Positions 1 through 64,000 of a stretch of 64,000 nt of DNA are shown in pieces (positions within the stretch are counted from its first letter, which is position 1; every line of letters begins with the position of its first letter). A program made the position numbers and the translations under genes. The notes under the pieces are model-generated. The model saw nothing but the letters and a program-made list of their open reading frames with translations, was not told where the DNA came from and ran no database searches. This DNA is from Desulfobacula sp. (lineage in GTDB: Bacteria; Desulfobacterota; Desulfobacteria; Desulfobacterales; Desulfobacteraceae), in the NCBI GenBank assembly GCA_018645325.1, contig JABGOU010000014.1:19847-83846 (forward strand), given 5' to 3'.

Positions 1-165
1 GATTACAAGTTCCGGTTTTTCAGTTTTGATAAGCTCCCTTGCCTCGGAAACATCTTCTGCACTGCCGCAGACAACAAAATCCTTTTCCTGGTCAATGAGT
101 TCGCACATACCCATTCGAAATATGGGATGGTCCTCAACAATCAGTATTTTTCTCAAAGCTACCAT
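1..165 (-). CDS. Response regulator receiver protein, N-terminal part (runs off the window)
   Basis: The first 55 codons of a two-component response regulator are visible; the rest lies beyond base 1. The start is the ATG at 165-163, opening with MVALRKILIVEDHPIFRMG. This shows the receiver beta-1 strand and the acidic pair (E-D) that binds magnesium. The phospho-acceptor Asp and output domain are not in view. It lies 51 bp downstream of a HisKA_3-type histidine kinase on the same strand, so the two are probably co-transcribed partners. HisKA_3 kinases usually pair with NarL/FixJ-type regulators carrying a LuxR-like HTH, so that output domain is inferred, not seen. Confidence 0.85.
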   Translation of the reverse strand, partial: MVALRKILIVEDHPIFRMGMCELIDQEKDFVVCGSAEDVSEARELIKTEKPELVI

Positions 166-216
166 AGGTGTATCAATCCTTATTTCATACAGCTATATCA
201 TATAAAAATGGCCATA

Positions 217-2820
217 TCATTCTAGTATGGCCATCTCGTTTTCCATTTCCAGCAAAACTATAGTCCCCCCCTGATCGGATTTCTTAATTTCAAGGGAAGC
301 CTTTATCCTTTGTGCCCTGTAGCTCATGATTTTCAATCCCATTCCTTTTCCCATGGCATGTTCACAAATCCCTTTGCCATCATCTTTAATGATGAGTCTG
401 ATTTTATAATTTTGATTTGAATAATGAATGGAAATATTTTTTGCCTCTGCATGTTTTACAGCATTATGAACAGCTTCATGGGCAATATAGTAAGCATGGG
501 TGGCAATGGCATTATCTTTAAAGGGATTAAATTCATCATAGTTGTTATTGGAAGTATTACACTCTAAAACACAGGTTATACCAAAAACATCCTCTACATA
601 TCCCGCAAGCTCCGACAACGAAGAATCAAAGCCGCTATTAACGATATCTGCTGTGCAGAGTCCCCGGGACATAAGGCGGGTTTTCTGGATGGATTCTTTG
701 ACAAGCAATCTGATCTTGTCAGCATAGTCTGCAGTATCCGGTAATTTGTTTTTCAGCTTCTGTCTTAATATTTCAATGAGGACTTCTATGCCTATGAGCT
801 GAGGGCAGAGATCATCATGAAGGTCAAAGGCAATTTTCTGTCTTTCTCTTTCCCGCATATCAAGAAATTCCTTTTCAAGGAGTCTAGCTTTTGTATGGTC
901 TTCAAGGGCCACAAGGATGCACATTTCCTCCCATATTTCCAGGGCTTCCGCTGAAATCACTCCCTGCCGGACTTCCCCTGAGGTCCTGCAAAAATCAATT
1001 TCATAGTTACGAAGACTTTTTTTCTCTCTAAATAAGGTGAACAATTTTTGGCCTTCTTTTTTATTTCTAAAAAACTCAAGATCTATCAGGCCTTTGCCTA
1101 AAACATTTGCAGAACCATAACCTGTGAGCTTTAAAAAGCTCTCATTTACATTGATCAATTGCCCTGTTTCAATATTGGCCAGGAACATTCCGCTGGGATT
1201 GGAATGAAATGCTTTTGAAAACATTTCCTCTGATAAAAAAAGCGCTTTCTGGGATTGAATCCTTAAGGTAACATCCCGGACAACTCCACTAAACCCTGTC
1301 TGGTATCCATTTTTATCTGAAATCGTGGACAAAGAAATTTCAGCAAACCGGTTTGATGAGTCTTTTCTTTTTAATTCCCACTCAACTATTCTATCGTTTT
1401 CCCCTGAAATACAAATTGAATCAAATTTTTTTGTAATCCCGTTTGAATTTTTGATATCAAATATATCTTTGATATTTTTCCTTAAAAGCACTTCTTTGGA
1501 ATACTTGGACATGGTTAACATGGAATGATTGAAAAATGTAAAATCACCTTTCAAGTCCACTTCAAAATATCCTTCATGAATACATTTTAGAATGGATTTA
1601 TATTTCCATTCGCTTTCCCGCAATGCATCGGCAGTAAATCGATGTTCGGATATTTCAGATTTTAAGCTGGTATTATATATTTCAAGCTTTTCCATAAAAT
1701 CATTAAAATACATGGAAAGTTTACCTATTTCATCGCTTGATTTAACATGCCCCCGGGTACTTAGATCTCCTGATGCCCCCATGGCAAAATTATTCATCAA
1801 TGCCCTTAAAGGTTTAATAATCAAATTGCTTAACCATAGCGATGTCAACAGTACAAGAGACAGCATAATGAAAATACTCACGATGACTATTTTTTTTACA
1901 ATTTTAAGAATGGAATAAAATTCATCAGAATACACTGAAGATGCAACAATCCAGTCATATTCAGGCAAATAATTGAATATGACAATTTTTTTTCTAAACT
2001 CATTTTCAGTGGCATTTTTCCATGAATAAGTAAGCCTTCCTGTCTTTAACCGGGTTATCTCACGTATAAAATAATTACCTTCTCCATCCTGGGTGTCAAA
2101 AAAATTACCTTTAAGTGTTGGATGAATAATTACATTTCCTTTGCTGTCGATTACATAAGCATAACCCGTCTTACCAAATTTCAATGCAAGAATGCTTTCT
2201 TTAAAATCATTCACATTGATAAGGCCCTTAAGCTCCTCTGAATAAGTAGATACTGAAACAATCCAGTCCCAGGGTTTAAAATAGCTCATAAAAAGAGCCT
2301 TTGACCTATAATGATCTTCTCCCGGATTTTTCCAGTCATACTCCAGATACCCTTCTTTACGCTTGACCATCTCCCTTACAAAAGGAAGATGGGTCCAGTC
2401 TTCTCTGCCTACAATATCAGGATTTGGGTGTTCTATGGGAACGCCCTTGCTGTTGACACAATAAATATAACCGGTTTTACCGATGGTCTGGGAAAAAATT
2501 ATTTTTCTCACTTCATTTTTAGCTTCAGCCTCAGTTAACTCACCTGATTCATATCTTTTATAAATATGTTCAATGTTCTCTTTGGTTTTTTCACAAACAG
2601 CTCTAAGATAATTTTTTATTGAAACATTGGCAGCTGTTTTAACCATATTAAGGACAACACCAGTTGTGTTGTTCAGTTCATTTTGAATATTTTCGGTGAT
2701 CGTCGGCTTGACCTGGAAATAAATAATTGCCCCGCCTATCAGCGAGGCTGCAATAAATATTGATGTATACCCTGCAAGTATTTTAAACCGGATACCAAGG
2801 TTACTAAAAAAACGTAACAT
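217..2820 (-). CDS. Membrane sensor histidine kinase (tandem Cache, HAMP, PAS-PAS, HisKA_3, HATPase)
   Basis: An inner-membrane sensor kinase of about 867 residues. The N-terminus has a membrane helix (about 13-35) followed by two periplasmic Cache_2-type units with matching motifs (GKTGYIYCVNSKG and GKTGYAYVIDSKG). A second helix near 310-335, a HAMP segment and two PAS domains follow. The dimerisation/phosphorylation box reads FDLHDDLCPQLIG, typical of HisKA_3, and the ATPase domain shows the N box (HEAVHNAVKHA) and the GKGMGL glycine loop. The open frame extends to 2862, but the ATG at 2820 is preferred because AGGGGA lies 8 nt upstream and the protein then starts directly before the membrane helix. 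Cache_2 domains commonly bind small organic acids; the ligand here is unknown. Its partner regulator follows immediately. Confidence 0.9.
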   Translation of the reverse strand: MLRFFSNLGIRFKILAGYTSIFIAASLIGGAIIYFQVKPTITENIQNELNNTTGVVLNMVKTAANVSIKNYLRAVCEKTKENIEHIYKRYESGELTEAEAKNEVRKIIFSQTIGKTGYIYCVNSKGVPIEHPNPDIVGREDWTHLPFVREMVKRKEGYLEYDWKNPGEDHYRSKALFMSYFKPWDWIVSVSTYSEELKGLINVNDFKESILALKFGKTGYAYVIDSKGNVIIHPTLKGNFFDTQDGEGNYFIREITRLKTGRLTYSWKNATENEFRKKIVIFNYLPEYDWIVASSVYSDEFYSILKIVKKIVIVSIFIMLSLVLLTSLWLSNLIIKPLRALMNNFAMGASGDLSTRGHVKSSDEIGKLSMYFNDFMEKLEIYNTSLKSEISEHRFTADALRESEWKYKSILKCIHEGYFEVDLKGDFTFFNHSMLTMSKYSKEVLLRKNIKDIFDIKNSNGITKKFDSICISGENDRIVEWELKRKDSSNRFAEISLSTISDKNGYQTGFSGVVRDVTLRIQSQKALFLSEEMFSKAFHSNPSGMFLANIETGQLINVNESFLKLTGYGSANVLGKGLIDLEFFRNKKEGQKLFTLFREKKSLRNYEIDFCRTSGEVRQGVISAEALEIWEEMCILVALEDHTKARLLEKEFLDMRERERQKIAFDLHDDLCPQLIGIEVLIEILRQKLKNKLPDTADYADKIRLLVKESIQKTRLMSRGLCTADIVNSGFDSSLSELAGYVEDVFGITCVLECNTSNNNYDEFNPFKDNAIATHAYYIAHEAVHNAVKHAEAKNISIHYSNQNYKIRLIIKDDGKGICEHAMGKGMGLKIMSYRAQRIKASLEIKKSDQGGTIVLLEMENEMAILE

Positions 2821-2898
2821 GTTAATTTCCCCTGCCATTTTTTTTATATCTGAATAGAGCAATCAAGCAAAAAAAACTTCATAGATTATGAATAGCCC

Positions 2899-3294
2899 TT
2901 AGTCGATGATCTCCAGCAAAACACCATTCATTTTATGCGGGTGAATAAAAGCAAATTCACTGTCCCGGAAAGGACGGGGACCGCCAATAAAAGGATAACC
3001 TTTTTTTTGGAGTTCATCCATGGCCCTGCGGGTGTTGTCGACATTAAAGCTGATCAGCATCACCCCTTCGCCTTTTTTCTCGATAAATTTTGCAACATCC
3101 CCATCTTGATCTGTTGATTCCATCAACTCAAAACCGACCTCCCCAACCCAGTATCTGGCAACTTTAATTTTTTCTGATTCATCGATATATTCCTCGTCTG
3201 GTTTTGATTTACCCAGCACGGGCTCCCAGATTTTCTGTGCTTTATCCAGATTTTTGACTGCGATGCAGATATGATCGATTTTTTTTGTTTCCAC
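2899..3294 (-). CDS. VOC-family protein resembling methylmalonyl-CoA epimerase
   Basis: A 131-residue single vicinal-oxygen-chelate protein with paired beta-alpha-beta-beta-beta modules. It has the epimerase-like opening DHICIAVKNLDKA and the closing strand FIHPHKMNGVLLEI. Methylmalonyl-CoA epimerase interconverts the R and S isomers in propionate metabolism. The first His and last Glu ligands are present, but the usual central HH pair (G-E-G-x-H-H) is replaced by GEGVMLISF, so one metal ligand is missing. It may be a diverged epimerase or another VOC enzyme. Translation starts at a GTG (3294) behind a good GGGAGG site. It lies upstream of the sensor kinase on the same strand, with 78 bp between its stop and the preferred kinase start. 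Confidence 0.7.
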   Translation of the reverse strand: METKKIDHICIAVKNLDKAQKIWEPVLGKSKPDEEYIDESEKIKVARYWVGEVGFELMESTDQDGDVAKFIEKKGEGVMLISFNVDNTRRAMDELQKKGYPFIGGPRPFRDSEFAFIHPHKMNGVLLEIID

Positions 3295-3511
3295 TTCAAC
3301 CTCCCAATGACAATATTGAATTATAAGGGTCCATTCAAAAATTAATTACCAATTTTTAAGTGGGCCATAGGTATTCAAATAACACACAAGCTTTAACAAG
3401 AAAAGGCGGGATTGAACAATCATAGTGCTCCTCTGATTTCTATAACTTTAATATAAAGAGAGTCTGAACAACCTAATTGTACATTTATCGATTTTAATTA
3501 TTAAAATTTAT

Positions 3512-3645
3512 GTAATTGTTCAGCCCGTTAAAAAAAGTTATCTCCAAAGCCCTGTCTGATGGATATTTGTAGGAAGTGAACCCTTAGCATCGAAATAAAT
3601 ATCCATCAGACAGGGCGGTTTCAAACGTAAGAGCTGAATAATTAC
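3512..3645 (+). repeat. MITE-like element, copy 1
   Basis: A non-coding element of 134 bp with terminal inverted repeats (GTAATTGTTCAGC at the left, GCTGAATAATTAC at the right). It also has an internal inverted repeat of about 21 bp (GCCCTGTCTGATGGATATTT and its complement) around a short loop. It is flanked by an 8-bp duplication with one mismatch (AAATTTAT at 3504-3511, AAATTGAT at 3646-3653). It lies in the divergent gap between the VOC gene and the PAS-GGDEF gene. The rest of this 472-bp gap (3295-3766) shows nothing else I can support. This copy is the most diverged in its central loop. Confidence 0.9.
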
Positions 3646-3766
3646 AAATTGATTTGCCTTGCACTGGAATATATACTAATGTGCCTTTGATTAAAATATG
3701 CTATCACAGAATTTATGTCCCGAATTGATAATCAAAACTTAATTCCGGTTTTAAAAGGAATGCAAA

Positions 3767-5500
3767 ATGACAGAAAAAAAGACTCTTGAAGAATTGGAAA
3801 AAAGAATTTCAGAGTTAGAAAATGAGGTTCAAAAACAAGCTTTACAAAACAAAGATGAAAAATATCGTATTCTGTTTGAAAAATCCAAAGATGCTATTTT
3901 AATAATTGAAAATGGGAAATTTATTGACTGCAATAAGGCAGCAATGGAGATGCTGGGTTATAATGACAAAAATAAAATTTTTCAAGCCCATCCTTCAGAA
4001 TTATCTCCTGACACCCAGCCTGATGGCAAAGACTCCTTTGTCAAAGCTAAGAAGATGATGGATTATGCTTTAAAAAACGGCAGTAATAGATTTGAATGGA
4101 ATCATTTAAAATCAAATGGAGACATTTTCCCTGTAGAAGTTCTTCTAACAACAATATCTCACCAAAAAAACGACTTTGTAATTCATACCATATGGCGTGA
4201 TATTACCAAGCGTAAATCAGCAGAAAAATCTCGAGAAAAAGAGAAAGAAATTCTTTCAACAATCCTTGAAAGCACTCCCTATGGCATTACATTGATAGAC
4301 AGCCAGGATAAATATCTCTATGTAAATCCCTATTTTACCCAAATCACTGGGTATACGCTTAAAGACATCCCAACCAGAGAAGACTGGTTTAAAAAAGCTT
4401 ATCCAGAAGAAAGTTATCGAAACAAAGTCTGTAAAGCATGGGGCAATGACAGCAATAACAGCTGTCTTGCAAAGAATCACGAATTTAAGATTAAATGTAA
4501 AAATGGTCAATCAAAATATATTGAATTCAGGTCAACTTTTTTAAAGGACCGAACAATTTCCGTGCTCACCGATATTACACAAAGAAAAAAAGTAGAAGAA
4601 GAACTAAAAGAAAGTGAAGAACGGCTACAAACCATATTGTCTGCAACTCCAGATCCAATTGTAATATATAACAATGTGGGCGAGACAAAATATCTTAATC
4701 CAGCTTTTGTTGAAGTATTCGGGTGGTCTTTAGATGAATTGGAAGGTAAGCACATCCCCTTTGTCCCTGATGATCAAAAACCTATAACTTCAAAAAAGAT
4801 AAAAGAACTGCGGGACTCGGGGATTAAAGTACAATTTGAAAGTAAAAGGCTTACAAAGCAAGGCCGCAGCATAGATGTCATAATAAGTTCTTCCTGCATT
4901 AAAAACATTGATGACGAAATATCAAAACTGGTTGTAATTTTAAAAGACATATCTGACCAGAATCAGGCTAAAAAACAATTAAAATTACTAAATTTAAAAT
5001 TGAAGCACGAAGCCTCACACGATCCTCTAACAGGAACTTTGAACCGGCGCGCTATTTTAAACAGCCTTGAAAAAGAATTGATACGTACTAAGAGAAGAAA
5101 TACAAAGCTCAGCATAGGGTTATGTGACATTGATTTTTTCAAGAAGGTAAATGACGAACATGGCCACCAGGTGGGTGACGATGTTCTATGCAGTTTTGTC
5201 AAAGTCATCGAGAACACACTTCGGCCCTATGACCTCCTTGGTCGATATGGAGGAGAAGAATTCCTATTGGTGATGCCGGATTCCACAGTATCCATTGAAA
5301 AAGTGATTTACGAACGTTTGAGAGCAAAAACAGCTGATCATAAAATGGTAACCAGATCAGGTGAAATCGGTATTACGGTCAGTATCGGGATCACCTGCAG
5401 TAAAGGGGATGATACAGCAGATGGAATGATTGCCAAAGCTGATGCAGCATTATACCGGGCGAAAAAAAATGGGCGTAATCAATTGGTTTTTGCTGATTAA
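3767..5500 (+). CDS. PAS-domain diguanylate cyclase (GGDEF)
   Basis: A 577-residue cytoplasmic signalling protein without membrane helices. A short N-terminal coiled coil (residues 1-30) is followed by three PAS domains (about 30-150, 165-275, 280-405) and a GGDEF domain (about 415-577). The catalytic signature is intact as GGEEF in GRYGGEEFLLV. An RxxD inhibitory site (RPYD) sits five residues before it, so this should be an active cyclase making cyclic di-GMP with product inhibition. It is a close paralogue of the protein at 31803-33533; the last PAS and the GGDEF domain match almost residue for residue. The PAS ligands are unknown. It stands alone, facing the glutaredoxin gene tail to tail. 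Confidence 0.92.
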   Translation: MTEKKTLEELEKRISELENEVQKQALQNKDEKYRILFEKSKDAILIIENGKFIDCNKAAMEMLGYNDKNKIFQAHPSELSPDTQPDGKDSFVKAKKMMDYALKNGSNRFEWNHLKSNGDIFPVEVLLTTISHQKNDFVIHTIWRDITKRKSAEKSREKEKEILSTILESTPYGITLIDSQDKYLYVNPYFTQITGYTLKDIPTREDWFKKAYPEESYRNKVCKAWGNDSNNSCLAKNHEFKIKCKNGQSKYIEFRSTFLKDRTISVLTDITQRKKVEEELKESEERLQTILSATPDPIVIYNNVGETKYLNPAFVEVFGWSLDELEGKHIPFVPDDQKPITSKKIKELRDSGIKVQFESKRLTKQGRSIDVIISSSCIKNIDDEISKLVVILKDISDQNQAKKQLKLLNLKLKHEASHDPLTGTLNRRAILNSLEKELIRTKRRNTKLSIGLCDIDFFKKVNDEHGHQVGDDVLCSFVKVIENTLRPYDLLGRYGGEEFLLVMPDSTVSIEKVIYERLRAKTADHKMVTRSGEIGITVSIGITCSKGDDTADGMIAKADAALYRAKKNGRNQLVFAD

Positions 5501-5524
5501 AATAAAAAAGGGGTGTTTTAAATA

Positions 5525-5779
5525 TTATTTTATTCCTAATTTTTCCAAATCAGAATTCAGTTCTTGCTCATTATAGATTTTGCCTTTCCTCCATTTACCA
5601 TTAAATTCAAGGGTTGGTACGACCCAATCATCACCACCGTTTACTTCAATAATTTTTTTGATTATATTATCGGATTGTAGCTCTATTTCAAAGTATTCAA
5701 ATTCAATATTGTTATTTTTTAAATATTCAATTGTTTTTGTACAATGTGGACACCATACTGCAGCATATACTTTTAACAT
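5525..5779 (-). CDS. Glutaredoxin-family thiol-disulfide protein
   Basis: An 84-residue thioredoxin-fold protein starting MLKVYAAVWCPHC, with a C-P-H-C active site at residues 10-13. The cis-proline segment is WVVPTLEF and is followed by a glycine turn, as in glutaredoxins that exchange thiols with glutathione or a small-thiol partner. It is short even for the family and has no signal peptide, so it should be cytoplasmic. The start is supported by an AAAAAAGGGTGTT leader. The gene converges on the PAS-GGDEF gene; its promoter side holds MITE copy 2. The partner protein is unknown. Confidence 0.88.
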   Translation of the reverse strand: MLKVYAAVWCPHCTKTIEYLKNNNIEFEYFEIELQSDNIIKKIIEVNGGDDWVVPTLEFNGKWRKGKIYNEQELNSDLEKLGIK

Positions 5780-5827
5780 AACACCCTTTTTTAATAATTA
5801 TTTTCGTCCATTATTCAAATAAATATT

Positions 5828-5960
5828 GTAATTGTTCAGCCCGTAAAAAAGTTATCCCAAAAGCCCTGTCTGATGGATATTTGCAGGAGGTTAAGCGAAT
5901 AGCCTCGAAACAAATATCCATCAGACAGGGCGGTTTCAATCATAAGAGCTGAATAATTAC
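5828..5960 (+). repeat. MITE-like element, copy 2
   Basis: A 133-bp copy with the same ends and internal palindrome. It is bounded by a perfect 8-bp target duplication, TAAATATT, at 5820-5827 and 5961-5968. It sits between the 5' end of the glutaredoxin gene and the 3' end of the bat operon. Its long internal stem could terminate or process bat transcripts. Confidence 0.92.
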
Positions 5961-5999
5961 TAAATATTTTATGAAACTCAATGCTCTATTGTCATAATC

Positions 6000-8468
6000 T
6001 TAGATAATAACTGCCTGGCCTATTTTTACCCAGCCAACCTTTCCATTTGAAAACAATATTTTCAAATGGCTGGTTTTTCTTTGTTCAACCTTTACTTTGG
6101 TTCCGGCATGAAGGTTGAATAATTTTGTAGAAGTGTCTGTAATACCTGAACGTACTGCAACTTCATCCTGCACAATAACGGCATTTTGCCTTACAGACCG
6201 CTTATAGTAATTAACCCATACAACGGCTGTGACCAGAACAAATAATGAAAAAAGGATAATACCGGTTCCTGAAAAAATTTTTTGTTTTTTAATCACTCGT
6301 ACAACAGCCCATGTAAAAAAAACAAAAGAAAGGAAAATGGCTGTAATCTGAATTGTTTTTGCAGGAATCAAATTATCCCAGAAAAAAAGAACATCCATCA
6401 TAGCCAGATTTTCTTCTTTTTTATCTTTTACAAGGGTATTGGCATATTCAAGGTTAAACTTCAGGTCAGGGTCATTAGGGGACAAAACCTTTGCTCTTTC
6501 ATACCATAAAATAGCCTGACCTATATCATTGGCTTTCAGATGAGCATTTCCAATATTGTAAAAAAGATAGGGATTTTTAATATTATTTTGGGCAAGGGCT
6601 TCAAAATTTATGGCTGCCTGTTTGAATTTTCCTTGTTTATAATTTTTAATACCATCCAAAAACAAAGCAGAGTTATCGGCTATTACCTTTTGAGGGAAGG
6701 AAAAAATAACTCCCACACAGATCAAGGCAAGACAAAACAATTTCATTGTCTGCTTTGTTTTTGCCAAAAGCTCCCTTGCCTTGTTCTCATCGATTTTTTT
6801 CCCGCCAAACCGAAAAGATTCAATAGTTTCAAGCAGATGGGTTATCCCGCCTATTTTGAGCTCATCCACATTTGCCTTAGTTAAAATCTTTTGAGCTTCT
6901 TTAATCGTTATAGTCTCTCCTCTTTTTTTCCCTTTGCTGAAAATCAGCGCCACCAGGCTTGAATAAAGATGTCCTAAAAAGTCTTTATCCAGGCTGTCCA
7001 TTTTGTCTGCTTTTTTTAAATGATTTTTTGCCTTATCTTCCATTATCTTTTCAACAGGTAAATCTTTTTTTGCAACCAGGGTAAATAATTTTACCCCTGA
7101 AAATAAAACCACGGGAACTGATAACAATAAAACAAAAAAGAAAGGGCTTATTTCACGCTGGTTCTCCAATACGAAAACTCCTTCTTTTATCTCCAGGATA
7201 TCCTTATTAACAAGGGAAACCTCTTCTTTAACAATTGATTTATCCTTTGCGGGGTCCATTTCAGATACGGCCAGATGCATTTCTTGTGACTGGGAGACAG
7301 TAAGTAATATTTTCCCTGTGGAAATGGTTTTAAAATTTTTTTTATCCACATCAAAATATACCAATGAAACAGGATTGATCAAAAATTTTCCAGACTTTAC
7401 AGGAACAATGGCTTTCTTAAATGTTTTAGAGCCCTCATATCCTTTTTCAGTCAAATTAATGGTTTCAACAGGGCTGTCGTCATAAACCTTAAACAAATCC
7501 TGATCCAGGTCCATTTCAGGAAGACTTGCATCCATTATATTTCCTGATCCCAGGATTTTTATAGTAAGGGTCGCAGACTCACCTGCTTTAAGGCTTGTTT
7601 TATCCATTTTAGCTTTAATACCAAAGCTGCCAACAAGCCCTGAAAACTTAAATTTACCCTGGTAGGCAGGGACAGGATCAACTTTAATTTTTATAGAATT
7701 TGACACAACCCTGACGGGTTTGAAATTATTAGAAGAAAAAAAAGAATTATTAAAAAAAGAATTAAACTGCGAATCCCGGCTTGATTCCACAATCACCCTT
7801 GCAATCAGTGAGGCAGGATCAATAGTAAAGGTTCCAGGGCCTGTAGGAATAATGATATAATCAACCTGGGTTACATTATACAAAACCCCATTTATGTTCC
7901 TGGTATAGTTTTTTTCCTTTTCAAAAGGTTTTGATGAAAATGCCTTAAATTCAGGAGGCCTTTCAAACCCTAAACCAGACAACCTTTTTGAGGTAAAAAA
8001 CTTCAAAGAGAAGACTGTCTGCTCACCAACAAAAAGGTTTTGCTTTGCCACGTCTGCTGTGGCAAACAATGCCTTGACATCATCAGGATTAACCATTTGG
8101 TCTGATACTTTGATGACAATTTGCTTTGTAAAAGAGGTTTCACCATCCATGACAGCCTTTATGGCAGGGATTTTCAAAATCCCTTTTTTCAAAGGGATTA
8201 AAACATATTGGTAGCTCGCCTTTCTTTCGGATTTGCCATTAATATAGTTATAACTTGAAGAGGAACCTCGGGATATCACTTTAAAATCCTTGATCATGGA
8301 AAGATCGAGATCAGCCTTTGGGCCCCTGACCACAACTGTTAAAAAGACAGAGTCTTCCTTAGAAATACTGGATTTATCAACTTGGGCCGTGACATCAAAA
8401 CAGATACCCGTGCCAGGTAAAATAAAGGCAAGCAAAATTAAAACAAAAAAAATAACTTTTAATTTCAT
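6000..8468 (-). CDS. batD: BatD-BatE fusion protein (aerotolerance operon)
   Basis: About 822 residues. A cleavable signal (MKLKVIFFVLILLAF) precedes the BatD beta-sandwich region (about 20-430) and a membrane helix near 450. A cytoplasmic linker, a second hydrophobic segment near 575 and a BatE-like part follow: TPR units (about 595-690), two membrane helices and a C-terminal SH3b domain ending GKVGWVKIG. In most bacteria batD and batE are separate genes, so this is a fusion. Bat proteins are membrane-associated and linked to oxygen and stress tolerance; no enzymatic role is established. The frame opens at 8492, inside batB/C, but the ATG at 8468, four bases after the previous stop, gives a proper signal peptide. 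It is the last gene of the operon. Confidence 0.85.
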   Translation of the reverse strand: MKLKVIFFVLILLAFILPGTGICFDVTAQVDKSSISKEDSVFLTVVVRGPKADLDLSMIKDFKVISRGSSSSYNYINGKSERKASYQYVLIPLKKGILKIPAIKAVMDGETSFTKQIVIKVSDQMVNPDDVKALFATADVAKQNLFVGEQTVFSLKFFTSKRLSGLGFERPPEFKAFSSKPFEKEKNYTRNINGVLYNVTQVDYIIIPTGPGTFTIDPASLIARVIVESSRDSQFNSFFNNSFFSSNNFKPVRVVSNSIKIKVDPVPAYQGKFKFSGLVGSFGIKAKMDKTSLKAGESATLTIKILGSGNIMDASLPEMDLDQDLFKVYDDSPVETINLTEKGYEGSKTFKKAIVPVKSGKFLINPVSLVYFDVDKKNFKTISTGKILLTVSQSQEMHLAVSEMDPAKDKSIVKEEVSLVNKDILEIKEGVFVLENQREISPFFFVLLLSVPVVLFSGVKLFTLVAKKDLPVEKIMEDKAKNHLKKADKMDSLDKDFLGHLYSSLVALIFSKGKKRGETITIKEAQKILTKANVDELKIGGITHLLETIESFRFGGKKIDENKARELLAKTKQTMKLFCLALICVGVIFSFPQKVIADNSALFLDGIKNYKQGKFKQAAINFEALAQNNIKNPYLFYNIGNAHLKANDIGQAILWYERAKVLSPNDPDLKFNLEYANTLVKDKKEENLAMMDVLFFWDNLIPAKTIQITAIFLSFVFFTWAVVRVIKKQKIFSGTGIILFSLFVLVTAVVWVNYYKRSVRQNAVIVQDEVAVRSGITDTSTKLFNLHAGTKVKVEQRKTSHLKILFSNGKVGWVKIGQAVII

Positions 8469-8472
8469 ATCA

Positions 8473-10305
8473 TTACCAGTCTTTCTCAACATTTTGTTTT
8501 TCCAACACGGGCATCATTGCACCTCCAGGTTTGTCTTCAAGACGATTGAGCATATTCTCCAAAATCTTTTGGGCCTGTTCAGGCGCCTTATCTTCAGGTG
8601 ATGCTTTATCCTCCCGGGACTCCGATGAAGTTTTTTCAGGTTTATCCTGGGGCTTATTTCCCTTTCCCTGTTTCTCTTTGGGTTTATCTTGTTCCTTTTG
8701 CCCTTTCTTGTCTAAATCTTTGTTATTATCTTTTTTATCCTCATTGTTATTCTGATTTTTTTCAGGATTCTGTCCTTGTTTATTGTCCTGATCTTCTTTG
8801 TTTTCCTTATCGTCTTTATTGTCTTTATTTTCTTTATTATCTTTATTTTTATCGGATTGGGTTTCCTTGTGTTTTTGCTCTTCTTGTTTCAGTCTGGCTA
8901 ACTCCAGGTTTTCTTTTGCCTGTATGTCATAGGGAAAATTGTTCAGGAGAGCTTCATACTCTTTGATGGCCTCATCAAAATCTTCCATTCGATAGTATGT
9001 ATTGGCAAGGTTGTACCGGGCATCATGCGCAAGCTTTATATCCTTAGTTTTTGCGGCCTCCATAAAATTTGTTTTTGCCTGTTCAAATTCATTGTTCATA
9101 TAGGCGGCAACACCAATATTATAATAAAGTCTAGCATTTTCAGGATCTTTAAGCTGGGCATCAATAAAATGCGTTTTGGCCTGTTCATAGTTTAGTTCCT
9201 CAAATGCTTTTATTCCAGAATTGACGCTGGAAGTAACAGACTGTGCATAAACAGATTCTTTCTGAAAAACAAAAATACTCAAACCAATTGCAAACACAAT
9301 TATTGATAATCCTCTTAATCTCTTTTTTGAGGACAATATAAATTCTATCAGCAATAAAACCACACAAGGAAAAAGAAACCATTGATACCTGTTTTCCCAG
9401 ATTTTTTGTTTCCCTGATGTCAAGGTTTTACGTTCCATGGTTCCAAGGATTTTATCTTTATAAATCAGGTCAAGATCCATATCTCCTGCCACAGATCTGA
9501 CATGGGTTCCCCCGGTCATGGCAGCCAGTTTTTCAAGGGTCTTTGTATCCACCTTTGATAAAATAATATTGCCCGAGGTATCTTCTTTAAATCCGCCTTT
9601 TGCATCGGGAATGGGTGCACCCTGTGAGCTTCCAACCCCAATACTAAAAATTTTAATTCCCTGTTTGGCCATTTCCCGGGCAGTCTCTTCCACATCTCCT
9701 GAGGTAGATTCTCCATCAGTAATAATAATAATGGCTTTTTGTGTATCAGACTCTTTTTCAAAACCATTATAAGCTTCTTTAATTGCATGATCGAGATTTG
9801 TCCCGCCCACGGGCAGATACCCCGGTTCCAGAACCTTTAAAAAAATATTAAACGCTTCATGGTCAAGGGTTAAGGGGCACTGGAGAATTGCCCTTCCTGA
9901 AAAGGCCACAAGCCCTGCCCTGTCTGATTTCATCATACGAAGCAGATCAATAATCTCTCTTTTTGCCCGTTCAAGCCGGTTGGGCTTGATATCCTGTGCC
10001 AGCATACTTTTTGAACAATCAAGGGCAATCATGATATCCACCCCTTTCTGGTTCGTCTTTTCCCATCTGTATCCCCATTGGGGAACTGACAGTGCAACAA
10101 TGGCGAAACCAAAAGATATTATGATTAAGCTTGTCTTTATCCACCTTTTTTGGGGATCAAACCCTGGAACTAAAGAAGCAATCATATTTGTCCCTGCAAA
10201 TCGGGCGAGTATCTTTTTTCGTTTCAGAATGCCATAGGCCATTATACCTAACACAGGGATCAGCCCCCATAACAAATTCAACAGGTATGGACTGGCAAAT
10301 TTCAT
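8473..10305 (-). CDS. batB: BatB-BatC fusion (VWA domain plus TPR and charged tail)
   Basis: A 610-residue protein. Two N-terminal membrane helices precede a von Willebrand A domain (about 85-300) with an intact MIDAS motif, ALDCSKS, and the later ITDGES loop. A further helix near 310-345 leads to a TPR region (about 365-475) of BatC type. The tail (about 475-590) is a low-complexity run of Lys, Asp, Glu, Asn and Gln, probably disordered. BatB and BatC are usually separate proteins. VWA MIDAS domains bind metal-dependent protein partners; here the likely partners are BatA and MoxR-type ATPase assemblies. It starts one base after the batA stop, so translation is tightly coupled. Confidence 0.88.
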   Translation of the reverse strand: MKFASPYLLNLLWGLIPVLGIMAYGILKRKKILARFAGTNMIASLVPGFDPQKRWIKTSLIIISFGFAIVALSVPQWGYRWEKTNQKGVDIMIALDCSKSMLAQDIKPNRLERAKREIIDLLRMMKSDRAGLVAFSGRAILQCPLTLDHEAFNIFLKVLEPGYLPVGGTNLDHAIKEAYNGFEKESDTQKAIIIITDGESTSGDVEETAREMAKQGIKIFSIGVGSSQGAPIPDAKGGFKEDTSGNIILSKVDTKTLEKLAAMTGGTHVRSVAGDMDLDLIYKDKILGTMERKTLTSGKQKIWENRYQWFLFPCVVLLLIEFILSSKKRLRGLSIIVFAIGLSIFVFQKESVYAQSVTSSVNSGIKAFEELNYEQAKTHFIDAQLKDPENARLYYNIGVAAYMNNEFEQAKTNFMEAAKTKDIKLAHDARYNLANTYYRMEDFDEAIKEYEALLNNFPYDIQAKENLELARLKQEEQKHKETQSDKNKDNKENKDNKDDKENKEDQDNKQGQNPEKNQNNNEDKKDNNKDLDKKGQKEQDKPKEKQGKGNKPQDKPEKTSSESREDKASPEDKAPEQAQKILENMLNRLEDKPGGAMMPVLEKQNVEKDW

Positions 10306-11301
10306 TTAAGGCACCCTTAAAAATCGTGTGTTTGTCAAAATAATATAAATGAGAAAAAGGATCAGGCCCATAGCAAGCATTCCTGGATACAATTCCTTGT
10401 ACTCCACCCACTTTTCAACATCTACCTTTGTTTTTTCAAGGTTGTTGATCATCTCATAAATCCGGCCCAGTGATTTTAAATCCCCTGCTTCAAAAAAACC
10501 GGCCTGTGTCTTTTCGGCAATTGTTTTTAAAGCATCAATGTCCACATCCACTTTTTGATAAACATATTGCTTACCAAACAATCCATCCACAAGAAAGGGC
10601 GCTTCCCCTTTTGTGCCCACGGCAATGGTATAAATTTTCACTTTTCTTTGAACAGCAATTTTTATTGCATCCTGCCAGGAAAGCTCGCCTGAATTGCTTT
10701 TTCCATCTGTTAACAAAATAATAATATTGGATTTGCTTTCAATATCTTCCAGACGTTTTAAAGAGATACCAATGGCATCTCCAATTGCTGTTCTGGGTCC
10801 TGCCGCCCCTATTCTCAAACGGTCCAGAATAAAGGCTATGGTATTATAATCCCGGGTTAAGGGAATCTGTGTAAATGCATTTGTTCCAAAAACCACCATG
10901 CCGATACGGTCGCCTTCACGTTTCATAATAAACTCTCGGACCACAGTTTTAACAGCTTCCAGGCGTGTTACAATTTTATTGTCTTTTTTAAAATCAAGGG
11001 CCCGCATGGATTCGGAAAGGTCAAGAGCCAGGATAATATTAACCCCTTCAGTGGTCACATTTATTTTCTTATCTCCGAACTGGGGTCTTGCAAGGGCAAG
11101 GATCAACAGGATCAAAGATATTATTTTTAAAACAGGGATAAATTTAGAAACCCCTGCCATAAGAGATGGGGGAAAAGTTTCAAAACCTTTTAACGAGGAC
11201 ACCTTTATTATATTTTTACTTTTCTTTCTAATCTTTAAAAAAATCACAAAAGCAACCACAAGCAGCAATAATAAAAACAAAGGAGAAGCAAATCTAAACA
11301 T
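10306..11301 (-). CDS. batA: BatA, VWA-domain membrane protein
   Basis: A 331-residue protein with two N-terminal membrane helices, a VWA domain (about 85-290) and a C-terminal helix near 305-325. The MIDAS motif is LALDLSESMRALD, with the conserved threonine loop LLTDGKSNSGE later. This architecture is the canonical BatA one and is paralogous to the VWA half of the next gene. The start overlaps the last base of the upstream DUF4381-like gene, indicating translational coupling. In Bacteroides and Leptospira, bat loci have been linked to aerotolerance or stress survival; a similar role here is inferred from the complete operon. Confidence 0.9.
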   Translation of the reverse strand: MFRFASPLFLLLLLVVAFVIFLKIRKKSKNIIKVSSLKGFETFPPSLMAGVSKFIPVLKIISLILLILALARPQFGDKKINVTTEGVNIILALDLSESMRALDFKKDNKIVTRLEAVKTVVREFIMKREGDRIGMVVFGTNAFTQIPLTRDYNTIAFILDRLRIGAAGPRTAIGDAIGISLKRLEDIESKSNIIILLTDGKSNSGELSWQDAIKIAVQRKVKIYTIAVGTKGEAPFLVDGLFGKQYVYQKVDVDIDALKTIAEKTQAGFFEAGDLKSLGRIYEMINNLEKTKVDVEKWVEYKELYPGMLAMGLILFLIYIILTNTRFLRVP

Positions 11302-11843
11302 TATTGGTTTTCTTCCTTTTTTTCCAAAAGTTTTATCAGATCATTTTCTATTTTACTGATTAGCTTTTTAACAAAGGAAAGATCATTTTTTATCTGATCT
11401 TTTCCAGGAACAATCCCGGCATATTTAATTGGGTCACAATACTTTTGAAACCTTGTAATTTCTTTTTTTTGCCCCTTATCAAAATCAAGAAGCATTATGC
11501 CTCTGATAAACTCCTGGGATGTCATCTCTATGGCATTAATGCCAAAGGAACCTTTGATATATTTTCTCAAGACAGCCGTCAGATTAAAATAAAAAAGTCT
11601 TGGATCGATCATTTCTCTTTGTAAAAGAAGATCAAGCTCTTTTAAGGCAGCGTCATAAGGTGCCGGGGGTTCTGGAAGATATTTAGGCTCTGTACTCTGG
11701 TTTCTTTTTTTCAAATATTTTTTTATCAGAAAAAATATGACAACCAAAACAATGATCACCCCTGATATTATCAAGATAATTTTAAGAAGCATGGGATCAA
11801 ACCCTAACCGGACCGGGGGTCTTATACCGTGGATATCCTTCAT
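11301..11843 (-). CDS. DUF4381-like membrane protein of the bat operon
   Basis: A 180-residue protein with one membrane helix near residues 19-42 (IILIISGVIIVLVVIFFLI). A basic stretch and a mostly helical cytoplasmic domain follow. Proteins of this size and shape between the DUF58 gene and batA usually belong to DUF4381; the assignment rests on position, topology and the segment PPAPYDAALKELDLLL. No catalytic motif is visible. It abuts the DUF58 gene and overlaps batA by one base. It is probably a scaffold in the same membrane complex. Confidence 0.75.
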   Translation of the reverse strand: MKDIHGIRPPVRLGFDPMLLKIILIISGVIIVLVVIFFLIKKYLKKRNQSTEPKYLPEPPAPYDAALKELDLLLQREMIDPRLFYFNLTAVLRKYIKGSFGINAIEMTSQEFIRGIMLLDFDKGQKKEITRFQKYCDPIKYAGIVPGKDQIKNDLSFVKKLISKIENDLIKLLEKKEENQ

Positions 11844-12722
11844 CTATCTTAATCGCCTTTCCCTGAATCTAAAATATTGCAACAGGGTATCAGAAACAGA
11901 TGCAGAGGTTTCAAGCTCGATCACATCACTTTTTGCCCTTAAAAAATTATTCAATGTTTTCTTGTGACCTGTCTGTTTTATGGATAAGAATTCTTGTTGA
12001 GTCTTTTTATTGAATGCATCAAACAAAATTTGTCTTTTGCTTTCAAAGTCACACAGGGTAATGATGCCTTTTCCCGGCAGTTTAAATGCTCCTTTATCAT
12101 AGATCATTACCCCTATCGTCTCATGCTTTTGTCGAATTCTTCTGAGACTTTTCAGGTAGCCCTCGTCCAGAAAATCAGACAATATAAAAACAAAAGACCT
12201 TTTCTTGGATATTTTCCCCAGATAGTCCAGAGCTTCTGATATATTGGTGCCCTTTCCCTTAGGATAAAAGGTAAATATCTCTTTTATCACCCGCCAGATA
12301 TGGCTGGAGCCTTTTTTAGGCGGTATATATTTTTCAACCCTGTCTGTAAAAAAAATTACGCCCACTTTATCATTATTTTTAATGGCATTAAAAGCCAGTA
12401 CCGATGCTACCTCGGCTGCTTTTTCAAGTTTAGGGCCTGAAAATGTGCCGAATTTTAAAGAAGAACTCATATCAATAAGCAGCATGACAATACTTTCACG
12501 TTCTTCCTTATAAAGTTTGACAAAGGGCTTGCCAAGCCTTGCTGAAACCTTCCAGTCCAGAGTTTTGACATCATCTCCGGGGGCATATTCCCTGACTTCT
12601 TCAAACTCGATACCAGAGCCCCTGAACACGGATTTATACTGGCCTGCCATAATATTGTTTACAGAACGGCTGGATTTAATATGAATTCGTTTTATTTTTT
12701 TAATAATATGCGCAGGAATCAT
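11844..12722 (-). CDS. DUF58 domain protein
   Basis: A 292-residue cytoplasmic protein with the DUF58 hallmark (FEEVREYAPGDDVKTLDWKV at about 41-60). The VWA-like core has a MIDAS-type motif, LIDMSSSLKFG, near residue 90. DUF58 proteins accompany MoxR ATPases in most bacteria, and the pair is thought to act as an ATP-driven chaperone for metal- or partner-dependent maturation. It lies 14 bp downstream of moxR and directly upstream of the DUF4381-like gene. Homologues are widespread but biochemically poorly defined. Confidence 0.9.
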   Translation of the reverse strand: MIPAHIIKKIKRIHIKSSRSVNNIMAGQYKSVFRGSGIEFEEVREYAPGDDVKTLDWKVSARLGKPFVKLYKEERESIVMLLIDMSSSLKFGTFSGPKLEKAAEVASVLAFNAIKNNDKVGVIFFTDRVEKYIPPKKGSSHIWRVIKEIFTFYPKGKGTNISEALDYLGKISKKRSFVFILSDFLDEGYLKSLRRIRQKHETIGVMIYDKGAFKLPGKGIITLCDFESKRQILFDAFNKKTQQEFLSIKQTGHKKTLNNFLRAKSDVIELETSASVSDTLLQYFRFRERRLR

Positions 12723-12736
12723 TTAAAAAGCTCCCT

Positions 12737-13711
12737 TTAGGGCACCTCAACAGAGTCAAAAAGGGTCTGGATGATATCATCGGTTGAAATATCTTCCGCC
12801 TCTGCTTCAAAGCTTAAAATAATTCTGTGACGTAATACATCAGGGCCCACAAGCTTGATATCCTGGGGCGTGATATAGGCTCTGCCTGATAAAAATGCAT
12901 TCACCCGGGCAGCTTTTGCAAGGAAAATACTGGCCCTTGGAGATGCTCCATATTCGATATATTCGGCCACATCCATTCCATAACTATCCGGCTTTCTTGT
13001 GGCAAATATCAGATCTACAATATACTCTTTTAGTTTTTCATCCACATAGATCTGATCAATCAATTGACCCATACCCGCGATTTGGCCACAATTGATTACC
13101 GGGCTTATGGCATCAGGTCTTTGAAAACTGTTCTTTTTAAGAATCTCAAGTTCCTGAGCCTTGTCTGGATAGTCAACCCGCACTTTAAGCATAAACCTAT
13201 CCACCTGGGCTTCAGGCAAAGGATAGGTCCCTTCCTGTTCAATGGGATTCTGGGTGGCTAAAACAATAAAAGGGGCTGGTAATGAATATGTTTGATCCCC
13301 AATGGTCACCTGTTTTTCCTCCATGGCTTCAAGCAGCGCTGACTGCACCTTTGAAGGTGCCCTGTTAATCTCATCAGCCAGGATTATATTATTAAACAAG
13401 GGTCCTTTTCTTGTTACAAAATCAGATGTTTTGGGCCGGTAGATTTCAGTTCCGGTTAAATCCGCCGGAAGAAGATCCGGGGTAAACTGAATACGCTTGA
13501 ACTGAGCCTGCACAGCAGAAGCAAGTGCTTTTACCGCACTTGTTTTTGCCAATCCCGGAACCCCTTCAATAAGGATATGCCCTCCTGTTAAAAGCCCTGT
13601 TAAAAGACTGTCCACCAGTTTTTCCTGACCCACAAGTTCCTTTGCGATCTCATTTCGGATACTGCTGATTAAAAGATGATTTTTCTCTATTGATTCTTGG
13701 ATCTGTTCCAT
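12737..13711 (-). CDS. moxR: MoxR-family AAA+ ATPase
   Basis: A 324-residue AAA+ ATPase. Walker A reads GVPGLAKTS (about 56-64), Walker B is ILADEINRAP, the sensor-1 region is VLATQNPIEQEGTYPLPEAQ, and the arginine-rich helical lid is present. MoxR proteins form ring ATPases that act as chaperones with VWA-domain partners. This is the first gene of the six-gene run moxR-DUF58-DUF4381-batA-batBC-batDE, all on the minus strand with gaps of 0-14 bp. A sigma70-like promoter lies 59 bp upstream. Confidence 0.93.
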   Translation of the reverse strand: MEQIQESIEKNHLLISSIRNEIAKELVGQEKLVDSLLTGLLTGGHILIEGVPGLAKTSAVKALASAVQAQFKRIQFTPDLLPADLTGTEIYRPKTSDFVTRKGPLFNNIILADEINRAPSKVQSALLEAMEEKQVTIGDQTYSLPAPFIVLATQNPIEQEGTYPLPEAQVDRFMLKVRVDYPDKAQELEILKKNSFQRPDAISPVINCGQIAGMGQLIDQIYVDEKLKEYIVDLIFATRKPDSYGMDVAEYIEYGASPRASIFLAKAARVNAFLSGRAYITPQDIKLVGPDVLRHRIILSFEAEAEDISTDDIIQTLFDSVEVP

Positions 13712-13769
13712 ATTCTTTTATGCCCTTATCCTATAAATTTTACCCATGACAAAAATATAATTTTTGATA

Positions 13770-13797
13770 AATATAATATTTCAAAATAAAGTGTCAA
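13770..13797 (-). promoter_or_regulatory. Sigma70-type promoter of the moxR-bat operon
   Basis: Read on the minus strand, TTGACA (13797-13792) is followed after 16 bp by TATATT (13775-13770). Transcription would start near 13763, leaving a leader of about 50 nt before the moxR ATG at 13711. No alternative promoter of similar quality was seen inside the operon. This is a motif match only. Confidence 0.55.
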
Positions 13798-13817
13798 GAC
13801 ATGAAACAAGCAAGGCA

Positions 13818-13906
13818 GGGCAATCGCATGTAGTTTCCTTATGATTCGTCCATACCCGTTCAGACCAGTTTACCTTTCCATCGCCGACTGGAACTAATTG
13901 ACAGGC
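13818..13906 (+). repeat. 89-bp degenerate direct repeat, copy A
   Basis: This segment matches 14755-14843 over 89 bp without gaps, by eye at roughly 80 percent. Shared blocks include AATCGCATGTA, CCATACCCGTTCAGA and GTTTACCTTTCC. On the minus strand both copies translate in one frame to related peptides (pattern ACQxVP...GKVNxSERVWxNHK), suggesting decayed remnants of one coding sequence. It lies in the 327-bp gap between moxR and the TetR gene. The rest of that gap shows nothing recognisable. Confidence 0.7.
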
Positions 13907-14038
13907 CCCAAAATGCTCATCCAAGGTAATCTGGTCTGAACTAGCTGCTTTGCCAATAATTACAATCCTTGTTGAGGATAGTAACCAAATATTATTTACA
14001 TGCGTTGGACCTGCAAGCAAGGAGTTAAACCTTAATTG

Positions 14039-14656
14039 CTATTTATTTATAAGCTGATCAGCATAAAGAGAGGAAGTGATTTTGATTACTTTTATAATGT
14101 GATCTCTAACGGCTTTTTTATCTTTTAACGAATAATTGCGGAAGGTCATCAAAATACCGGTTATCGATGCAATAAATGAGTGGGAATACAACCGGGCATT
14201 CTGATTCTTTACGTCATGCCTTTTCAGAAGCTGCTCAAAAAGATCGAAAAAAATCTTGGTCACGGAATCGAATTTGCCCATAACCGGATTTGCAAGGTTA
14301 TTTTTCAACATCAGATAGGTCATCATCTGAAATGTTGATTCATTGTCTATCAGATGGTTGGCGAATTTGATGCCAAACTCTTCAATACTTGCCGGAATAT
14401 CCTTTTGAACCAATGTTTTAAACTCTATGCTTGCAAAAGAAATATCCTGAATAAAAGCTTCATGGAATAATTCTTCCTGGCTTGGAAAATATCTGTAAAT
14501 GGTTGCAGGAGAAATGCCTGCCTCTTCGGCGACTTCCCTCATGCCCACCTCAAAGAAAGGCTTTTTGGCAAAAAGTGCTAAAGCAGATTCAATGACGATT
14601 TGTTTTCTTGCTTGTTTTTCTTTTTCCTTTAACTCTGCAAATCTTGATTCACCCAC
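14039..14656 (-). CDS. TetR-family transcriptional regulator
   Basis: A 205-residue regulator. The N-terminal helix-turn-helix (about 25-65) reads MREVAEEAGISPATIYRYFP, the classic TetR recognition region. The remaining residues form the helical ligand and dimerisation domain, which is not diagnostic for a ligand. Translation begins at a GTG (14656) preceded by AGG at a suitable distance. The gene has no obvious operon partner and is bracketed by two copies of an 89-bp direct repeat, so its position may be the result of an insertion. The nearest candidate targets, the bat operon and arginine kinase, are only guesses. Confidence 0.9.
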   Translation of the reverse strand: MGESRFAELKEKEKQARKQIVIESALALFAKKPFFEVGMREVAEEAGISPATIYRYFPSQEELFHEAFIQDISFASIEFKTLVQKDIPASIEEFGIKFANHLIDNESTFQMMTYLMLKNNLANPVMGKFDSVTKIFFDLFEQLLKRHDVKNQNARLYSHSFIASITGILMTFRNYSLKDKKAVRDHIIKVIKITSSLYADQLINK

Positions 14657-14754
14657 TAATATCCTACCTTTTCCAAGTATTTATGATTGATTGAATAATC
14701 TTTTTGACTTATCATTTGTTCAGCCATCTGACAAGGAAAAAACTTTTCTATACA

Positions 14755-14843
14755 GGGTAATCGCATGTAATTTTTTTGTGATTACTCCATACCCGTTCAG
14801 ATCGGTTTACCTTTCCTTCGCTGGATGGGACATGTTGACAGGC
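14755..14843 (+). repeat. 89-bp degenerate direct repeat, copy B
   Basis: Partner of the repeat at 13818-13906, in the same orientation and of the same length. The two copies bracket the TetR gene. This copy lies in the 436-bp gap 14657-15092, which also contains MITE copy 3; no gene is visible in that gap. Confidence 0.7.
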
Positions 14844-14922
14844 TCTATGTCGGGCTACACTTGTGGCGGAAAAACTGTCACAGATATTGACGCTTCTTCT
14901 CAAAATTGATACAAATAAATTT

Positions 14923-15057
14923 GTAATTGTTCAGCCCGTTAAAAAAAGTTATCCCCAAAGCCCTGTCTGATGGATATTTGCAGGAGGTTAAGCGAATAGC
15001 CTCGAAACAAATATCCATCAGACAGGGCGGGTTCAAGCGTAAGAGCTGAATAATTAC
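14923..15057 (+). repeat. MITE-like element, copy 3
   Basis: A 135-bp copy, almost identical to copy 5, with a perfect 8-bp target duplication ATAAATTT at 14915-14922 and 15058-15065. It ends 36 bp before the small Cys-rich ORF that precedes the arginine kinase. The element or its right edge therefore lies where the promoter of those genes is expected. Confidence 0.93.
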
Positions 15058-15092
15058 ATAAATTTTAACTTTTTATTTGAAAATATTTTGCC

Positions 15093-15278
15093 ATGGAAAC
15101 CATCATAAATAGAGATATGTTTGATTTTGAAATCGGGTACTTAACAAAAAGCCCGTGCATGACTTGTGAAAACAAACCTTTGCTTCCCCGTTGTCATAAA
15201 GATTGCCTGATCCTGGACAAAATCCAGACAATGCTTGCAAGGGGCATCTCATCACAGTCATCTTTAATCGAGAATTAA
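15093..15278 (+). CDS. Small Cys-rich protein upstream of arginine kinase
   Basis: A 61-residue ORF with four cysteines arranged C-x2-C ... C-x3-C in the core SPCMTCENKPLLPRCHKDC, which could bind zinc or an iron-sulfur cluster. No family is recognised. It begins with ATG and ends with TAA only six bases before the TTG start of the arginine kinase, in the same reading frame, so translation is likely coupled. Reading through the single stop would fuse it to the kinase. It could be a genuine small protein or a regulatory leader ORF. The ordered Cys/Pro/Asp spacing argues for selection, but this is judged from one sequence. Confidence 0.55.
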   Translation: METIINRDMFDFEIGYLTKSPCMTCENKPLLPRCHKDCLILDKIQTMLARGISSQSSLIEN

Positions 15279-15284
15279 CACCTT

Positions 15285-16304
15285 TTGAGCACCTTTTCAT
15301 TTCCAGAAGAATCCAATAGCCTTGTAAAAAAATATTTATCCCAAAAAATTTGTAAAACCCTTGAACAAAAAAAAACTGATTCAGGATTTACACTTGCAAA
15401 AGCTGTCAATTCCGGTTTGAAAAATCCTGATAGCAAAATTGGTATTTATGCAGGTGATGAACAGTCATATAAGACATTTTCGCTAATTTTTGATCCAGTT
15501 ATTTCACAATACCATGGAGAAAAAGATCTGAACCACAAATCAGATATAAATGAACTTAAGCTTTCCGCCATTGATCCTGAAAAAAAATATATTCAGTCCA
15601 CAAGGATAAGGGTTGCCAGAAACCTTAAAGGCTTCAACTTCACCTGCAACATGGACTTATCCCAACGTCATGATCTTGAAATAAAAATCATCAGGGCATT
15701 AAACTGTCTGCAAAAAACTTTTAAGGGAAAATATTTTTCTTTGGAGCATGATGATAAAAAAGAATTAAAACAGCTTGAAAACGAAAACATATTGTTTCAC
15801 AAAGGTGACCGTTTCCAGGATGCCGCAGGAATCAATTCTGATTTTCCCAAGTGTAGAGGAGTATATCATTCTTTTGACAAAAAATTAATGGTCTGGGTAA
15901 ATGAAGAAGATCATTTAAGAATAATCAGCCTTGAAAAAACGTCAGAATTTTCAAGTGTTTATAGCCGTCTTTGCCGCGCCGTCTCAGAGTTAAACAAAAA
16001 TCTTGATTTTGCATGGAACAAAGCCTATGGGCATCTGAGTTGCTGCCCTACAAACATTGGTACATCCATGAGGGCCTCCGTCCATGTTCAACTTGAAAAA
16101 CTTGAAAGAAAAAAAGAACTCCTTTTTAAACTCATCAAGGACTATAACCTTCAGATCCGGGGAACCAAGGGTGAAAAAACAAAGATCGAAAATGCTGTAT
16201 TTGACGTCAGTAACCGCCAAAGACTTGGAATTTCAGAATCCGGGATCATTAAAAATCTTCATGCCGGCCTTATGGCCATTATCAAGGCTGAAAAAGCCCT
16301 TTAA
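15285..16304 (+). CDS. Arginine kinase (phosphagen kinase)
   Basis: A 339-residue ATP:guanido phosphotransferase, close to the roughly 355 residues of animal arginine kinases. It reversibly transfers phosphate from ATP to arginine, buffering ATP. Visible motifs are the N-domain substrate loop SGLKNPDSKIGIYAGDE (the arginine-type GS loop with Tyr), the ATP-binding STRIRVARNL, the catalytic Glu in WVNEEDHLR, the reactive Cys in CPTNIGTSMRASVHVQL, and the flexible loop IRGTKGEKT with its catalytic Glu. Creatine kinase is unlikely given the GS loop. The start is a TTG; no ATG occurs before residue 120, so TTG or coupling from the upstream ORF must be used. Bacterial copies are rare but known in some marine sulfate reducers, probably by ancient transfer from animals. 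Confidence 0.93.
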   Translation: MSTFSFPEESNSLVKKYLSQKICKTLEQKKTDSGFTLAKAVNSGLKNPDSKIGIYAGDEQSYKTFSLIFDPVISQYHGEKDLNHKSDINELKLSAIDPEKKYIQSTRIRVARNLKGFNFTCNMDLSQRHDLEIKIIRALNCLQKTFKGKYFSLEHDDKKELKQLENENILFHKGDRFQDAAGINSDFPKCRGVYHSFDKKLMVWVNEEDHLRIISLEKTSEFSSVYSRLCRAVSELNKNLDFAWNKAYGHLSCCPTNIGTSMRASVHVQLEKLERKKELLFKLIKDYNLQIRGTKGEKTKIENAVFDVSNRQRLGISESGIIKNLHAGLMAIIKAEKAL

Positions 16305-16328
16305 GCATCTCTTATCATAATTTTACCC

Positions 16329-16345
16329 TGGCACAAAAAATGCAC
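16329..16345 (+). promoter_or_regulatory. Sigma54-type -24/-12 promoter upstream of msrAB
   Basis: CTGGCAC followed by A-rich spacer and TGCAC gives GG-N10-GC with the expected -24/-12 spacing (GG at 16330-16331, GC at 16342-16343). The msrAB start is at 16387, so a leader of about 30 nt would result. No enhancer site or dedicated activator gene was found nearby. Confidence 0.5.
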
Positions 16346-16386
16346 TTCTAGGGTTCAGGCTGTAACGCGTTTTAAGAGGTGACGTC

Positions 16387-17475
16387 ATGAAAAAGATAAA
16401 AACAATCTATTGGATAATTGTATTGTCAGTTATTACAGGCATTTTTATTCAGATAATGCCTGCTTCAGATTTAAACCAGGGGAAACTTATCATGGATAAT
16501 AAAAACTTTGAGACTGCTGTTTTTGCCGGCGGTTGTTTCTGGTGTGTAGAGGCAGCTTTTGAAGGGCACAAAGGTGTTATTGATGTTGTTTCCGGATACA
16601 CGGGAGGCCATGTTAGTGACCCCGGCTATGAACAGGTCACATCCGGTACAACCGGTCATTTTGAGGCCGTAAAAATAAATTTTAACCCGGATATCATCAC
16701 TTACAAAGAACTTTTGAAAATTTTTTTCCAGCAGATTGACCCCACGGATTTCTCCGGGTCTTTTGTTGACAGGGGAAGCCAGTACAGTTCTGCAATTTTC
16801 TATCAGAATGATACCCAGAAAAAAGAGGCCTTAAAAACAATTGATAAAATAAACCAGTCAAAACTTTTTAACACTCCCGTGGCAACACAGGTTCTTAAAT
16901 TTAAAACATTTTATGATGCAGAAGTGTATCATCAGGATTATCATAAAAAAAATCCCATTCGCTACAAATATTATCGGGCAGGCTCGGGAAGGGATCGTTT
17001 TATTGAAAAAGCATGGAAAAATAAAGAATATATATTTGATTCAGATATGAATTTAGAAAAGAGTGCTGCCGTTAAGCTGACTCCGCTTCAATATAAAGTA
17101 ACCCGTGAAAATGGCACTGAACCCCCTTTTGATAATGAGTACTGGGATAATAAAAAACAAGGCATATACGTAGATATCATTTCCAATGAGCCCTTGTTTT
17201 CGTCACAGGACAAATTTGATTCAGGTACGGGATGGCCAAGTTTTGACAAACCCATCAACAAAGAATCTATAAAGAAAATAGAGGATAACTATCTGTTTAT
17301 GAAAAGAGTTGAGGTTCGAGGTAAAACATCGGATTCGCATCTGGGTCATGTGTTTGATGATGGTCCTGATCCTACAGGATTAAGGTATTGCATCAATTCG
17401 GCATCCCTAAGGTTCATTCCAAAAGAGAACCTTGAACAAGAAGGGTTTAAAAATCTTTTATCCTTATTTGACTGA
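16387..17475 (+). CDS. msrAB: MsrA-MsrB fusion, exported methionine sulfoxide reductase
   Basis: A 362-residue bifunctional enzyme. The N-terminal hydrophobic segment (about 5-25) is a signal peptide or membrane anchor, placing the protein in the periplasm. MsrA (about 40-195) reduces the S-epimer of methionine sulfoxide and shows the active-site motif [11 protein letters not shown]. MsrB (about 225-355) reduces the R-epimer and shows [20 protein letters not shown] and the catalytic Cys in [11 protein letters not shown]. The four zinc cysteines of many MsrB proteins are absent, so it is a zinc-free type. A sigma54-like promoter precedes it. The gene ends seven bases from the convergent peptidase gene. 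Confidence 0.93.
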
Positions 17476-17482
17476 TTGATAA

Positions 17483-18652
17483 TCATAATTGATTCATTAC
17501 ATTTGTATAAAAGTCGCAGGCATCAATTATCTGGCTTATCCCGCAATTTTCATTGATCATATGGGCTAATTTATATTCGCCCGGACCAAATCCAATAGTG
17601 GGTATACCCATTGCTACACTTGCAACGGCATTTGTACTGAAATCCCAATAGTCCAGGTCCGGGTCAGACCCGAACGAATCATTAAAGGCTGCAAAACAGG
17701 TTTTTGTAAATTTATGGTCAAGATCAATCTGCCAGGGCAAATGAAACGGGTGATATTTTATTTTTTTTCCTGTCCAGCTTGTCCGGTTAAGGACGCCAAT
17801 CTCCCATGATGCATTTTTCCCTTTAATGATGGAATTCATTTCCTTTTCTATCAAATCCTGTGACTCACCCGGCACTAATCGCCTGTCCAGGTATATTTCA
17901 CATTCAAAGGGCACAGCATTGAGAGATTCGCTTACACTTGAAATTTTTGAAGCCACCAAGGTTCCGTTTGCCGGTTTGGCCTTTAAAAGTGCATCACTTG
18001 TTTTTTCAATCCGCTGAATAATGTCTGCCATTTCATATATGGCATTCAATCCTTTTTCAGGAGCAGATCCATGGGCTGATATGCCCTTTGTTTTTATTGC
18101 AATCTGGGCTTTGCCATTATGGCCTGTAACCAGTTTGTTGGCAGATGGCTCACAAATGATCATGTAGTCAGGTTTAATACAGCATTCCTTAAACAGATGT
18201 TTCAGGTTCTCTCCATCACAGTCTTCCTCCATCACCGTACATGATACATATATGGTTTTATCTGTGTGAAATCCCAGCCTTTTAGCAACTGCCCCGGCAT
18301 ATATGGAAGCTGCTGCCGATGATTTCATATCCACGGATCCTCGCCCATGCAGCCTGCCTTTTTCAATTATACCGGCAAAAGGGTCATGGGTCCATTTTGA
18401 AGCATCATTCACCGCCACTGTATCTATGTGGGAGTCTAACATGAGAACTTTTCCGCCATTACCGATTCTACCCACAAGATTGCCCATTGAATCCAGGATG
18501 ACCTCATCATAATCCAATTGTTTCATTTTTTTTTCTATAAGATGGATGATCTCTTTCTCATCTCCGGAATAACTTTTTGTTCTCACAAGATCCTGTGCAA
18601 ATTCAATCAGGTCTGACTGTAATTCTTTAATTGTTGATTTTATATTGATCAT
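17483..18652 (-). CDS. M20-family metallopeptidase/deacylase
   Basis: A 389-residue enzyme with the M20 zinc site: first His in MLDSHIDTVAV, bridging Asp in GRGSVDMKSS, the catalytic pair in CTVMEEDCDG, and a late His near LAHMINE. A dimerisation lid lies at about 175-290. M20 enzymes hydrolyse amide bonds in peptides or N-acyl amino acids (ArgE, DapE, CPG2). The spacing around the DPF-x-G and GRG motifs is reminiscent of the YgeY group associated with selenium-dependent hydroxylase loci, and yqeC and mocA lie about 7 kb away, but I cannot confirm that subgroup. It is a single gene, convergent with msrAB. The substrate is unknown. Confidence 0.85.
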   Translation of the reverse strand: MINIKSTIKELQSDLIEFAQDLVRTKSYSGDEKEIIHLIEKKMKQLDYDEVILDSMGNLVGRIGNGGKVLMLDSHIDTVAVNDASKWTHDPFAGIIEKGRLHGRGSVDMKSSAAASIYAGAVAKRLGFHTDKTIYVSCTVMEEDCDGENLKHLFKECCIKPDYMIICEPSANKLVTGHNGKAQIAIKTKGISAHGSAPEKGLNAIYEMADIIQRIEKTSDALLKAKPANGTLVASKISSVSESLNAVPFECEIYLDRRLVPGESQDLIEKEMNSIIKGKNASWEIGVLNRTSWTGKKIKYHPFHLPWQIDLDHKFTKTCFAAFNDSFGSDPDLDYWDFSTNAVASVAMGIPTIGFGPGEYKLAHMINENCGISQIIDACDFYTNVMNQL

Positions 18653-18816
18653 ATTGATTCCTCAGATTTTTATTTATAAAAATTAAATCTCAAATACTAA
18701 ATACCAGGATAAAATGCAAAAGATTTGAAATGAAAAAGCATAGGCTCTGGCGTGGAATTATTTGAAACTTGTTAGGATTTGGCACGGGTATGTGGTTGTG
18801 GTTTTGCAGGCTAAAA

Positions 18817-19734
18817 TTACAAAAAACACTTGTCACAAATACCTGCGCCCATAAATAAGAGCATGGATAAATTTATGGCTGCAAAGGCAATAGAAATGGT
18901 TTGAGCTTTTTGATTCAGCATAATTGTTGAAATAAAAAAAATGATCACCACAGCATTCAGTCCGGAAACGCTTGACAGCACAGGGTTTTTTATAGACCCA
19001 TTCATTAAAAATAATAATATGGCAAGGCTGTAGAGGCTTGTCCAGATCAGGATCTGTAATTTAATCTCATTTTTGGAAAAAAAAGTTGTAAAACAGGGAA
19101 ATCTTTTCAAAGAATCAGTTGCAGTTTGAGCCTGTCTTGTTTTTAGCAGGATAATAAAAAAATGAGGAATCTGCCACAGGCCAAAAATAGTCATGAGGAT
19201 AAAGATATGGGAATCCGGCATGGATTTTCCTGCGGCTGTCCACCCGATCAGCGGGGGCAGCATACCTGTAAGACTCCCGGGAATAATGGCCAGTAAAGAT
19301 TTCTTTTTCAAAGGTGTATAAAGACCATTGTAGCAAAAAACAGCTACAGCACCCCAGACAAAGGGATAAAACCCCGTTGCAAACAGCAAGCCTGAAAGCC
19401 CGAAACCTATCATTATCAAAGAGATAACCTTTGCATGAAACACGGGTACTCTTTTTTGAGGCAGACTTCTTTTGCATGTTCTTTGGAAAAACCTGTCATA
19501 CTCTCTGTCCTGGACATTGTTCAGGACAGCAGACCCAAAGGCCAGAACCATCACGAAAAACCCCAATACAAGAGATGTGGAAGAAAAACTCTTGCCTGCC
19601 ATAACATGACCCAGAATTGCGGAAAGACTTATATAAATGCACAAGTGTACTTTAAACATTGAGAGGTAATCTTTTAAAATATAAGAAAACCCTGGAGCCT
19701 TGGCATGTGAAAAACTTATTTTATTACCATTCAT
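18817..19734 (-). CDS. ctaB: Heme o synthase (protoheme IX farnesyltransferase), CtaB
   Basis: A 305-residue UbiA-superfamily prenyltransferase with about eight to nine membrane helices. The Asp-rich prenyl-diphosphate site reads LNNVQDREYDRFFQRT (about 84-99), and a short loop YTPLKKKS matches the second CtaB motif. It farnesylates heme b to heme o, the precursor of heme a. The start overlaps the end of coxB by 11 bases, tying it to the oxidase operon, where its role is cofactor supply. No ctaA (heme a synthase) is in the window, so whether the oxidase carries heme a or o cannot be decided here. Confidence 0.9.
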   Translation of the reverse strand: MNGNKISFSHAKAPGFSYILKDYLSMFKVHLCIYISLSAILGHVMAGKSFSSTSLVLGFFVMVLAFGSAVLNNVQDREYDRFFQRTCKRSLPQKRVPVFHAKVISLIMIGFGLSGLLFATGFYPFVWGAVAVFCYNGLYTPLKKKSLLAIIPGSLTGMLPPLIGWTAAGKSMPDSHIFILMTIFGLWQIPHFFIILLKTRQAQTATDSLKRFPCFTTFFSKNEIKLQILIWTSLYSLAILLFLMNGSIKNPVLSSVSGLNAVVIIFFISTIMLNQKAQTISIAFAAINLSMLLFMGAGICDKCFL

Positions 19735-20335
19735 CTTCTTTGTTTACCCATTCTTCATATTCTTCCTGGGAGACCACCCTTACAACCCCTGTCATACTCG
19801 CATGATCAGTGCCGCAAAACTCTGTACACTGGAAAAAGTACTCGCCTTTTTTCTCCGGCAAAAACCAGGCGTAGGTATCAAGCCCTTTCACTGCATCCAC
19901 CTTTACCCTGAATGCAGGAATAAACAGGCTGTGAATCACGTCTTCCGATGTAATATTCAGCTTAACCGGCGTATTTACAGGTACCACAATTTCATTTTCA
20001 GTCTCTTTTTCATTGGGATAATAAAAAAGCCATGAAAAGGACTGGCCTATCACCTCTATTTCAAGGGCGCCTTCAGGAACATTTCTAAGGCCCGTATAAG
20101 ATTTCCATCCAGATGCAAACATTAAAAGAGCAATAATCGTGGGAATTACAATCCATACTATTTCAAGAAAAAAATTCCCCCTTATATCTGAAGGGGTTGG
20201 ATTTTTACTTCTCCTGTACCGGATAACAAACCATATCATCACAATTGTAATGGCAAACAGGAAAACAAAAGAAAAACCCACAATAAAATAAAAAGACCTG
20301 TCAACCAGAGTGACTGGATTTACTATATCATTCAT
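19724..20335 (-). CDS. coxB: Cytochrome c oxidase subunit II (CuA)
   Basis: A 203-residue membrane-anchored subunit with two N-terminal helices (about 15-38 and 55-77) and a periplasmic cupredoxin domain. CuA ligands are visible: His in VIHSLFIPAF and the cluster FQCTEFCGTDHASMTG (two Cys, His, Met). This marks it as a cytochrome c oxidase rather than a quinol oxidase. No C-terminal heme c domain is present, so the electron donor must be a separate cytochrome. It is translated between the small subunit IV gene and ctaB. Confidence 0.93.
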   Translation of the reverse strand: MNDIVNPVTLVDRSFYFIVGFSFVFLFAITIVMIWFVIRYRRSKNPTPSDIRGNFFLEIVWIVIPTIIALLMFASGWKSYTGLRNVPEGALEIEVIGQSFSWLFYYPNEKETENEIVVPVNTPVKLNITSEDVIHSLFIPAFRVKVDAVKGLDTYAWFLPEKKGEYFFQCTEFCGTDHASMTGVVRVVSQEEYEEWVNKEDEW

Positions 20336-20343
20336 TTTTTACC

Positions 20344-20631
20344 TCATCTGAATCCAACATCCCAGAATGTAAAACTGATCATGATGCCAAGAAAAAAAAC
20401 AGTTCCCAAAAATGAAAGAACAAGAACTCTTCCTTCATACTTCATGTGCATGAAAAAAAATAAAATAAAAGACCCTTTTATGGATGCAATGAAAAGAGCA
20501 ATCCAGACATTCATCTTTCCAAGATCAATATAGGAAGCAATCACGGTAATACCGGTTAAGGCCAGTAATGTTAGAAGAACATTAATCAGTATTTTATATT
20601 CAAAAAAATGCTGTGTGTTTAAACTTTTCAT
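20344..20631 (-). CDS. Cytochrome oxidase subunit IV family protein
   Basis: A protein of about 95 residues with three membrane helices, of the prokaryotic COX4 family found with bacterial heme-copper oxidases. The ATG at 20631 is chosen over 20649 because AGGAG lies eight bases upstream. It has no cofactor ligands and is thought to help assembly or stability. It lies between subunit III and subunit II. Confidence 0.85.
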   Translation of the reverse strand: MKSLNTQHFFEYKILINVLLTLLALTGITVIASYIDLGKMNVWIALFIASIKGSFILFFFMHMKYEGRVLVLSFLGTVFFLGIMISFTFWDVGFR

Positions 20632-20653
20632 CAAATATCTCCTGAACAATGGC

Positions 20654-21250
20654 TTAAATAACCAGATAAAATAAAGGGAAAATAAATATCCAGATCAAAT
20701 CCACCAGATGCCAGTAAAGACCCGAATTTTCAAGCAGGGCAAACCTTTCATGGTTTGTTCTGTTTCTTTGGACATACACAAGGCTGATAAATAGAAGGGT
20801 CATCCCGAGAATTATGTGAATGCCGTGCAGTCCTGTAATTACAAAATAAAGCCCGAAAAATATATTCTGCCCAGGCGGCCCGTCCAAAAGCTTTTCCGAA
20901 TTGGGAAAGATTCCAAGATCAATCTTGTGGCTCCATTCAAAAAATTTATTGACCAGAAAAACAAGGCCGCATAAAAGTGCTGCGACTATTCCTGCCATTG
21001 CCCTTTTCTTTTCTTTTTTCTGAATAGCGGTAATGGATGCTGCAACACTGAAACTTGAAATCAAAAGAATAATGGTATTAGCAACACCAAACAGCCGGTT
21101 CAATTCTTTGCCGCCTTCAATAAAATCGCTTGTGTACCTTGCAAAATATACGGCATAAAGAACAAAAAGTCCGCCGAAAAGAATGATCTCAGTATACAGG
21201 AAGAGCCACATACCAAGCTTTTTACCGGACTCATCCGAAGGGGAAGACAT
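20654..21250 (-). CDS. coxC: Cytochrome c oxidase subunit III
   Basis: A 198-residue protein with five membrane helices in the short form of subunit III. Family signatures are GLYFVITGLHGIHIILGM (about 130-147) and the terminal YWHLVDLIWIFIFPLFYL. It binds subunit I and supports stability and proton delivery. It begins the base after the subunit I stop, so the two are translationally coupled. Confidence 0.92.
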   Translation of the reverse strand: MSSPSDESGKKLGMWLFLYTEIILFGGLFVLYAVYFARYTSDFIEGGKELNRLFGVANTIILLISSFSVAASITAIQKKEKKRAMAGIVAALLCGLVFLVNKFFEWSHKIDLGIFPNSEKLLDGPPGQNIFFGLYFVITGLHGIHIILGMTLLFISLVYVQRNRTNHERFALLENSGLYWHLVDLIWIFIFPLFYLVI

Positions 21251-22885
21251 CTATTCTCCTTTTGTGTTTTTGGCGTATTTTTTTACAACCCCGGTAAAAT
21301 CATAGGGGTAATCCAGCACTACAGGTTCTTTCACAAAATTATGCAGCGGAGGCGGTGAGGGTGTCTGCCATTCGAGTGTGGTCCCGCCCCAGGGATCGGA
21401 TGATGCATCCATTGGTTTTCTCAAGGTCAACAAAAGGTTGATCACCAGCAAAAATATCCCGATAATCATGAATGCCGCTCCAAATCCTGCAAAAAAATTA
21501 CCCTTGGCATATTGGGGAAGATAATCAAAATACCGTCTTGGCATCCCCTGGAGCCCCAGAATAAACATGGGAACATAATGAAACATGAATCCGCCAGTTA
21601 AAAGAATGGCACCGATGTAGGCCTTTTTAAAATCGTACATCCGCCCGAACATTTTGGGCCACCAATAATACAGGGCGGCAAAGAAAGCAAATCCGGTTCC
21701 CCCAAACATGGTGAAATGAAAATGGGCCACCACAAAATGGGTATCATGAACATAAATATCTGTTCCGGCTGCACCAAGTACAAGTCCTGTTAATCCCCCC
21801 ACTGAAAAAAGATAGATAAAACACAGGGATAAAAACAGAGGCGGTGCCATTTGTATCGAGCCTTTATACAGGGTGGCTACCCATGAAAAAACTTTAATGG
21901 CAGAGGGAATCGCAACCACAAAGGTAAGCAGGGAAAATACAAAAACGGCTGTATCACTCATTCCGCTTGTATACATATGGTGGGCCCAGACAAGGGAACC
22001 TGCAACGGCAATAGCCATTGAAGAGGCCACAATAGCCTTATATCCGAATATGGATTTTCTTGAAAATACGGGGATGATTTCCGATATAACACCCATACCT
22101 GGAAGAATCATAATATAGACTGCGGGGTGGGAATACATCCAGAACAGATGCTGGTATAAAATCGGGTCCCCGCCCTTTGCAGGATCAAACAGGCCCACCC
22201 CGATATACCGCTCAATCATGACTAACAATAAGGTTATTGAGACAACGGGTGTGGCAAGAAGCTGGACCCATGAAGTTGCATACAGACTCCATGTAAACAA
22301 AGGGATCTGCATCCAGCCCATATTTTTTTTTCTCATGCGGTGAATGGTGGTAATAAAATTCAGACCCGTTAGCATGGAAGCCATTCCCAGGACAAAGGCT
22401 GCAAAGACAGCCGTGGAAACATTTGTATTGGTTGAAATGGAAAAAGGAACATAAAAGGTCCAGCCTGTATCAGGAAAGCCATCGGAAAAAAGAGATATAA
22501 CAGCAATGATACCGCCTGCCATATATAGATACCATGATAAAAGATTCAGCTTGGGGAAAAAGACATCATCGGTTCCGATCTGAATCGGCAAAAAGAAATT
22601 GCCAAATACTGCAGGCAGTGCCGGGATGATAAAAAGAAAAATCATGATCACACCGTGAAGGGTAAATAGTGAATTGTACACTTCAGGGCTGATAAATGTT
22701 TCACCGGGGAACATGAGTTCAAGCCGGATAAAACCACCTAAAAGGACTGCTAAAAGGAACCAGAAAAGGATGGAATAAAGATACATCAATCCAATCCGCT
22801 TGTGGTCCGTGGTCAAAAGCCAGGACCATATTCCTTTTAATCTGCTAGAAGAAGGGGTTACAAAAAACGAGTTTACAACTTCCAT
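21251..22885 (-). CDS. coxA: Cytochrome c oxidase subunit I (A2-type heme-copper oxidase)
   Basis: A 544-residue catalytic subunit with twelve membrane helices. Heme and copper ligands are visible: the helix-II His in LFTLHGVIMIFLF, the CuB/cross-link region WMYSHPAVYIMILPG, the double His in LVWAHHMYTSG, and the late His pair in DTHFVVAHFHFTMFGG. The YSHPxVY sequence replaces the usual glutamate and is the mark of the A2 subfamily. It reduces oxygen to water and pumps protons. It heads the tightly packed coxA-coxC-coxD-coxB-ctaB run. MITE copy 4 lies just upstream, between it and the SCO gene. A terminal oxidase in a presumed anaerobe is likely used for oxygen removal. Confidence 0.95.
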   Translation of the reverse strand: MEVVNSFFVTPSSSRLKGIWSWLLTTDHKRIGLMYLYSILFWFLLAVLLGGFIRLELMFPGETFISPEVYNSLFTLHGVIMIFLFIIPALPAVFGNFFLPIQIGTDDVFFPKLNLLSWYLYMAGGIIAVISLFSDGFPDTGWTFYVPFSISTNTNVSTAVFAAFVLGMASMLTGLNFITTIHRMRKKNMGWMQIPLFTWSLYATSWVQLLATPVVSITLLLVMIERYIGVGLFDPAKGGDPILYQHLFWMYSHPAVYIMILPGMGVISEIIPVFSRKSIFGYKAIVASSMAIAVAGSLVWAHHMYTSGMSDTAVFVFSLLTFVVAIPSAIKVFSWVATLYKGSIQMAPPLFLSLCFIYLFSVGGLTGLVLGAAGTDIYVHDTHFVVAHFHFTMFGGTGFAFFAALYYWWPKMFGRMYDFKKAYIGAILLTGGFMFHYVPMFILGLQGMPRRYFDYLPQYAKGNFFAGFGAAFMIIGIFLLVINLLLTLRKPMDASSDPWGGTTLEWQTPSPPPLHNFVKEPVVLDYPYDFTGVVKKYAKNTKGE

Positions 22886-22912
22886 ACGCGCCTCATAAAA
22901 GTTTAATAATTT

Positions 22913-23046
22913 GTAATTATTCAGCTCTTACGCTTGAGCCTGCCCTGTCTGATGGATATTTGTTTCGATGCTAAACGCTTAACCTTTTGCAAATATCCAT
23001 CAGACAGGACTTTGGGGATAATTTTTTTAACGGGCTGAACAATTAC
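22913..23046 (-). repeat. MITE-like element, copy 4 (inverted orientation)
   Basis: A 134-bp copy in the opposite orientation to the others, with a perfect 8-bp target duplication AATAATTT at 22905-22912 and 23047-23054. It sits between the SCO gene and coxA, which are otherwise consecutive on the minus strand. It therefore interrupts a probable operon. Confidence 0.93.
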
Positions 23047-23106
23047 AATAATTTTTAATATCGGCAGTTTGAGCAATTATTATGTATCATGAGACAATTT
23101 TGTCTT

Positions 23107-23970
23107 TTATCTCTTGTCTCTTTTTGACGGATACAGCAAAAAAATAATAAATCCCAAAAGTAAGATCAGGATGGCCGTCCCTGTTATCCTGAACAATTTA
23201 AATACATAGGTTTTATTTTTTGGATCATAATCAAAACAAAATGACAGAACCCCCCTTTTTATTGAGATACCGGGGGTTCCCTTGTCTGCTTCGCTTAAAG
23301 CCATCCCAAGGTCAAAAGGAAGAAACTTGGGCCCATACAGGTAGCGGATAATTTTTCCGTCCTTTGCAAGCACCATAAGAACGTTTGGATGAACATAGAG
23401 ATGGGGTTCTTTTTTGATGAAATAATAGCCCAGGGAATCGGTCAGTTTCAGTATATTTTCCCTGTCTCCTGTCAGGTAAAACCAGTTGTCCAGAACAAAA
23501 TTACGCTTTATCATGTTGGTATAATTTCTTTTGGCTGTATTTGCATGGGAAGGGCCTTCATCATCGGAAAAACTTATTGTAACCACGTTAAAGTCTTTAC
23601 CCGGGACCTGATCCACAAGGTTCAATGCATAGGCAAGATCTGCCTGGAGAAAAGTGCAGACTGTGTTACACATAAAATAGACCGGCAAAACTACAACCGG
23701 CTTATCAAAAATAGTTTCAAGCTTTATTTGCTTACCATTAATATCTTTAAAATAAGTATCAAGAGCTGCAAGGTTTCCCAGCTGCTCTTCAACTTTAACC
23801 TTCTGGGCTAAAAGCGGGCTATCATTTTCTACAGCCATGACCACCTTAGAGTGGTCATGGCCTATCTGATCTGAGGTTTGATCTCCTTTGGCAAACACTT
23901 CCTGCAAAAAGACAAGGCTTAACCCAAAAAAAACTATAAAAACTGCTGATACAAATTTTGATCCCGTCAT
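23107..23970 (-). CDS. SCO1/SenC copper chaperone
   Basis: A 287-residue exported protein with an N-terminal signal, a thioredoxin-like SCO domain (about 60-240) and a C-terminal membrane helix (about 262-282). Copper ligands are present: the Cys pair in VYFMCNTVCTFLQ and the later His in LYVHPNVLMV. SCO proteins deliver copper to the CuA site of oxidase subunit II, which fits its position upstream of coxA. The start overlaps the DOMON gene by four bases. Confidence 0.92.
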   Translation of the reverse strand: MTGSKFVSAVFIVFFGLSLVFLQEVFAKGDQTSDQIGHDHSKVVMAVENDSPLLAQKVKVEEQLGNLAALDTYFKDINGKQIKLETIFDKPVVVLPVYFMCNTVCTFLQADLAYALNLVDQVPGKDFNVVTISFSDDEGPSHANTAKRNYTNMIKRNFVLDNWFYLTGDRENILKLTDSLGYYFIKKEPHLYVHPNVLMVLAKDGKIIRYLYGPKFLPFDLGMALSEADKGTPGISIKRGVLSFCFDYDPKNKTYVFKLFRITGTAILILLLGFIIFLLYPSKRDKR

Positions 23971-24512
23971 TTTATCTTTTTATTTTCACCCGTTGTATAA
24001 TTGATTTCATAGACTGTCCTGTACGGGTGGCGGGATTTGAAAGAATCTTTCCCGGCCCCATAGGCAAACATAACAAGGCTTGTTCCCTCAGGTTTGATGG
24101 GTTTGTCATATTTATCACCCGTATCCAGCGGCAATGTAAAAGAAATGGTTGTTACACCGTCTTTTTCAGAACCAGAAGGGTTTATGACATTATTTTTGCC
24201 CCCAAGTTTCTCATCATTGTCATGCCCTCTTTTCCTGTTGCCATAATGATCCTCAACCTTGAAATTGCCTTTTTTAACTGCGCCGATGATTATATTGGCA
24301 CCTGACATGGCTTTTTCAGGATCAAAACCTATACCTACCCAGCCCGTGGTTTTTGCAGACAATTGAACATGGATCAAATCCCCTTCAATGGTCCATGAGA
24401 ACTGCATATTTTTTATTTCAAGTTTATGCTGGTATTCCATTGCCGACAAAGGCAGTGTGAATAACACGAGCATGATTAAAACCAGTATCGATATAGAGTA
24501 AATTTTTTTCAT
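23967..24512 (-). CDS. Secreted DOMON-domain protein, possible heme/cytochrome
   Basis: A 181-residue protein with a signal peptide (about 1-24) and one DOMON beta-sandwich. Typical segments are GWVGIGFDPEKAMSGAN and a later DKPIKPEGTSLVMFAYG. DOMON domains bind heme b or sugars and often act in periplasmic electron transfer; a Met in MSGAN and downstream His residues could be axial ligands. Its place between DUF2231 and SCO genes suggests a role as periplasmic redox partner of the oxidase. The exact ligand is not provable here. Confidence 0.8.
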   Translation of the reverse strand: MKKIYSISILVLIMLVLFTLPLSAMEYQHKLEIKNMQFSWTIEGDLIHVQLSAKTTGWVGIGFDPEKAMSGANIIIGAVKKGNFKVEDHYGNRKRGHDNDEKLGGKNNVINPSGSEKDGVTTISFTLPLDTGDKYDKPIKPEGTSLVMFAYGAGKDSFKSRHPYRTVYEINYTTGENKKIK

Positions 24513-24527
24513 AATGTTTTCTCCTTC

Positions 24528-24953
24528 TTATCCATATTGAAGTTCACCCCCGGAAAATCCCAGCCCGATGGCAACGAGAACTATTAAAATATAGAAAAAT
24601 GTCTTTTTATCAAATCTGGTATTTTCAGGATCATCTGTAAAAGCAATTGCTGCCAAAAGTATTGTCAAGACGGCGGCAAGGACTATTTTAAGTATGATCA
24701 AAAATTCCCACTCCCCTCCAAAGGTATGCTGCCAGTCCAGGTAGCCTGCAAAAGCCGTTGGAAATACCCCTAAAAGCCCCAGAATAATACAATGGTATCC
24801 GGTTTTTGCCAGGAATTTAAGTCTTGGCAAAAAAGATGCCATCCTGAACACAACCGCCCCCATTACCATCCCCATGGGGATATGGGTCAATGCAGGATGC
24901 AGGGGGTGGGTGAATCCGATTTTGTTAAGAAACTCAAAAATAATCTCTGTCAT
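24528..24953 (-). CDS. DUF2231 four-helix membrane protein
   Basis: A 141-residue membrane protein with four helices, matching DUF2231. The opening GFTHPLHPALTHIPMGMVMG carries His residues that, in this family, may ligate heme. It is the first gene of the oxidase-associated run on the minus strand (DUF2231-DOMON-SCO-coxA). It has a reasonable ribosome site, AAAGGTGATAAC, before the ATG. It may pass electrons between the membrane and the DOMON protein; this is inferred from context only. The 247-bp gap to yqeC shows no other gene. Confidence 0.8.
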   Translation of the reverse strand: MTEIIFEFLNKIGFTHPLHPALTHIPMGMVMGAVVFRMASFLPRLKFLAKTGYHCIILGLLGVFPTAFAGYLDWQHTFGGEWEFLIILKIVLAAVLTILLAAIAFTDDPENTRFDKKTFFYILIVLVAIGLGFSGGELQYG

Positions 24954-25200
24954 GTGTTATCACCTTTGATTTAATTTAACTTTCTATTTATAATGAACAA
25001 GCAAATCCTGTGCCCTGATTTTCATTTATCTGCACCTTTGCTTTTATCTTCGACAAATTAGATCCTTTTATTTTAATACTTGAATTATAAAAATAGTATG
25101 AAATAATCGTATAAAAGTTTTAAGGTTTTTACAAGCATATTAAAGCACCTTAATACTCAATAAACAACCATTTAAATGGCTTTATCATTTGATTTTATAA

Positions 25201-25977
25201 ATGAAAACAAAACTTATTGATAAATTACAATTAACCGGAAAAGGAGTTATCAGCATAATCGGTGCAGGCGGCAAAACAAGTCTCATGTTCCAATTGGCTA
25301 AAGAACTTGAAAATTCAGGCAAATCAGTTTTAACCACAACCACAACTAAAATTTTCATGCCCACGCTTAAGCAGTCGCCTTTGACCATTATTGAAAACTC
25401 TATTGATGAACTTGTTAAAAAATCAAAAGGTCTTCTCAAGAGTTCATTTCAATTTTCTGCAGGCCAAAAATATAATCCCATAACGGAAAAACTGGAAGGA
25501 TTTACCCCGGACTGTATTGATAAATTGTGGCAAACTTCTCTTTTTGACTGGATAATTGTAGAGGCTGACGGGGCAAGGCAAAAACCGATTAAAGCAACTG
25601 GTTCTCACGAGCCCGCCATCCCGAAAGTCACCACCCATCTGATTCTTGTAGCAGGGCTTGATGCCCTTGATAAACCACTTGATGAAACTTTTGTCCACAG
25701 GGCTGAAATTTTTTCAAGGAATACAGGATTACCCAGAGGGGAAACCCTGGATGAACTGTCAATAGCAAAATGTATTGCCTTTGAAATTAAAAAAGCCGGC
25801 CATTTGGCTCATAGCCTGTCAAATTCTGTTCTACTAAACAAAGCTGACAGCCCTGACCAGATAAAATCCGGTGAAAAAATTGCAAAGCTTCTGCAAACAA
25901 ACAAAACTATTCACCGGATTATTACAGCATCACTTATTGATAAATTTCCCGTTAAAAATAGTTTAACACCTAAATAG
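25201..25977 (+). CDS. yqeC: YqeC, selenium/molybdenum hydroxylase accessory protein
   Basis: A 258-residue protein with a P-loop near its start (IIGAGGKTSLMFQLA, about 19-33), the TTTTTKIF segment and IVEADGARQKPIKA (about 120-133), all characteristic of YqeC. Members co-occur with selenium-dependent molybdenum hydroxylases and are thought to act in maturation of their labile-selenium cofactor. No clear Shine-Dalgarno precedes the ATG. It is followed 46 bp later by mocA, a usual pairing. The likely client is the molybdenum hydroxylase at 47.6-51.3 kb, or one elsewhere in the genome. Confidence 0.88.
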   Translation: MKTKLIDKLQLTGKGVISIIGAGGKTSLMFQLAKELENSGKSVLTTTTTKIFMPTLKQSPLTIIENSIDELVKKSKGLLKSSFQFSAGQKYNPITEKLEGFTPDCIDKLWQTSLFDWIIVEADGARQKPIKATGSHEPAIPKVTTHLILVAGLDALDKPLDETFVHRAEIFSRNTGLPRGETLDELSIAKCIAFEIKKAGHLAHSLSNSVLLNKADSPDQIKSGEKIAKLLQTNKTIHRIITASLIDKFPVKNSLTPK

Positions 25978-26023
25978 TGCCTGACCTTGCATCAGGACAA
26001 ACCAAAAAGAAAGACTTTATTTT

Positions 26024-26623
26024 ATGAATTTTTCCAGCAAAAAAATTGCCGGTGTCATTCTTGCCGCCGGATCAGCATCACGAATGGGGAAAACAAAACA
26101 ATTGCTGCCCTTTGGGAAAACCACCCTTTTGGGTCAGGTAATTTTAAATGCAAGGGAATCAGCCCTGGATGAAATTATTGTTGTTCTGGGCCATAATGCC
26201 CATAAAATAACTCAAACCTTAGATCTTCGCCATATAAAAATCATTAGAAATAAAGAGTACTCAAAGGGACAAAGTACCTCCCTTATCAAGGGCCTTGAAA
26301 ATGTCTCAGCCCAATGTGATGCAGCGATGTTTCTTTTAGGTGACCAGCCCCTTGTCAATGCCGCTATTATCAACCACTTGATTATAGACTTTGAAAGGGC
26401 TCGTAAATCTATTATAATTCCTTATTTCAATGACAAACGGGGCAACCCGGTCATCATTGCCAGACCATTGTTCCACCGACTGGAATCTTTGTCCGCAGAT
26501 ACCGGGGCAAGGGTTATTTTTGATGAATTTAAAAAATCCATATTAAAAGTACAGATTCCTGATAAAGCAATTCTGGTTGATGTGGACACAATGGACGATT
26601 ATGAAAAATTATTCAAAAATTGA
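26024..26623 (+). CDS. mocA: MocA-type molybdenum cofactor cytidylyltransferase
   Basis: A 199-residue nucleotidyltransferase of the MobA/MocA family with the signature GVILAAGSASRMGKTKQLLPF (first part at about 10-22) and the acidic metal site near FLLGDQPLV. MocA transfers CMP to the molybdopterin cofactor to form the cytosine dinucleotide used by xanthine-dehydrogenase-family enzymes. The pairing with yqeC supports that over a MobA guanylyl role. Ten bases after its stop MITE copy 5 begins; that element's left target duplication starts only two bases after the stop codon. Confidence 0.87.
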   Translation: MNFSSKKIAGVILAAGSASRMGKTKQLLPFGKTTLLGQVILNARESALDEIIVVLGHNAHKITQTLDLRHIKIIRNKEYSKGQSTSLIKGLENVSAQCDAAMFLLGDQPLVNAAIINHLIIDFERARKSIIIPYFNDKRGNPVIIARPLFHRLESLSADTGARVIFDEFKKSILKVQIPDKAILVDVDTMDDYEKLFKN

Positions 26624-26632
26624 AATATCTTT

Positions 26633-26767
26633 GTAATTGTTCAGCCCGTTAAAAAAAATTATCCCCAAAGCCCTGTCTGATGGATATTTGCAGGAGGTTA
26701 AGCAAATAGCCTCGAAACAAATATCCATCAGACAGGGCGGGTTCAAGCGCAAGAGCTGAATAATTAC
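26633..26767 (+). repeat. MITE-like element, copy 5
   Basis: A 135-bp copy differing from copy 3 at only a few bases, with a perfect 8-bp target duplication ATATCTTT at 26625-26632 and 26768-26775. It lies in the 349-bp gap between mocA and trpB2. The remaining 200 bp before trpB2 presumably holds its promoter; a TTGACT (26828-26833) is visible but has no convincing -10. Confidence 0.93.
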
Positions 26768-26972
26768 ATATCTTTTATATTAAGGACTGCTAATGATTGC
26801 GATCCTGACTTCCCTGGAATTTAATGCTTGACTTGGACTGTTTATTCTCATAAAAAAAACTGTGGCAGCGATAAACCTGTTTAGTTTGTAGGTAATGCAT
26901 ATTCTTTGAATATGTTTTAATATTTCCAATGAGTTTTAACCCCATAACTCTAACCACAAACAAGGAGGGCCT

Positions 26973-28346
26973 ATGAGAACCAAAAAGTATGTATTAACAG
27001 AACAAGAAATGCCGCGACAATGGTACAACATCATGGCAGACCTGCCCAATGGAATGGAACCACCCCTTCATCCAGGTACGGGGCAGCCCTGTGGCCCTGA
27101 AGATCTGGCACCTATTTTCCCCATGAATCTGATCGAGCAGGAAGTTTCTACCCAGAGATGGATTGACATTCCTGAAGAAATCCTGGACAAATATGCGATC
27201 TGGCGTCCTTCTCCTCTATACCGGGCTTACAATCTTGAAAAAGCCCTTGATACCCCTGCAAAAATCTATTTTAAAAATGAGGGTGTAAGCCCTGCCGGAA
27301 GTCACAAACCCAATACTGCCATTGCCCAGGCCTATTATAATAAGATGGCAGGCACAAAAAAGATTACAACGGAAACAGGGGCCGGCCAGTGGGGCAGCGC
27401 CTTATCCATGTGCTGCTCATTCTTTGGCATTGAGTGCAAGGTATTCATGGTAAAAATTTCTTACAACCAGAAACCTTACCGCCGCCTGATGATGGAAACC
27501 TGGGGTGCCAATTGTACGGCAAGCCCAAGCAGTGAAACAGCAGCCGGCAGATCCATACTGGAAAAAACGCCTGATTCTCCGGGCAGTCTTGGCATGGCTA
27601 TCAGTGAAGCCGTTGAAGCGGCTGTGGGTGATGACAACACCAAATATGCCCTGGGCAGCGTGCTCAACCATGTTATGATCCATCAAAGTATCATCGGCCT
27701 TGAAGCCAAAAAACAGATGGAAATGACAGGAGACTATCCCGATGTAATCATAGGCAGTGCCGGAGGCGGAAGTAATTTTGCAGGCCTTGCAGCCCCCTTT
27801 GCCCATGATAAAATTAATGGGAAGGATATTGATATTATTGCTGTGGAACCCAGTTCTTGTCCAACCCTGACAAGGGGTCCCTTTGCCTATGATTTCGGGG
27901 ATACAGTCCAGATGACTCCATTGCTGCCCATGCATACCCTGGGTCATAATTTTGTGCCTGCACCCATCCATGCAGGGGGTCTAAGATACCATGGCATGGC
28001 ACCCATTGTCAGCCAGCTTGTTCTGGATGGAATCGTCAGGCCAGAGTCCATCCAGCAGATGGAAACATTCAAGGCCGGCATGACCTTTGCCCGATCTGAA
28101 GGGTATATATCTGCTCCTGAATGCAACCATGCAGTTGCCATGACCATTCGCGAAGCTCTTAAAGCCAAAGAAGAAGGAAAGGAAAAAACCATTTTGTTTA
28201 ATTGGAGCGGACATGGTCTTGTGGATCTTGCAGCCTATGAAGGCTTCTTCAGAGGCAAACTTTCCGACCATGAACTTCCCCAGGAACAAATTGATGCAGC
28301 ATTAAAAGATATTGAAGCCCTGCCCAAACCCAAGCAGGGAAGCTGA
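26973..28346 (+). CDS. trpB2: Tryptophan synthase beta chain, TrpB2 type
   Basis: A 457-residue PLP enzyme, longer than the roughly 400 residues of ordinary TrpB, with the extended N-terminus typical of TrpB2. The PLP lysine lies in [13 protein letters not shown] (about 109-121) and the phosphate loop in [13 protein letters not shown]. It joins indole and serine to make tryptophan; TrpB2 works without a TrpA subunit and may salvage free indole. A strong AAGGAGG site precedes the ATG. No other trp genes are nearby. A hairpin terminator follows. Confidence 0.92.
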
Positions 28347-28356
28347 TTAAATTGGC

Positions 28357-28401
28357 AAACCCGGATCTGCTTTTTTTAAGTATAAATCAGTATCCGGGTT
28401 T
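28357..28401 (+). terminator. Rho-independent terminator after trpB2
   Basis: A 10-bp perfect stem, AAACCCGGAT paired with ATCCGGGTTT, with a 25-base loop, followed by TGTTTGTTTT. It starts 10 bp after the trpB2 stop. Confidence 0.65.
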
Positions 28402-28432
28402 GTTTGTTTTAAATAGGGTCATTAAATTAGGG

Positions 28433-28476
28433 TCAGGTTTGCGTTTTAGGGTTATTATTAAATAACGCAAACCTGA
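28433..28476. repeat. 13-bp inverted repeat between convergent genes
   Basis: Perfect arms TCAGGTTTGCGTT (28433-28445) and AACGCAAACCTGA (28464-28476) enclose an AT-rich 18-base loop. It lies between trpB2 and the convergent aminotransferase gene. It lacks a long T-run on either side, so it may be a REP-like palindrome rather than a simple terminator. Confidence 0.6.
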
Positions 28477-28504
28477 TCTTTACGAACCCGCTTTAACTCC
28501 CTGT

Positions 28505-29677
28505 TTATTTCACAGCATCATAGGCTTTTTTGAATCTTTCCAAAGATCCTTTTATAGTTTTGTCCGGCACGGCATAAGAAAGCCTGAAATGGCCGGGGCC
28601 ACCAAAAGCTATTCCCGGAACAGCAAGGATATTGTGTTCTTGTAAGATATCCACAAATTTAACGTCATTTTCAATTGGGCTTTTCGGAAACAGATAAAAT
28701 GCACCTTCCGGCACGTCAAATTCATAGCCTGCCGCATGAAGTCCTTTGCAAAACATATCCCGCCTTTTTCTATAAATGTTGATATCCACTGTAACGCCCT
28801 GAAGCATACCAACAACCTGCTGAAAAAGGGCCGGAGCATTCACATACATCATGGTATTGGTGACCCCTGCAGCCCCTGCAATCATTTGGGCATCTTCTGC
28901 TTTGGGATGAATGGCAAGATAGCCGATTCTCTCTCCTGCAAGCGACAATTCCTTGGAATAAGAAGTCAGCACAATAGTATGGGGATAAACGTCAAACATG
29001 GACGGAACCTCAACATCATAGACAATCTTTCGGTAAGGTTCATCGGAAATCAGATAAATCCGCTTCCCGAATTTTACGCTGGCTGCATCAAGAATCTTTC
29101 CTAACCCCAACAGCTCCTCTCTTGTGTAAACTACTCCAGTGGGGTTGTTGGGTGAATTAACCAGCATCACCCGGGTATTTTTAGTAATGGCCTTTTCAAT
29201 GGCATCAAGGTCCAGATGAAAATCAGAAAATGATGCCACAGTTTTTAAATTTGCACTTGCAACAAAGGCATACTGATTATAGCCCACAAAATAAGGTGCC
29301 GGCGTAAGGATATCCTCTCCCGGGTTTAACAGAGCTCTCAAGGTATCATTCAAAGCTCCTGCCGCACCCGCAGTCATCACAATAAGGTCTGAACTAAGCC
29401 CGACATTGTATTCTTTATTCAAATAATCCGCCACTGCCTGTCTGACATGGGGATATCCCGGGTTAGGCATATACCCGTGGGAAGTAGTTTTGTCGTTTAT
29501 AAGTTCCATAAGGGCATTTTTTACAGCCGCTGGTGGTGGAACATCCGGATTTCCCAGTGAAAAATCAAATACATTATCAGCTCCATATTTTTCTCTCATT
29601 CTGATCCCTTCTTCAAACATCTTCCGGATCATGGAGGCGGCTTCAACCATTTTAACCATCTTATCTGCAATAGGCAT
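28505..29677 (-). CDS. PLP-dependent class I/II aminotransferase
   Basis: A 390-residue fold-type I aminotransferase. PLP contacts are visible: the Schiff-base Lys in TSYSKELSLAGERIGY (about 243-246), the NSPNNPTGVVY loop and the Asp in SDEPYRKIVYD. The C-terminal Arg region FRLSYAVPD binds the substrate carboxylate. This pattern fits the aspartate/aromatic aminotransferase group; the amino acid used cannot be told from sequence. It is a single gene convergent with trpB2. Confidence 0.9.
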   Translation of the reverse strand: MPIADKMVKMVEAASMIRKMFEEGIRMREKYGADNVFDFSLGNPDVPPPAAVKNALMELINDKTTSHGYMPNPGYPHVRQAVADYLNKEYNVGLSSDLIVMTAGAAGALNDTLRALLNPGEDILTPAPYFVGYNQYAFVASANLKTVASFSDFHLDLDAIEKAITKNTRVMLVNSPNNPTGVVYTREELLGLGKILDAASVKFGKRIYLISDEPYRKIVYDVEVPSMFDVYPHTIVLTSYSKELSLAGERIGYLAIHPKAEDAQMIAGAAGVTNTMMYVNAPALFQQVVGMLQGVTVDINIYRKRRDMFCKGLHAAGYEFDVPEGAFYLFPKSPIENDVKFVDILQEHNILAVPGIAFGGPGHFRLSYAVPDKTIKGSLERFKKAYDAVK

Positions 29678-29731
29678 AAAAATTTCCTTTTATATTAAAA
29701 TTTAAAATTATCTTACCATACATCAAATTTT

Positions 29732-30313
29732 TCATGATGAAAACACTCCTTTAAAAAAGGGGCTACCGCTTTTTTGAATACACGCTTTCATCTCAATTAC
29801 ATATTGTGGTCTTACCTCATTTTTCCAACGTGGATACCCGCCCTTCCATACATACCGAATCAGTTCATGGAATACAGCTTTATCAAAATAATATCTGCCG
29901 ATTTTTATTCTGCCATCCTTATAAATCTCAATTGAAATATCTCTTATTACTGAAAAGGGTTCAATATGCGATATCACAATGTCTCTTGTATCAAATCCAT
30001 CCGGGTTCTGCTTAAACGCTTGTGGGTCATCTGGAAAAGGAAATATAGTATACAATTTTCCAATAAACCCGGTAAACCTTATTCCATGGATGGCTCCCAT
30101 CAAATCTCCAACAGCATTGGGATCAGATATATGATATACGGTGCGGTCAAACGTTTTTACATGGGAATCATCTTCTTTTGCCATCTTATTTACCCACCTG
30201 CAAAAATCCTCTGCGAAAAAAAAATAATTTTCCAGCAGCAGCATATCCGACTCAATATTAAAAAAACCAAAAGCGATATTTCCATGGCTCTGGGATCTAA
30301 ACGATAATGGCAT
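29732..30313 (-). CDS. Conserved protein of unknown function
   Basis: About 193 residues, no signal peptide or membrane helix. The open frame extends to 30361, but the ATG at 30313 has an AAGGAG site eight bases upstream and opens a convincing protein, MPLSFRSQSHGNIAFGFFN. Several aromatic and His residues (AIHGIRFTGFIGKLYTIFP, ISHIEPFSVIRD) give the look of a conserved fold, but I recognise no family or catalytic motif. It stands between the aminotransferase and a divergent 2-hydroxyacid dehydrogenase gene. Confidence 0.7.
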   Translation of the reverse strand: MPLSFRSQSHGNIAFGFFNIESDMLLLENYFFFAEDFCRWVNKMAKEDDSHVKTFDRTVYHISDPNAVGDLMGAIHGIRFTGFIGKLYTIFPFPDDPQAFKQNPDGFDTRDIVISHIEPFSVIRDISIEIYKDGRIKIGRYYFDKAVFHELIRYVWKGGYPRWKNEVRPQYVIEMKACIQKSGSPFFKGVFSS

Positions 30314-30464
30314 AAATCTTCTCCTTTTTGTTGATGGCAATCCTTGTTTCAAATAGCCCAATTGTACACAATTTTAAAAAAATCTCAAACCCGGTTTTTC
30401 TTTAACTTGACGCTGATCTGCAAATCTAATATCCATATATATTAAATATAAAGGACGAAACCCA

Positions 30465-31448
30465 ATGAAAAAAAAAATACTGGTATCCAGATTATACCCA
30501 AAAGAAGGGATCAGACTCCTGGAAAAAGAAAATTTTCATCTCACCTTATGGGAAGAAAAAAGGCCAATGACCCAAGTTGAGCTTATTGAGAAGGCAAAGA
30601 GCCATCATGCCCTTTTGTGCACCCTCACCGAAAAAATAGATAGTCATTTTTTAACCCAGTGCAGCCACCTTGAGATCATCTCTCAATTTGCCGTGGGGTA
30701 TGATAATATCGATATTGATGCGGCCACAGGTTTTGGTATTCCTGTGGGGTTTACTCCGGATGCTATGAGCGAAGCCACTGCAGATATTGCCTTTGGTCTT
30801 ATGATCGCTGTTGCAAGGAAAATGTTTTTTCTGCATAAAACCATTATCAACGGCCGGTGGGGGTATTTCAATCCCACTGGGAATCTTGGTTTTGAGTTGA
30901 AAGATAAAACCTTAGGAATCTTCGGACTTGGCCGTATTGGAGTTAAAATGGCCAAGCGATGTAAAAATGCCTATGATATGGATATTATTTATCATAACAG
31001 GACACGCAATAAAGAGGCTGAAAAACTTCTTGATGCAACCTATTTGGGATTTGACGACCTTCTTTTAAAAAGCGATGTCCTGTCGGTTCATTGTGCCCTG
31101 ACACCTGAAACAAAAGAAATATTTAACCGGTCTGCCTTTAAAAAAATGAAACCATCAGCAATCTTCATTAACACTGCAAGAGGACCCATCCACAATGAAA
31201 AAGATCTGAGTTCCGCCATAAGCTCAGGCGAAATCTGGGGGACGGGCCTGGATGTGACAAACCCAGAACCTATGCAGCCTGATAATGCTCTTCTCTTCAT
31301 GGAAAATGCCTGTGTCCTTCCCCATGTGGGATCAGGAACACAGGAGGCCAGAAATCAGATGTCTGTGCTGGCAGCCATGAATATAATTGAATTCTACCGG
31401 AACAAACAGGTCCCTCATATTGTCAATCCAGAGGTGCTGGCGCACTGA
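30465..31448 (+). CDS. D-isomer-specific 2-hydroxyacid dehydrogenase
   Basis: A 327-residue NAD(P)-dependent dehydrogenase. It has the Rossmann motif LGIFGLGRIGVKMAKR (about 148-163), the substrate Arg in NTARGPI, and the catalytic His in LPHVGSGT near residue 285. Related enzymes reduce glyoxylate, hydroxypyruvate or other 2-oxoacids. The overall pattern is closest to glyoxylate/glycerate types, but the substrate is not fixed by sequence. It is a single gene. Confidence 0.88.
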   Translation: MKKKILVSRLYPKEGIRLLEKENFHLTLWEEKRPMTQVELIEKAKSHHALLCTLTEKIDSHFLTQCSHLEIISQFAVGYDNIDIDAATGFGIPVGFTPDAMSEATADIAFGLMIAVARKMFFLHKTIINGRWGYFNPTGNLGFELKDKTLGIFGLGRIGVKMAKRCKNAYDMDIIYHNRTRNKEAEKLLDATYLGFDDLLLKSDVLSVHCALTPETKEIFNRSAFKKMKPSAIFINTARGPIHNEKDLSSAISSGEIWGTGLDVTNPEPMQPDNALLFMENACVLPHVGSGTQEARNQMSVLAAMNIIEFYRNKQVPHIVNPEVLAH

Positions 31449-31490
31449 TTCACTAAAAAAAGGTCATGCTTTTTTTTTGCATCAATGATT

Positions 31491-31757
31491 TTATTTTAAT
31501 CCCAGGTTATCCAGAAAATGTCTGTGTTTCACCCGATATAGATTTTTGTCTTCCTTAACCAGATAAAAAAACCGCTTGTTGTCATCATCGCAGCACTCAA
31601 ACAAACCAGTATAATCCTGCTGATCAACGACATCACAGATACGAGACACATCATCATTGAATTTTTCACAAACGGATACCCAGTCTTCCTCTTTGGCACC
31701 CTTTTTAATTGTAATTTTTTTGGATAGTTTTTCAAATTCCGCCTGGATGGATTTCAT
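31491..31757 (-). CDS. Small hypothetical protein
   Basis: An 88-residue acidic protein starting MKSIQAEFEKLSKKI, with a predicted helical N-terminus, two adjacent cysteines (ECCDDD) and a basic end. A GGGGGAG ribosome site precedes the ATG at 31757, supporting a real gene. No family is recognised. It lies 45 bp downstream of the PAS-GGDEF gene on the same strand and may be co-transcribed with it. Confidence 0.6.
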   Translation of the reverse strand: MKSIQAEFEKLSKKITIKKGAKEEDWVSVCEKFNDDVSRICDVVDQQDYTGLFECCDDDNKRFFYLVKEDKNLYRVKHRHFLDNLGLK

Positions 31758-31802
31758 TATTTCTCCCCCAAACCTTTTAATATTTGAATAAAAATTAAAG
31801 TT

Positions 31803-33533
31803 TTAATCGGCAAAAGCCAGTTGATTACGCCCGTTTTCCTTAGCCCTGTATAAGGCTGCATCAGCCCTTGCAATCATTGCATCTGCTGTCTCATCTCCTC
31901 TTCTGCTTGTAATACCGATACTGATTGTGATACTTATCTTTCCTGCTCTTGTTACCATTTTTTGATCGGCTGTTATTGCCCGCACACGTTCATAGATTTT
32001 TTCTTCAACCATTCCAATAGAATCTGGTAAATCAGGTATAACTAATAAGAACTCTTCTCCACCGTATCGTCCAACCATGTCATAAGGCCTGAGGGTTTTC
32101 TGGATAATTTTAACGAAATTGAATAGGACATCGTCACCCGCCTGGTGGCCATACTTGTCATTGACATGCTTAAAGTGATCAATATCGCATATGCCAATGC
32201 TCAGTTTCAGGTTCCCTCTTTTAGCTCGGAGCAATTCATTTCTCAGCCTGTCTAAAATGGCACCCCGGTTCGGAGCTCCTGTTAAAGAGTCATGTGTGGC
32301 CTTGTGTTCAAGCTTTATGTTCAGTAATCTCAATTCATTTCTAATCTGTTTCTGCTCGGTGATGTCTTTTAAAATTACAACCAGCTTTGATATTTTACCA
32401 TTTATATCTTTTATACAAGATGAGCTTATGATGACATCTATGCTGCGGCCTTTCTTTGTCAGCCTTTTACTTTCAAATTGTACTTTCTTCCCCGAGCTCA
32501 GCAACTCTTTTACTTTTTCAGAAGTTATCTTTTTTTGATCATCAGGAACAAAGGGGATACGCTTTCCTTCCAATTCATCCAAAGACCACCCGAATAGTTT
32601 AATAAAAGCCGGATTAAGATACTCTGTCCCACCCTGGTTATTATATATTGCAATTGGATCCGGAGTTGCAGACAGGATGGTCTTTAATCCTTCTTCACTC
32701 TCCTTCAGTGCTTCCTCGGTTTGTTTACGCGCTGATATATCATTTACCAATGATGCCATGCCTATATTCTTACCATCGGCATCCTGCAGGACTGTATTAT
32801 ACCAATCACAGATAATTCGCCTGCCTTTCTTAGTTATATTCTCGTTTATACTGTGGGTGCCTCCTTTTTCCGATAATATATCCTGGAAAATGTCCTCAAC
32901 AATTTCTTTGCTATCTTCAGTAAGGATGAGATCTGCAATATGTTTGCCCAATGCCTCTTCTTTAGTATAGCCGAATATATTTTCAGCGGCAGGGTTCCAC
33001 TCAATAGTTTTGAAATTCAAGTCCCATGAAATTGCTCCAATCGGTGTATTTAAAAGATGGGTGGAAAGTTGCTGCTCACTCTTTTGCAAAGCCTCCTGGG
33101 CATTCTTGAACTGGGTAATATTGCGAATTATTGATAAAATGAAGTCCTCGCCATTGATTTGCATTAGATGGGCGGATAACAGACCCACCACGATCCGTCC
33201 ACCTTTGCAGATAAACCGGGCCTCCATATTGTCTACATAGCCGGTCTTTGCCAAACTATTGATCAGGCGGTTCCTGTCTTCAGGGTTTGCCCACATATTT
33301 AAAGAAAGAGAAGTTTTTCCTATGACATCGTCCTGCTTATATCCCATGATTTTGGTAAAACCATGGTTGACATTTATAAACATTCCGTCAGAAGCCCTGC
33401 TGATATTAATCGCATCAGGGCTTGTTTGAAACGCTAATTTATATCGTTCTTCGTTCTCCCGAGCCTTTTTATCAGATTGTTCCAGCTTCTGAATTTTTTT
33501 TTCTAATTCTTCATAAGTCGGTTTTTGAATCAT
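31803..33533 (-). CDS. PAS-domain diguanylate cyclase (GGDEF), paralogue
   Basis: A 576-residue cytoplasmic protein with a short N-terminal coiled coil, three PAS domains (about 25-145, 150-275, 280-405) and a GGDEF domain (about 415-576). The active site is GRYGGEEFLLV with an upstream RPYD inhibitory site, so it should make cyclic di-GMP. From the third PAS to the end it is nearly identical to the protein at 3767-5500, while the first two PAS domains differ. The pair therefore share an output and probably sense different inputs. The hypothetical small gene follows closely. Confidence 0.92.
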   Translation of the reverse strand: MIQKPTYEELEKKIQKLEQSDKKARENEERYKLAFQTSPDAINISRASDGMFINVNHGFTKIMGYKQDDVIGKTSLSLNMWANPEDRNRLINSLAKTGYVDNMEARFICKGGRIVVGLLSAHLMQINGEDFILSIIRNITQFKNAQEALQKSEQQLSTHLLNTPIGAISWDLNFKTIEWNPAAENIFGYTKEEALGKHIADLILTEDSKEIVEDIFQDILSEKGGTHSINENITKKGRRIICDWYNTVLQDADGKNIGMASLVNDISARKQTEEALKESEEGLKTILSATPDPIAIYNNQGGTEYLNPAFIKLFGWSLDELEGKRIPFVPDDQKKITSEKVKELLSSGKKVQFESKRLTKKGRSIDVIISSSCIKDINGKISKLVVILKDITEQKQIRNELRLLNIKLEHKATHDSLTGAPNRGAILDRLRNELLRAKRGNLKLSIGICDIDHFKHVNDKYGHQAGDDVLFNFVKIIQKTLRPYDMVGRYGGEEFLLVIPDLPDSIGMVEEKIYERVRAITADQKMVTRAGKISITISIGITSRRGDETADAMIARADAALYRAKENGRNQLAFAD

Positions 33534-33666
33534 ATGAAGCCTCTTTTAAATATGAGATTAAGCTTTGGGAGCAAAATATTTATCATATCCACCACACTCC
33601 CAAATCAAAAAACCACTTGAAAACATTTTATATCCGGGACTTTCTCAATAAAAATCACAATAGTAC

Positions 33667-33990
33667 ATGTTATTCAATAAAGTAAATAAATTTTTACTTA
33701 TAAAATTGCTTGCCGAACTGATTAATAGTTTTGGAAAAAATCTTCTATTGGTAACCGGAGGTCGGTCTTTTAAAGATACCAGTCAATACAGATGGCTTTT
33801 GAATGCCCTTAAAAACAACTCTGCTAAAATATATTGTTATTCCATCTCATCAGAGCCATCACCCGACATGATTGATGAAATAGTTCGGATATATCAAGAG
33901 AAAAATATTCATGTTGTCGTTGCCGTTGCCGTTGCCGTTGGTCGCGGCAGTGTTATAGATGCTGGGAAAAAACGTCTTAATAAATATTTT
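33667..33990 (+). pseudogene. Truncated iron-containing alcohol dehydrogenase remnant
   Basis: About 108 residues match the N-terminal NAD-binding half of an Fe-type alcohol dehydrogenase: NLLLVTGGRSFKD near the start and the dinucleotide motif, here AVGRGSVIDAGKK. The normal enzyme is about 380 residues; the metal-binding C-terminal domain is missing and the frame runs into the convergent Sel1-repeat gene. Just before the GRGSVID loop a GTTGCC hexamer array expands the strand to VVVAVAVAVG, and the usual second Gly is Arg. It is a decayed fragment. Confidence 0.75.
33913..33942 (+). repeat. GTTGCC hexamer microsatellite
   Basis: Three perfect GTTGCC units (33919-33936) are flanked by near matches GTTGTC and GTTGGT. 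They encode Val-Ala repeats in the alcohol dehydrogenase remnant. Such arrays change length by slippage and keep the frame. Confidence 0.7.
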
Positions 33991-34010
33991 AAAATCCAGG
34001 CTTTAAAGAT

Positions 34011-35453
34011 TTATTTTATAGTACTAATATGTTGCCGGATTGTTTCTTCTATGGCCCGGGCTTCTTCCAATTGTTGAGGTGATAATTTTTTAAGGAGAAT
34101 ATATCTGTCCTTAATAGCCTGTTCATGACCTTGTTCTGCGGCTAAGCTGCCCCACACATAGGCAAGTTTATAATCTTTAGTAACACCTGAACCGTTATAA
34201 TACATACTCCCGAGAATGAATTGAGCTGCAGCATCACCCTGTTCAGCAGCTTTTTTGTACCAGTAGAAGGCCTTTTTATCATCCTTTGGCACCCCTTTGC
34301 CTTTAGAATAAAGAATCCCAAGATTAATCTGAGCGCTGAGATTATCCTGTCTGGCAGCTTTCCAATACCAGTATGCCGCCTTTTTATCATCCTTTGGCAC
34401 CCCTTTGCCTTTGGAATACAGAAGCCCGAGATTGAACTGAGCCGCAGCATTTCCCTGTTCAGCGGCCTTTTCATACCAGTATGCCGCCTGTGTATCGTCT
34501 TTTGGCACCCCTTTTCCTTTAAGAAACATATATCCAAGATTTGCTTGAGAGTCTGCTTTCCCGTGTTCAAGTGCTTTTTTGTACCAGTATGATGCCAGTT
34601 TTTCATCCCGGGGCACTCCCATGCCTTTAGAATGCATGATTCCAAGATTGAATTGAGCACTGACATTCCCCTGATCAGCAGCTTTTTTGTACCAGTATGC
34701 CGCCTTTTTATCATCCCTTGGCACCCCTTTGCCTTTGGAATACAAAATCCCAAGATTAAACTGAGCCGCAGCATCTCCCTGATCAGCTGCTTTTTTATGC
34801 CAGAAGGCGGCCAGCTTATCGTCCTTGGGCAGCCTTTTGCCTTTAGGATATATAACCCTGAGATCATCGGGAATAACCGGGTTTACCGGGTCAGCTACTT
34901 TCTCTTTAACCAATGTTTCAGGCTTAACAGGTATTTTCCTTTGCTCAGGTGATTTTTTCTCAATAGATACATTCTTTTGCTCAGAAGGTTTCCTTTGTTC
35001 GACTATTTGTTTTAGTTCATATTTTTTCTGTTGTTCAGGCAATTTCTCTTTTTCACCTGTTCTCTTCTGTTCAGATGTTTTCTTCTGTAAAACCGCATTG
35101 GTCAATTCAGGTAATTTTCCCCTAACCTGTACTTTTCTTTTAAGATTCGCCTTTTTTTTAAGATTTACTTTTCTCTTAAGGGTTGCTCTTTTCTTAACCA
35201 GCCTTTTTTGGGTTTCCCCGGAAGGGAAAATTTTACCGGGGGCTAATTCAGGGCCCATCAATTTTATACCGGTCTTTTGCAGCCTAAAAGAAAAGCTGTT
35301 TACTTTGTCAGGACTTGTGTTCTTGCCTTTTTGCATAGGCTTGTCCTGGTAATTGCTGAAATGATGGGTTCCGTTTTCAACCCAATGATAAAATTGTGCA
35401 TATGCAATGCAGGGAAAAAATAAAAAAAGGATAAATAAAACTATATTTTTCAT
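34011..35453 (-). CDS. Exported Sel1-repeat protein with DUF4124-like head
   Basis: A 480-residue protein. Signal peptide (about 1-19), then a DUF4124-like segment (YHWVENGTHHFSNYQ), a Lys/Arg/Glu-rich low-complexity linker (about 75-195), and seven Sel1-type 36-residue repeats (about 210-460). The repeat core is AAxQFNLGxLYSKGKGVPK with DDKKAAYWYKKAAEQG, and the last unit is degenerate. Sel1 repeats form superhelical protein-binding scaffolds. The DNA repeats are close enough to suggest recent unit duplication. The location is periplasmic or secreted. Its 3' end overlaps the tail of the reading frame of the alcohol dehydrogenase remnant. Confidence 0.87.
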   Translation of the reverse strand: MKNIVLFILFLFFPCIAYAQFYHWVENGTHHFSNYQDKPMQKGKNTSPDKVNSFSFRLQKTGIKLMGPELAPGKIFPSGETQKRLVKKRATLKRKVNLKKKANLKRKVQVRGKLPELTNAVLQKKTSEQKRTGEKEKLPEQQKKYELKQIVEQRKPSEQKNVSIEKKSPEQRKIPVKPETLVKEKVADPVNPVIPDDLRVIYPKGKRLPKDDKLAAFWHKKAADQGDAAAQFNLGILYSKGKGVPRDDKKAAYWYKKAADQGNVSAQFNLGIMHSKGMGVPRDEKLASYWYKKALEHGKADSQANLGYMFLKGKGVPKDDTQAAYWYEKAAEQGNAAAQFNLGLLYSKGKGVPKDDKKAAYWYWKAARQDNLSAQINLGILYSKGKGVPKDDKKAFYWYKKAAEQGDAAAQFILGSMYYNGSGVTKDYKLAYVWGSLAAEQGHEQAIKDRYILLKKLSPQQLEEARAIEETIRQHISTIK

Positions 35454-35488
35454 AACCTGTCTTTAATTTTATAAACCATTATTATTTT

Positions 35489-35546
35489 GTAATTGTTCAG
35501 CCCGTTAAAAAAAATCATCTCCAAAGCCCTGTCTGATGGATATTTG
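35489..35546 (+). repeat. MITE-like element, copy 6 (left half only)
   Basis: 58 bp identical in layout to the left part of the full copies: terminal GTAATTGTTCAGC, the A-rich segment and the first internal arm ending GGATATTTG. The right half and right target duplication are missing. It abuts the 3' end of glpR (stop at 35562), which points to a deletion joining the two. Confidence 0.88.
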
Positions 35547-35561
35547 ATTAAAACCTTCCTT

Positions 35562-36335
35562 TTAACCTGTAATCAGTTTGATGCCATTTTCTATAATAAC
35601 CTCCATCAGCTGTTCTGGCGGTTTTTTATCTGTAATCAATGTGTCAATTTCTCTGATACTTCCAAGCTTAACCATTGCATTTCTGCCAAACTTGGAATGA
35701 TCTGCAACAAGAAAAACCTTTCTTGAATTTTCAATAATGGTTCTTGCCACATGAACTTCCCTGAAATCAAAATCAAGCAATGTCCCATCAAGGTCTATTC
35801 CACTTATTCCAATAATTCCAATATCCATTTTAAACTGTTTGATAAATTGAACGGCTGATTCCCCTGTGATACCTCCGTCTTTACTTCTTACAATTCCACC
35901 CGCAACAATGACTTCAAACTCCTCTTTTCTGCTCATAATAGCTGCAACATTGAGATTATTGGTTATGATTCTCAACTTATTATGGTTGCACAGAGCATTA
36001 GCAACATGCTCGGTTGTGGTTCCGATATTGATAAAAAGTGATGATTTGTCCGGGATAATGGATGCTACATTCCCGGCAATCAGCTTTTTTTCTTCAAGAA
36101 GGAGTTCTTTTCTATGCGTATATGCAACATTTTCCACACTGGAAGAGGACCCTGCACCGCCATGATACCTTGAAACATATCCTTCATTATCAAGAAAATT
36201 AATATCCCTTCTGATGGTTTGTGGAGTAACATTATAAAGTTTCGCCATTTCCTCAACCGTGGCAAATCCATTTTTATTTATCAATGAAATAATATTTTCA
36301 TGCCTGTTACTTACTGCTTTTCGTGAATATTCCAT
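35562..36335 (-). CDS. glpR: DeoR-family repressor, likely GlpR
   Basis: A 257-residue DeoR-type regulator. The N-terminal helix-turn-helix reads FATVEEMAKLYNVTPQTIRR (about 24-43). The C-terminal sugar-phosphate sensor domain has SLFINIGTTTEHVANAL and later VFLVADHSKFGRNAMV. Position next to glpK and divergent glpA supports a role as the glycerol-3-phosphate-responsive repressor. It lies downstream of glpK on the same strand, with a 93-bp gap. The C-terminus looks complete despite the neighbouring truncated MITE. Confidence 0.88.
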   Translation of the reverse strand: MEYSRKAVSNRHENIISLINKNGFATVEEMAKLYNVTPQTIRRDINFLDNEGYVSRYHGGAGSSSSVENVAYTHRKELLLEEKKLIAGNVASIIPDKSSLFINIGTTTEHVANALCNHNKLRIITNNLNVAAIMSRKEEFEVIVAGGIVRSKDGGITGESAVQFIKQFKMDIGIIGISGIDLDGTLLDFDFREVHVARTIIENSRKVFLVADHSKFGRNAMVKLGSIREIDTLITDKKPPEQLMEVIIENGIKLITG

Positions 36336-36428
36336 ATATTTTAATTATCCGCGCTTGTTAACTAGTGTTTGAACAAAATCCTCCGGATAAACTTACCCTA
36401 ATCATTAATCTGCCGCAAACTATAAATG

Positions 36429-37937
36429 TCACACCCAGTCAAAAGATCTTTCAATGGCTTTTCCCCATCTTGAATACAGGTCTTCACATATTTTTCTATC
36501 CATGGATGGAAGCCATGTTTTCCCCTCTGACCAGTTTTTCTTCAAATCTTCTATATCACTCCAGAATCCCGTAGCAAGCCCTGCAGCATAAGCTGCCCCC
36601 AATGCAGTTGTTTCAATGACTATCGGCCGTATAATAGGTACATTGAGAATATCTGATTGAAACTGCATGAGCAATTCGTTCAATACCATTCCACCATCAA
36701 CCTTGAGCCGGGTTAGATCCACCATTGAATCTTTCTTCATTGCCGTTATGATATCCCTGGTCTGGTAGGCGCTTGCTTCTATAGCAGCCCTTGCCAGGTG
36801 ACCTTTATTTACAAATCCTGTAAGCCCTGCAATAATACCTCTTGCATCTGATCGCCAGTATGGTGCAAACAATCCGGAAAATGCAGGTACAAAATAAACA
36901 TCGCCATTATCATCCACTGTTTTTGCCAGATCTTCTATTTCTGCAGCAGATTTAATAATACCCAGGTTATCCCGCATCCACTGCACAAGAGCTCCTGCAA
37001 TAGCAATTGAGCCTTCCAGGCAATATACGGCTTTTTCATTATTGATCTGATATCCCACGGTAGTTAGAAGACCGTGCCTGGATATAACAGGTGTGTTTCC
37101 CGTATTCATCAGCAGAAAACACCCTGTACCATAGGTATTTTTCGCCTCTCCTTTGGAAAAACAGGTTTGACCGAAAAGTGCTGCCTGTTGATCACCAAGC
37201 GCACCGCAAACAGGTATTTCTCCTTTAAAAGGGCCTTCTTTCAGTGTTCTTCCCCAGGTATTAGAATCTATGGAAGGCTTTATTTCCGGCAATATGGATA
37301 TAGGTATCCCAAGAGCTCCCAAAAGGTCATTATCCCATTCAAGAGAATGGATATTCATCATCATGGTCCGGCTGGCATTGGAAACATCTGTAATATGTGA
37401 TCCTTTTTCAGGCCCTCCGGTCAGCCACCATATAATCCAGGTTTCAATTGTTCCAAAAAGAACATCGCCTGAAAAAAGATCTTTTTTTGATTCCAGTATA
37501 TTGTCAAGCACCCATTTTACTTTTGGCCCTGAAAAATAGGTTGCCAAGGGCAGACCTGTTTTTTTTGAAAAAAATGCCCCCCCTGTCTCTGCTTCAAGAT
37601 TCTTACAGATCTCATCTGTTCTTGTACACTGCCAGACAATGGCATTATAATATGGTTTTCCTGTTTTCTTATTCCAGACAACACTGGTCTCTCTTTGGTT
37701 TGTTATTCCAATTGAATCAATTAATTTAAAAGGGACACAGGTTTTATCCATCACCTCTGCTATAACCGAAAATGTATTTTCCCATATTTCAATAGGATCA
37801 TGTTCCACCCAGCCTGGTTTTGGAAAAATCTGTCTGTGCTCTTTTTGAGCAGAGCCAAAGATATTGCCTTGTTTATCAAAAAGGATGAATCTGATACTGG
37901 TCGTCCCAAGATCTATTGAACCGACATATTTTGACAT
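36429..37937 (-). CDS. glpK: Glycerol kinase
   Basis: A 502-residue FGGY-family kinase that phosphorylates glycerol to glycerol-3-phosphate. Signatures are the phosphate loop GSIDLGTTSIRFILFD at the start, the Glu/Arg pair in SIGITNQRET, the WQCTRTDEIC segment and the C-terminal GGMVLNELLMQFQSDI. The frame opens at 37961; the ATG at 37937 (MSKYVGSIDLG) is preferred as it matches the normal N-terminus. It is transcribed away from glpA, sharing a 190-bp regulatory region. Confidence 0.94.
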   Translation of the reverse strand: MSKYVGSIDLGTTSIRFILFDKQGNIFGSAQKEHRQIFPKPGWVEHDPIEIWENTFSVIAEVMDKTCVPFKLIDSIGITNQRETSVVWNKKTGKPYYNAIVWQCTRTDEICKNLEAETGGAFFSKKTGLPLATYFSGPKVKWVLDNILESKKDLFSGDVLFGTIETWIIWWLTGGPEKGSHITDVSNASRTMMMNIHSLEWDNDLLGALGIPISILPEIKPSIDSNTWGRTLKEGPFKGEIPVCGALGDQQAALFGQTCFSKGEAKNTYGTGCFLLMNTGNTPVISRHGLLTTVGYQINNEKAVYCLEGSIAIAGALVQWMRDNLGIIKSAAEIEDLAKTVDDNGDVYFVPAFSGLFAPYWRSDARGIIAGLTGFVNKGHLARAAIEASAYQTRDIITAMKKDSMVDLTRLKVDGGMVLNELLMQFQSDILNVPIIRPIVIETTALGAAYAAGLATGFWSDIEDLKKNWSEGKTWLPSMDRKICEDLYSRWGKAIERSFDWV

Positions 37938-37991
37938 AATTTTACCCCCGGATTCAAACAAACTTCCTTTATGAAGATATCATTTAAATAT

Positions 37992-38051
37992 AGGTCTTTA
38001 AATATAAATATATTAATTTTTAAATCTATGCAAATTTTTATATAAAGACCT
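37992..38051. promoter_or_regulatory. Spaced inverted repeat in the glpK/glpA divergent region
   Basis: AGGTCTTTA (37992-38000) and its exact complement TAAAGACCT (38043-38051) face each other across 42 AT-rich bases. This is a possible pair of half-operators for the local GlpR. The sequence is not the E. coli GlpR consensus, so assignment rests on position and symmetry. Confidence 0.4.
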
Positions 38052-38126
38052 CTAAACAACATAATGCTTTCATTTGATATTCGTTTTTTTCACTTGCAGA
38101 AGCTTTAAGGTCATGATATTTGTTTT

Positions 38127-39716
38127 ATGAACATATCAACAAAGGTCTTCTTAATGAACAAATCCATAGAAACACAAGTATTGGTTATCGGTGGCGGGGT
38201 CACGGGAACGGGAATCGCAAGAGATCTTTCTCTTCGCGGACTGGAATGCACTCTAATTGATAAATCCGATTTGAATGCCGGAGCCTCGGGGGGGAATCAT
38301 GGTCTTTTACACAGCGGTGCCAGATATGTTTATTCAGATCCAAAAGCTGCGATTGAATGTAAAAATGAACTGGAAATCCTGAAAAAAAATGCCGGACATT
38401 GTATTGAAGATACAGGCGGCCTTTTTATTGCTGTAAAAGGTGATGATGAAACATATATCGCCGATTTTCCAGGTTATTGCAAAAAATCAGGAGTTTATTG
38501 TAAAAAAATTGACCTGGCCCTTGCCAAAGAGATGGAGCCTGGTTTATCAAATGATGTGATAGCGGCATATCAAGTCAATGATGCTTCAGTAAATCCGTTT
38601 AAGCTTTCCATAGAAAATATGAACGATGCTGTTTTAAGGGGCGGTCAATACCTGAGCTTCAGTGAAGTGATTGGATTCAGACTTAAAGATAACTCCATAG
38701 AATATGCCACAGTAATGAACAAGAATAATGGTGAAACTTTTCACATAAAGGCACGCACCTATGTTAATGCCTCTGGAGCATGGGCCGGCACGGTTGCCGC
38801 CATGGCCGGCATCACAATTAAGATGGTCCTTTCCAAGGGCACCCTTCTTGTCACCAGTAAAAGGATGACAAAAAGGGTTATCAATCGATTAAGGAAACCT
38901 AGTGATGGAGACATACTGGTTCCGGGCGGGGTGGTATCTATACTTGGAACAACCTCGGTTCGAGTTGAATCTCCTGATAATATTTATCCAACCATAAATG
39001 AGGTTGATCAGATTATCAGCCAGGGTGAAAAAATGGTCCCTGAAATAAAAACATGCAGGTATATAAGGGCATATTCAGGGGCCAGACCGCTTGTCAGTGC
39101 AGGTAATGATGAAGATGACAGAGCTGTCAGCAGAGGATTTACCCTGAAAGATCATACAGATGACAAGGTTGACAATTTTATCACCATAACGGGGGGTAAG
39201 TTATCCACTTATCGTCTCATGGCGGAGAAAACATCTGATATGGTTGCCTGGAAACATTCAATATTTTCGAAATGCCTGACAAAAGAAATTCCCCTTCCGT
39301 CTTCAAAAAGCGGTGAATGGTCTGAACCCGGTGTTCAGATAAATGAACCCTTTAAATCAAAGACTGTCAGCGACCCGATTTTGTGCGAGTGTGAAATGGT
39401 ACCTCAGAAAGCAATTGATACGATCATAAATTCAATCAAACAGGCCGGTGGCAAGCCGGATCTGAAATCTATCGCACTCAGAAGCAGGATAGGGAAAGGA
39501 CCCTGTCAGGGAGCCTTCTGCAGTTTAAGGATCTTTTCCCACATGTATGACAATAATGTCATCCATGATTATTCAGACATTAATGATCTGAAACTTTTTT
39601 TAAATGAACGGTGGAAGGGTGAGCAATCTTTGCTGTGGGACCAGGCACTTGTTCAATCATCTCTGAAAGAAATGATTCATTCCGGGTTATTTGGATTGGA
39701 ACTTATTAAAAAATGA
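38127..39716 (+). CDS. glpA: Anaerobic glycerol-3-phosphate dehydrogenase, subunit A
   Basis: A 529-residue FAD enzyme that oxidises glycerol-3-phosphate to dihydroxyacetone phosphate. The dinucleotide motif VIGGGVTGTGIARDLSLRG lies near the start, followed by GASGGNHGLLHSGARY. The C-terminal BFD-like domain binds a [2Fe-2S] cluster through CECE and GKGPCQGAFC (about 410-465). An alternative start at 38154 (MNKSIETQ) is possible. It is the first gene of glpA-glpB and two Hdr-like subunits. Confidence 0.93.
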   Translation: MNISTKVFLMNKSIETQVLVIGGGVTGTGIARDLSLRGLECTLIDKSDLNAGASGGNHGLLHSGARYVYSDPKAAIECKNELEILKKNAGHCIEDTGGLFIAVKGDDETYIADFPGYCKKSGVYCKKIDLALAKEMEPGLSNDVIAAYQVNDASVNPFKLSIENMNDAVLRGGQYLSFSEVIGFRLKDNSIEYATVMNKNNGETFHIKARTYVNASGAWAGTVAAMAGITIKMVLSKGTLLVTSKRMTKRVINRLRKPSDGDILVPGGVVSILGTTSVRVESPDNIYPTINEVDQIISQGEKMVPEIKTCRYIRAYSGARPLVSAGNDEDDRAVSRGFTLKDHTDDKVDNFITITGGKLSTYRLMAEKTSDMVAWKHSIFSKCLTKEIPLPSSKSGEWSEPGVQINEPFKSKTVSDPILCECEMVPQKAIDTIINSIKQAGGKPDLKSIALRSRIGKGPCQGAFCSLRIFSHMYDNNVIHDYSDINDLKLFLNERWKGEQSLLWDQALVQSSLKEMIHSGLFGLELIKK

Positions 39717-39728
39717 AGTGTACTATAA

Positions 39729-41018
39729 ATGAAAATACAAAAAAATACTGATTGTGATGTTCTGGTCATTGGTGCCGGTCTGACCGGCATGATAGCTGCA
39801 GCCCGTGCATCTTGCCTCGGGTTGAATACTATTCAAACCGGAAATTCATCCGCTCTCTTTTTTGCAAGCGGATTATTGGATTTATTAGGGGTTTATCCGA
39901 TGGATTCGGGGAAAATAATAAAAGACCCCTATTCCGGAATCAAAAAATTACAATCTGATCAACCAGAACACCCCTATTCAAAAATAAGTCAAAAACAGAT
40001 CCGTGACAGTATTCAGTTTTTGACGAACTTTTTGAATTCTGCCGGACTTAATTATCATTTGTCAGGTCCTGGAAACAAACAGATTCTAACCTCCGTGGGA
40101 ACTTTCAAGCCTACATATGCGGTGCCTGAAACCTTTTCAAACGGTTGTGATCTTCAAAGACAGGAAAAAAATCTTTTAATCGTCGATTTTAAAGGATTAA
40201 GAGGATTTTCTGCCAAACAGGCAGCCTCAGGCCTACAAAAAAGGAAGGGGAAAACCTATACATTGAGTATTGATCTTCCTGGAAATAAAAACGGCTTAAA
40301 TCCTGTTCATCTGGCTAAATCATTTGAAAGCAAAGAATTCATCCAGGAACTGTCAGATAAAATTCTTCATTTTTCATCAAAAACACAAATTGTCGGTCTG
40401 CCAGCCTTATGCGGAATTCATAATAGCTTTGATATCGTAAAAACCCTTGAAAAAAAGATTGGTATGGCGGTTTTTGAAATACCGGGAATGCCGCCTTCAA
40501 TTCCAGGCCTGCGTTTGAAAAACGCGTTTGAAAAAAAATTATCAAATCTTAATGCCACATTTTTAAGCAATGCTAAAGTTGCTTTTCAATCCATGAAAGG
40601 AGACCATTTTATATTACAGGCGGTAAATGATAATTTAAAAACCAGAATAAAAGCCAGGTGCGTCATTCTCGCTTCGGGAAGATTTCCCGGAGGAGGACTT
40701 TTTGCAAAGAGAAATATGGTTCTTGAAACTGTTTTTAATTTATCGGTTTTTCAGCCGGACACCAGGAGTCAATGGCATCAATTGGATTTTTTTGATTCCA
40801 AAGGACATGGGATAAATCAATCAGGACTTGAAACCGATGATACTTTCAGGCCTTTGGACAAAAAAGGTAAACCAGTCTTTGAAAACTTATATGCCGCAGG
40901 TTCCATTTTAGCCCATAATGACTGGGCCAGGCTTAAGTCAGGAGCGGGTGTTTCCTGTGTATCTGCCTATACAGCAGTTAACAGTTTTTATAAAAAAATC
41001 AAGATAATGAGCAACTAA
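39729..41018 (+). CDS. glpB: Anaerobic glycerol-3-phosphate dehydrogenase, subunit B
   Basis: A 429-residue flavoprotein with an N-terminal GxGxxG motif, VLVIGAGLTGMIAAARA. The C-terminal FAD-binding stretch is NLYAAGSILAHNDWARLKSGAGVS. It works with GlpA to pass electrons to the iron-sulfur subunit. It begins 12 bp after glpA, and its stop overlaps the next start (TAATG), showing tight coupling. Confidence 0.92.
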   Translation: MKIQKNTDCDVLVIGAGLTGMIAAARASCLGLNTIQTGNSSALFFASGLLDLLGVYPMDSGKIIKDPYSGIKKLQSDQPEHPYSKISQKQIRDSIQFLTNFLNSAGLNYHLSGPGNKQILTSVGTFKPTYAVPETFSNGCDLQRQEKNLLIVDFKGLRGFSAKQAASGLQKRKGKTYTLSIDLPGNKNGLNPVHLAKSFESKEFIQELSDKILHFSSKTQIVGLPALCGIHNSFDIVKTLEKKIGMAVFEIPGMPPSIPGLRLKNAFEKKLSNLNATFLSNAKVAFQSMKGDHFILQAVNDNLKTRIKARCVILASGRFPGGGLFAKRNMVLETVFNLSVFQPDTRSQWHQLDFFDSKGHGINQSGLETDDTFRPLDKKGKPVFENLYAAGSILAHNDWARLKSGAGVSCVSAYTAVNSFYKKIKIMSN

Positions 41019-42637
41019 TGATCCAGACTGCACTTCAAATTGCCATAAGTTTATCCATTATTGGTTTTCTTTATCAATTATTTTCCTTTACCAGGAAAAA
41101 CAAAACCTTTGAAAATAGAAAATGGCTTGCCAACGGTTTAAATATTATCCCCTTTTTTCTCAATACCTTTTTACAGACAAAACTTTTCAGCGCCGGAAAA
41201 ATCAGATGGATGATTCATTTTCTGGTGGCCTCAGGATTTATATATCTTGTGCTTATCCATGCTTTGGATGATGTTACCTCGTTTTACTTTTTCCAATATT
41301 ATCAGCCTACTGTTGATCCGTTTCAATTTTTAAGGAATCTGGCCGGTGGGTTTGTCCTGGCCGGCTGCCTGGGTTTCCTGTATCGACGAGTGACTCTTTT
41401 CAAAGTGCTTTATAAAAGAAAAATTCATTTAAAAGGCCTTGTTTCAATCCTGCTTATCCTTTTGTTGATATTATCGGGTTTTCTACTTGAAGCAGTTAAA
41501 ATAATTTCCGAGCCCGTCTTTATGGAAATGGTGGAAGAATATTCAAACCTGGAAGACGACACGGACCTTGAAGATCTAAAAATTTACTGGGAAAAACATT
41601 ATAATGTAGTCTTTGATGATACCTTGATCATCACCAAAGAAAAACTGGCACTGGGAAAAGATCTAAATGAAGAGTACTGCATTGCCTGCCACTCTCCTGT
41701 AAAATCAGCTTTTATGTCCAATAGCATATCCCGGGCGCTGAAAAAAACCAGTGTTTGGCTGAACCGTTACCGGGCTGACAATTTCGTATATTATATTCAT
41801 TATTTTCTGTCTCTTCTGATTCTTGTGACCCTGCCCTTTTCAAGGCTTTTTCACATCTTTCTAATACCCTTTGCAAGTTTAGAAAAAAATTTTAAAAAAG
41901 AGCTGCTGTCTTTAAAAAAGGGATATATAAACACAGCAACCCTGTACGCCTGTACAAACTGCGGATTTTGCTCGGATGTTTGCAGTGTCCTGCCCAATTA
42001 TCTGGTCACTAAAAATATCCACACCCTGCCCCATTCAAAAATAGAGGCTTTTAAACAGCTCATGCATCATTCACCTTTTGAACCTGCCGCATTATTCCTG
42101 CTTCAATCGGGCAATGAAGATTGTACCTGTTGCCACAAATGTACTGATATATGCCCATCCGGAATTGACCTTCAAAATTTATGGGTAGTTCTGGAACAAA
42201 AACTCGCCTTAAAGGGTTTTCAGAATAATTACACCTATATTGACAGCAAATCCCTGAAAGAATGGACAGGGCTTGCGCCTGAAAAAGAAAAGATTCCGTC
42301 ATCACGGAAGGTGACCACAAACCTTGCAGACAATGTGGATTCTTTTGAAAATTGTATTCAATGTACCATTTGCTCAAATGTATGCCCAATTGTTGAATAT
42401 GATCTTGTCGGCAATGACTTTACCCCTCACCAGGTTTTAAATTTGTTGCGTCTGGGCAACAAACACCTGGCAGCGGGAACCTGTATGGTTTGGAATTGCC
42501 TGACCTGCTTTTCATGCCAGGAAAACTGCCCCCAGGGGATAAGAGTTGCAGACATCATGCTGGAATTGAGAAATAATGGAAATTTACGGGCAGACGCAAT
42601 GAAAATTGAAAATTTTACAAACAAAAAGGCTGATTAA
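41018..42637 (+). CDS. Membrane electron-transfer subunit of Glp complex (HdrE/HdrC-like, GlpC-related)
   Basis: A 539-residue protein. Five membrane helices lie in the first half (about 5-25, 65-90, 105-125, 145-165 and 260-280), resembling NarI/HdrE-type heme b subunits with His in WMIHF, VLIHALDD and YYIHYF. The loop between helices 4 and 5 has a CIACH heme c motif (about 222-226). The second half has two ferredoxin-type pairs: CTNCGFCSDVC with CTCCHKCTDIC, and CIQCTICSNVC with CLTCFSCQENC, enough for four [4Fe-4S] clusters. It replaces the N-terminal half of ordinary GlpC and likely carries electrons from GlpAB to quinone or another membrane carrier. Confidence 0.82.
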   Translation: MIQTALQIAISLSIIGFLYQLFSFTRKNKTFENRKWLANGLNIIPFFLNTFLQTKLFSAGKIRWMIHFLVASGFIYLVLIHALDDVTSFYFFQYYQPTVDPFQFLRNLAGGFVLAGCLGFLYRRVTLFKVLYKRKIHLKGLVSILLILLLILSGFLLEAVKIISEPVFMEMVEEYSNLEDDTDLEDLKIYWEKHYNVVFDDTLIITKEKLALGKDLNEEYCIACHSPVKSAFMSNSISRALKKTSVWLNRYRADNFVYYIHYFLSLLILVTLPFSRLFHIFLIPFASLEKNFKKELLSLKKGYINTATLYACTNCGFCSDVCSVLPNYLVTKNIHTLPHSKIEAFKQLMHHSPFEPAALFLLQSGNEDCTCCHKCTDICPSGIDLQNLWVVLEQKLALKGFQNNYTYIDSKSLKEWTGLAPEKEKIPSSRKVTTNLADNVDSFENCIQCTICSNVCPIVEYDLVGNDFTPHQVLNLLRLGNKHLAAGTCMVWNCLTCFSCQENCPQGIRVADIMLELRNNGNLRADAMKIENFTNKKAD

Positions 42638-43462
42638 ATGAAGTTTGCTTATTTCCCGGGATGTAAAATTCCTTTTGAACTTGAAGAATACGGGCGTTCT
42701 TTTAAAGCCATAATGAAAAAACTGGGGGTAGATCTTATAGACCTGCCGTTTAACTGCTGTGGATACCCTTCAAGAAGCAAAAGTCTTGAAATCTCCGTAT
42801 TGTCTTCCATTCGCAATCTTGCCCTTGCCCAAAAGAACGGTCTTGATATCATTACACCCTGCAAATGCTGTTTTGGTCAGTTTAAACATGCCATCTACTT
42901 TTGGAATAATCATATAGATCTGAGGATCAAAATTGATGCCATCCTGAAAAAAGAAGGCCTTGCATGGACAGGAGAAACACAGATCAAACATTTGCTTTCC
43001 TTTTTGCATGATGATCTTGGTCTTCGGGAATTAAAACAAAAGATAACAAGACCATTTTCAAATAAAAAAATAGCTGTTCAATATGGATGCCACGCTTTAA
43101 GGCCTTTTTCAGTCACAGGATTTGATGACCCCCATGCGCCCAGGATATTTGAAGCTTTGGTAAATATCACAGGATTTAAAATAGTTGAGTGGTCAAAAAG
43201 CACTGAGTGCTGCGGAAATCCCATTTATGAGACTAATAAAAAACTGTCCCTGAAAATACTTGAGTCAAAATTAAAAGCCGCTTCTGAAACAGGAGCTGCC
43301 TATATATGCAACGCCTGTACCCATTGCCAGATACAATACAATGTCATGGACATGGAACAAAACTTGAAAAAATTCAATATCATTCCCGTCCTTTTTACTC
43401 AAATTCTTGGAATCTCAATGGGTTTAAGCAGAAAAGATTTGGGAATAAACATTAATTTATAA
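42638..43462 (+). CDS. HdrB-like CCG-domain subunit of Glp complex
   Basis: A 274-residue protein with two full CCG domains. The first has PGCKIP, FNCCGYPSR and CKCCFGQ; the second has YGCHALRP, TECCGNP and CNACTHCQ. CCG pairs bind non-cubane iron-sulfur clusters in heterodisulfide reductase HdrB and occur in the C-terminal half of GlpC. It starts immediately after the previous stop. Together the two genes supply what GlpC provides in E. coli, plus a heme-bearing membrane part. Confidence 0.85.
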   Translation: MKFAYFPGCKIPFELEEYGRSFKAIMKKLGVDLIDLPFNCCGYPSRSKSLEISVLSSIRNLALAQKNGLDIITPCKCCFGQFKHAIYFWNNHIDLRIKIDAILKKEGLAWTGETQIKHLLSFLHDDLGLRELKQKITRPFSNKKIAVQYGCHALRPFSVTGFDDPHAPRIFEALVNITGFKIVEWSKSTECCGNPIYETNKKLSLKILESKLKAASETGAAYICNACTHCQIQYNVMDMEQNLKKFNIIPVLFTQILGISMGLSRKDLGININL

Positions 43463-43464
43463 AA

Positions 43465-44715
43465 TTAATCACAGGCTGGTTTTTTCAAAAAATAAGTTAA
43501 AACCACTGCACCTGAAGTCAGAATTGCACACAACCAGAAAGCCATACTGAAAGTTCCTGTTATGTCTGCCAGAAAGCCTGCCACAGCAGGCCCCGTGATC
43601 TGTCCGACTCCAAAGAACAGGGTTATAAAACCAAAGGCCTTTACTGCCTGGGCCGGGCCCATGTAATCTCCTACAGCGGCTGCCATGATAGTCGGGATAC
43701 TCCACACAGCCAGGCCAAAAATCCCAATGGAAGCATATAAAAACAAATCAGGTAGATTGGCTGCCACAAGGACATAAGCAATTGTGAACAATGAATAGAC
43801 CACCATCATGCCCATTTTTCTGCCCAGTTTGTCGGACAGCCACCCGAACAAAGGGCCTGAAAATAAAGAAAGCCCTCCAACAACAGCCCAGAACGTTCCT
43901 GCTGAGCCTTCACCAAAACCCCTCTCATTGACCATGGCTGTGACAATAAAAGTGGCATAGACTACATAGGTGGCCCCGAAAAGACTGTAAATGAAGCCCA
44001 AATGTACCATGGCCCATTTATTGGATTGTTTTTTCCCATGGGGCTTTTTATCAGAGGTAGACTCAGGGTCCTGGTTTGTTTCTCCCAAAGGAGCCAGGCC
44101 TTTTCCTTCAGGGTCATTTCTCAGAAGCATTGCAGCAATGAAAGCTATGACAAGGGATATAATACCTATGGTCAGCCAGGCAGTACGCCAGCCCTCTGCA
44201 CCCTGGCCCGCATTAATCCATGGTACAAACAAACCTGTAAAAACAATTGCCAGCCCGTTTCCCGACAACATTGTCCCTGCAGCACGCCCCCTTGTGGTTT
44301 TTGAAAACCAGTGGGAGACAAGACCCATCATGGGTACATTTGCTAACCCCGTACCAATGCCTGTTGCAATATAAAGGGCCATCACTTCAATAAAAGTCAT
44401 TGCCCGGCCGATCAAGATCATGGATACGCCTACCAGGACAAGACCAAAAGAAATGGTCCAGCGTGCGCCAATGGCTCTTGCAATTATACCGGCCAGTATC
44501 ACGGAAATCATGTATCCCACAAAGTTACCTGTTCCGATTAAACCCATTTGAGAATAATTCAAGCTAAGTGAGATCCCCATTGACGGAAGCAGCATCCCCA
44601 GAGAAAAACGACCCAGACCAAGGCATGAGAAAAGAACAACCACGCCTGTAAAAACAATGACCCAGCTATAATGTAATTTTGTTTTGCTCGTTAACGCCTG
44701 ATTTTTCAGGTCCAT
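43465..44715 (-). CDS. MFS transporter, YbfB/YjiJ-like
   Basis: A 416-residue major facilitator protein with twelve membrane helices and a central cytoplasmic loop near 200-225 (GETNQDPESTSDKKPHGKKQ). The first helices carry GLGRFSLGMLLPSMG and LNYSQMGLIGTGNFVGY, the pattern of the YbfB/YjiJ group. The loop between helices 2 and 3 is less conserved than in sugar porters. The substrate is unknown. It converges on the glp operon with only two bases between stop codons, so a link to glycerol metabolism is not implied. Confidence 0.87.
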   Translation of the reverse strand: MDLKNQALTSKTKLHYSWVIVFTGVVVLFSCLGLGRFSLGMLLPSMGISLSLNYSQMGLIGTGNFVGYMISVILAGIIARAIGARWTISFGLVLVGVSMILIGRAMTFIEVMALYIATGIGTGLANVPMMGLVSHWFSKTTRGRAAGTMLSGNGLAIVFTGLFVPWINAGQGAEGWRTAWLTIGIISLVIAFIAAMLLRNDPEGKGLAPLGETNQDPESTSDKKPHGKKQSNKWAMVHLGFIYSLFGATYVVYATFIVTAMVNERGFGEGSAGTFWAVVGGLSLFSGPLFGWLSDKLGRKMGMMVVYSLFTIAYVLVAANLPDLFLYASIGIFGLAVWSIPTIMAAAVGDYMGPAQAVKAFGFITLFFGVGQITGPAVAGFLADITGTFSMAFWLCAILTSGAVVLTYFLKKPACD

Positions 44716-44935
44716 AACCTTCTCCTGGTAAAAAAATTAGGAAACATCTAATTCAGTGTCTTACCCAGCCCGGTAAAACCAGCATAAAACGATAAATATA
44801 AGATCTTCTTGTGTATCAGTCCCGCAGACCCCTGGCAAGTTCATATTAAAAATTTGTTGAAAGAATTCCCGACTCAGGCCTGACATGGAAAACTTTTTTT
44901 TTATCTCTCTTCTTTTTTCTTAATTTTTCATGGCA

Positions 44936-44965
44936 TTGACAAGATCAATCCATCTATTTTATAAA
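44936..44965 (+). promoter_or_regulatory. Sigma70-type promoter of the thioesterase gene
   Basis: TTGACA (44936-44941) with TTATAA at 17 bp or TATAAA at 18 bp. Transcription would start near 44972, about 90 nt before the thioesterase ATG at 45064. The rest of the 348-bp divergent gap (44716-45063) shows nothing else I can support. Confidence 0.55.
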
Positions 44966-45063
44966 TTCCATGATTTAATATTGCAGGCCTTATGCCCTTT
45001 TTAAATGGCAGGCTGTAAAGACTTTTAGCAGCAGCCTTGTAAAAGACTGCAAAGGCGGATTCA

Positions 45064-45567
45064 ATGAATACCCAAAAATATACACAGGATTCCATAGTGA
45101 TTATCTCCAGGATCATGCTGCCCGGGGATGCCAACGCAGCAGGGATTGTCCACGGCGGCGTTATCATGAAGGAAATTGACAATGCCGCCGGTGTCACTGC
45201 GGTAAGACATACCAGAAAAATCTGTGTAACTGCTTCAATAGACCGGCTGGATTTTTATAAACCTGCATTTATCGGCAACCTTTTAACGATAAAAGCAGGT
45301 ATCAACTGGACGGGTAAAACTTCCATGGAAATCGGGGCACGGATTGAAACTGAAGATTTGATGACCGGGGTCAAGACACATCTTGCATCTGCATACCTGA
45401 CCTTTGTTGCCCTGGGGGAAGACAAAAAACCAGTGAGAGTTCCTCCCTTAAAACCCGTGACAAAAGAGGAATTTAGAAGGAATACACAGGCCATTGCAAG
45501 AAGAAAGCTGCGGCTGTCTGAAAAACAGAAAGAATCTGAATGCCAGATGGATACAAGCAAGTGTTAA
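45064..45567 (+). CDS. Acyl-CoA thioesterase (hotdog fold, YciA-like)
   Basis: A 167-residue hotdog-fold thioesterase that hydrolyses acyl-CoA. It shows LPGDANAAGIVHGGVIMKEI with the catalytic Asp region (about 19-38), then the DRLDFYKPAFIGNLLTI strand typical of YciA and mammalian ACOT-type enzymes. The basic C-terminal tail (about 135-167) is probably disordered. It is a single gene with its own promoter. Confidence 0.88.
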   Translation: MNTQKYTQDSIVIISRIMLPGDANAAGIVHGGVIMKEIDNAAGVTAVRHTRKICVTASIDRLDFYKPAFIGNLLTIKAGINWTGKTSMEIGARIETEDLMTGVKTHLASAYLTFVALGEDKKPVRVPPLKPVTKEEFRRNTQAIARRKLRLSEKQKESECQMDTSKC

Positions 45568-45670
45568 CAAAATAACACCATTAGGGAATCATTAATTCTC
45601 TGGACAAATCTCTATTTAGCGATTTTGCTAATGTTGGCATTTTGGCTGAATGCTTAACAAAATAAAACCC

Positions 45671-45701
45671 GGAGTGATTCTTTGCTTGAAAGAACCACCC
45701 C
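45671..45701 (-). terminator. Rho-independent terminator of the hybrid cluster protein gene
   Basis: On the minus strand a 13-bp stem (GGGGTGGTTCTTT with AAAGAATCACTCC, including G-U pairs) encloses a 5-base loop and is followed by GGGTTTTATTTTG. It begins about 29 bp after the hcp stop. On the plus strand the stem has A-C mismatches, so it favours minus-strand transcripts. Confidence 0.75.
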
Positions 45702-45729
45702 AGGCTATATGGGTATTTTTTATAGAAGA

Positions 45730-47493
45730 CTATCCCAGAATTTTTTTCAGATCACCTTCAGGTGTTCCAATGGGAGTTAAATTATAATTTTTAACCAGTA
45801 CGTTCAATATATTCGGCGTAACAAAGGCCGGCAGGGATGGTCCCAGATGGACGTCCTTAATACCAAGTTTGAGCAGACTGTAAAGAATGGCAACCGCTTT
45901 TTGCTCATACCAGGAGATGATAAAGGACAGGGGCAGCCCATTGACATCAGTATCAAAGGCCTTGGTCAGTGCCACGGCGATCTGTACGGCTGAATGGGCA
46001 TCATTGCACTGGCCTACATCCAGAAGTCTTGGAATACCGTTAATATCACCAAGCTGGTGCTTAAAAAACTTGTATTTACCGCAGGCCAGGGTGAGGACAA
46101 TACTGTTATCCGGTGTTTTTTCAACAAACTCCGTATAATAGTTTCTGGCTTTTTTAACACCATCGCAGCCGCCGACCAGGAAGAAATGGCCAATGGAACC
46201 GTCTTTGACGCCGCTGACAATTTTGTCGGCCACACCGAGAACAGCCTTGTGTCCAAATCCAACCAGAATTTCCATATCTTTTTTGTCTTCGGCATAGCCG
46301 GGAAGTTCCAGGGCTCTTTCAATCAATGGCCCAAGGTTGTTCTTATTCAAATGTGTCAAACCGGGCATTCCAACCGTACCCGAGGTAAAAATATTTTTCT
46401 TATAGGATACTTTAGGTTTCTGAATACAATTGGAAGTCATGAGGATGGAACCCGGGAAATTGGCAAATTCTTTTTTCTGGTTCTGCCATGCTGTACCATA
46501 ATTGCCATAAAAATGGGGGAACCGCTCTTTTAATTTTGGATATCCGTGTGCCGGAAGCATTTCACCATGGGTGTAAACATAAATCCCTTTGCCTGCACTG
46601 GCTTTCAGGACTGCTTCCAGGTCATTAAAATCATGTCCGGAAACCAGAATCGCTTTTCCCTTTTTAACACCAAGGGGAACCTTTGTGGGGACGGGATCAC
46701 CAAATGCATGGCTATTACCGAGGCTTAGAAGCTCCATGGCGCGAAGGTTTTTCTCACCGCATTCAAGGACCAGTCCAAGATATGCATTTGTATCCAGGCT
46801 TTTATCTTCAAGGGAGGCAAGACCCCGGTGGACAAATTCATAATTGCCTTCATCTTCCTGACCGTGCTCTGCTGCATGATCAGTATAAGCTGCCATACCT
46901 TTGATACCGAATAGGAGCATATGCTGGAGAGACCTCAAATCAGGATCAATATCAGGAACTGACATTAGCCCGTATTGTTTTCCCTGTTTTACCATACCTT
47001 CCAGGGAGGGTTTGAGTTTCAGGGTCAGGCTGTCACTGTCTGATGAAATTGTACCACCGGCAGCTTTCACCCTTTTGATCATCTTGTCCCTCAAAGAGAC
47101 TGATTGCTGGAGGAGATCTTCAAACCGATATGGATCAAATTCTACATTGGTCAGGGTGGAAAACATGGCCATGCAGGTAAACTGATTGGTTTCCGAATCA
47201 CTGATATTCACCTTTCGACCGGCAACAGCTGCAATGGAAAGCCCTTTAAGGGTATGGATTAAAAAATCCTGAAGCGCTGCAACTTCAGGCGTTTTTCCGC
47301 AGACACCGATCCTGGTACATCCTTTGCCACCCATGGTCTGTTCACACTGGTAGCAGAACATTGGGTTTTCTTTTTTTTGGGTGGCGGCAAAGGCTTTCTT
47401 ACCTGAGAATATGGAAGGCAGAAGGGTTGATGCAGCAAGACTCATTGTACCCGTTTTTATGAAATTTCTTCTTGATACGCTTTTCTTTTTCAT
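45730..47493 (-). CDS. hcp: Hybrid cluster protein (hydroxylamine/NO reductase) with Tat signal
   Basis: A 587-residue Hcp. The N-terminus is a twin-arginine signal: SRRNFIKTG, then a hydrophobic stretch ending KKAFA (cleavage near 36). The mature part has the [4Fe-4S] motif FCYQCEQTMGGKGCTRIGVC and hybrid-cluster ligands in SGHDF, SNCIQKP, GGCDG, LTLACGKYKF, VGQCND and WYEQKA. Hcp reduces nitric oxide or hydroxylamine and is normally cytoplasmic; export would be unusual. The ATG at 47493 is chosen for its AGGAG site, although the frame opens at 47580. No hcr partner gene is present. A CRP/FNR-like palindrome and a terminator bracket the gene. Confidence 0.93.
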   Translation of the reverse strand: MKKKSVSRRNFIKTGTMSLAASTLLPSIFSGKKAFAATQKKENPMFCYQCEQTMGGKGCTRIGVCGKTPEVAALQDFLIHTLKGLSIAAVAGRKVNISDSETNQFTCMAMFSTLTNVEFDPYRFEDLLQQSVSLRDKMIKRVKAAGGTISSDSDSLTLKLKPSLEGMVKQGKQYGLMSVPDIDPDLRSLQHMLLFGIKGMAAYTDHAAEHGQEDEGNYEFVHRGLASLEDKSLDTNAYLGLVLECGEKNLRAMELLSLGNSHAFGDPVPTKVPLGVKKGKAILVSGHDFNDLEAVLKASAGKGIYVYTHGEMLPAHGYPKLKERFPHFYGNYGTAWQNQKKEFANFPGSILMTSNCIQKPKVSYKKNIFTSGTVGMPGLTHLNKNNLGPLIERALELPGYAEDKKDMEILVGFGHKAVLGVADKIVSGVKDGSIGHFFLVGGCDGVKKARNYYTEFVEKTPDNSIVLTLACGKYKFFKHQLGDINGIPRLLDVGQCNDAHSAVQIAVALTKAFDTDVNGLPLSFIISWYEQKAVAILYSLLKLGIKDVHLGPSLPAFVTPNILNVLVKNYNLTPIGTPEGDLKKILG

Positions 47494-47579
47494 GGCAGAT
47501 CTCCTATTTAAAATTATAAGATTCCCTTTAAAAGGTGTCTCTTTAAAAGCCACCATGACAAAAAAAAAGGCTGATATCA

Positions 47580-47593
47580 TTGATCTATGTCAA
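47580..47593. promoter_or_regulatory. CRP/FNR-type palindrome upstream of hcp
   Basis: TTGAT-CTAT-GTCAA, a near-perfect palindrome of the CRP/FNR superfamily. It is centred about 94 bp upstream of the hcp ATG. Regulators of this superfamily (HcpR, FNR) commonly control hcp genes. No regulator gene of this type is in the window, and no clear -10 box was found downstream. Confidence 0.45.
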
Positions 47594-47636
47594 GTTTTTG
47601 TTTTTTTTGATAATGCCTGGAAGATATTTTAGTGAA

Positions 47637-49919
47637 TCACTCTTTTACATGCTTCCCCAGTTTTTGTATCTGGGCCAATAATTTTTGTGGATTCACCGGC
47701 AGTTCCTTTATCCTCACTCCTGTTGCGTCATAGATGGCATTTGTTATAGCGGCCATGGTCGGATTAAGGGCAGGTTCACCAATCCCTTTTGCACCATAAG
47801 GACCGTTGGGTTCGATAGGTTCAACCAAAATTGCCTTGATGTCCGGGATATCAAAACAGCTGGGAACAATATAGTCTACAAAATCGGCATTGATCATTTT
47901 ACCGTCTTCATAGGCCATGTTCTCCATCAAGGTCCACCCCAGTCCTTGAGCAATCCCGCCTTGAATCTGCCCTACGGTGGCCATTGGGTTTATGGCACGT
48001 CCCACATCATGGGCTGCAACAAAATTTGTGACAGAGACCTGGCCCGTATCCGGATCAACTTCAACCTCTGCAATTTGACATCCAAAGGGATAGGCCGGTG
48101 AGATATTTCCCTTTTTGGTATCTGGATCAGGCAGCTCAGTGGGGGGTTTATAAAAACCTGTCCCCACAATGGGTGCACCATGGTGTCTGATGGTGGCCTC
48201 GGAAGCAATATCCTGAAAAGAAATTTTGGTTTCAGAAGATGATTTAGAAAAAAACATTGCTTTTCGGCACGCAACATCAGCGGCTTTAGTGTTCAACATG
48301 TCAGCGGCAATATCCGCCATCTGATCATAGGCATCTTTTGCTGCTGCCAATACCCCGTTGCCACCCATCAATGTTCCCCTTGTGGCAAAGGAGCCCAGGC
48401 CAAAGGGTGAAATATCCGTATCCACCTGGGCTACATTCACCATGTCCATGGTAACCCCCAGCCGTTCCGCCACAATTTGAGCAAAAGTCGTGTTCTGCCC
48501 CTGTCCCATATCTGACTCGCCATGAAAAACTGTTATACGGCCGTCCTTACCAACACGTACGATCCCGGACCCGCCGTCAAACTCTCTTGCAAAAGGACGG
48601 TTACCGGATACATGGTTACAGCAGGCCAAACCAATGCCTTTAAAAGGGGTTTTATTATTTTTCTTCTGAGACCAATTGGCAGCCTTGCTTGCCTTGGTAA
48701 CACATTCCCGCAATCCGGAACTCCCTATTTTCCAGCCGTGAACACTGGTTTCATTGGAGCCCATTCCATTTTTAATCCGTAGTTCAGCCGGATCAATTTT
48801 TAGTTGGATAGCCAATTCATCCAGGGCAGACTCCAGAACAAATGTGGACTGCGAGTTTCCAAACCCCCTGAAACATGCTGTGGGAACCGAATTGGTATAG
48901 ACAGTGTATCCTTTTGCACGGACATTTTTCAACCGGTAAAGGGAATCTACCCGATAGCAGGCTGTGGCAACGATCACCTGGGAATAAACCAGGCGGGCAC
49001 CTGCTGCACCGACGACTTTAACATCTTTTGCAGTTAAAATACCATCCTGTGTAGCACCTATTTTAATATCAAAATGCATGGGGACCCGCGGATTGCCTGC
49101 GAGGAAATCATCATGGCGTGTGTTCACAAGCTTAACCGGCCGACCGGATTTTTGAGCCAATACCGCTGCTATCAAATGGATGTTATTTTCCATTTTACCC
49201 CCAAAAGCGCCTCCATACTCGGGAACAACAATACGCAGGTTATCCGGAGACATACCCAGTGCTTTGGCATAGGTCATACGCATCATGTTCGGAATCTGGG
49301 TTCCCGTCCAAATGCTCACTCGACCGGACAGATCCACATCTGCCAGGGCTGACATAGGTTCCATGTAAGCCTGATAGACCTGATTGGTGTAAAAATGATC
49401 TTCATACACCACATAGGAATCATCCATCGCCCGATCAACATCGCCTGCCTCAACTTTAAATTCAGCCCCTATATTGCCGGGCTTATCCTCATGTACCAAC
49501 GGCGCTCCTTGCTTCATGGCATCCAACGGGCTTATGATGTAAGGGAGTTCTTTGTATTCTACCCGAATCAGTTCCAAAGCTTGTTCTGCAATATCTGCAT
49601 CAACAGCAGCAACTGCTGCTACCTCATCACCGTGGAATCGTGTTTTATCAGAAGCAAAAATAGTCCAGTCCTCTGACCTTGGCCCAAATTTGATTTTGGG
49701 TGTATCCTGAAAGGTTACAACTGCTTTTACACCTGGCAGTGCAGCAGCCTTGGCCGTATCAATGGAAATAATTTTTGCATGGGGGTAAGGGCTTCTGAGC
49801 ACCTGCCCACAGAGCATTCTCGGGAGCACAAGGTCCGTAACAAATTTGGTCTCACCCGTGGCTTTTTCCCGTGCCGCTATCTGGGGAAAAGATTTTCCAA
49901 CAATGTCTAATTGGCTCAT
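47637..49919 (-). CDS. Molybdenum hydroxylase large subunit (xanthine dehydrogenase family)
   Basis: A 760-residue molybdopterin-binding subunit. Family features are VVPEYGGAFGGKMENNIH (about 235-252), TACFRGFGNSQSTFVLES, GQGQNTTFAQIVAERLG, and the catalytic Glu in PYGAKGIGEPALNPTMAA near the C-terminus. These enzymes hydroxylate carbon next to nitrogen in heterocycles or oxidise aldehydes. It overlaps the small Fe-S gene by four bases and forms a three-subunit enzyme with the two genes upstream. The substrate is not fixed by sequence; the neighbourhood suggests a nitrogen heterocycle. MocA and YqeC 21 kb away may mature its cofactor. Confidence 0.92.
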   Translation of the reverse strand: MSQLDIVGKSFPQIAAREKATGETKFVTDLVLPRMLCGQVLRSPYPHAKIISIDTAKAAALPGVKAVVTFQDTPKIKFGPRSEDWTIFASDKTRFHGDEVAAVAAVDADIAEQALELIRVEYKELPYIISPLDAMKQGAPLVHEDKPGNIGAEFKVEAGDVDRAMDDSYVVYEDHFYTNQVYQAYMEPMSALADVDLSGRVSIWTGTQIPNMMRMTYAKALGMSPDNLRIVVPEYGGAFGGKMENNIHLIAAVLAQKSGRPVKLVNTRHDDFLAGNPRVPMHFDIKIGATQDGILTAKDVKVVGAAGARLVYSQVIVATACYRVDSLYRLKNVRAKGYTVYTNSVPTACFRGFGNSQSTFVLESALDELAIQLKIDPAELRIKNGMGSNETSVHGWKIGSSGLRECVTKASKAANWSQKKNNKTPFKGIGLACCNHVSGNRPFAREFDGGSGIVRVGKDGRITVFHGESDMGQGQNTTFAQIVAERLGVTMDMVNVAQVDTDISPFGLGSFATRGTLMGGNGVLAAAKDAYDQMADIAADMLNTKAADVACRKAMFFSKSSSETKISFQDIASEATIRHHGAPIVGTGFYKPPTELPDPDTKKGNISPAYPFGCQIAEVEVDPDTGQVSVTNFVAAHDVGRAINPMATVGQIQGGIAQGLGWTLMENMAYEDGKMINADFVDYIVPSCFDIPDIKAILVEPIEPNGPYGAKGIGEPALNPTMAAITNAIYDATGVRIKELPVNPQKLLAQIQKLGKHVKE

Positions 49920-50404
49920 CTTACTTCTCCCTTTTCTTTTTCAGACTGGCAGCCGCAGGAATGGATGGCGTCAACAATTTTGTTATAGCCTGTACAGCGA
50001 CAAAGATTCCCGGCAATGGCCTGCTTGATTTCATCCTCACTGGGGTTGGCGTTTGCATCCAATAAAGCCTTGGCCGTGTTAATCATTCCCGGTGTACAGA
50101 ATCCGCATTGAATGGCACCTTTATCTATAAAGGCTTCCTGGAGCGGATGCACTTCTTTTTCACCTATTCCTTCAATGGTGGTTATTTGGCACCCATCGGC
50201 CTGGAGGGCCAGGGTCAGACATGCGTGGACAGGACGGCCATCCAGCAATACCGTGCAGGCGCCGCATTTTCCAAGTCCGCACCCTTCCTTTGTTCCAGTC
50301 AACTCCAAATCTTCCCGAAGCACATCCAACAACACTCTATTGGGTGTAATAAAAAGCGAATAATCTTCCCCATTAACAACAAGATGAATCCGTACATGCT
50401 TCAT
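49916..50404 (-). CDS. Molybdenum hydroxylase [2Fe-2S] subunit
   Basis: A 162-residue iron-sulfur subunit with two [2Fe-2S] domains. The plant-type one has EGCGLGKCGACTVLLDG followed by a Cys (HACL); the helical one has QCGFCTPGM and NLCRCTGYNKIV. The ATG at 50404 is chosen over 50452 since it overlaps the stop of the FAD subunit gene (ATGA) and opens MKHVRIHLVVNGEDY. It relays electrons from molybdenum to FAD. Confidence 0.93.
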   Translation of the reverse strand: MKHVRIHLVVNGEDYSLFITPNRVLLDVLREDLELTGTKEGCGLGKCGACTVLLDGRPVHACLTLALQADGCQITTIEGIGEKEVHPLQEAFIDKGAIQCGFCTPGMINTAKALLDANANPSEDEIKQAIAGNLCRCTGYNKIVDAIHSCGCQSEKEKGEVR

Positions 50405-51297
50405 GATTTCCCTCTTTGATTTTTTAATGTTGTTAAAACGTGTTGAGCACACCGCTGAACAAAAACATTGACAATTGTGCTTTTGTAATCTGCTGTAGCA
50501 CGGACGTCATCGATGGGTTTTGAGGCCCTGGCAGCTTTTTGCGCACACAGGGCAATTTTTTCAAATGCATCGTCAATACAAAGCCCCGTAAGACAGGTCT
50601 CAGCATCGGGAACCCGGATAGGAGTGGGAGCAACTCCGCCCAGGGCGATTTTTACCTGGCCTATCCTCTTGCCTGTGGGATCGGTTTCAGCCTGAAAGGC
50701 AACACCGGCCAATGAAATATCGACAGCTTTTCGCCTCCTGAGTTTAAGATAACATCCAGCAGATGGATTGACCGGCTTTTTGATAAGAATTTCCTTCAGG
50801 ATTTCGTTTGATTTTATAATGGTTTGGGCCGGGCCGCAAAAAAATGAAGTAATTGGAATGATTTTGTCTCCCTTAAGGGTGGCAATGACCACTGAGGCAT
50901 CCAGGGCCAGAAGGGGCGGTGCAGAATCTGCAGCCGGAGAAGCATTGCAGAGATTTCCGCCAATGGTACCAATGTTGCGAACCTGCCATGATCCAATCAA
51001 CCCCACGGCCTGGCAGAGAATTGACACCTCTTTTTCAAGAATGGGATTTATTGCAAGATCTGCGTGTTTGGCCATGGCTCCGATATGGATCATGCCGTTT
51101 TTTTCTTCAACATATTCTAAATTTTTAATAGAATGGAGGCTGATGACTGTGGAAGGAAGAATCTTCTTTTTTTTCATATTTAAGACAAGATCGGTCCCTC
51201 CGGCAAGCACCTTGGCATCGGGGCCTGATTGATCAAGTTGAATTAAAGCATCTTGCAAACTAACCGCCGCTTTAAAATCAAATGGCCTGATTCGCAT
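50401..51297 (-). CDS. Molybdenum hydroxylase FAD-binding subunit
   Basis: A 298-residue CO-dehydrogenase-flavoprotein-type subunit. The FAD pyrophosphate motif is KVLAGGTDLVLNMKKKK (about 29-45) and the second motif VRNIGTIGGNLCNASPAADS (about 105-124). It passes electrons from the Fe-S subunit to an acceptor. It is the first gene of the hydroxylase set and lies 18 bp from the end of the gntR gene on the same strand, so the hydroxylase is probably co-transcribed with gntR. Confidence 0.92.
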   Translation of the reverse strand: MRIRPFDFKAAVSLQDALIQLDQSGPDAKVLAGGTDLVLNMKKKKILPSTVISLHSIKNLEYVEEKNGMIHIGAMAKHADLAINPILEKEVSILCQAVGLIGSWQVRNIGTIGGNLCNASPAADSAPPLLALDASVVIATLKGDKIIPITSFFCGPAQTIIKSNEILKEILIKKPVNPSAGCYLKLRRRKAVDISLAGVAFQAETDPTGKRIGQVKIALGGVAPTPIRVPDAETCLTGLCIDDAFEKIALCAQKAARASKPIDDVRATADYKSTIVNVFVQRCAQHVLTTLKNQRGKS

Positions 51298-51315
51298 GTT
51301 TTGCTCCTTTATTAT

Positions 51316-51975
51316 TCATAGTTCTGATTCCTTAACCGCTTCCATGCTTTGATCAAGATGATACGCCATGAAGTTGCGGGCTTTTTTGACATGGCCTTCT
51401 TTTACTGCTTTAAAAATTGCCTGGTGTTCTTCAATCACCTTTACTGCACGGCCTTCAAGACTCAGGGCTTTTATGCCCATCACCTGGATCATGTCCCTTA
51501 TATTTTCCACGATTGAAATCATGCGGCTATTGTTTGTCAATGTAGTGAAACTGGTATGAAATTTCCTGTCTGCCTCAATAAAAGCCATATAATCTTTTTG
51601 GTTCACTGCTTTGCGCTGCTCCAGCAGGGATTCTTCAATGGCAAGCAGGTCGGGCAGAGGGGAAGTATTGGCAATTTTTTCAACGGATGCCTGTTCAATG
51701 GCCTTCCTCAATTCAAATATTTCATCCACATCACGCAGGTTGAAACGGTTCAGCATCAATCCCCTTCGGGGCATAAAAATAATGAGATCCTGGGAGGCAA
51801 GTTCCAGAAGCGCTTCTCTGACCGGTGTTCGGGAAATGCCCAGATCAGCTGCTATGGCCTTTTCATTGTATAACTCACCGATCTGCCACTGACCGGAAAG
51901 GATAGACTGGCGGATGGCTTCATAGGCCATCCTGGCAAGGGACTCGGGTTGCTTTATGGTTGCAAGCTTTGGCAT
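51316..51975 (-). CDS. GntR-family regulator (FCD domain)
   Basis: A 219-residue regulator. The winged helix has NEKAIAADLGISRTPVREAL (about 38-57), and the FCD ligand domain follows (about 80-215) with acidic and His residues that bind a metal and a carboxylate. The ATG at 51975 is preferred over a TTG one codon earlier. It sits between the hydroxylase genes and the divergent liv operon. A sigma70 promoter with a 13-bp motif over its -10 box lies upstream, consistent with autoregulation. Confidence 0.92.
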   Translation of the reverse strand: MPKLATIKQPESLARMAYEAIRQSILSGQWQIGELYNEKAIAADLGISRTPVREALLELASQDLIIFMPRRGLMLNRFNLRDVDEIFELRKAIEQASVEKIANTSPLPDLLAIEESLLEQRKAVNQKDYMAFIEADRKFHTSFTTLTNNSRMISIVENIRDMIQVMGIKALSLEGRAVKVIEEHQAIFKAVKEGHVKKARNFMAYHLDQSMEAVKESEL

Positions 51976-52043
51976 CAATAATCCTTTATTTTAATAGGGG
52001 TTGCATTTAATTTAATTGATCGCTTGATGGCCAATTTATTACT

Positions 52044-52073
52044 AATATATTACATACATAAAAATATTGTCAA
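52044..52073 (-). promoter_or_regulatory. Promoter and operator candidate of the first gntR gene
   Basis: Minus-strand TTGACA (52073-52068), 18-bp spacer, TATATT (52049-52044). The plus-strand motif ATATATTACATAC at 52045-52057 overlaps the -10 box. The same 13-mer occurs at 52256-52268 by the liv promoter. Confidence 0.6.
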
Positions 52074-52220
52074 GTATTTATTTAGTATTTTCATAGAAAA
52101 TCCCTCATTCTTACCGATACAGCACTAAGATACAACTTATTGAATATATTAATATTATAGCTATTCATAATGTTTTTATTAGGGGTTTTAAATCAATATG
52201 CCGGTATTATTATTTTTTAC

Positions 52221-52268
52221 TTGACACTGGATAAATCTTATTGTTATTGTATCTGATATATTACATAC
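52221..52268 (+). promoter_or_regulatory. Promoter and operator candidate of the liv operon
   Basis: TTGACA (52221-52226), 18-bp spacer, TATTGT (52245-52250), with ATATATTACATAC at 52256-52268 covering the expected start site. The ATG of the first gene is at 52294. Placement of the shared 13-mer at the start site suggests repression by the adjacent GntR protein. Confidence 0.6.
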
Positions 52269-52293
52269 GTTATTTTTTTTGGGAGACCTTACC

Positions 52294-53028
52294 ATGACCG
52301 ACAACCCGCAACAAACCTCACTGCTTCAGGCTGAAAATCTCTCTATGGCCTTTGGAGGTCTGGATGTTTTCAAGAATATCTCCCTTGATATTTTTGAACA
52401 TCAGATTGTAGCTTTGATTGGGCCTAACGGTGCCGGAAAGACAACTCTTATCAATTGTATTACAGGTGTTTATAAACCCACTGGAGGAAATATTGTCTTT
52501 CAAGGGAAGCCCATATCCGGGCTGCGGCCCCATCAAATCTGCCGTGCCGGTATTGGACGTACCTATCAGATTCCCCGGCCCTTTATGAATATGACTGTTT
52601 TTCAAAACCTTCAGGTCTGCGCTAAATCCAGTGAAACAGATTTTAGAGGACTGCTTGATCTGGCTGGTTTATGGGAGAAACGTGACCGCCTGGCCAAGAC
52701 CCTGACATTTCAGGAAAGACGCCTTTTGGAATTATCCCGGGCCTTGTCGGTAAATCCAAGATTATTGCTGCTGGATGAAACCATTGCCGGGCTGAATCCC
52801 AGTGAAACTAAAGACATGATGACAATTCTGAAACGGATTCATTCAGAATTCAAGGTTACCATCCTTTGGGTTGAACATGTAATGAGTGCAATAATGGAAA
52901 CAGCCCATCATATTTTTTGCCTGCACCAGGGAGCACTCATCGCAGAAGGAAGTCCGGCTGATATTGCAAATAACGATCAGGTGATAGAAGCCTATCTTGG
53001 CGAAGAATATAAATTTCAGGGAAAATAG
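52294..53028 (+). CDS. livG: Branched-chain-type ABC transporter ATPase, LivG-like
   Basis: A 244-residue ATPase. Walker A is GPNGAGKTT and Walker B is LLLLDETIAGLNPSE, with the switch His in WVEHVMSAIM. The signature, normally LSYGQ or LSGGQ, reads LTFQERR, so its conserved Ser and Gly are replaced. Energy for uptake may rest on the other site. The ATG at 52294 is chosen because GGGAG lies ahead of it. It is the first gene of a five-gene liv-type importer. Confidence 0.92.
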   Translation: MTDNPQQTSLLQAENLSMAFGGLDVFKNISLDIFEHQIVALIGPNGAGKTTLINCITGVYKPTGGNIVFQGKPISGLRPHQICRAGIGRTYQIPRPFMNMTVFQNLQVCAKSSETDFRGLLDLAGLWEKRDRLAKTLTFQERRLLELSRALSVNPRLLLLDETIAGLNPSETKDMMTILKRIHSEFKVTILWVEHVMSAIMETAHHIFCLHQGALIAEGSPADIANNDQVIEAYLGEEYKFQGK

Positions 53029-53036
53029 GCAGTGTT

Positions 53037-53744
53037 ATGTTAAAAATTGAAAACGTAAATGTTTTTTATGATGGTCTCCAGGCGCTTTACTCAGTATCAC
53101 TGGAAATTCAGGCTGAAGAATTTGTCTGTATACTGGGTCCCAACGGGGCAGGTAAATCAACCTTATTACAAACTATTGCCGGCATGCTGGCGCCAAAACA
53201 AGGGAGCATATCTTTTGCAGATCGACCTATTCACGGCCTTGAGCCCTTTAATATTGCCTCTCTTGGCCTTGCCCTGATTCCGGAAGAAGGATGGCTCTTT
53301 GGCCAGATGAGTGTGAAAGAGAATCTCTTAATGGGGGCGTATCCCAAATCCGCGCGGAAGAATATTAAAAGACAGATGGAGTTTGTTTTTGATCTGTTCC
53401 CCGTTCTATCTGACCGCAAAAACCAGCAGGCTGAGACCTTAAGCGGCGGGCAGAGACAGATGGTGGCAGTCGGGCGCGGGCTTATGTGCAATCCCAAAAT
53501 GCTCCTTTTAGATGAGCCTTCCCTTGGACTTGCCCCCATTGTTATTAACGATATCTTAAATGCCCTTGTACGGATCAACCGGGAAGAAAAAACTACTATT
53601 TTATTGACGGAACAAAATATTTTTCATGCCCTTAAAATCAGCCAGCGTGGTTACCTGCTTGAAAACGGAAAGATTTCCATGCAGGGAGCCAGTAAAGAAT
53701 TGCTGGGGAATAAGCATATCAAAAAAAATTATTTAGGTGTTTAA
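53037..53744 (+). CDS. livF: Branched-chain-type ABC transporter ATPase, LivF-like
   Basis: A 235-residue ATPase with normal motifs: Walker A GPNGAGKST, signature LSGGQRQMVAVGRGLM, Walker B LLLDEPSLGLAP. It begins 8 bp after the livG gene and pairs with it as a heterodimer. Its own signature is intact, in contrast to the partner. Confidence 0.93.
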   Translation: MLKIENVNVFYDGLQALYSVSLEIQAEEFVCILGPNGAGKSTLLQTIAGMLAPKQGSISFADRPIHGLEPFNIASLGLALIPEEGWLFGQMSVKENLLMGAYPKSARKNIKRQMEFVFDLFPVLSDRKNQQAETLSGGQRQMVAVGRGLMCNPKMLLLDEPSLGLAPIVINDILNALVRINREEKTTILLTEQNIFHALKISQRGYLLENGKISMQGASKELLGNKHIKKNYLGV

Positions 53745-53773
53745 CAAAAATTTTAATCTTTAAAGGAGGTACC

Positions 53774-54943
53774 ATGAAGAAGTCAATCTTACTAACCACT
53801 CTTATTTTTATTCTAACCGTGTTTTTACTCCCCTTGGGCGCGATGGCCGCTGATACCATCAAACTGGGTGTGGTGACACCCATGTCAACTGGTGATTTCA
53901 GATCCGGAAAAATCAACGTACAGACAGTTGAACTGGCTGTTGAACAAATTAATGCCCAGGGTGGTGTTCTTGGTAAAAAGCTTGAGGTTGTCACTGCAGA
54001 TGACGAGGGTAAACCCGCGGCAGGCGTCATTGCACTCAAAAGAATGATTGCCAAAGAAAAAATTTCAGCAGTAGTAGGCCTGTGGCACAGCTCAGTTGCC
54101 GTGGCCCAGGAAAAGGTTGCCACTCAAATGCAGGTCCCCATGATGCTTCACTACAGCTGGACCGACGATTTAACTGCAGGCCATTCAGATTATGTATATC
54201 GTGTTGGGCCATTTAATGCTGAGATTGCGCAGTTGGCGTTGCCATATATTGACAAAAATTATAAAAATATCGCCATTCTATACGAAACCAATGCCTTTGG
54301 AAGCGGTTTTGCAAATTACCTGGAAAAAATTGCAAAGGCTAAAGGACTTAACGTTTACAGTATTGGTTATCCCCAGGAAGCAACCGACCTCAAACCCCAG
54401 CTTTTGCAGCTTAAAGCCAAATCTCCCAAACCAGAGCTTCTGGTGATCGCTGCCGTTTATGAAGCCACTAACCTTATACCGAAACAAGCCCTGGAAATCG
54501 GTCTTGCGCCTGAAATGCAGATCCTTTGCAGCTGGGACTGGCCTACCTATCCAGCGTTTCAGGAAATCTTAGGTGAGAAGGGTGTGGGAGTAACATATGC
54601 TACCTTTGAATCAGATAAACTCAAGCTGTCTCCCCTGGGTGAAAAATTTAAAAAGGCCTATAAAGCAAAATATGATGTAGATCCGCCTGTTTTTGCCCTT
54701 TTTCTCTATGACGAGGTAATGATTTTAGCTGAAACCATGAAACGGATCAAATCATCTGATCCCAAAGATGTGGCTGCCGGATTAAAGGATACAAAGTTTG
54801 AAGGCACAACGGGGTTGATAACTTTTGAGCGTAAAGAAGGCCCAGGACCTGTATGGAATCAGTGGATGGGGCATCAGTTGTTCATTAACAAGCTGACTGC
54901 TGTTGAAGGAAAAAGTTATAAACGAGAACAAATTTATCCATAG
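53774..54943 (+). CDS. Periplasmic substrate-binding protein of the liv-type importer
   Basis: A 389-residue type I periplasmic binding protein with a signal peptide (about 1-25, cleavage after AMA). The first lobe opens IKLGVVTPMSTGDFRSG and the mid part has VVGLWHSSVAVAQEKV. This clade of LivJ/AmiC-like proteins binds amides, urea, aromatic acids and amino acids, so the substrate cannot be read from homology. An AAGGAGG site precedes the ATG. A strong hairpin follows before the permease genes. Confidence 0.9.
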   Translation: MKKSILLTTLIFILTVFLLPLGAMAADTIKLGVVTPMSTGDFRSGKINVQTVELAVEQINAQGGVLGKKLEVVTADDEGKPAAGVIALKRMIAKEKISAVVGLWHSSVAVAQEKVATQMQVPMMLHYSWTDDLTAGHSDYVYRVGPFNAEIAQLALPYIDKNYKNIAILYETNAFGSGFANYLEKIAKAKGLNVYSIGYPQEATDLKPQLLQLKAKSPKPELLVIAAVYEATNLIPKQALEIGLAPEMQILCSWDWPTYPAFQEILGEKGVGVTYATFESDKLKLSPLGEKFKKAYKAKYDVDPPVFALFLYDEVMILAETMKRIKSSDPKDVAAGLKDTKFEGTTGLITFERKEGPGPVWNQWMGHQLFINKLTAVEGKSYKREQIYP

Positions 54944-54966
54944 CGTTTAGTATTTAACCCGATCAA

Positions 54967-55006
54967 AAGGTCCAGGGGGGGGAGACTTTTCTTCCCCCTG
55001 AACCTT
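54967..55006 (+). terminator. Intercistronic hairpin after the binding-protein gene
   Basis: AAGGTCCAGGGGG pairs with CCCCCTGAACCTT with one mismatch, enclosing 14 bases. It sits between the binding-protein gene and the first permease gene. In transport operons such hairpins keep binding-protein mRNA abundant while lowering read-through. Confidence 0.65.
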
Positions 55007-55024
55007 GTTTCTGGAGATTAGCAC

Positions 55025-55888
55025 ATGTTATTGGAACTGTTTATACGCGGTATAACTATTGGTTTAGTTTATGCATTGATGGGCGTTGGACTGGCACTTT
55101 TAAACGGTGTCATGCGGATCATTAATTTTGCCCATGGCGAGTTCTACATGATTGGCGGCTATATGGCCTACTATTCATCAACGATGCTGGGGTTTCCATT
55201 TTATTTTTCAGTGCCGACAGCCATGATCGTTACCTTTTTACTAGGTGCTGTTGTTGAAAAATTGCTGTTAAGTCCGATTCATACCCAGGAAATGGAAAAA
55301 CCAATGGATTATGCCCTGATCATGACATTTGGGCTGCTCCTCTTTTTTCGGCAGCTGGCAATTAAAATTTTTGGACCGTTCCGTCATAAACCAGCCGATT
55401 ATATTACCTCTGATGTCTATATTCTTGGGGTTAAAATCAGCGGGAACGAGGTGCTGGCAGGAGTAGTTTCCGCCATTCTCGTCATTGGACTGGCCCTTTT
55501 TATAAAGAAAACGTGGCGGGGCCGCGGCTGGAGAGCCACGACCCAGTCCCGTAATGGTGCAAAAATTAACGGTGTGGATATTGGCAAGGAAAGCTGGATT
55601 GCCTGTGGTGTGGCCTGTGCCCTGGCCGGCGCGGCCGGTGCCCTGGTTGCCCCAATCTTCACCTTGTCTCCCACCATTGGTGGTTCCCCTCTGGTTAAAA
55701 GCTATGAAGTAATGGCCATTGGCGGCCTGGGTTCTATTGCCGGGTCGCTGGTGGCAGGCCTGATGCTGGGCATCACCGAAACCCTGGGTGCTTTTTATAT
55801 CTCATCGGCCTACAAGGATGCCATCGGGTTTTTAATGATGGGTTTTTTCCTTTTATTCAGACCCCAGGGACTCTTCGGACAAAAATAG
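55025..55888 (+). CDS. livH: Branched-chain-type permease, LivH-like
   Basis: A 287-residue permease with eight or so helices. Family features are LLNGVMRIINFAHGEFYMIG near the start and AIGGLGSIAGSLVAGLMLG near the end. It forms the channel with the LivM-like protein. The stop is 15 bp before that gene. Confidence 0.92.
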   Translation: MLLELFIRGITIGLVYALMGVGLALLNGVMRIINFAHGEFYMIGGYMAYYSSTMLGFPFYFSVPTAMIVTFLLGAVVEKLLLSPIHTQEMEKPMDYALIMTFGLLLFFRQLAIKIFGPFRHKPADYITSDVYILGVKISGNEVLAGVVSAILVIGLALFIKKTWRGRGWRATTQSRNGAKINGVDIGKESWIACGVACALAGAAGALVAPIFTLSPTIGGSPLVKSYEVMAIGGLGSIAGSLVAGLMLGITETLGAFYISSAYKDAIGFLMMGFFLLFRPQGLFGQK

Positions 55889-55903
55889 AGGATAGACTGT
55901 CTT

Positions 55904-56854
55904 ATGAAAAGAAATGAAATAATTGCTGCCGTTACAATCATTGTACTGGGTCTGATTGCACCAAAGGCGTTGCCGTCTGTCTGGATTACCGTCTTAAGCA
56001 TGGCATTTTACTATGCCATCCTGACCATAGGCTGGAATATCATTTTTGGTTATACCGGGCTTTTTTCATACGGTCATGCAGCATTCCCCGTCATAGGGGG
56101 TTACACATCAGCGCTTCTGGCCCAGCATATCGGGCTGTCACCTTTTTTAGGACTTTTGGCAGGTGCGCTGGTTGCAGGATTGTCAGGCATCCTCATCGGT
56201 CTTCTCATTTTACGGGTACGGGGCTTTTACCTATGTCTTGTTACATGGGCATTTGCCGAGGTGGTTAATGTCATTATTACAGCGGAACATCAAATAACCG
56301 GGGGTACAGGAGGATTACTGGCACCCACATTTTTTTCCGGACCCAATGGCGAATTGTTTGGATATTTTATGGGACTGGGACTGATGATGGCAGCCTTTCT
56401 GATCTCCATATTATTGTATCACTCACGTTGGGGGCTTAACCTTTTTGCGGTCCGTGACGATATTGACGCGGCAGAAAGCATGGGTATCAATACCCGTTTC
56501 TGGAAAGTCTTCGGATTTGCCTTTGGATGCACATTGGCGGGATTGGCAGGCGCCTATTTTGCCCACTTTTTAGGTTTGATCGATCCCGGGATAGGCGGTT
56601 TGGATCAGATGGGGTATGTTTGTTTGATTGTGATAATTGGCGGCTTGGGGACAGTGTACGGACCGATCCTCGGATCTTTCTTTGTTGTGATTACTAAAGA
56701 ATTGATCAGTGGCTGGGCAAGCGGATACAGCCTTTTAATTTTTGCTGTCATTATGATCCTGGCCGTTCGTTTTTTCAGTGGCGGTTTTATGGAAATCATC
56801 CAGGTGATCTCCCCTCGATTGACTAATAAATATTTAAAATTTGTTAATAAATAA
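55904..56854 (+). CDS. livM: Branched-chain-type permease, LivM-like
   Basis: A 316-residue permease with about ten helices, including GYTGLFSYGHAAFPVIGGY and IGGLGTVYGPILGSFF. The coupling-helix region is FAVRDDIDAAESMGINTRFW, typical of LivM. It completes the importer. Confidence 0.92.
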   Translation: MKRNEIIAAVTIIVLGLIAPKALPSVWITVLSMAFYYAILTIGWNIIFGYTGLFSYGHAAFPVIGGYTSALLAQHIGLSPFLGLLAGALVAGLSGILIGLLILRVRGFYLCLVTWAFAEVVNVIITAEHQITGGTGGLLAPTFFSGPNGELFGYFMGLGLMMAAFLISILLYHSRWGLNLFAVRDDIDAAESMGINTRFWKVFGFAFGCTLAGLAGAYFAHFLGLIDPGIGGLDQMGYVCLIVIIGGLGTVYGPILGSFFVVITKELISGWASGYSLLIFAVIMILAVRFFSGGFMEIIQVISPRLTNKYLKFVNK

Positions 56855-56896
56855 TGATTAAAAAATTTAAACCGTGACAAAGAAAAGGAGAAAAAA

Positions 56897-57241
56897 ATGG
56901 CTAAGCCGGAAATAGAGTTTAAAGATTATGATACTGAATATGAATGGAATGATGTTGAGGGCGATACCTTCGGGATTAAAGAAAAAATCCTCAGCCATGA
57001 TCCTGACACGGGAGATTACACCCGCATGCTCAAATTTCCTCCGGGTATTGAAACACAAGAGACCCTGGTGCATGATTTCTGGGAAGAGGTCCTTTTGGTG
57101 GAAGGCAGTCTTTATGACATGGCCAAAAAAGAAACTTTTCTGCCTGGCTATTATGCCTGCCGTCCTCCGGGAATGCTCCACGGACCCTATAAAATTCCAA
57201 ATGGTTGTGTTACATTTGAGATCAGGTATCATAAAAAATAA
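56897..57241 (+). CDS. Cupin-domain protein
   Basis: A 114-residue single cupin. Likely metal ligands appear in FWEEVLLVEGSLYD (Glu) and PPGMLHGPYKIP (His). The fold resembles ChrR-like cupins. No signal peptide. Its role in the cluster is unknown: a catabolic enzyme or metabolite sensor are both possible. It begins 42 bp after the permease behind AAAAGGAG. Confidence 0.8.
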   Translation: MAKPEIEFKDYDTEYEWNDVEGDTFGIKEKILSHDPDTGDYTRMLKFPPGIETQETLVHDFWEEVLLVEGSLYDMAKKETFLPGYYACRPPGMLHGPYKIPNGCVTFEIRYHKK

Positions 57242-57254
57242 AAAAGGATAAACT

Positions 57255-57947
57255 GTGAAAATTCAATTATTATTACAGAAAAACAATATATTAACACCCT
57301 TGTCTTTTAAGGTCGATAAAATGGTGAACGCGGGTTTTACTGGCAGGAATCAGGCAGAGGTGAGGCACCATCTGGATGAACTGGCTGCCAAGGGAATTGA
57401 GGTTCCTAAAACCACCCCTACACTTTATCCTGTGATCCCGTCCACCCTTACCACGGACACTTCCATTGTGGTTTACGAAGAAGAGACCTCGGGAGAAATT
57501 GAATATGTCCTTTTTGTTAAAGATGACAAAGAGATTTATGTGGGGATCGGAAGTGACCACACGGACAGAAAGCTTGAAGAGCTTGATATTCCCAGGGCCA
57601 AGCAGATCACACCCAATGTCGTTTCACCAGTGGTTTGGGAGTTGAATGATGTGGCGGATCACTGGGATAATTTAAGTATGGAATGCTCTGTTAAGAAAGG
57701 TGAAGAAACCTTCCTTTATCAAAAGGGCGGTTTGGGTCTTTTGATGTCTCCTTCTGAACTTTTGGAATTTGTTTCAAAGAAAATTAAAGGTCCATTAAAC
57801 AACATTGCCATTTTTTCAGGTACAGTTAAAATGGAAACAGAGGATTTTGTGTTTGCCGATACCTTTGCAGGTCTCCTGACGGACCCGACTTTGGACCGGA
57901 GCATCGGGTTCAGCTATGCAATCAAGCCGATGAATTACATGGAATAA
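57255..57947 (+). CDS. DUF2848 family protein
   Basis: A 230-residue protein that matches the DUF2848 pattern across its length: AGFTGRNQAEVRHHLDELAA, a following GSDHTDRKLEEL, VADHWDNLSMEC and LTDPTLDRSIGFSY. The family is related in layout to fumarylacetoacetate-hydrolase-type proteins, but its reaction is not established. The GSDHTDR and ADHWD motifs could bind metal. It starts at a GTG. Placement between a cupin and an amidase suggests a hydrolytic step. Confidence 0.88.
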   Translation: MKIQLLLQKNNILTPLSFKVDKMVNAGFTGRNQAEVRHHLDELAAKGIEVPKTTPTLYPVIPSTLTTDTSIVVYEEETSGEIEYVLFVKDDKEIYVGIGSDHTDRKLEELDIPRAKQITPNVVSPVVWELNDVADHWDNLSMECSVKKGEETFLYQKGGLGLLMSPSELLEFVSKKIKGPLNNIAIFSGTVKMETEDFVFADTFAGLLTDPTLDRSIGFSYAIKPMNYME

Positions 57948-57992
57948 ATGATCTTAAGCCATATTTAAACAGTCACAGGGAGAGGAGTTGTT

Positions 57993-58772
57993 ATGAAAGT
58001 TGCTTCAATTCAATTGTCGGTTGTCGAGGGAGACAAAGATGCAACACTTAAAAAAGCAAAACATGCCATAGAAGAAAGCTATGATGCAGACCTGGTTATT
58101 CTTCCTGAAATATGGAACATAGGTTTCATGAGCTTTGACCAGTATATGGACAAAGCTGAAACCATTGAGGGTCCGACACCAACCTTGATGCGGACGCTGG
58201 CCCGGGAAAAAGGCATTTACCTGCATACGGGCAGTTTTGTTGAAAAAGAAAAAGGGAAATATTACAATACCAGTCTTCTCTTATCGCCGGACGGGGAGAT
58301 CCTTGCCAGGTACCGGAAAATCCATTTGTTTGGATATAATTCAAAGGAAACGCAGATCCTCTCCCCGGGAGAGGAAATTGTTGTGGCGGATACACCGTTC
58401 GGAAAAATCGGAATGGCCACCTGTTTTGATTTAAGGTTTCCTGAACTATTCAGGGCAATGGTGGATAAAGGAGCTCAATATTTTCTGGTCTGTTCTGCCT
58501 GGCCCTATCCAAGAATTGAGCCCTGGATAATGCTGAACCGGGTCCGCGCCCTGGAAAATCAATGTTTTTTAATCTCTGCTAATTCAGCAGGAATAAACTG
58601 TGGAAGCCAGTTTGTAGGCCACAGCATGGTGATCGATCCATGGGGGACAATTCTGGCAGGCGCTGGAGATGAAGAAATGATAGTTAAAACAGACATTGAC
58701 CCTGCAAAAGTGGCCCAGGCAAGGGAGACCTTTCCCGGTCTGGCAGGTCGTAAAGATTTTTTAAACAATTAA
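57993..58772 (+). CDS. Carbon-nitrogen hydrolase (nitrilase-superfamily amidase)
   Basis: A 259-residue amidase with the Glu-Lys-Cys triad: Glu in LVILPEIWN, Lys in ARYRKIHLFG, Cys in MATCFDLRFPE. The length and pattern fit omega-amidase or N-carbamoyl hydrolase groups, which cleave linear amides. It follows the DUF2848 gene by 45 bp and precedes a PreA-like oxidoreductase by 12 bp. A ring-opening path ending in deamination would fit, but the substrate is unknown. Confidence 0.9.
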   Translation: MKVASIQLSVVEGDKDATLKKAKHAIEESYDADLVILPEIWNIGFMSFDQYMDKAETIEGPTPTLMRTLAREKGIYLHTGSFVEKEKGKYYNTSLLLSPDGEILARYRKIHLFGYNSKETQILSPGEEIVVADTPFGKIGMATCFDLRFPELFRAMVDKGAQYFLVCSAWPYPRIEPWIMLNRVRALENQCFLISANSAGINCGSQFVGHSMVIDPWGTILAGAGDEEMIVKTDIDPAKVAQARETFPGLAGRKDFLNN

Positions 58773-58784
58773 AGGAGAATTACT

Positions 58785-59978
58785 ATGGCTGATACAAGAA
58801 TAGAATTTTGTGGTGTAACCTTTAAGAATCCATTGGCTGCTGCATCAGCAGAGCCGACGCTTAATGCCGCAAATATGAAAAAATGTATCGATGCAGGTGC
58901 CGGTGCTGTTATTGCAAAGACCATGACAGACTCTCCTGATATGCGGGAATTGACCCAGCGCGCAAAATGGCGGTTTTTAAATGCAAAGCATGAAGTCTGT
59001 CACGGCAAAGTACCCAGATCATTCAGCCTTTACAGCAGGAGTGGTCTTGCCCTTGAACCCCCCGAAGATTTCATGAAGGAAATCACGGAAACTGTAAAAT
59101 ATGCAGCCCAGAAGGATGCAGTGGTCATCGGCAGTATCGGGTCAACTGAAATTGATGGCTGGGTCACATTGGGCAAACAGATGGAAGATGGCGGCGTGCC
59201 CCTGGTTGAATTAAATTTCGGATGCCCCCATCCCAAACTGATGCCCGGGGTTCGAACCGGCATGAACGTGGGCCAGGACTTTGACTATGCCTGCGAAATC
59301 ACCCAAAAAGTCTCAGAAGCCCTGGATGTTCCCATTATTATCAAGGTAACACCCCAGGTCACTGATCTTGTTTTATTTTCAGACATGCTCCAAAAAGCCG
59401 GAGCCAAGGCCGTCACCCTGACCAACCGGTTTATAGGGTTTGTTCCTGATATTGAAACGGGCGGACCCCTTATCTATGGAAAGGCCGGTGTGGGCGGTCC
59501 CTGGACCAAGCCCTTGACCTTGCGATGGATTAATGAAGTCAGAACGGCTTTAGGCGACAAACTTCATATCACGGGAACCAATGGTGCCTATGACTGGCGG
59601 GACATTGTAATGTTTATCATGAGCGGGGCTCACATTGTCCAGATGTGCTCTGCTGTCATGTGCTACGGGTATGACTGGCTGGGTAAACAGGTTAAAGGGC
59701 TGGAAACCTTTATGGATGAAAAAGGATACCAGACCATTGACCAGATGCTTGGAATTGCCACAGATGCCTGCATGGAATACAGCCAGATGCCCCATGAAAA
59801 AGCAAGTGTGGACAAGAAACTATGCATCAACTGCGGCATGTGCCTGAAGGTCTGTTTTTCAGATGCTATGCAGCCTGATGAAGAAAATGTATTTGTCAAA
59901 GAAGAAAACTGCGTGGGTTGCGGTGGATGTTACTCTGTCTGTCCTGTAAAAGGTACGATTAACTTGGTAAAGGTCTGA
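58785..59978 (+). CDS. PreA-like dihydropyrimidine/dihydroorotate dehydrogenase with ferredoxin tail
   Basis: A 397-residue protein. The FMN barrel (about 1-320) starts GVTFKNPLAAASAEPTLNA, has NFGCPHPKLMPGVRTGMNV and ends near HIVQMCSAVMCYGYDWL. The C-terminal ferredoxin (about 343-397) has CINCGMCLKVCFSDAM and CVGCGGCYSVCP for two [4Fe-4S] clusters. It resembles PreA, the catalytic subunit of NAD-dependent dihydropyrimidine dehydrogenase, which reduces uracil or thymine. No preT partner is nearby, so it could use ferredoxin. In this cluster it may reduce the ring product of the molybdenum hydroxylase. Confidence 0.9.
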   Translation: MADTRIEFCGVTFKNPLAAASAEPTLNAANMKKCIDAGAGAVIAKTMTDSPDMRELTQRAKWRFLNAKHEVCHGKVPRSFSLYSRSGLALEPPEDFMKEITETVKYAAQKDAVVIGSIGSTEIDGWVTLGKQMEDGGVPLVELNFGCPHPKLMPGVRTGMNVGQDFDYACEITQKVSEALDVPIIIKVTPQVTDLVLFSDMLQKAGAKAVTLTNRFIGFVPDIETGGPLIYGKAGVGGPWTKPLTLRWINEVRTALGDKLHITGTNGAYDWRDIVMFIMSGAHIVQMCSAVMCYGYDWLGKQVKGLETFMDEKGYQTIDQMLGIATDACMEYSQMPHEKASVDKKLCINCGMCLKVCFSDAMQPDEENVFVKEENCVGCGGCYSVCPVKGTINLVKV

Positions 59979-60064
59979 TCACCAGTAAGGAGATATCACC
60001 AGCTTTTTTTTAAAATTGGAATCAGAATCCCTTTGGTTTTCTTCTAAAGATATAGATAGTTACC

Positions 60065-60140
60065 AATGTGCCGGGACTGTTACCAAAACAGTTTCTTTTG
60101 TTGCATAGCCGAGGGAAAAATTTAATATTGCCGGCACATT
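60065..60140 (+). promoter_or_regulatory. Structured leader candidate upstream of the mttB-like gene
   Basis: A 10-bp perfect stem (AATGTGCCGG at 60065-60074 with CCGGCACATT at 60131-60140) encloses an inner hairpin ACTGTT/AACAGT (60076-60081 with 60087-60092). It lies in the 200-bp gap between the PreA-like gene and the mttB-like gene. It has no T-run, so it is not a classical terminator. It does not match riboswitch families I know. Confidence 0.45.
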
Positions 60141-60178
60141 TGTAAAAAAACGATTATTGCATACAGGGAGAGATAAAT

Positions 60179-61612
60179 ATGAAACCCAGCCTCAACTTTT
60201 TATCCCAAAAGGAAATTGAAACCATCCATGAATGTTCCTTAAAAATATTAAAGGAAATCGGGATGAAATTTCCAGCCAAAGAAGCCCTGGAAGCTTTTAA
60301 TAAAGCAGGTGCAAAAATAATCAATAAAGATACTGTGCTTATAAATGAAAGCCTTATAAATGATGCCCTGAACAAAACCCGGAAACGCAATGATCTGACA
60401 CTATATGCCTCAAACCCGGAAAATGATGTCACATTTAAAAACCACGATCCGGGCCTTACCTGTATGACCATGGCAACCAGTGTAATTGACCCCTGGTCCG
60501 GTGAAAAAAGGCCTGCAACAAATAAAGACCTTGAAAGGCTTGTCAGAATTGCAGACCACTTAAAACATATCAAGATATCAGGCGGCCTTGTCACCCCCCA
60601 GGATGTGAACCACACTGTATGTGACTGGTATACCTGGGCAGGCTGCCTTAAAAATACAACAAAACATATTACCGGTGGCGTTTTGGGGTACAGAGGTGTC
60701 CGGGATGCAATAGAAATGTGCAGTATTGTTGCCGGCAGCAGGGATGCTTTTTTGAAGAGGCCCTTTATATCGGGCTGGGTCTTGACTCTCCCGCCTTTGG
60801 GTATGGACACGGCCTCCCTTGAAGCTATGATGGAAATGAACCGGCATAATATCCCGATAATGTTGAGTTCCGGGCCTATTTTAGGCAGTACCTCCCCTGT
60901 TACCATCCCGGGTATGATCGCCCAGGCCCATGCTGAGATACTTGCATGTATCACTTTGTCACAATTAATAAACCCGGGCGCTCCTTTGGTATATACAAGT
61001 TTTGCCCGGGGAATGGATATGAAAACCTCTAATATTTCCATGGCCGGCCCCGAGTTTGCCGTATTAAAAGTAGCCATGGCCCAGATGGGTCTTTGGCTTG
61101 ACTTTCCTGTCAGGATGCCGTCCATGCTCAGGGATTCCAAACTGCTGGATGCCCAGGCCGGGTTTGAAACAGGAATGGTGGGAACTCTTTCTTCATTTAA
61201 TGCGGATATCATGGATGCCATGCAGCTTGATACTGATTTGGTAGTGGATTATCCAGACCTGGTGTTCTGTGATGATTGCATGGCTTTTATCAGACATGCA
61301 TTAAGACCTGTAAAAGTAAACCCCGAATCCCTGGCTTTTGATGCCATAAAGGAGGTGGGCCCCGGTGGTAACTATCTGACTTCCCAGCATACGTTTCAAC
61401 ATTTTAAGGAAGAACTCTGGCATTCAGACCTGTTTGACCACGATAACTGGGAAAACTGGAAAAATAAGGGTTCAAAAACAATCCGTGATAAAGCTTTGGA
61501 AAAAACATATAATTTGCTTGAATTGGAGTATCAACCCATTGTTTCCTCTGACCAGTCAGCTGCAATAGATTTTATTGTCAACAAAGCTCAAAAAGATTTA
61601 TCGGGAAAATGA
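60179..61612 (+). CDS. MttB-family methyltransferase (non-pyrrolysine)
   Basis: A 477-residue member of the trimethylamine:corrinoid methyltransferase family. Features are EIGMKFPAKEALEAFNKAG near the start, ISGGLVTPQDVNHTVCDWY and NISMAGPEFAVLKVAMAQMG. The gene reads through without any in-frame TAG, so it lacks the pyrrolysine of the true trimethylamine enzyme. Related non-Pyl proteins demethylate quaternary amines such as glycine betaine, proline betaine or carnitine. No corrinoid protein is visible downstream in the window. It ends 12 bp from a convergent ZIP gene. A GGGAG site precedes the start. Confidence 0.9.
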   Translation: MKPSLNFLSQKEIETIHECSLKILKEIGMKFPAKEALEAFNKAGAKIINKDTVLINESLINDALNKTRKRNDLTLYASNPENDVTFKNHDPGLTCMTMATSVIDPWSGEKRPATNKDLERLVRIADHLKHIKISGGLVTPQDVNHTVCDWYTWAGCLKNTTKHITGGVLGYRGVRDAIEMCSIVAGSRDAFLKRPFISGWVLTLPPLGMDTASLEAMMEMNRHNIPIMLSSGPILGSTSPVTIPGMIAQAHAEILACITLSQLINPGAPLVYTSFARGMDMKTSNISMAGPEFAVLKVAMAQMGLWLDFPVRMPSMLRDSKLLDAQAGFETGMVGTLSSFNADIMDAMQLDTDLVVDYPDLVFCDDCMAFIRHALRPVKVNPESLAFDAIKEVGPGGNYLTSQHTFQHFKEELWHSDLFDHDNWENWKNKGSKTIRDKALEKTYNLLELEYQPIVSSDQSAAIDFIVNKAQKDLSGK

Positions 61613-61623
61613 TTTTTATAAGT

Positions 61624-62439
61624 CTAGCCCAAAGCAACATCCAGAATCATCATTACTGAAAATCCAACCATTGTTGCCATAGTTACCGTGTCGATATTTT
61701 CATATTTCCTTTGAGATTCAGGGATGAGTTCTTCCACAACTACGAAAATCATTGCACCAGCTGCAAAACATAAGGCATACGGTAAAATGTTTTGCATTTT
61801 CATAACAAATAGTGCACCGATAACTCCCGCAATGGGCTCCACCACGCCGGACGCTTGCCCCATTAAGAAACTTTTTCCTTTGGACATCCCCTCTCTTCTC
61901 AATGGCATCGACACAGCAGTCCCCTCTGGAAAATTCTGAATACCGATACCAATAGCCAAGGCGACAGCTCCTCCTATGGTAGCTGAAGGAAGGCCGGCTC
62001 CAACAGCTCCAAAGGCAACACCTACTGCTAAACCTTCAGGTATATTATGAAGGGTTATGGCAAGCACAAGAAGCGTGCTTCGCTGCCATGATGTTTTTAC
62101 CCCTTCTGTTTTATCAATACTCAGGCCTGGATGAATGTGAGGCAAAAATTTATCAATTACCCGCATAAAAATCCCACCACCCATAAATCCAATAACAGCA
62201 CTTAGCCATGGAATCTGCCCCAATTGTTCAGCCATCTCAATCCCAGGTGAAAGAAGAGACCAAAAACTTGCAGCTATCATCACCCCTGCCGCAAAACCAA
62301 GCATAGAATCCATAAATTTTTGGTTTATTGTCTTTGAAAAAAACACCAGTGCAGCACCTGCAGCAGTTACTCCCCATGTAAAAAGGGTAGCTATAAACGC
62401 CTGTGTTACCGGATTGTATTGTTGTAAGAAATCAATCAT
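61624..62439 (-). CDS. ZIP-family metal transporter
   Basis: A 271-residue transporter with eight membrane helices. The binuclear metal centre is formed by HNIPEGLAVGVAFG (about 131-144) and QNFPEGTAV (about 169-177). These proteins move zinc, iron or other divalent metals into the cytoplasm. The cytoplasmic loop has His in LPHIHPGLS. It is a single gene, convergent with the mttB-like gene; a functional link is not apparent. Confidence 0.9.
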   Translation of the reverse strand: MIDFLQQYNPVTQAFIATLFTWGVTAAGAALVFFSKTINQKFMDSMLGFAAGVMIAASFWSLLSPGIEMAEQLGQIPWLSAVIGFMGGGIFMRVIDKFLPHIHPGLSIDKTEGVKTSWQRSTLLVLAITLHNIPEGLAVGVAFGAVGAGLPSATIGGAVALAIGIGIQNFPEGTAVSMPLRREGMSKGKSFLMGQASGVVEPIAGVIGALFVMKMQNILPYALCFAAGAMIFVVVEELIPESQRKYENIDTVTMATMVGFSVMMILDVALG

Positions 62440-62965
62440 TTTTAGGCTCCTAAATGGCTATAAAAAAGGTGATAAACAATAATTATACAGCATGATTTTT
62501 TTTTAATAAACAAATTTTAATAAAATGAAAAATATCTGCTTTGAAAAAACAACGCTATTTAGGGAAAATGGCAGGTTTTTTTAATGAATGGTCTATATTT
62601 ATTAACCGACATTCTCTTAAAAGTTCAAAAGAATCCGTAAAACACAGCCTGGATAAGGCTAAGATATAAAAAGCATATCTGGACAAAAGCGTTTTAATTA
62701 TTTCAGTAGGCTATGGCTGAAAAAATGCCAAAATCTGACTTTTTACAGGTTCATCCTGCCTTTGAAATTATGGCACATTTTAAAGATTTAATTCCACCCT
62801 GCAATTAAAATTTGATCAAATTTGAAAAATGAGAACTGATTCATACAGTTGTTCAAGACCAAATTCTCATGTGTGTTGCTCTTGATATGATTTTGGCAAG
62901 CCACAGGCTCGTTCCTCGCACGATCTATTCATATTCGCTGAAATTATCCGGTTAAAATAAAATTG
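62440..62965. other. Intergenic stretch without recognisable gene
   Basis: Between the ZIP gene and the promoter of the second gntR gene. It is AT-rich, with scattered stops in all frames. One short inverted repeat, ATGAGAA with TTCTCAT, is visible near 62830-62870. No RNA gene or mobile end was seen. Confidence 0.6.
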
Positions 62966-62998
62966 TTGACATAAATATAAAATCAATATATCACATCC
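62966..62998 (+). promoter_or_regulatory. Promoter and operator candidate of the second gntR gene
   Basis: TTGACA (62966-62971) with TATCAC at 17 bp or TATATC at 15 bp. The segment ATATATCACATCC (62986-62998) overlaps the -10 and matches the 13-mer of the first gntR region at 11 of 13 positions. Confidence 0.5.
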
Positions 62999-63074
62999 AA
63001 TATACAATATATGAGATTTTTTACGAATTATCTTTAAAATTCGCTATCCTCAACTTTTGATTGGAGAATGGAAT

Positions 63075-63746
63075 ATGCCCTTGCCTGTAAAAAATGAAAA
63101 AATCAACCGAGCTTCGATGAGGGAAGAAGTCTATAATAATTTATTGGATTGGATAATGGAGGGAGTTCTTCTCCCAGGTGAGAAGATCGTTGACAAAGAA
63201 CTTGCCGAGCATATGGGTGTAAGTCGCACTCCCGTCAGAGAGGCACTTCGACGTCTTGAAGATAAAGATTTGGTTGAATCATCTGCAAATCGGTGGACAC
63301 GAATTTCTGAAATTCCTCCAAAAGAACCGGAAATGATTTATCCTATTATCTGGACCCTTGAAAAACTGGCGCTATCTTCAGCTATCAATACCTTGACCCA
63401 GAATGATTTCATAAAAATGAAACGGATTAACAATCGTTTGGAAGCGGCACTACAGAAAGGGGACCCGGTTGCAGCGTCAAAAGCAGACTCTGATTTTCAT
63501 GGTGTTTTTATTGAGCGTTCGAAAAATGTGCATCTTATCAAAATCATACAGGATCTTAAGGTCAGGTTTCGACGCCTTGAAGTCAATTTTTTTAAAGGCA
63601 TCTCCTATAAAAAATCATCTGTGAGAGAACATGAAACTTTAATTTCTGCATTGGCTGACAGAGATATTGTTCTAGCAAAGAAAACTGTTCATCTAAACTG
63701 GGCGAAGAGCCTTGAACGACTGAAAAAAGAGTCAATTAAATTATGA
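63075..63746 (+). CDS. GntR-family regulator (FCD domain), second copy
   Basis: A 223-residue regulator. The winged helix has DKELAEHMGVSRTPVREALR (about 36-55), sharing the recognition helix SRTPVREAL with the first regulator. The FCD ligand domain (about 80-215) has typical spacing with HGVFIERSKN. The frame opens at 63057 with TTG, but the ATG at 63075 has GGAG at a good distance. It probably controls the gene that follows and perhaps the liv/mttB cluster. Confidence 0.9.
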   Translation: MPLPVKNEKINRASMREEVYNNLLDWIMEGVLLPGEKIVDKELAEHMGVSRTPVREALRRLEDKDLVESSANRWTRISEIPPKEPEMIYPIIWTLEKLALSSAINTLTQNDFIKMKRINNRLEAALQKGDPVAASKADSDFHGVFIERSKNVHLIKIIQDLKVRFRRLEVNFFKGISYKKSSVREHETLISALADRDIVLAKKTVHLNWAKSLERLKKESIKL

Positions 63747-63779
63747 AAACAAATATTATAAAAAAAGGGAGATTGAAGA

Positions 63780-64000
63780 GTGGGTAAGATACCATTTGGA
63801 CCAACTTATGAAGAAATGCTTTATCCGGATAAGGCGCCTTCAGAAATTAGACAAAAAGCCATTAAAGCACGTAAAGAAGATGAAATGGATCCGGTGAATT
63901 TGTTCAATATCACATGGAAAGACGAAAACAATCAGGTAAGAAAGATCGTTTTGCCAAAAGAGTTAACCGGTGTAGAGGCCAACATCGTTGTTATGCTGGG
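63780..64000 (+). CDS. Start of an unidentified enzyme gene (runs off the window)
   Basis: 73 codons are visible from a GTG at 63780 behind a GGGAG site eight bases upstream. The peptide opens VGKIPFGPTYEEMLYPDKA and continues with DPVNLFNITWKDENNQVRK. I do not recognise it with certainty; the wording recalls N-termini of PLP-dependent fold-type II enzymes, but no PLP lysine is within view. It follows the second gntR gene by 33 bp and may be its target. Confidence 0.6.
   Translation, partial: MGKIPFGPTYEEMLYPDKAPSEIRQKAIKARKEDEMDPVNLFNITWKDENNQVRKIVLPKELTGVEANIVVML

Follow-up and report, generated by a model that had tools for sequence, protein, structure and literature searches.

The stretch of DNA analyzed here (64,000 nucleotides; hereafter, the window) derives from a marine sulfate-reducing bacterium, Desulfobacula sp., and carries a co-regulated gene set that appears to demethylate an N-methylated pyridine acid and then open its ring; the acid is most likely homarine, a marine osmolyte found in abundance. 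Gene content, co-inheritance, a common operator, folds, and conserved residues indicate that these genes very probably form a single regulon directed at an aromatic N-heterocyclic acid that is N-methylated; both the regulon and this substrate class are well supported. We infer homarine itself (N-methylpicolinate) as the best reading, trigonelline fitting less well and pyrimidines poorly, and we assign an even chance to homarine/picolinate as the particular substrate, a reading in which each reaction and each substrate is deduced. The features of the cluster are as follows.

47637..49919, reverse strand: molybdenum (Mo) hydroxylase large subunit (Pfam MoCoBD_1/2, Ald_Xan_dh_C; KGIGEP motif with catalytic Glu)
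49916..50404, reverse strand: Mo hydroxylase 2Fe-2S subunit (Pfam Fer2, Fer2_2)
50401..51297, reverse strand: Mo hydroxylase FAD subunit (Pfam FAD_binding_5, CO_deh_flav_C)
51316..51978, reverse strand: GntR/FCD regulator (Pfam FCD, GntR)
52038..52057, no strand: operator-like site in the Mo/gntR promoter, 4 mismatches to GTATGTAATATATTACATAC
52249..52268, no strand: operator-like site in the liv promoter, 2 mismatches to GTATGTAATATATTACATAC
52279..53744, forward strand: livG (52279-53028) and livF (53037-53744), ABC importer ATPases (open frames)
53774..54943, forward strand: livK-type binding protein (Pfam Peripla_BP_6)
55025..56854, forward strand: livH (55025-55888) and livM (55904-56854), permeases (open frames)
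56897..57241, forward strand: cupin (Pfam Cupin_7)
57255..57947, forward strand: DUF2848 protein with FAH-superfamily fold (PF11010, 186 bits)
57993..58772, forward strand: Nit2-like putative omega-amidase (Pfam CN_hydrolase; motifs LPE, RKIHL, CFDLRFPE)
58785..59978, forward strand: DHODH/DPD-type reductase with a 2x[4Fe-4S] tail (Pfam DHO_dh, Fer4_21)
60179..61612, forward strand: MttB-superfamily methyltransferase, non-pyrrolysine (PF06253, 332 bits; no internal stop or amber codon)

The Mo hydroxylase and gntR genes face livGFKHM and the genes for the cupin, DUF2848, the Nit2-like amidase, the DHODH-type reductase, and the MttB-like methyltransferase, which is the divergent layout described in a first-pass annotation of this DNA. 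All genes named in that annotation are open frames at these coordinates and belong to the named families, by Pfam and NCBIfam for the cluster proteins other than livG, livF, livH, and livM; livG and livF were labeled by reading the sequence. Some names require refinement. The "amidase" is a carbon-nitrogen hydrolase (PF00795) instead of an amidase-signature enzyme; the "PreA-like" reductase is of the DHODH/DPD type but reaches only 239.8 of the 335 bits that define the PreA equivalog; and the "MttB-like" enzyme matches PF06253 in a stop-free frame but, at 343 bits, falls short of the 525-bit cut-off for TMA methyltransferase. Co-inheritance, the common operator, and swaps of the transporter support the central idea of an undescribed pathway for an N-methylated N-heterocycle in which the ring is hydroxylated, reduced, and opened hydrolytically and an amide is cleaved. 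The substrates originally named (trigonelline, proline betaine, and methylated pyrimidines) are not the best fit; proline betaine would need neither a Mo hydroxylase nor a ring reductase.

A search of other genomes for the same gene set, as the first-pass annotation had suggested, revealed that the core recurs on many contigs and is co-inherited, which exceeds chance. The MttB-like protein, whose best solved relative is a glycine betaine methyltransferase, is by sequence the proposed N-demethylase of the betaine. Orthologues of the cluster MttB are 56-73% identical, compared with at most 32% for its own paralogues (17 of 19 aligned). An MttB orthologue is present in 11 of the 14 fetched loci in which the reductase is at least 73% identical, the other 3 contigs ending too early, and in none of the 6 loci whose reductase is 46-69% identical, one of which has no room for the gene. 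Of 291 genomes surveyed in the order, 7 contain the MttB orthologue and 7 the reductase orthologue, with 5 genomes in common (hypergeometric 2.6e-8), which are not fully independent because two are of one genus; with the window's own genome left out, 4 common genomes remain (hypergeometric 7.7e-7).

A single 20-bp palindrome marks both window promoters and both kinds of locus, those with the full cluster and those with only MttB, BCCT, and BenE. The site at 52038..52057 overlaps the -10 box of a promoter-like match (52073-52044, 11 of 12), and that at 52249..52268 lies just downstream of another (52221-52250, 10 of 12). Loci L134 and L137 contain GntR, yet no operator was found there at 4 or fewer mismatches, which counts against the assignment. 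A BCCT betaine transporter is found in seven loci, L123-L129 (Pfam 488 bits), pointing to a betaine substrate. In genomes G546 and G562, MttB is accompanied only by BCCT and the aromatic-acid transporter BenE, with DUF2848 and the reductase absent; the presence of BenE with MttB argues for an aromatic acid. In G546, the locus also encodes a methyl-THF:corrinoid methyltransferase along with a corrinoid protein resembling MtgC. A liv set orthologous to that of the window (65-81% identity) adjoins the cluster in L130, and the livK protein shows limited similarity to its nearest solved relatives, which are binding proteins of the amino-acid type.

These observations bear on the improbable alternative that two unrelated functions adjoin, with MttB and BCCT demethylating a common betaine such as glycine betaine or proline betaine, while the ring genes serve an unrelated heterocycle. 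The 28 MttB-family matches in the window's genome make a chance neighbor possible, and a 200-bp gap precedes MttB in the window with a terminator-like stem between it and the reductase (60073-60095), although such matches are no more numerous in the region than in shuffled sequences. Against this alternative, orthologous MttB adjoins the cluster in 11 loci, with a 4-bp overlap between it and the Mo FAD gene in L124, a 3-bp distance between the two in L129, and a 12-bp gap after the reductase in L130. BenE and the same operator recur in the MttB-only loci, and BCCT reaches only 324.6 of the 650 bits of the glycine-betaine equivalog cut-off. The known enzymes MtgB, MtpB, MtcB, and MtyB catalyze corrinoid-dependent N-demethylation of quaternary amines. 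The window MttB shares their non-pyrrolysine superfamily and may catalyze the same chemistry; its group differs in being tied to ring-degradation genes, and its substrate would be a pyridinium. Demethylation of a pyridinium is not known for any MttB enzyme, which counts against homarine.

The DHODH-type protein, which we propose from its sequence to be the ring reductase, has dihydropyrimidine dehydrogenase as its closest solved relative. This relationship would favor a PreA-type reductase in a route for pyrimidines or their methylated forms. In dihydropyrimidine dehydrogenase, the pyrimidine contacts are N609, N668, N736, and T737, with C671 as the acid. N668, N736, C671, and the flavin-site residues are kept in the reductase, whereas N609 is replaced by Ser/Gly and T737 by Arg, so that the pyrimidine contacts are not retained as a set. 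Two invariant arginines, R85 and R215, occupy the positions of I610 and T737 of dihydropyrimidine dehydrogenase, suggesting that the substrate bears a carboxylate. No dihydropyrimidinase, and as first noted no cyclic amidohydrolase of any kind, was found by Pfam among the 10 cluster proteins scanned. Together with the score below the PreA cut-off, these findings leave the pyrimidine route very improbable.

We propose that the Mo hydroxylase is a candidate picolinate 6-hydroxylase. Its large subunit falls below the cut-off of every NCBIfam equivalog and has orthologues of 69-91% identity in type A loci. The loci of Desulfotignum and of genomes G468/G501 instead carry a Mo hydroxylase from a different subfamily (26-29% identity), which counts against homarine, and no orthologue above 39% was found elsewhere in these genomes.

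Ring opening would fall to the cupin and DUF2848. The cupin (80-89% identity in the closest loci) was modeled with a pLDDT of 94.5, and we propose from the model that it is a ring-opening (linearizing) enzyme or hydratase. KdgF, also a small cupin, converts a cyclic 2-carboxy enol ether by ring opening into a 2-keto acid, and its reaction is thereby the oxygen analogue of the step proposed here. KdgF is among the closest folds, but it is tied with other cupins and its metal ligands are unmatched. DUF2848 still has no known reaction, as first noted; its model (pLDDT 95.0) has the fold of the FAH superfamily, matching enzymes whose ligands are pyruvate, 2-oxobutyrate, or 4-hydroxy-2-oxoglutarate. 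Its sequence lies below the cut-off of the FAH profile PF01557 (20.7 of 23.9 bits), and no sequence match to the superfamily, which includes FAHD1, fumarylpyruvate hydrolase, and 2-keto-3-deoxy-arabinonate dehydratase, was detectable in the PDB. Across 70 sequences, H39/E42, E81/E83, D101, and K116 are invariant, in the order of H30, E33, E71, E73, D102, and K123 of FAHD1 when paired by spacing without residue superposition; PMC7056447 gives these FAHD1 residues as catalytic. FAHD1 Q109 becomes Glu in DUF2848, and counterparts of K47 and R25 were not identified. DUF2848 likely carries most FAHD1 catalytic residues in an active site, and the model leads us to propose that it acts with a metal ion at the ring-opening or 2-oxo step. 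DUF2848 is not specific to this pathway because it adjoins PxpABC/YcsI or AMP ligases elsewhere.

The best solved relative of the CN hydrolase is mouse omega-amidase Nit2 (2w1v, 153 bits), and the Glu-Lys-Cys triad is present in the CN-hydrolase fold, as in omega-amidases of the Nit2 type. Unlike Nit2, the window protein scores below every NCBIfam equivalog cut-off; by sequence, we propose that it is an omega-amidase acting on a 2-oxo omega-amide. Genes for 2-oxoacid:ferredoxin oxidoreductase (Kor) lie near 8 of 78 loci (5 of 26 with the reductase) and are contiguous with the cluster in L157, L149, and L161, with three KorA above the NCBIfam cut-off. Counting against homarine, these Kor genes adjoin loci without MttB, and none accompanies the cluster in the window, whose genome contains a single Kor alpha gene above the cut-off, located elsewhere. 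The relationship to Nit2, the fold matches of DUF2848, and the Kor neighbors point to a 2-oxo acid product.

This product weighs against trigonelline, which is also an N-methylpyridinium acid and would undergo the same first chemistry: MttB would yield nicotinate, the Mo enzyme 6-hydroxynicotinate, and the reductase 6-oxotetrahydronicotinate, which would be opened to a formyl amide. Anaerobic nicotinate degradation of the Eubacterium barkeri type proceeds through Mo ring hydroxylation next to nitrogen, two-electron ring reduction, and hydrolytic opening to 2-formylglutarate, the order also proposed for the window. The window route differs in its DHODH-type reductase, in FAH-fold DUF2848, cupin, and omega-amidase, and in its proposed product, 2-oxoadipate. 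No enamidase-type amidohydrolase or methyleneglutarate enzyme of nicotinate fermentation was found among the 10 cluster proteins scanned, and a product that is no 2-oxo acid leaves the Nit2-like enzyme, the FAH-fold enzyme, and the Kor neighbors unexplained. Marine particles contained 1-300 pM trigonelline compared with 0.6-67 nM homarine before later correction (PMC8269262), the homarine amounts having been corrected downward (PMC10134881). We consider trigonelline a poor candidate.

A stronger rival, though still unlikely, holds that the same logic acts on another ring-2-carboxylate or N-methylated aromatic N-acid, such as a substituted picolinate, dipicolinate, or an N-methyl azole carboxylate. 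The class-level evidence (BCCT, BenE, the arginines, omega-amidase, FAH fold, and Kor neighbors) fits it equally, and the loci without MttB (L138; L144, from the cultured Desulfocarbo indianensis; L154; and L157) must use an unmethylated acid. However, the window cluster lacks any gene that would deal with a further substituent on the ring (a decarboxylase or another kind of demethylase), and among known compounds of this class homarine is the one abundant in the sea.

For homarine, the route would run through picolinate, 6-hydroxypicolinate, a tetrahydro-lactam, and 2-oxoadipamate to 2-oxoadipate. Homarine would be taken up via liv, or via BCCT or TRAP in relatives. MttB would pass the methyl group on nitrogen to a corrinoid protein, with oxidation to follow via tetrahydrofolate, and the Mo hydroxylase would convert picolinate to 6-hydroxypicolinate (two electrons out). 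The reductase would saturate C4=C5 (two electrons in), yielding a cyclic 2-carboxy enamide that the cupin and DUF2848 would jointly hydrate and open to 2-oxoadipamate. The Nit2-like enzyme would then remove ammonia to leave 2-oxoadipate, from which 2-oxoacid:ferredoxin oxidoreductase could form glutaryl-CoA. The net conversion, picolinate + 3 H2O to 2-oxoadipate + NH3, would be redox neutral and use neither oxygen nor ATP. In the aerobic picolinate route, a Mo enzyme forms 6-hydroxypicolinate, to which a second hydroxyl is added before decarboxylation by PicC and ring cleavage with oxygen. By proposed reaction the two routes share the first step, and reduction and hydrolysis replace the later ones in the window; PMC10142695 describes aerobic degradation by the pic cluster.

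Homarine was described as an abundant, understudied marine metabolite with no characterized degradation pathway as of 2021 (PMC8269262). Openly licensed papers yielded no homarine degradation genes or oxygen-free breakdown; such work may exist elsewhere. It is tempting, though on balance doubtful, to extend the proposal to a complete oxygen-free route that takes homarine to a central 2-oxo acid and combines corrinoid demethylation of a pyridinium betaine, Mo hydroxylation, and DHODH-type ring reduction with a ring-opening unit of three proteins (cupin, DUF2848, omega-amidase). This unit would be widespread among bacteria as a means of forming 2-oxo acids from cyclic 2-carboxy enamides or lactams, and in a variant limited to demethylation the aromatic acid would be exported. 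With a defined gene set, the fate of homarine in anoxic sediment would become testable, DUF2848 would gain its first role, MttB chemistry would reach aromatic rings, and the demethylate-and-export variant would be explained. With regard to gene boundaries, the 2Fe-2S subunit of the Mo hydroxylase likelier starts at the internal ATG (50404) than at the GTG of the longer frame (to 50452).

The gene set named in the first-pass annotation was borne out gene by gene by open frames and family profiles. The minus-strand arm of the cluster encodes the three subunits of a molybdenum (Mo) hydroxylase and a GntR regulator. A 300-bp gap separates it from the facing plus-strand arm, which contains livGFKHM, a cupin, DUF2848 and the following genes:

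57993-58772, plus strand, carbon-nitrogen (CN) hydrolase
58785-59978, plus strand, DHODH-type reductase
60179-61612, plus strand, MttB-like methyltransferase

The source genome, a draft assembly, comprises 157 contigs totaling 4.39 Mb. Among the best 80 of 415 DUF2848 relatives retained from a scan of named genomes, the named genome with the closest locus is that of Candidatus Desulfobacula maris (DUF2848 identity 82%), and the host is therefore likely a marine sulfate reducer. Across the phylum, 23 of 395 genomes contain DUF2848; across the order, 18 of 291 do. Its absence from all seven other genomes of the genus and all ten of the family in the order survey suggests that the window genome gained it by transfer.

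When the same gene set was sought in other genomes, a core recurred around DUF2848, with MttB confined to a sub-branch. Neighbors within 8 kb of DUF2848 were counted in loci from the best 80 of 415 relatives, binned by DUF2848 identity. At 47% or more (22 loci, counts lowered by contig ends), 21 loci contain the cupin, 20 the CN hydrolase, 16 the reductase, 14 the Mo large subunit, 14 GntR, and 11 MttB. At 38–47% (36 loci), the counts were CN hydrolase 23, cupin 20, Mo large subunit 13, reductase 10, and MttB 0; below 38%, cupin and CN hydrolase each occurred in 9 of 20. These counts reveal a nested arrangement: cupin, DUF2848, and CN hydrolase form a widespread core, to which one branch adds the Mo hydroxylase and reductase, while MttB marks a sub-branch. 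Reductase identity predicts the presence of MttB, which was found in 11 of 14 loci (13 from one comparison plus L134) with reductase identity of at least 73%, the contigs of the other three ending, and in none of six at 46–69%, five of which have room for it.

Judged by sequence, the cluster MttBs are a distinct orthologue group. They share 56–73% identity with the window MttB, and 17 of 19 paralogues compared from its own genome align with it at 26–32%. That genome has 28 MttB-family matches, six with the in-frame TAG expected of pyrrolysine users. Orthologues of MttB and of the reductase each occur in 7 of the 291 order genomes, and both occur in five. MttB and the Mo FAD gene share a 4-bp overlap in L124 and lie 3 bp apart in L129; in L130, MttB follows the reductase by 12 bp (all fetched loci of relatives). 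A one-regulon reading of the window cluster is weakened by the 200 bp between reductase and MttB and by a terminator-like stem there (60073-60095); terminator-like matches in the region numbered 10 versus 11.1 in shuffles, which is no excess.

A BCCT (betaine) transporter lies inside the cluster in seven loci (L123–L129) and in two surveyed genomes, G468 and G501. The two MttB-positive genomes that lack both DUF2848 and the reductase, G562 and G546, have loci combining GntR, MttB, BCCT, and the benzoate-type transporter BenE. G546 also encodes an MtgC-like corrinoid protein that falls short of its cut-off (211.7 versus 370 bits) and a methyltetrahydrofolate:corrinoid methyltransferase that passes its own (357.9 versus 259 bits). 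The simplest reading is that these cells import an aromatic betaine, take its methyl group, and move the acid across the membrane. In genome G529 (L219:9700-12653), two reductase pieces flank a BenE gene, and the N-terminal piece shares 73% identity with the window reductase.

The 13-mer ATATATTACATAC has two copies in the window, one at each facing promoter, and no further window copy at one mismatch (0.09 expected). Related loci extend it to the perfect palindrome GTATGTAATATATTACATAC (L144). Allowing up to four mismatches, we found 20 operator-like sites in 1.30 Mb (window plus 84 loci) versus 0–3 (mean 1.0) for twenty shuffled palindromes and one in reversed sequences, an excess partly built in because the palindrome derives from the same loci. 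Eighteen sites are a short distance upstream of GntR, livG, or the Mo FAD gene: window-type clusters account for 15 and MttB-BCCT-BenE loci for three, while the remaining two sites are in L162 and L180. L134 and L137 contain GntR and no site at this threshold. Since MttB-less L144 and the near-MttB-only loci have the operator in common, the demethylated acid may be the shared inducer.

The predicted structure of DUF2848 (pLDDT 95.0) adopts the fumarylacetoacetate-hydrolase fold, whose solved members use Mg or Mn to bind small 2-oxo acids. Its 16 invariant columns among 70 sequences include H39-E42, E81-E83, D101, and K116, in the same order as H30-E33, E71-E73, D102, and K123 in published accounts of FAHD1 (PMC7056447, PMC8398924). 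Of the other FAHD1 residues compared, Q109 is replaced by Glu108, and neither R25 nor K47 can be matched clearly. The CN hydrolase is nearest to Nit2 and contains all three catalytic motifs. By alignment, the reductase keeps K574, N668, C671, K709, and N736 of dihydropyrimidine dehydrogenase, whereas T737 becomes Arg215, I610 Arg85, and N609 Ser/Gly. The cupin is the most conserved cluster protein (80–89% identity in the nearest loci), and KdgF, which linearizes a cyclic 2-carboxy enol ether, is among its closest folds, tied with others. A weak point is the Mo hydroxylase, which is non-orthologous to the window's at the Desulfotignum and G468/G501 loci. L123, L125–L128, L220, and L221 have another subfamily (26–29%) in the same place, and these drafts contain no window-type enzyme of at least 70% identity elsewhere. 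This reflects either replacement or a different step.

KorA, of the 2-oxoacid:ferredoxin oxidoreductase Kor, lies within 8 kb of DUF2848 in 8 of 78 loci, five of them among the 26 with reductase (best 80 of 415 relatives). L157, a Chloroflexi MAG, encodes in one direction Mo genes, KorABC, reductase, CN hydrolase, DUF2848, cupin, and liv; L149 and L161 combine KorABC, cupin, DUF2848, and reductase. KorA exceeds the 2-oxoacid oxidoreductase cut-off in L157, L161, and L154 and falls below it in L144. As a weak point, MttB-bearing loci have no adjoining Kor genes; in the window genome, one Kor alpha gene scores over the cut-off, on a different contig. That the ring-opening unit is accompanied by both an omega-amidase and a Kor enzyme points to a predicted 2-oxo omega-amide and 2-oxo acid. 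Pyridine-2-carboxylate, hydroxylated and then reduced, would give exactly 2-oxoadipamate and 2-oxoadipate. Nicotinate was also considered as the ring acid; its hydroxylation and reduction would yield neither.

The indicated substrate would be both a betaine and an aromatic acid, with its carboxyl group beside the ring nitrogen; given the marine setting as well, we infer that it is most likely homarine. PMC8269262 gives 0.6–67 nM homarine in particles versus 1–300 pM trigonelline, the homarine values later being revised downward because the standard contained picolinic acid (PMC10134881). According to PMC8269262, homarine has no characterized degradation pathway.

DUF2848 has a second, lactam-related context in L153, L183, L197, L201, and others, beside YcsI (D-glutamate cyclase family), PxpABC (5-oxoprolinase), and TRAP genes. 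A third, perhaps a CoA-ester route, occurs in L145, L148, L150, L162, and L177 in the company of a CoxL-like Mo enzyme and CoxG, in most cases with an AMP ligase as well. In the genus of L154, proC adjoins the cupin (L154:8679-9524), and the pyrroline-carboxylate reductase it encodes might use a related cyclic imine as substrate. The window also encodes a 616-aa protein with a twin-arginine-like start (45730-47580), a putative hybrid-cluster protein by its appearance.
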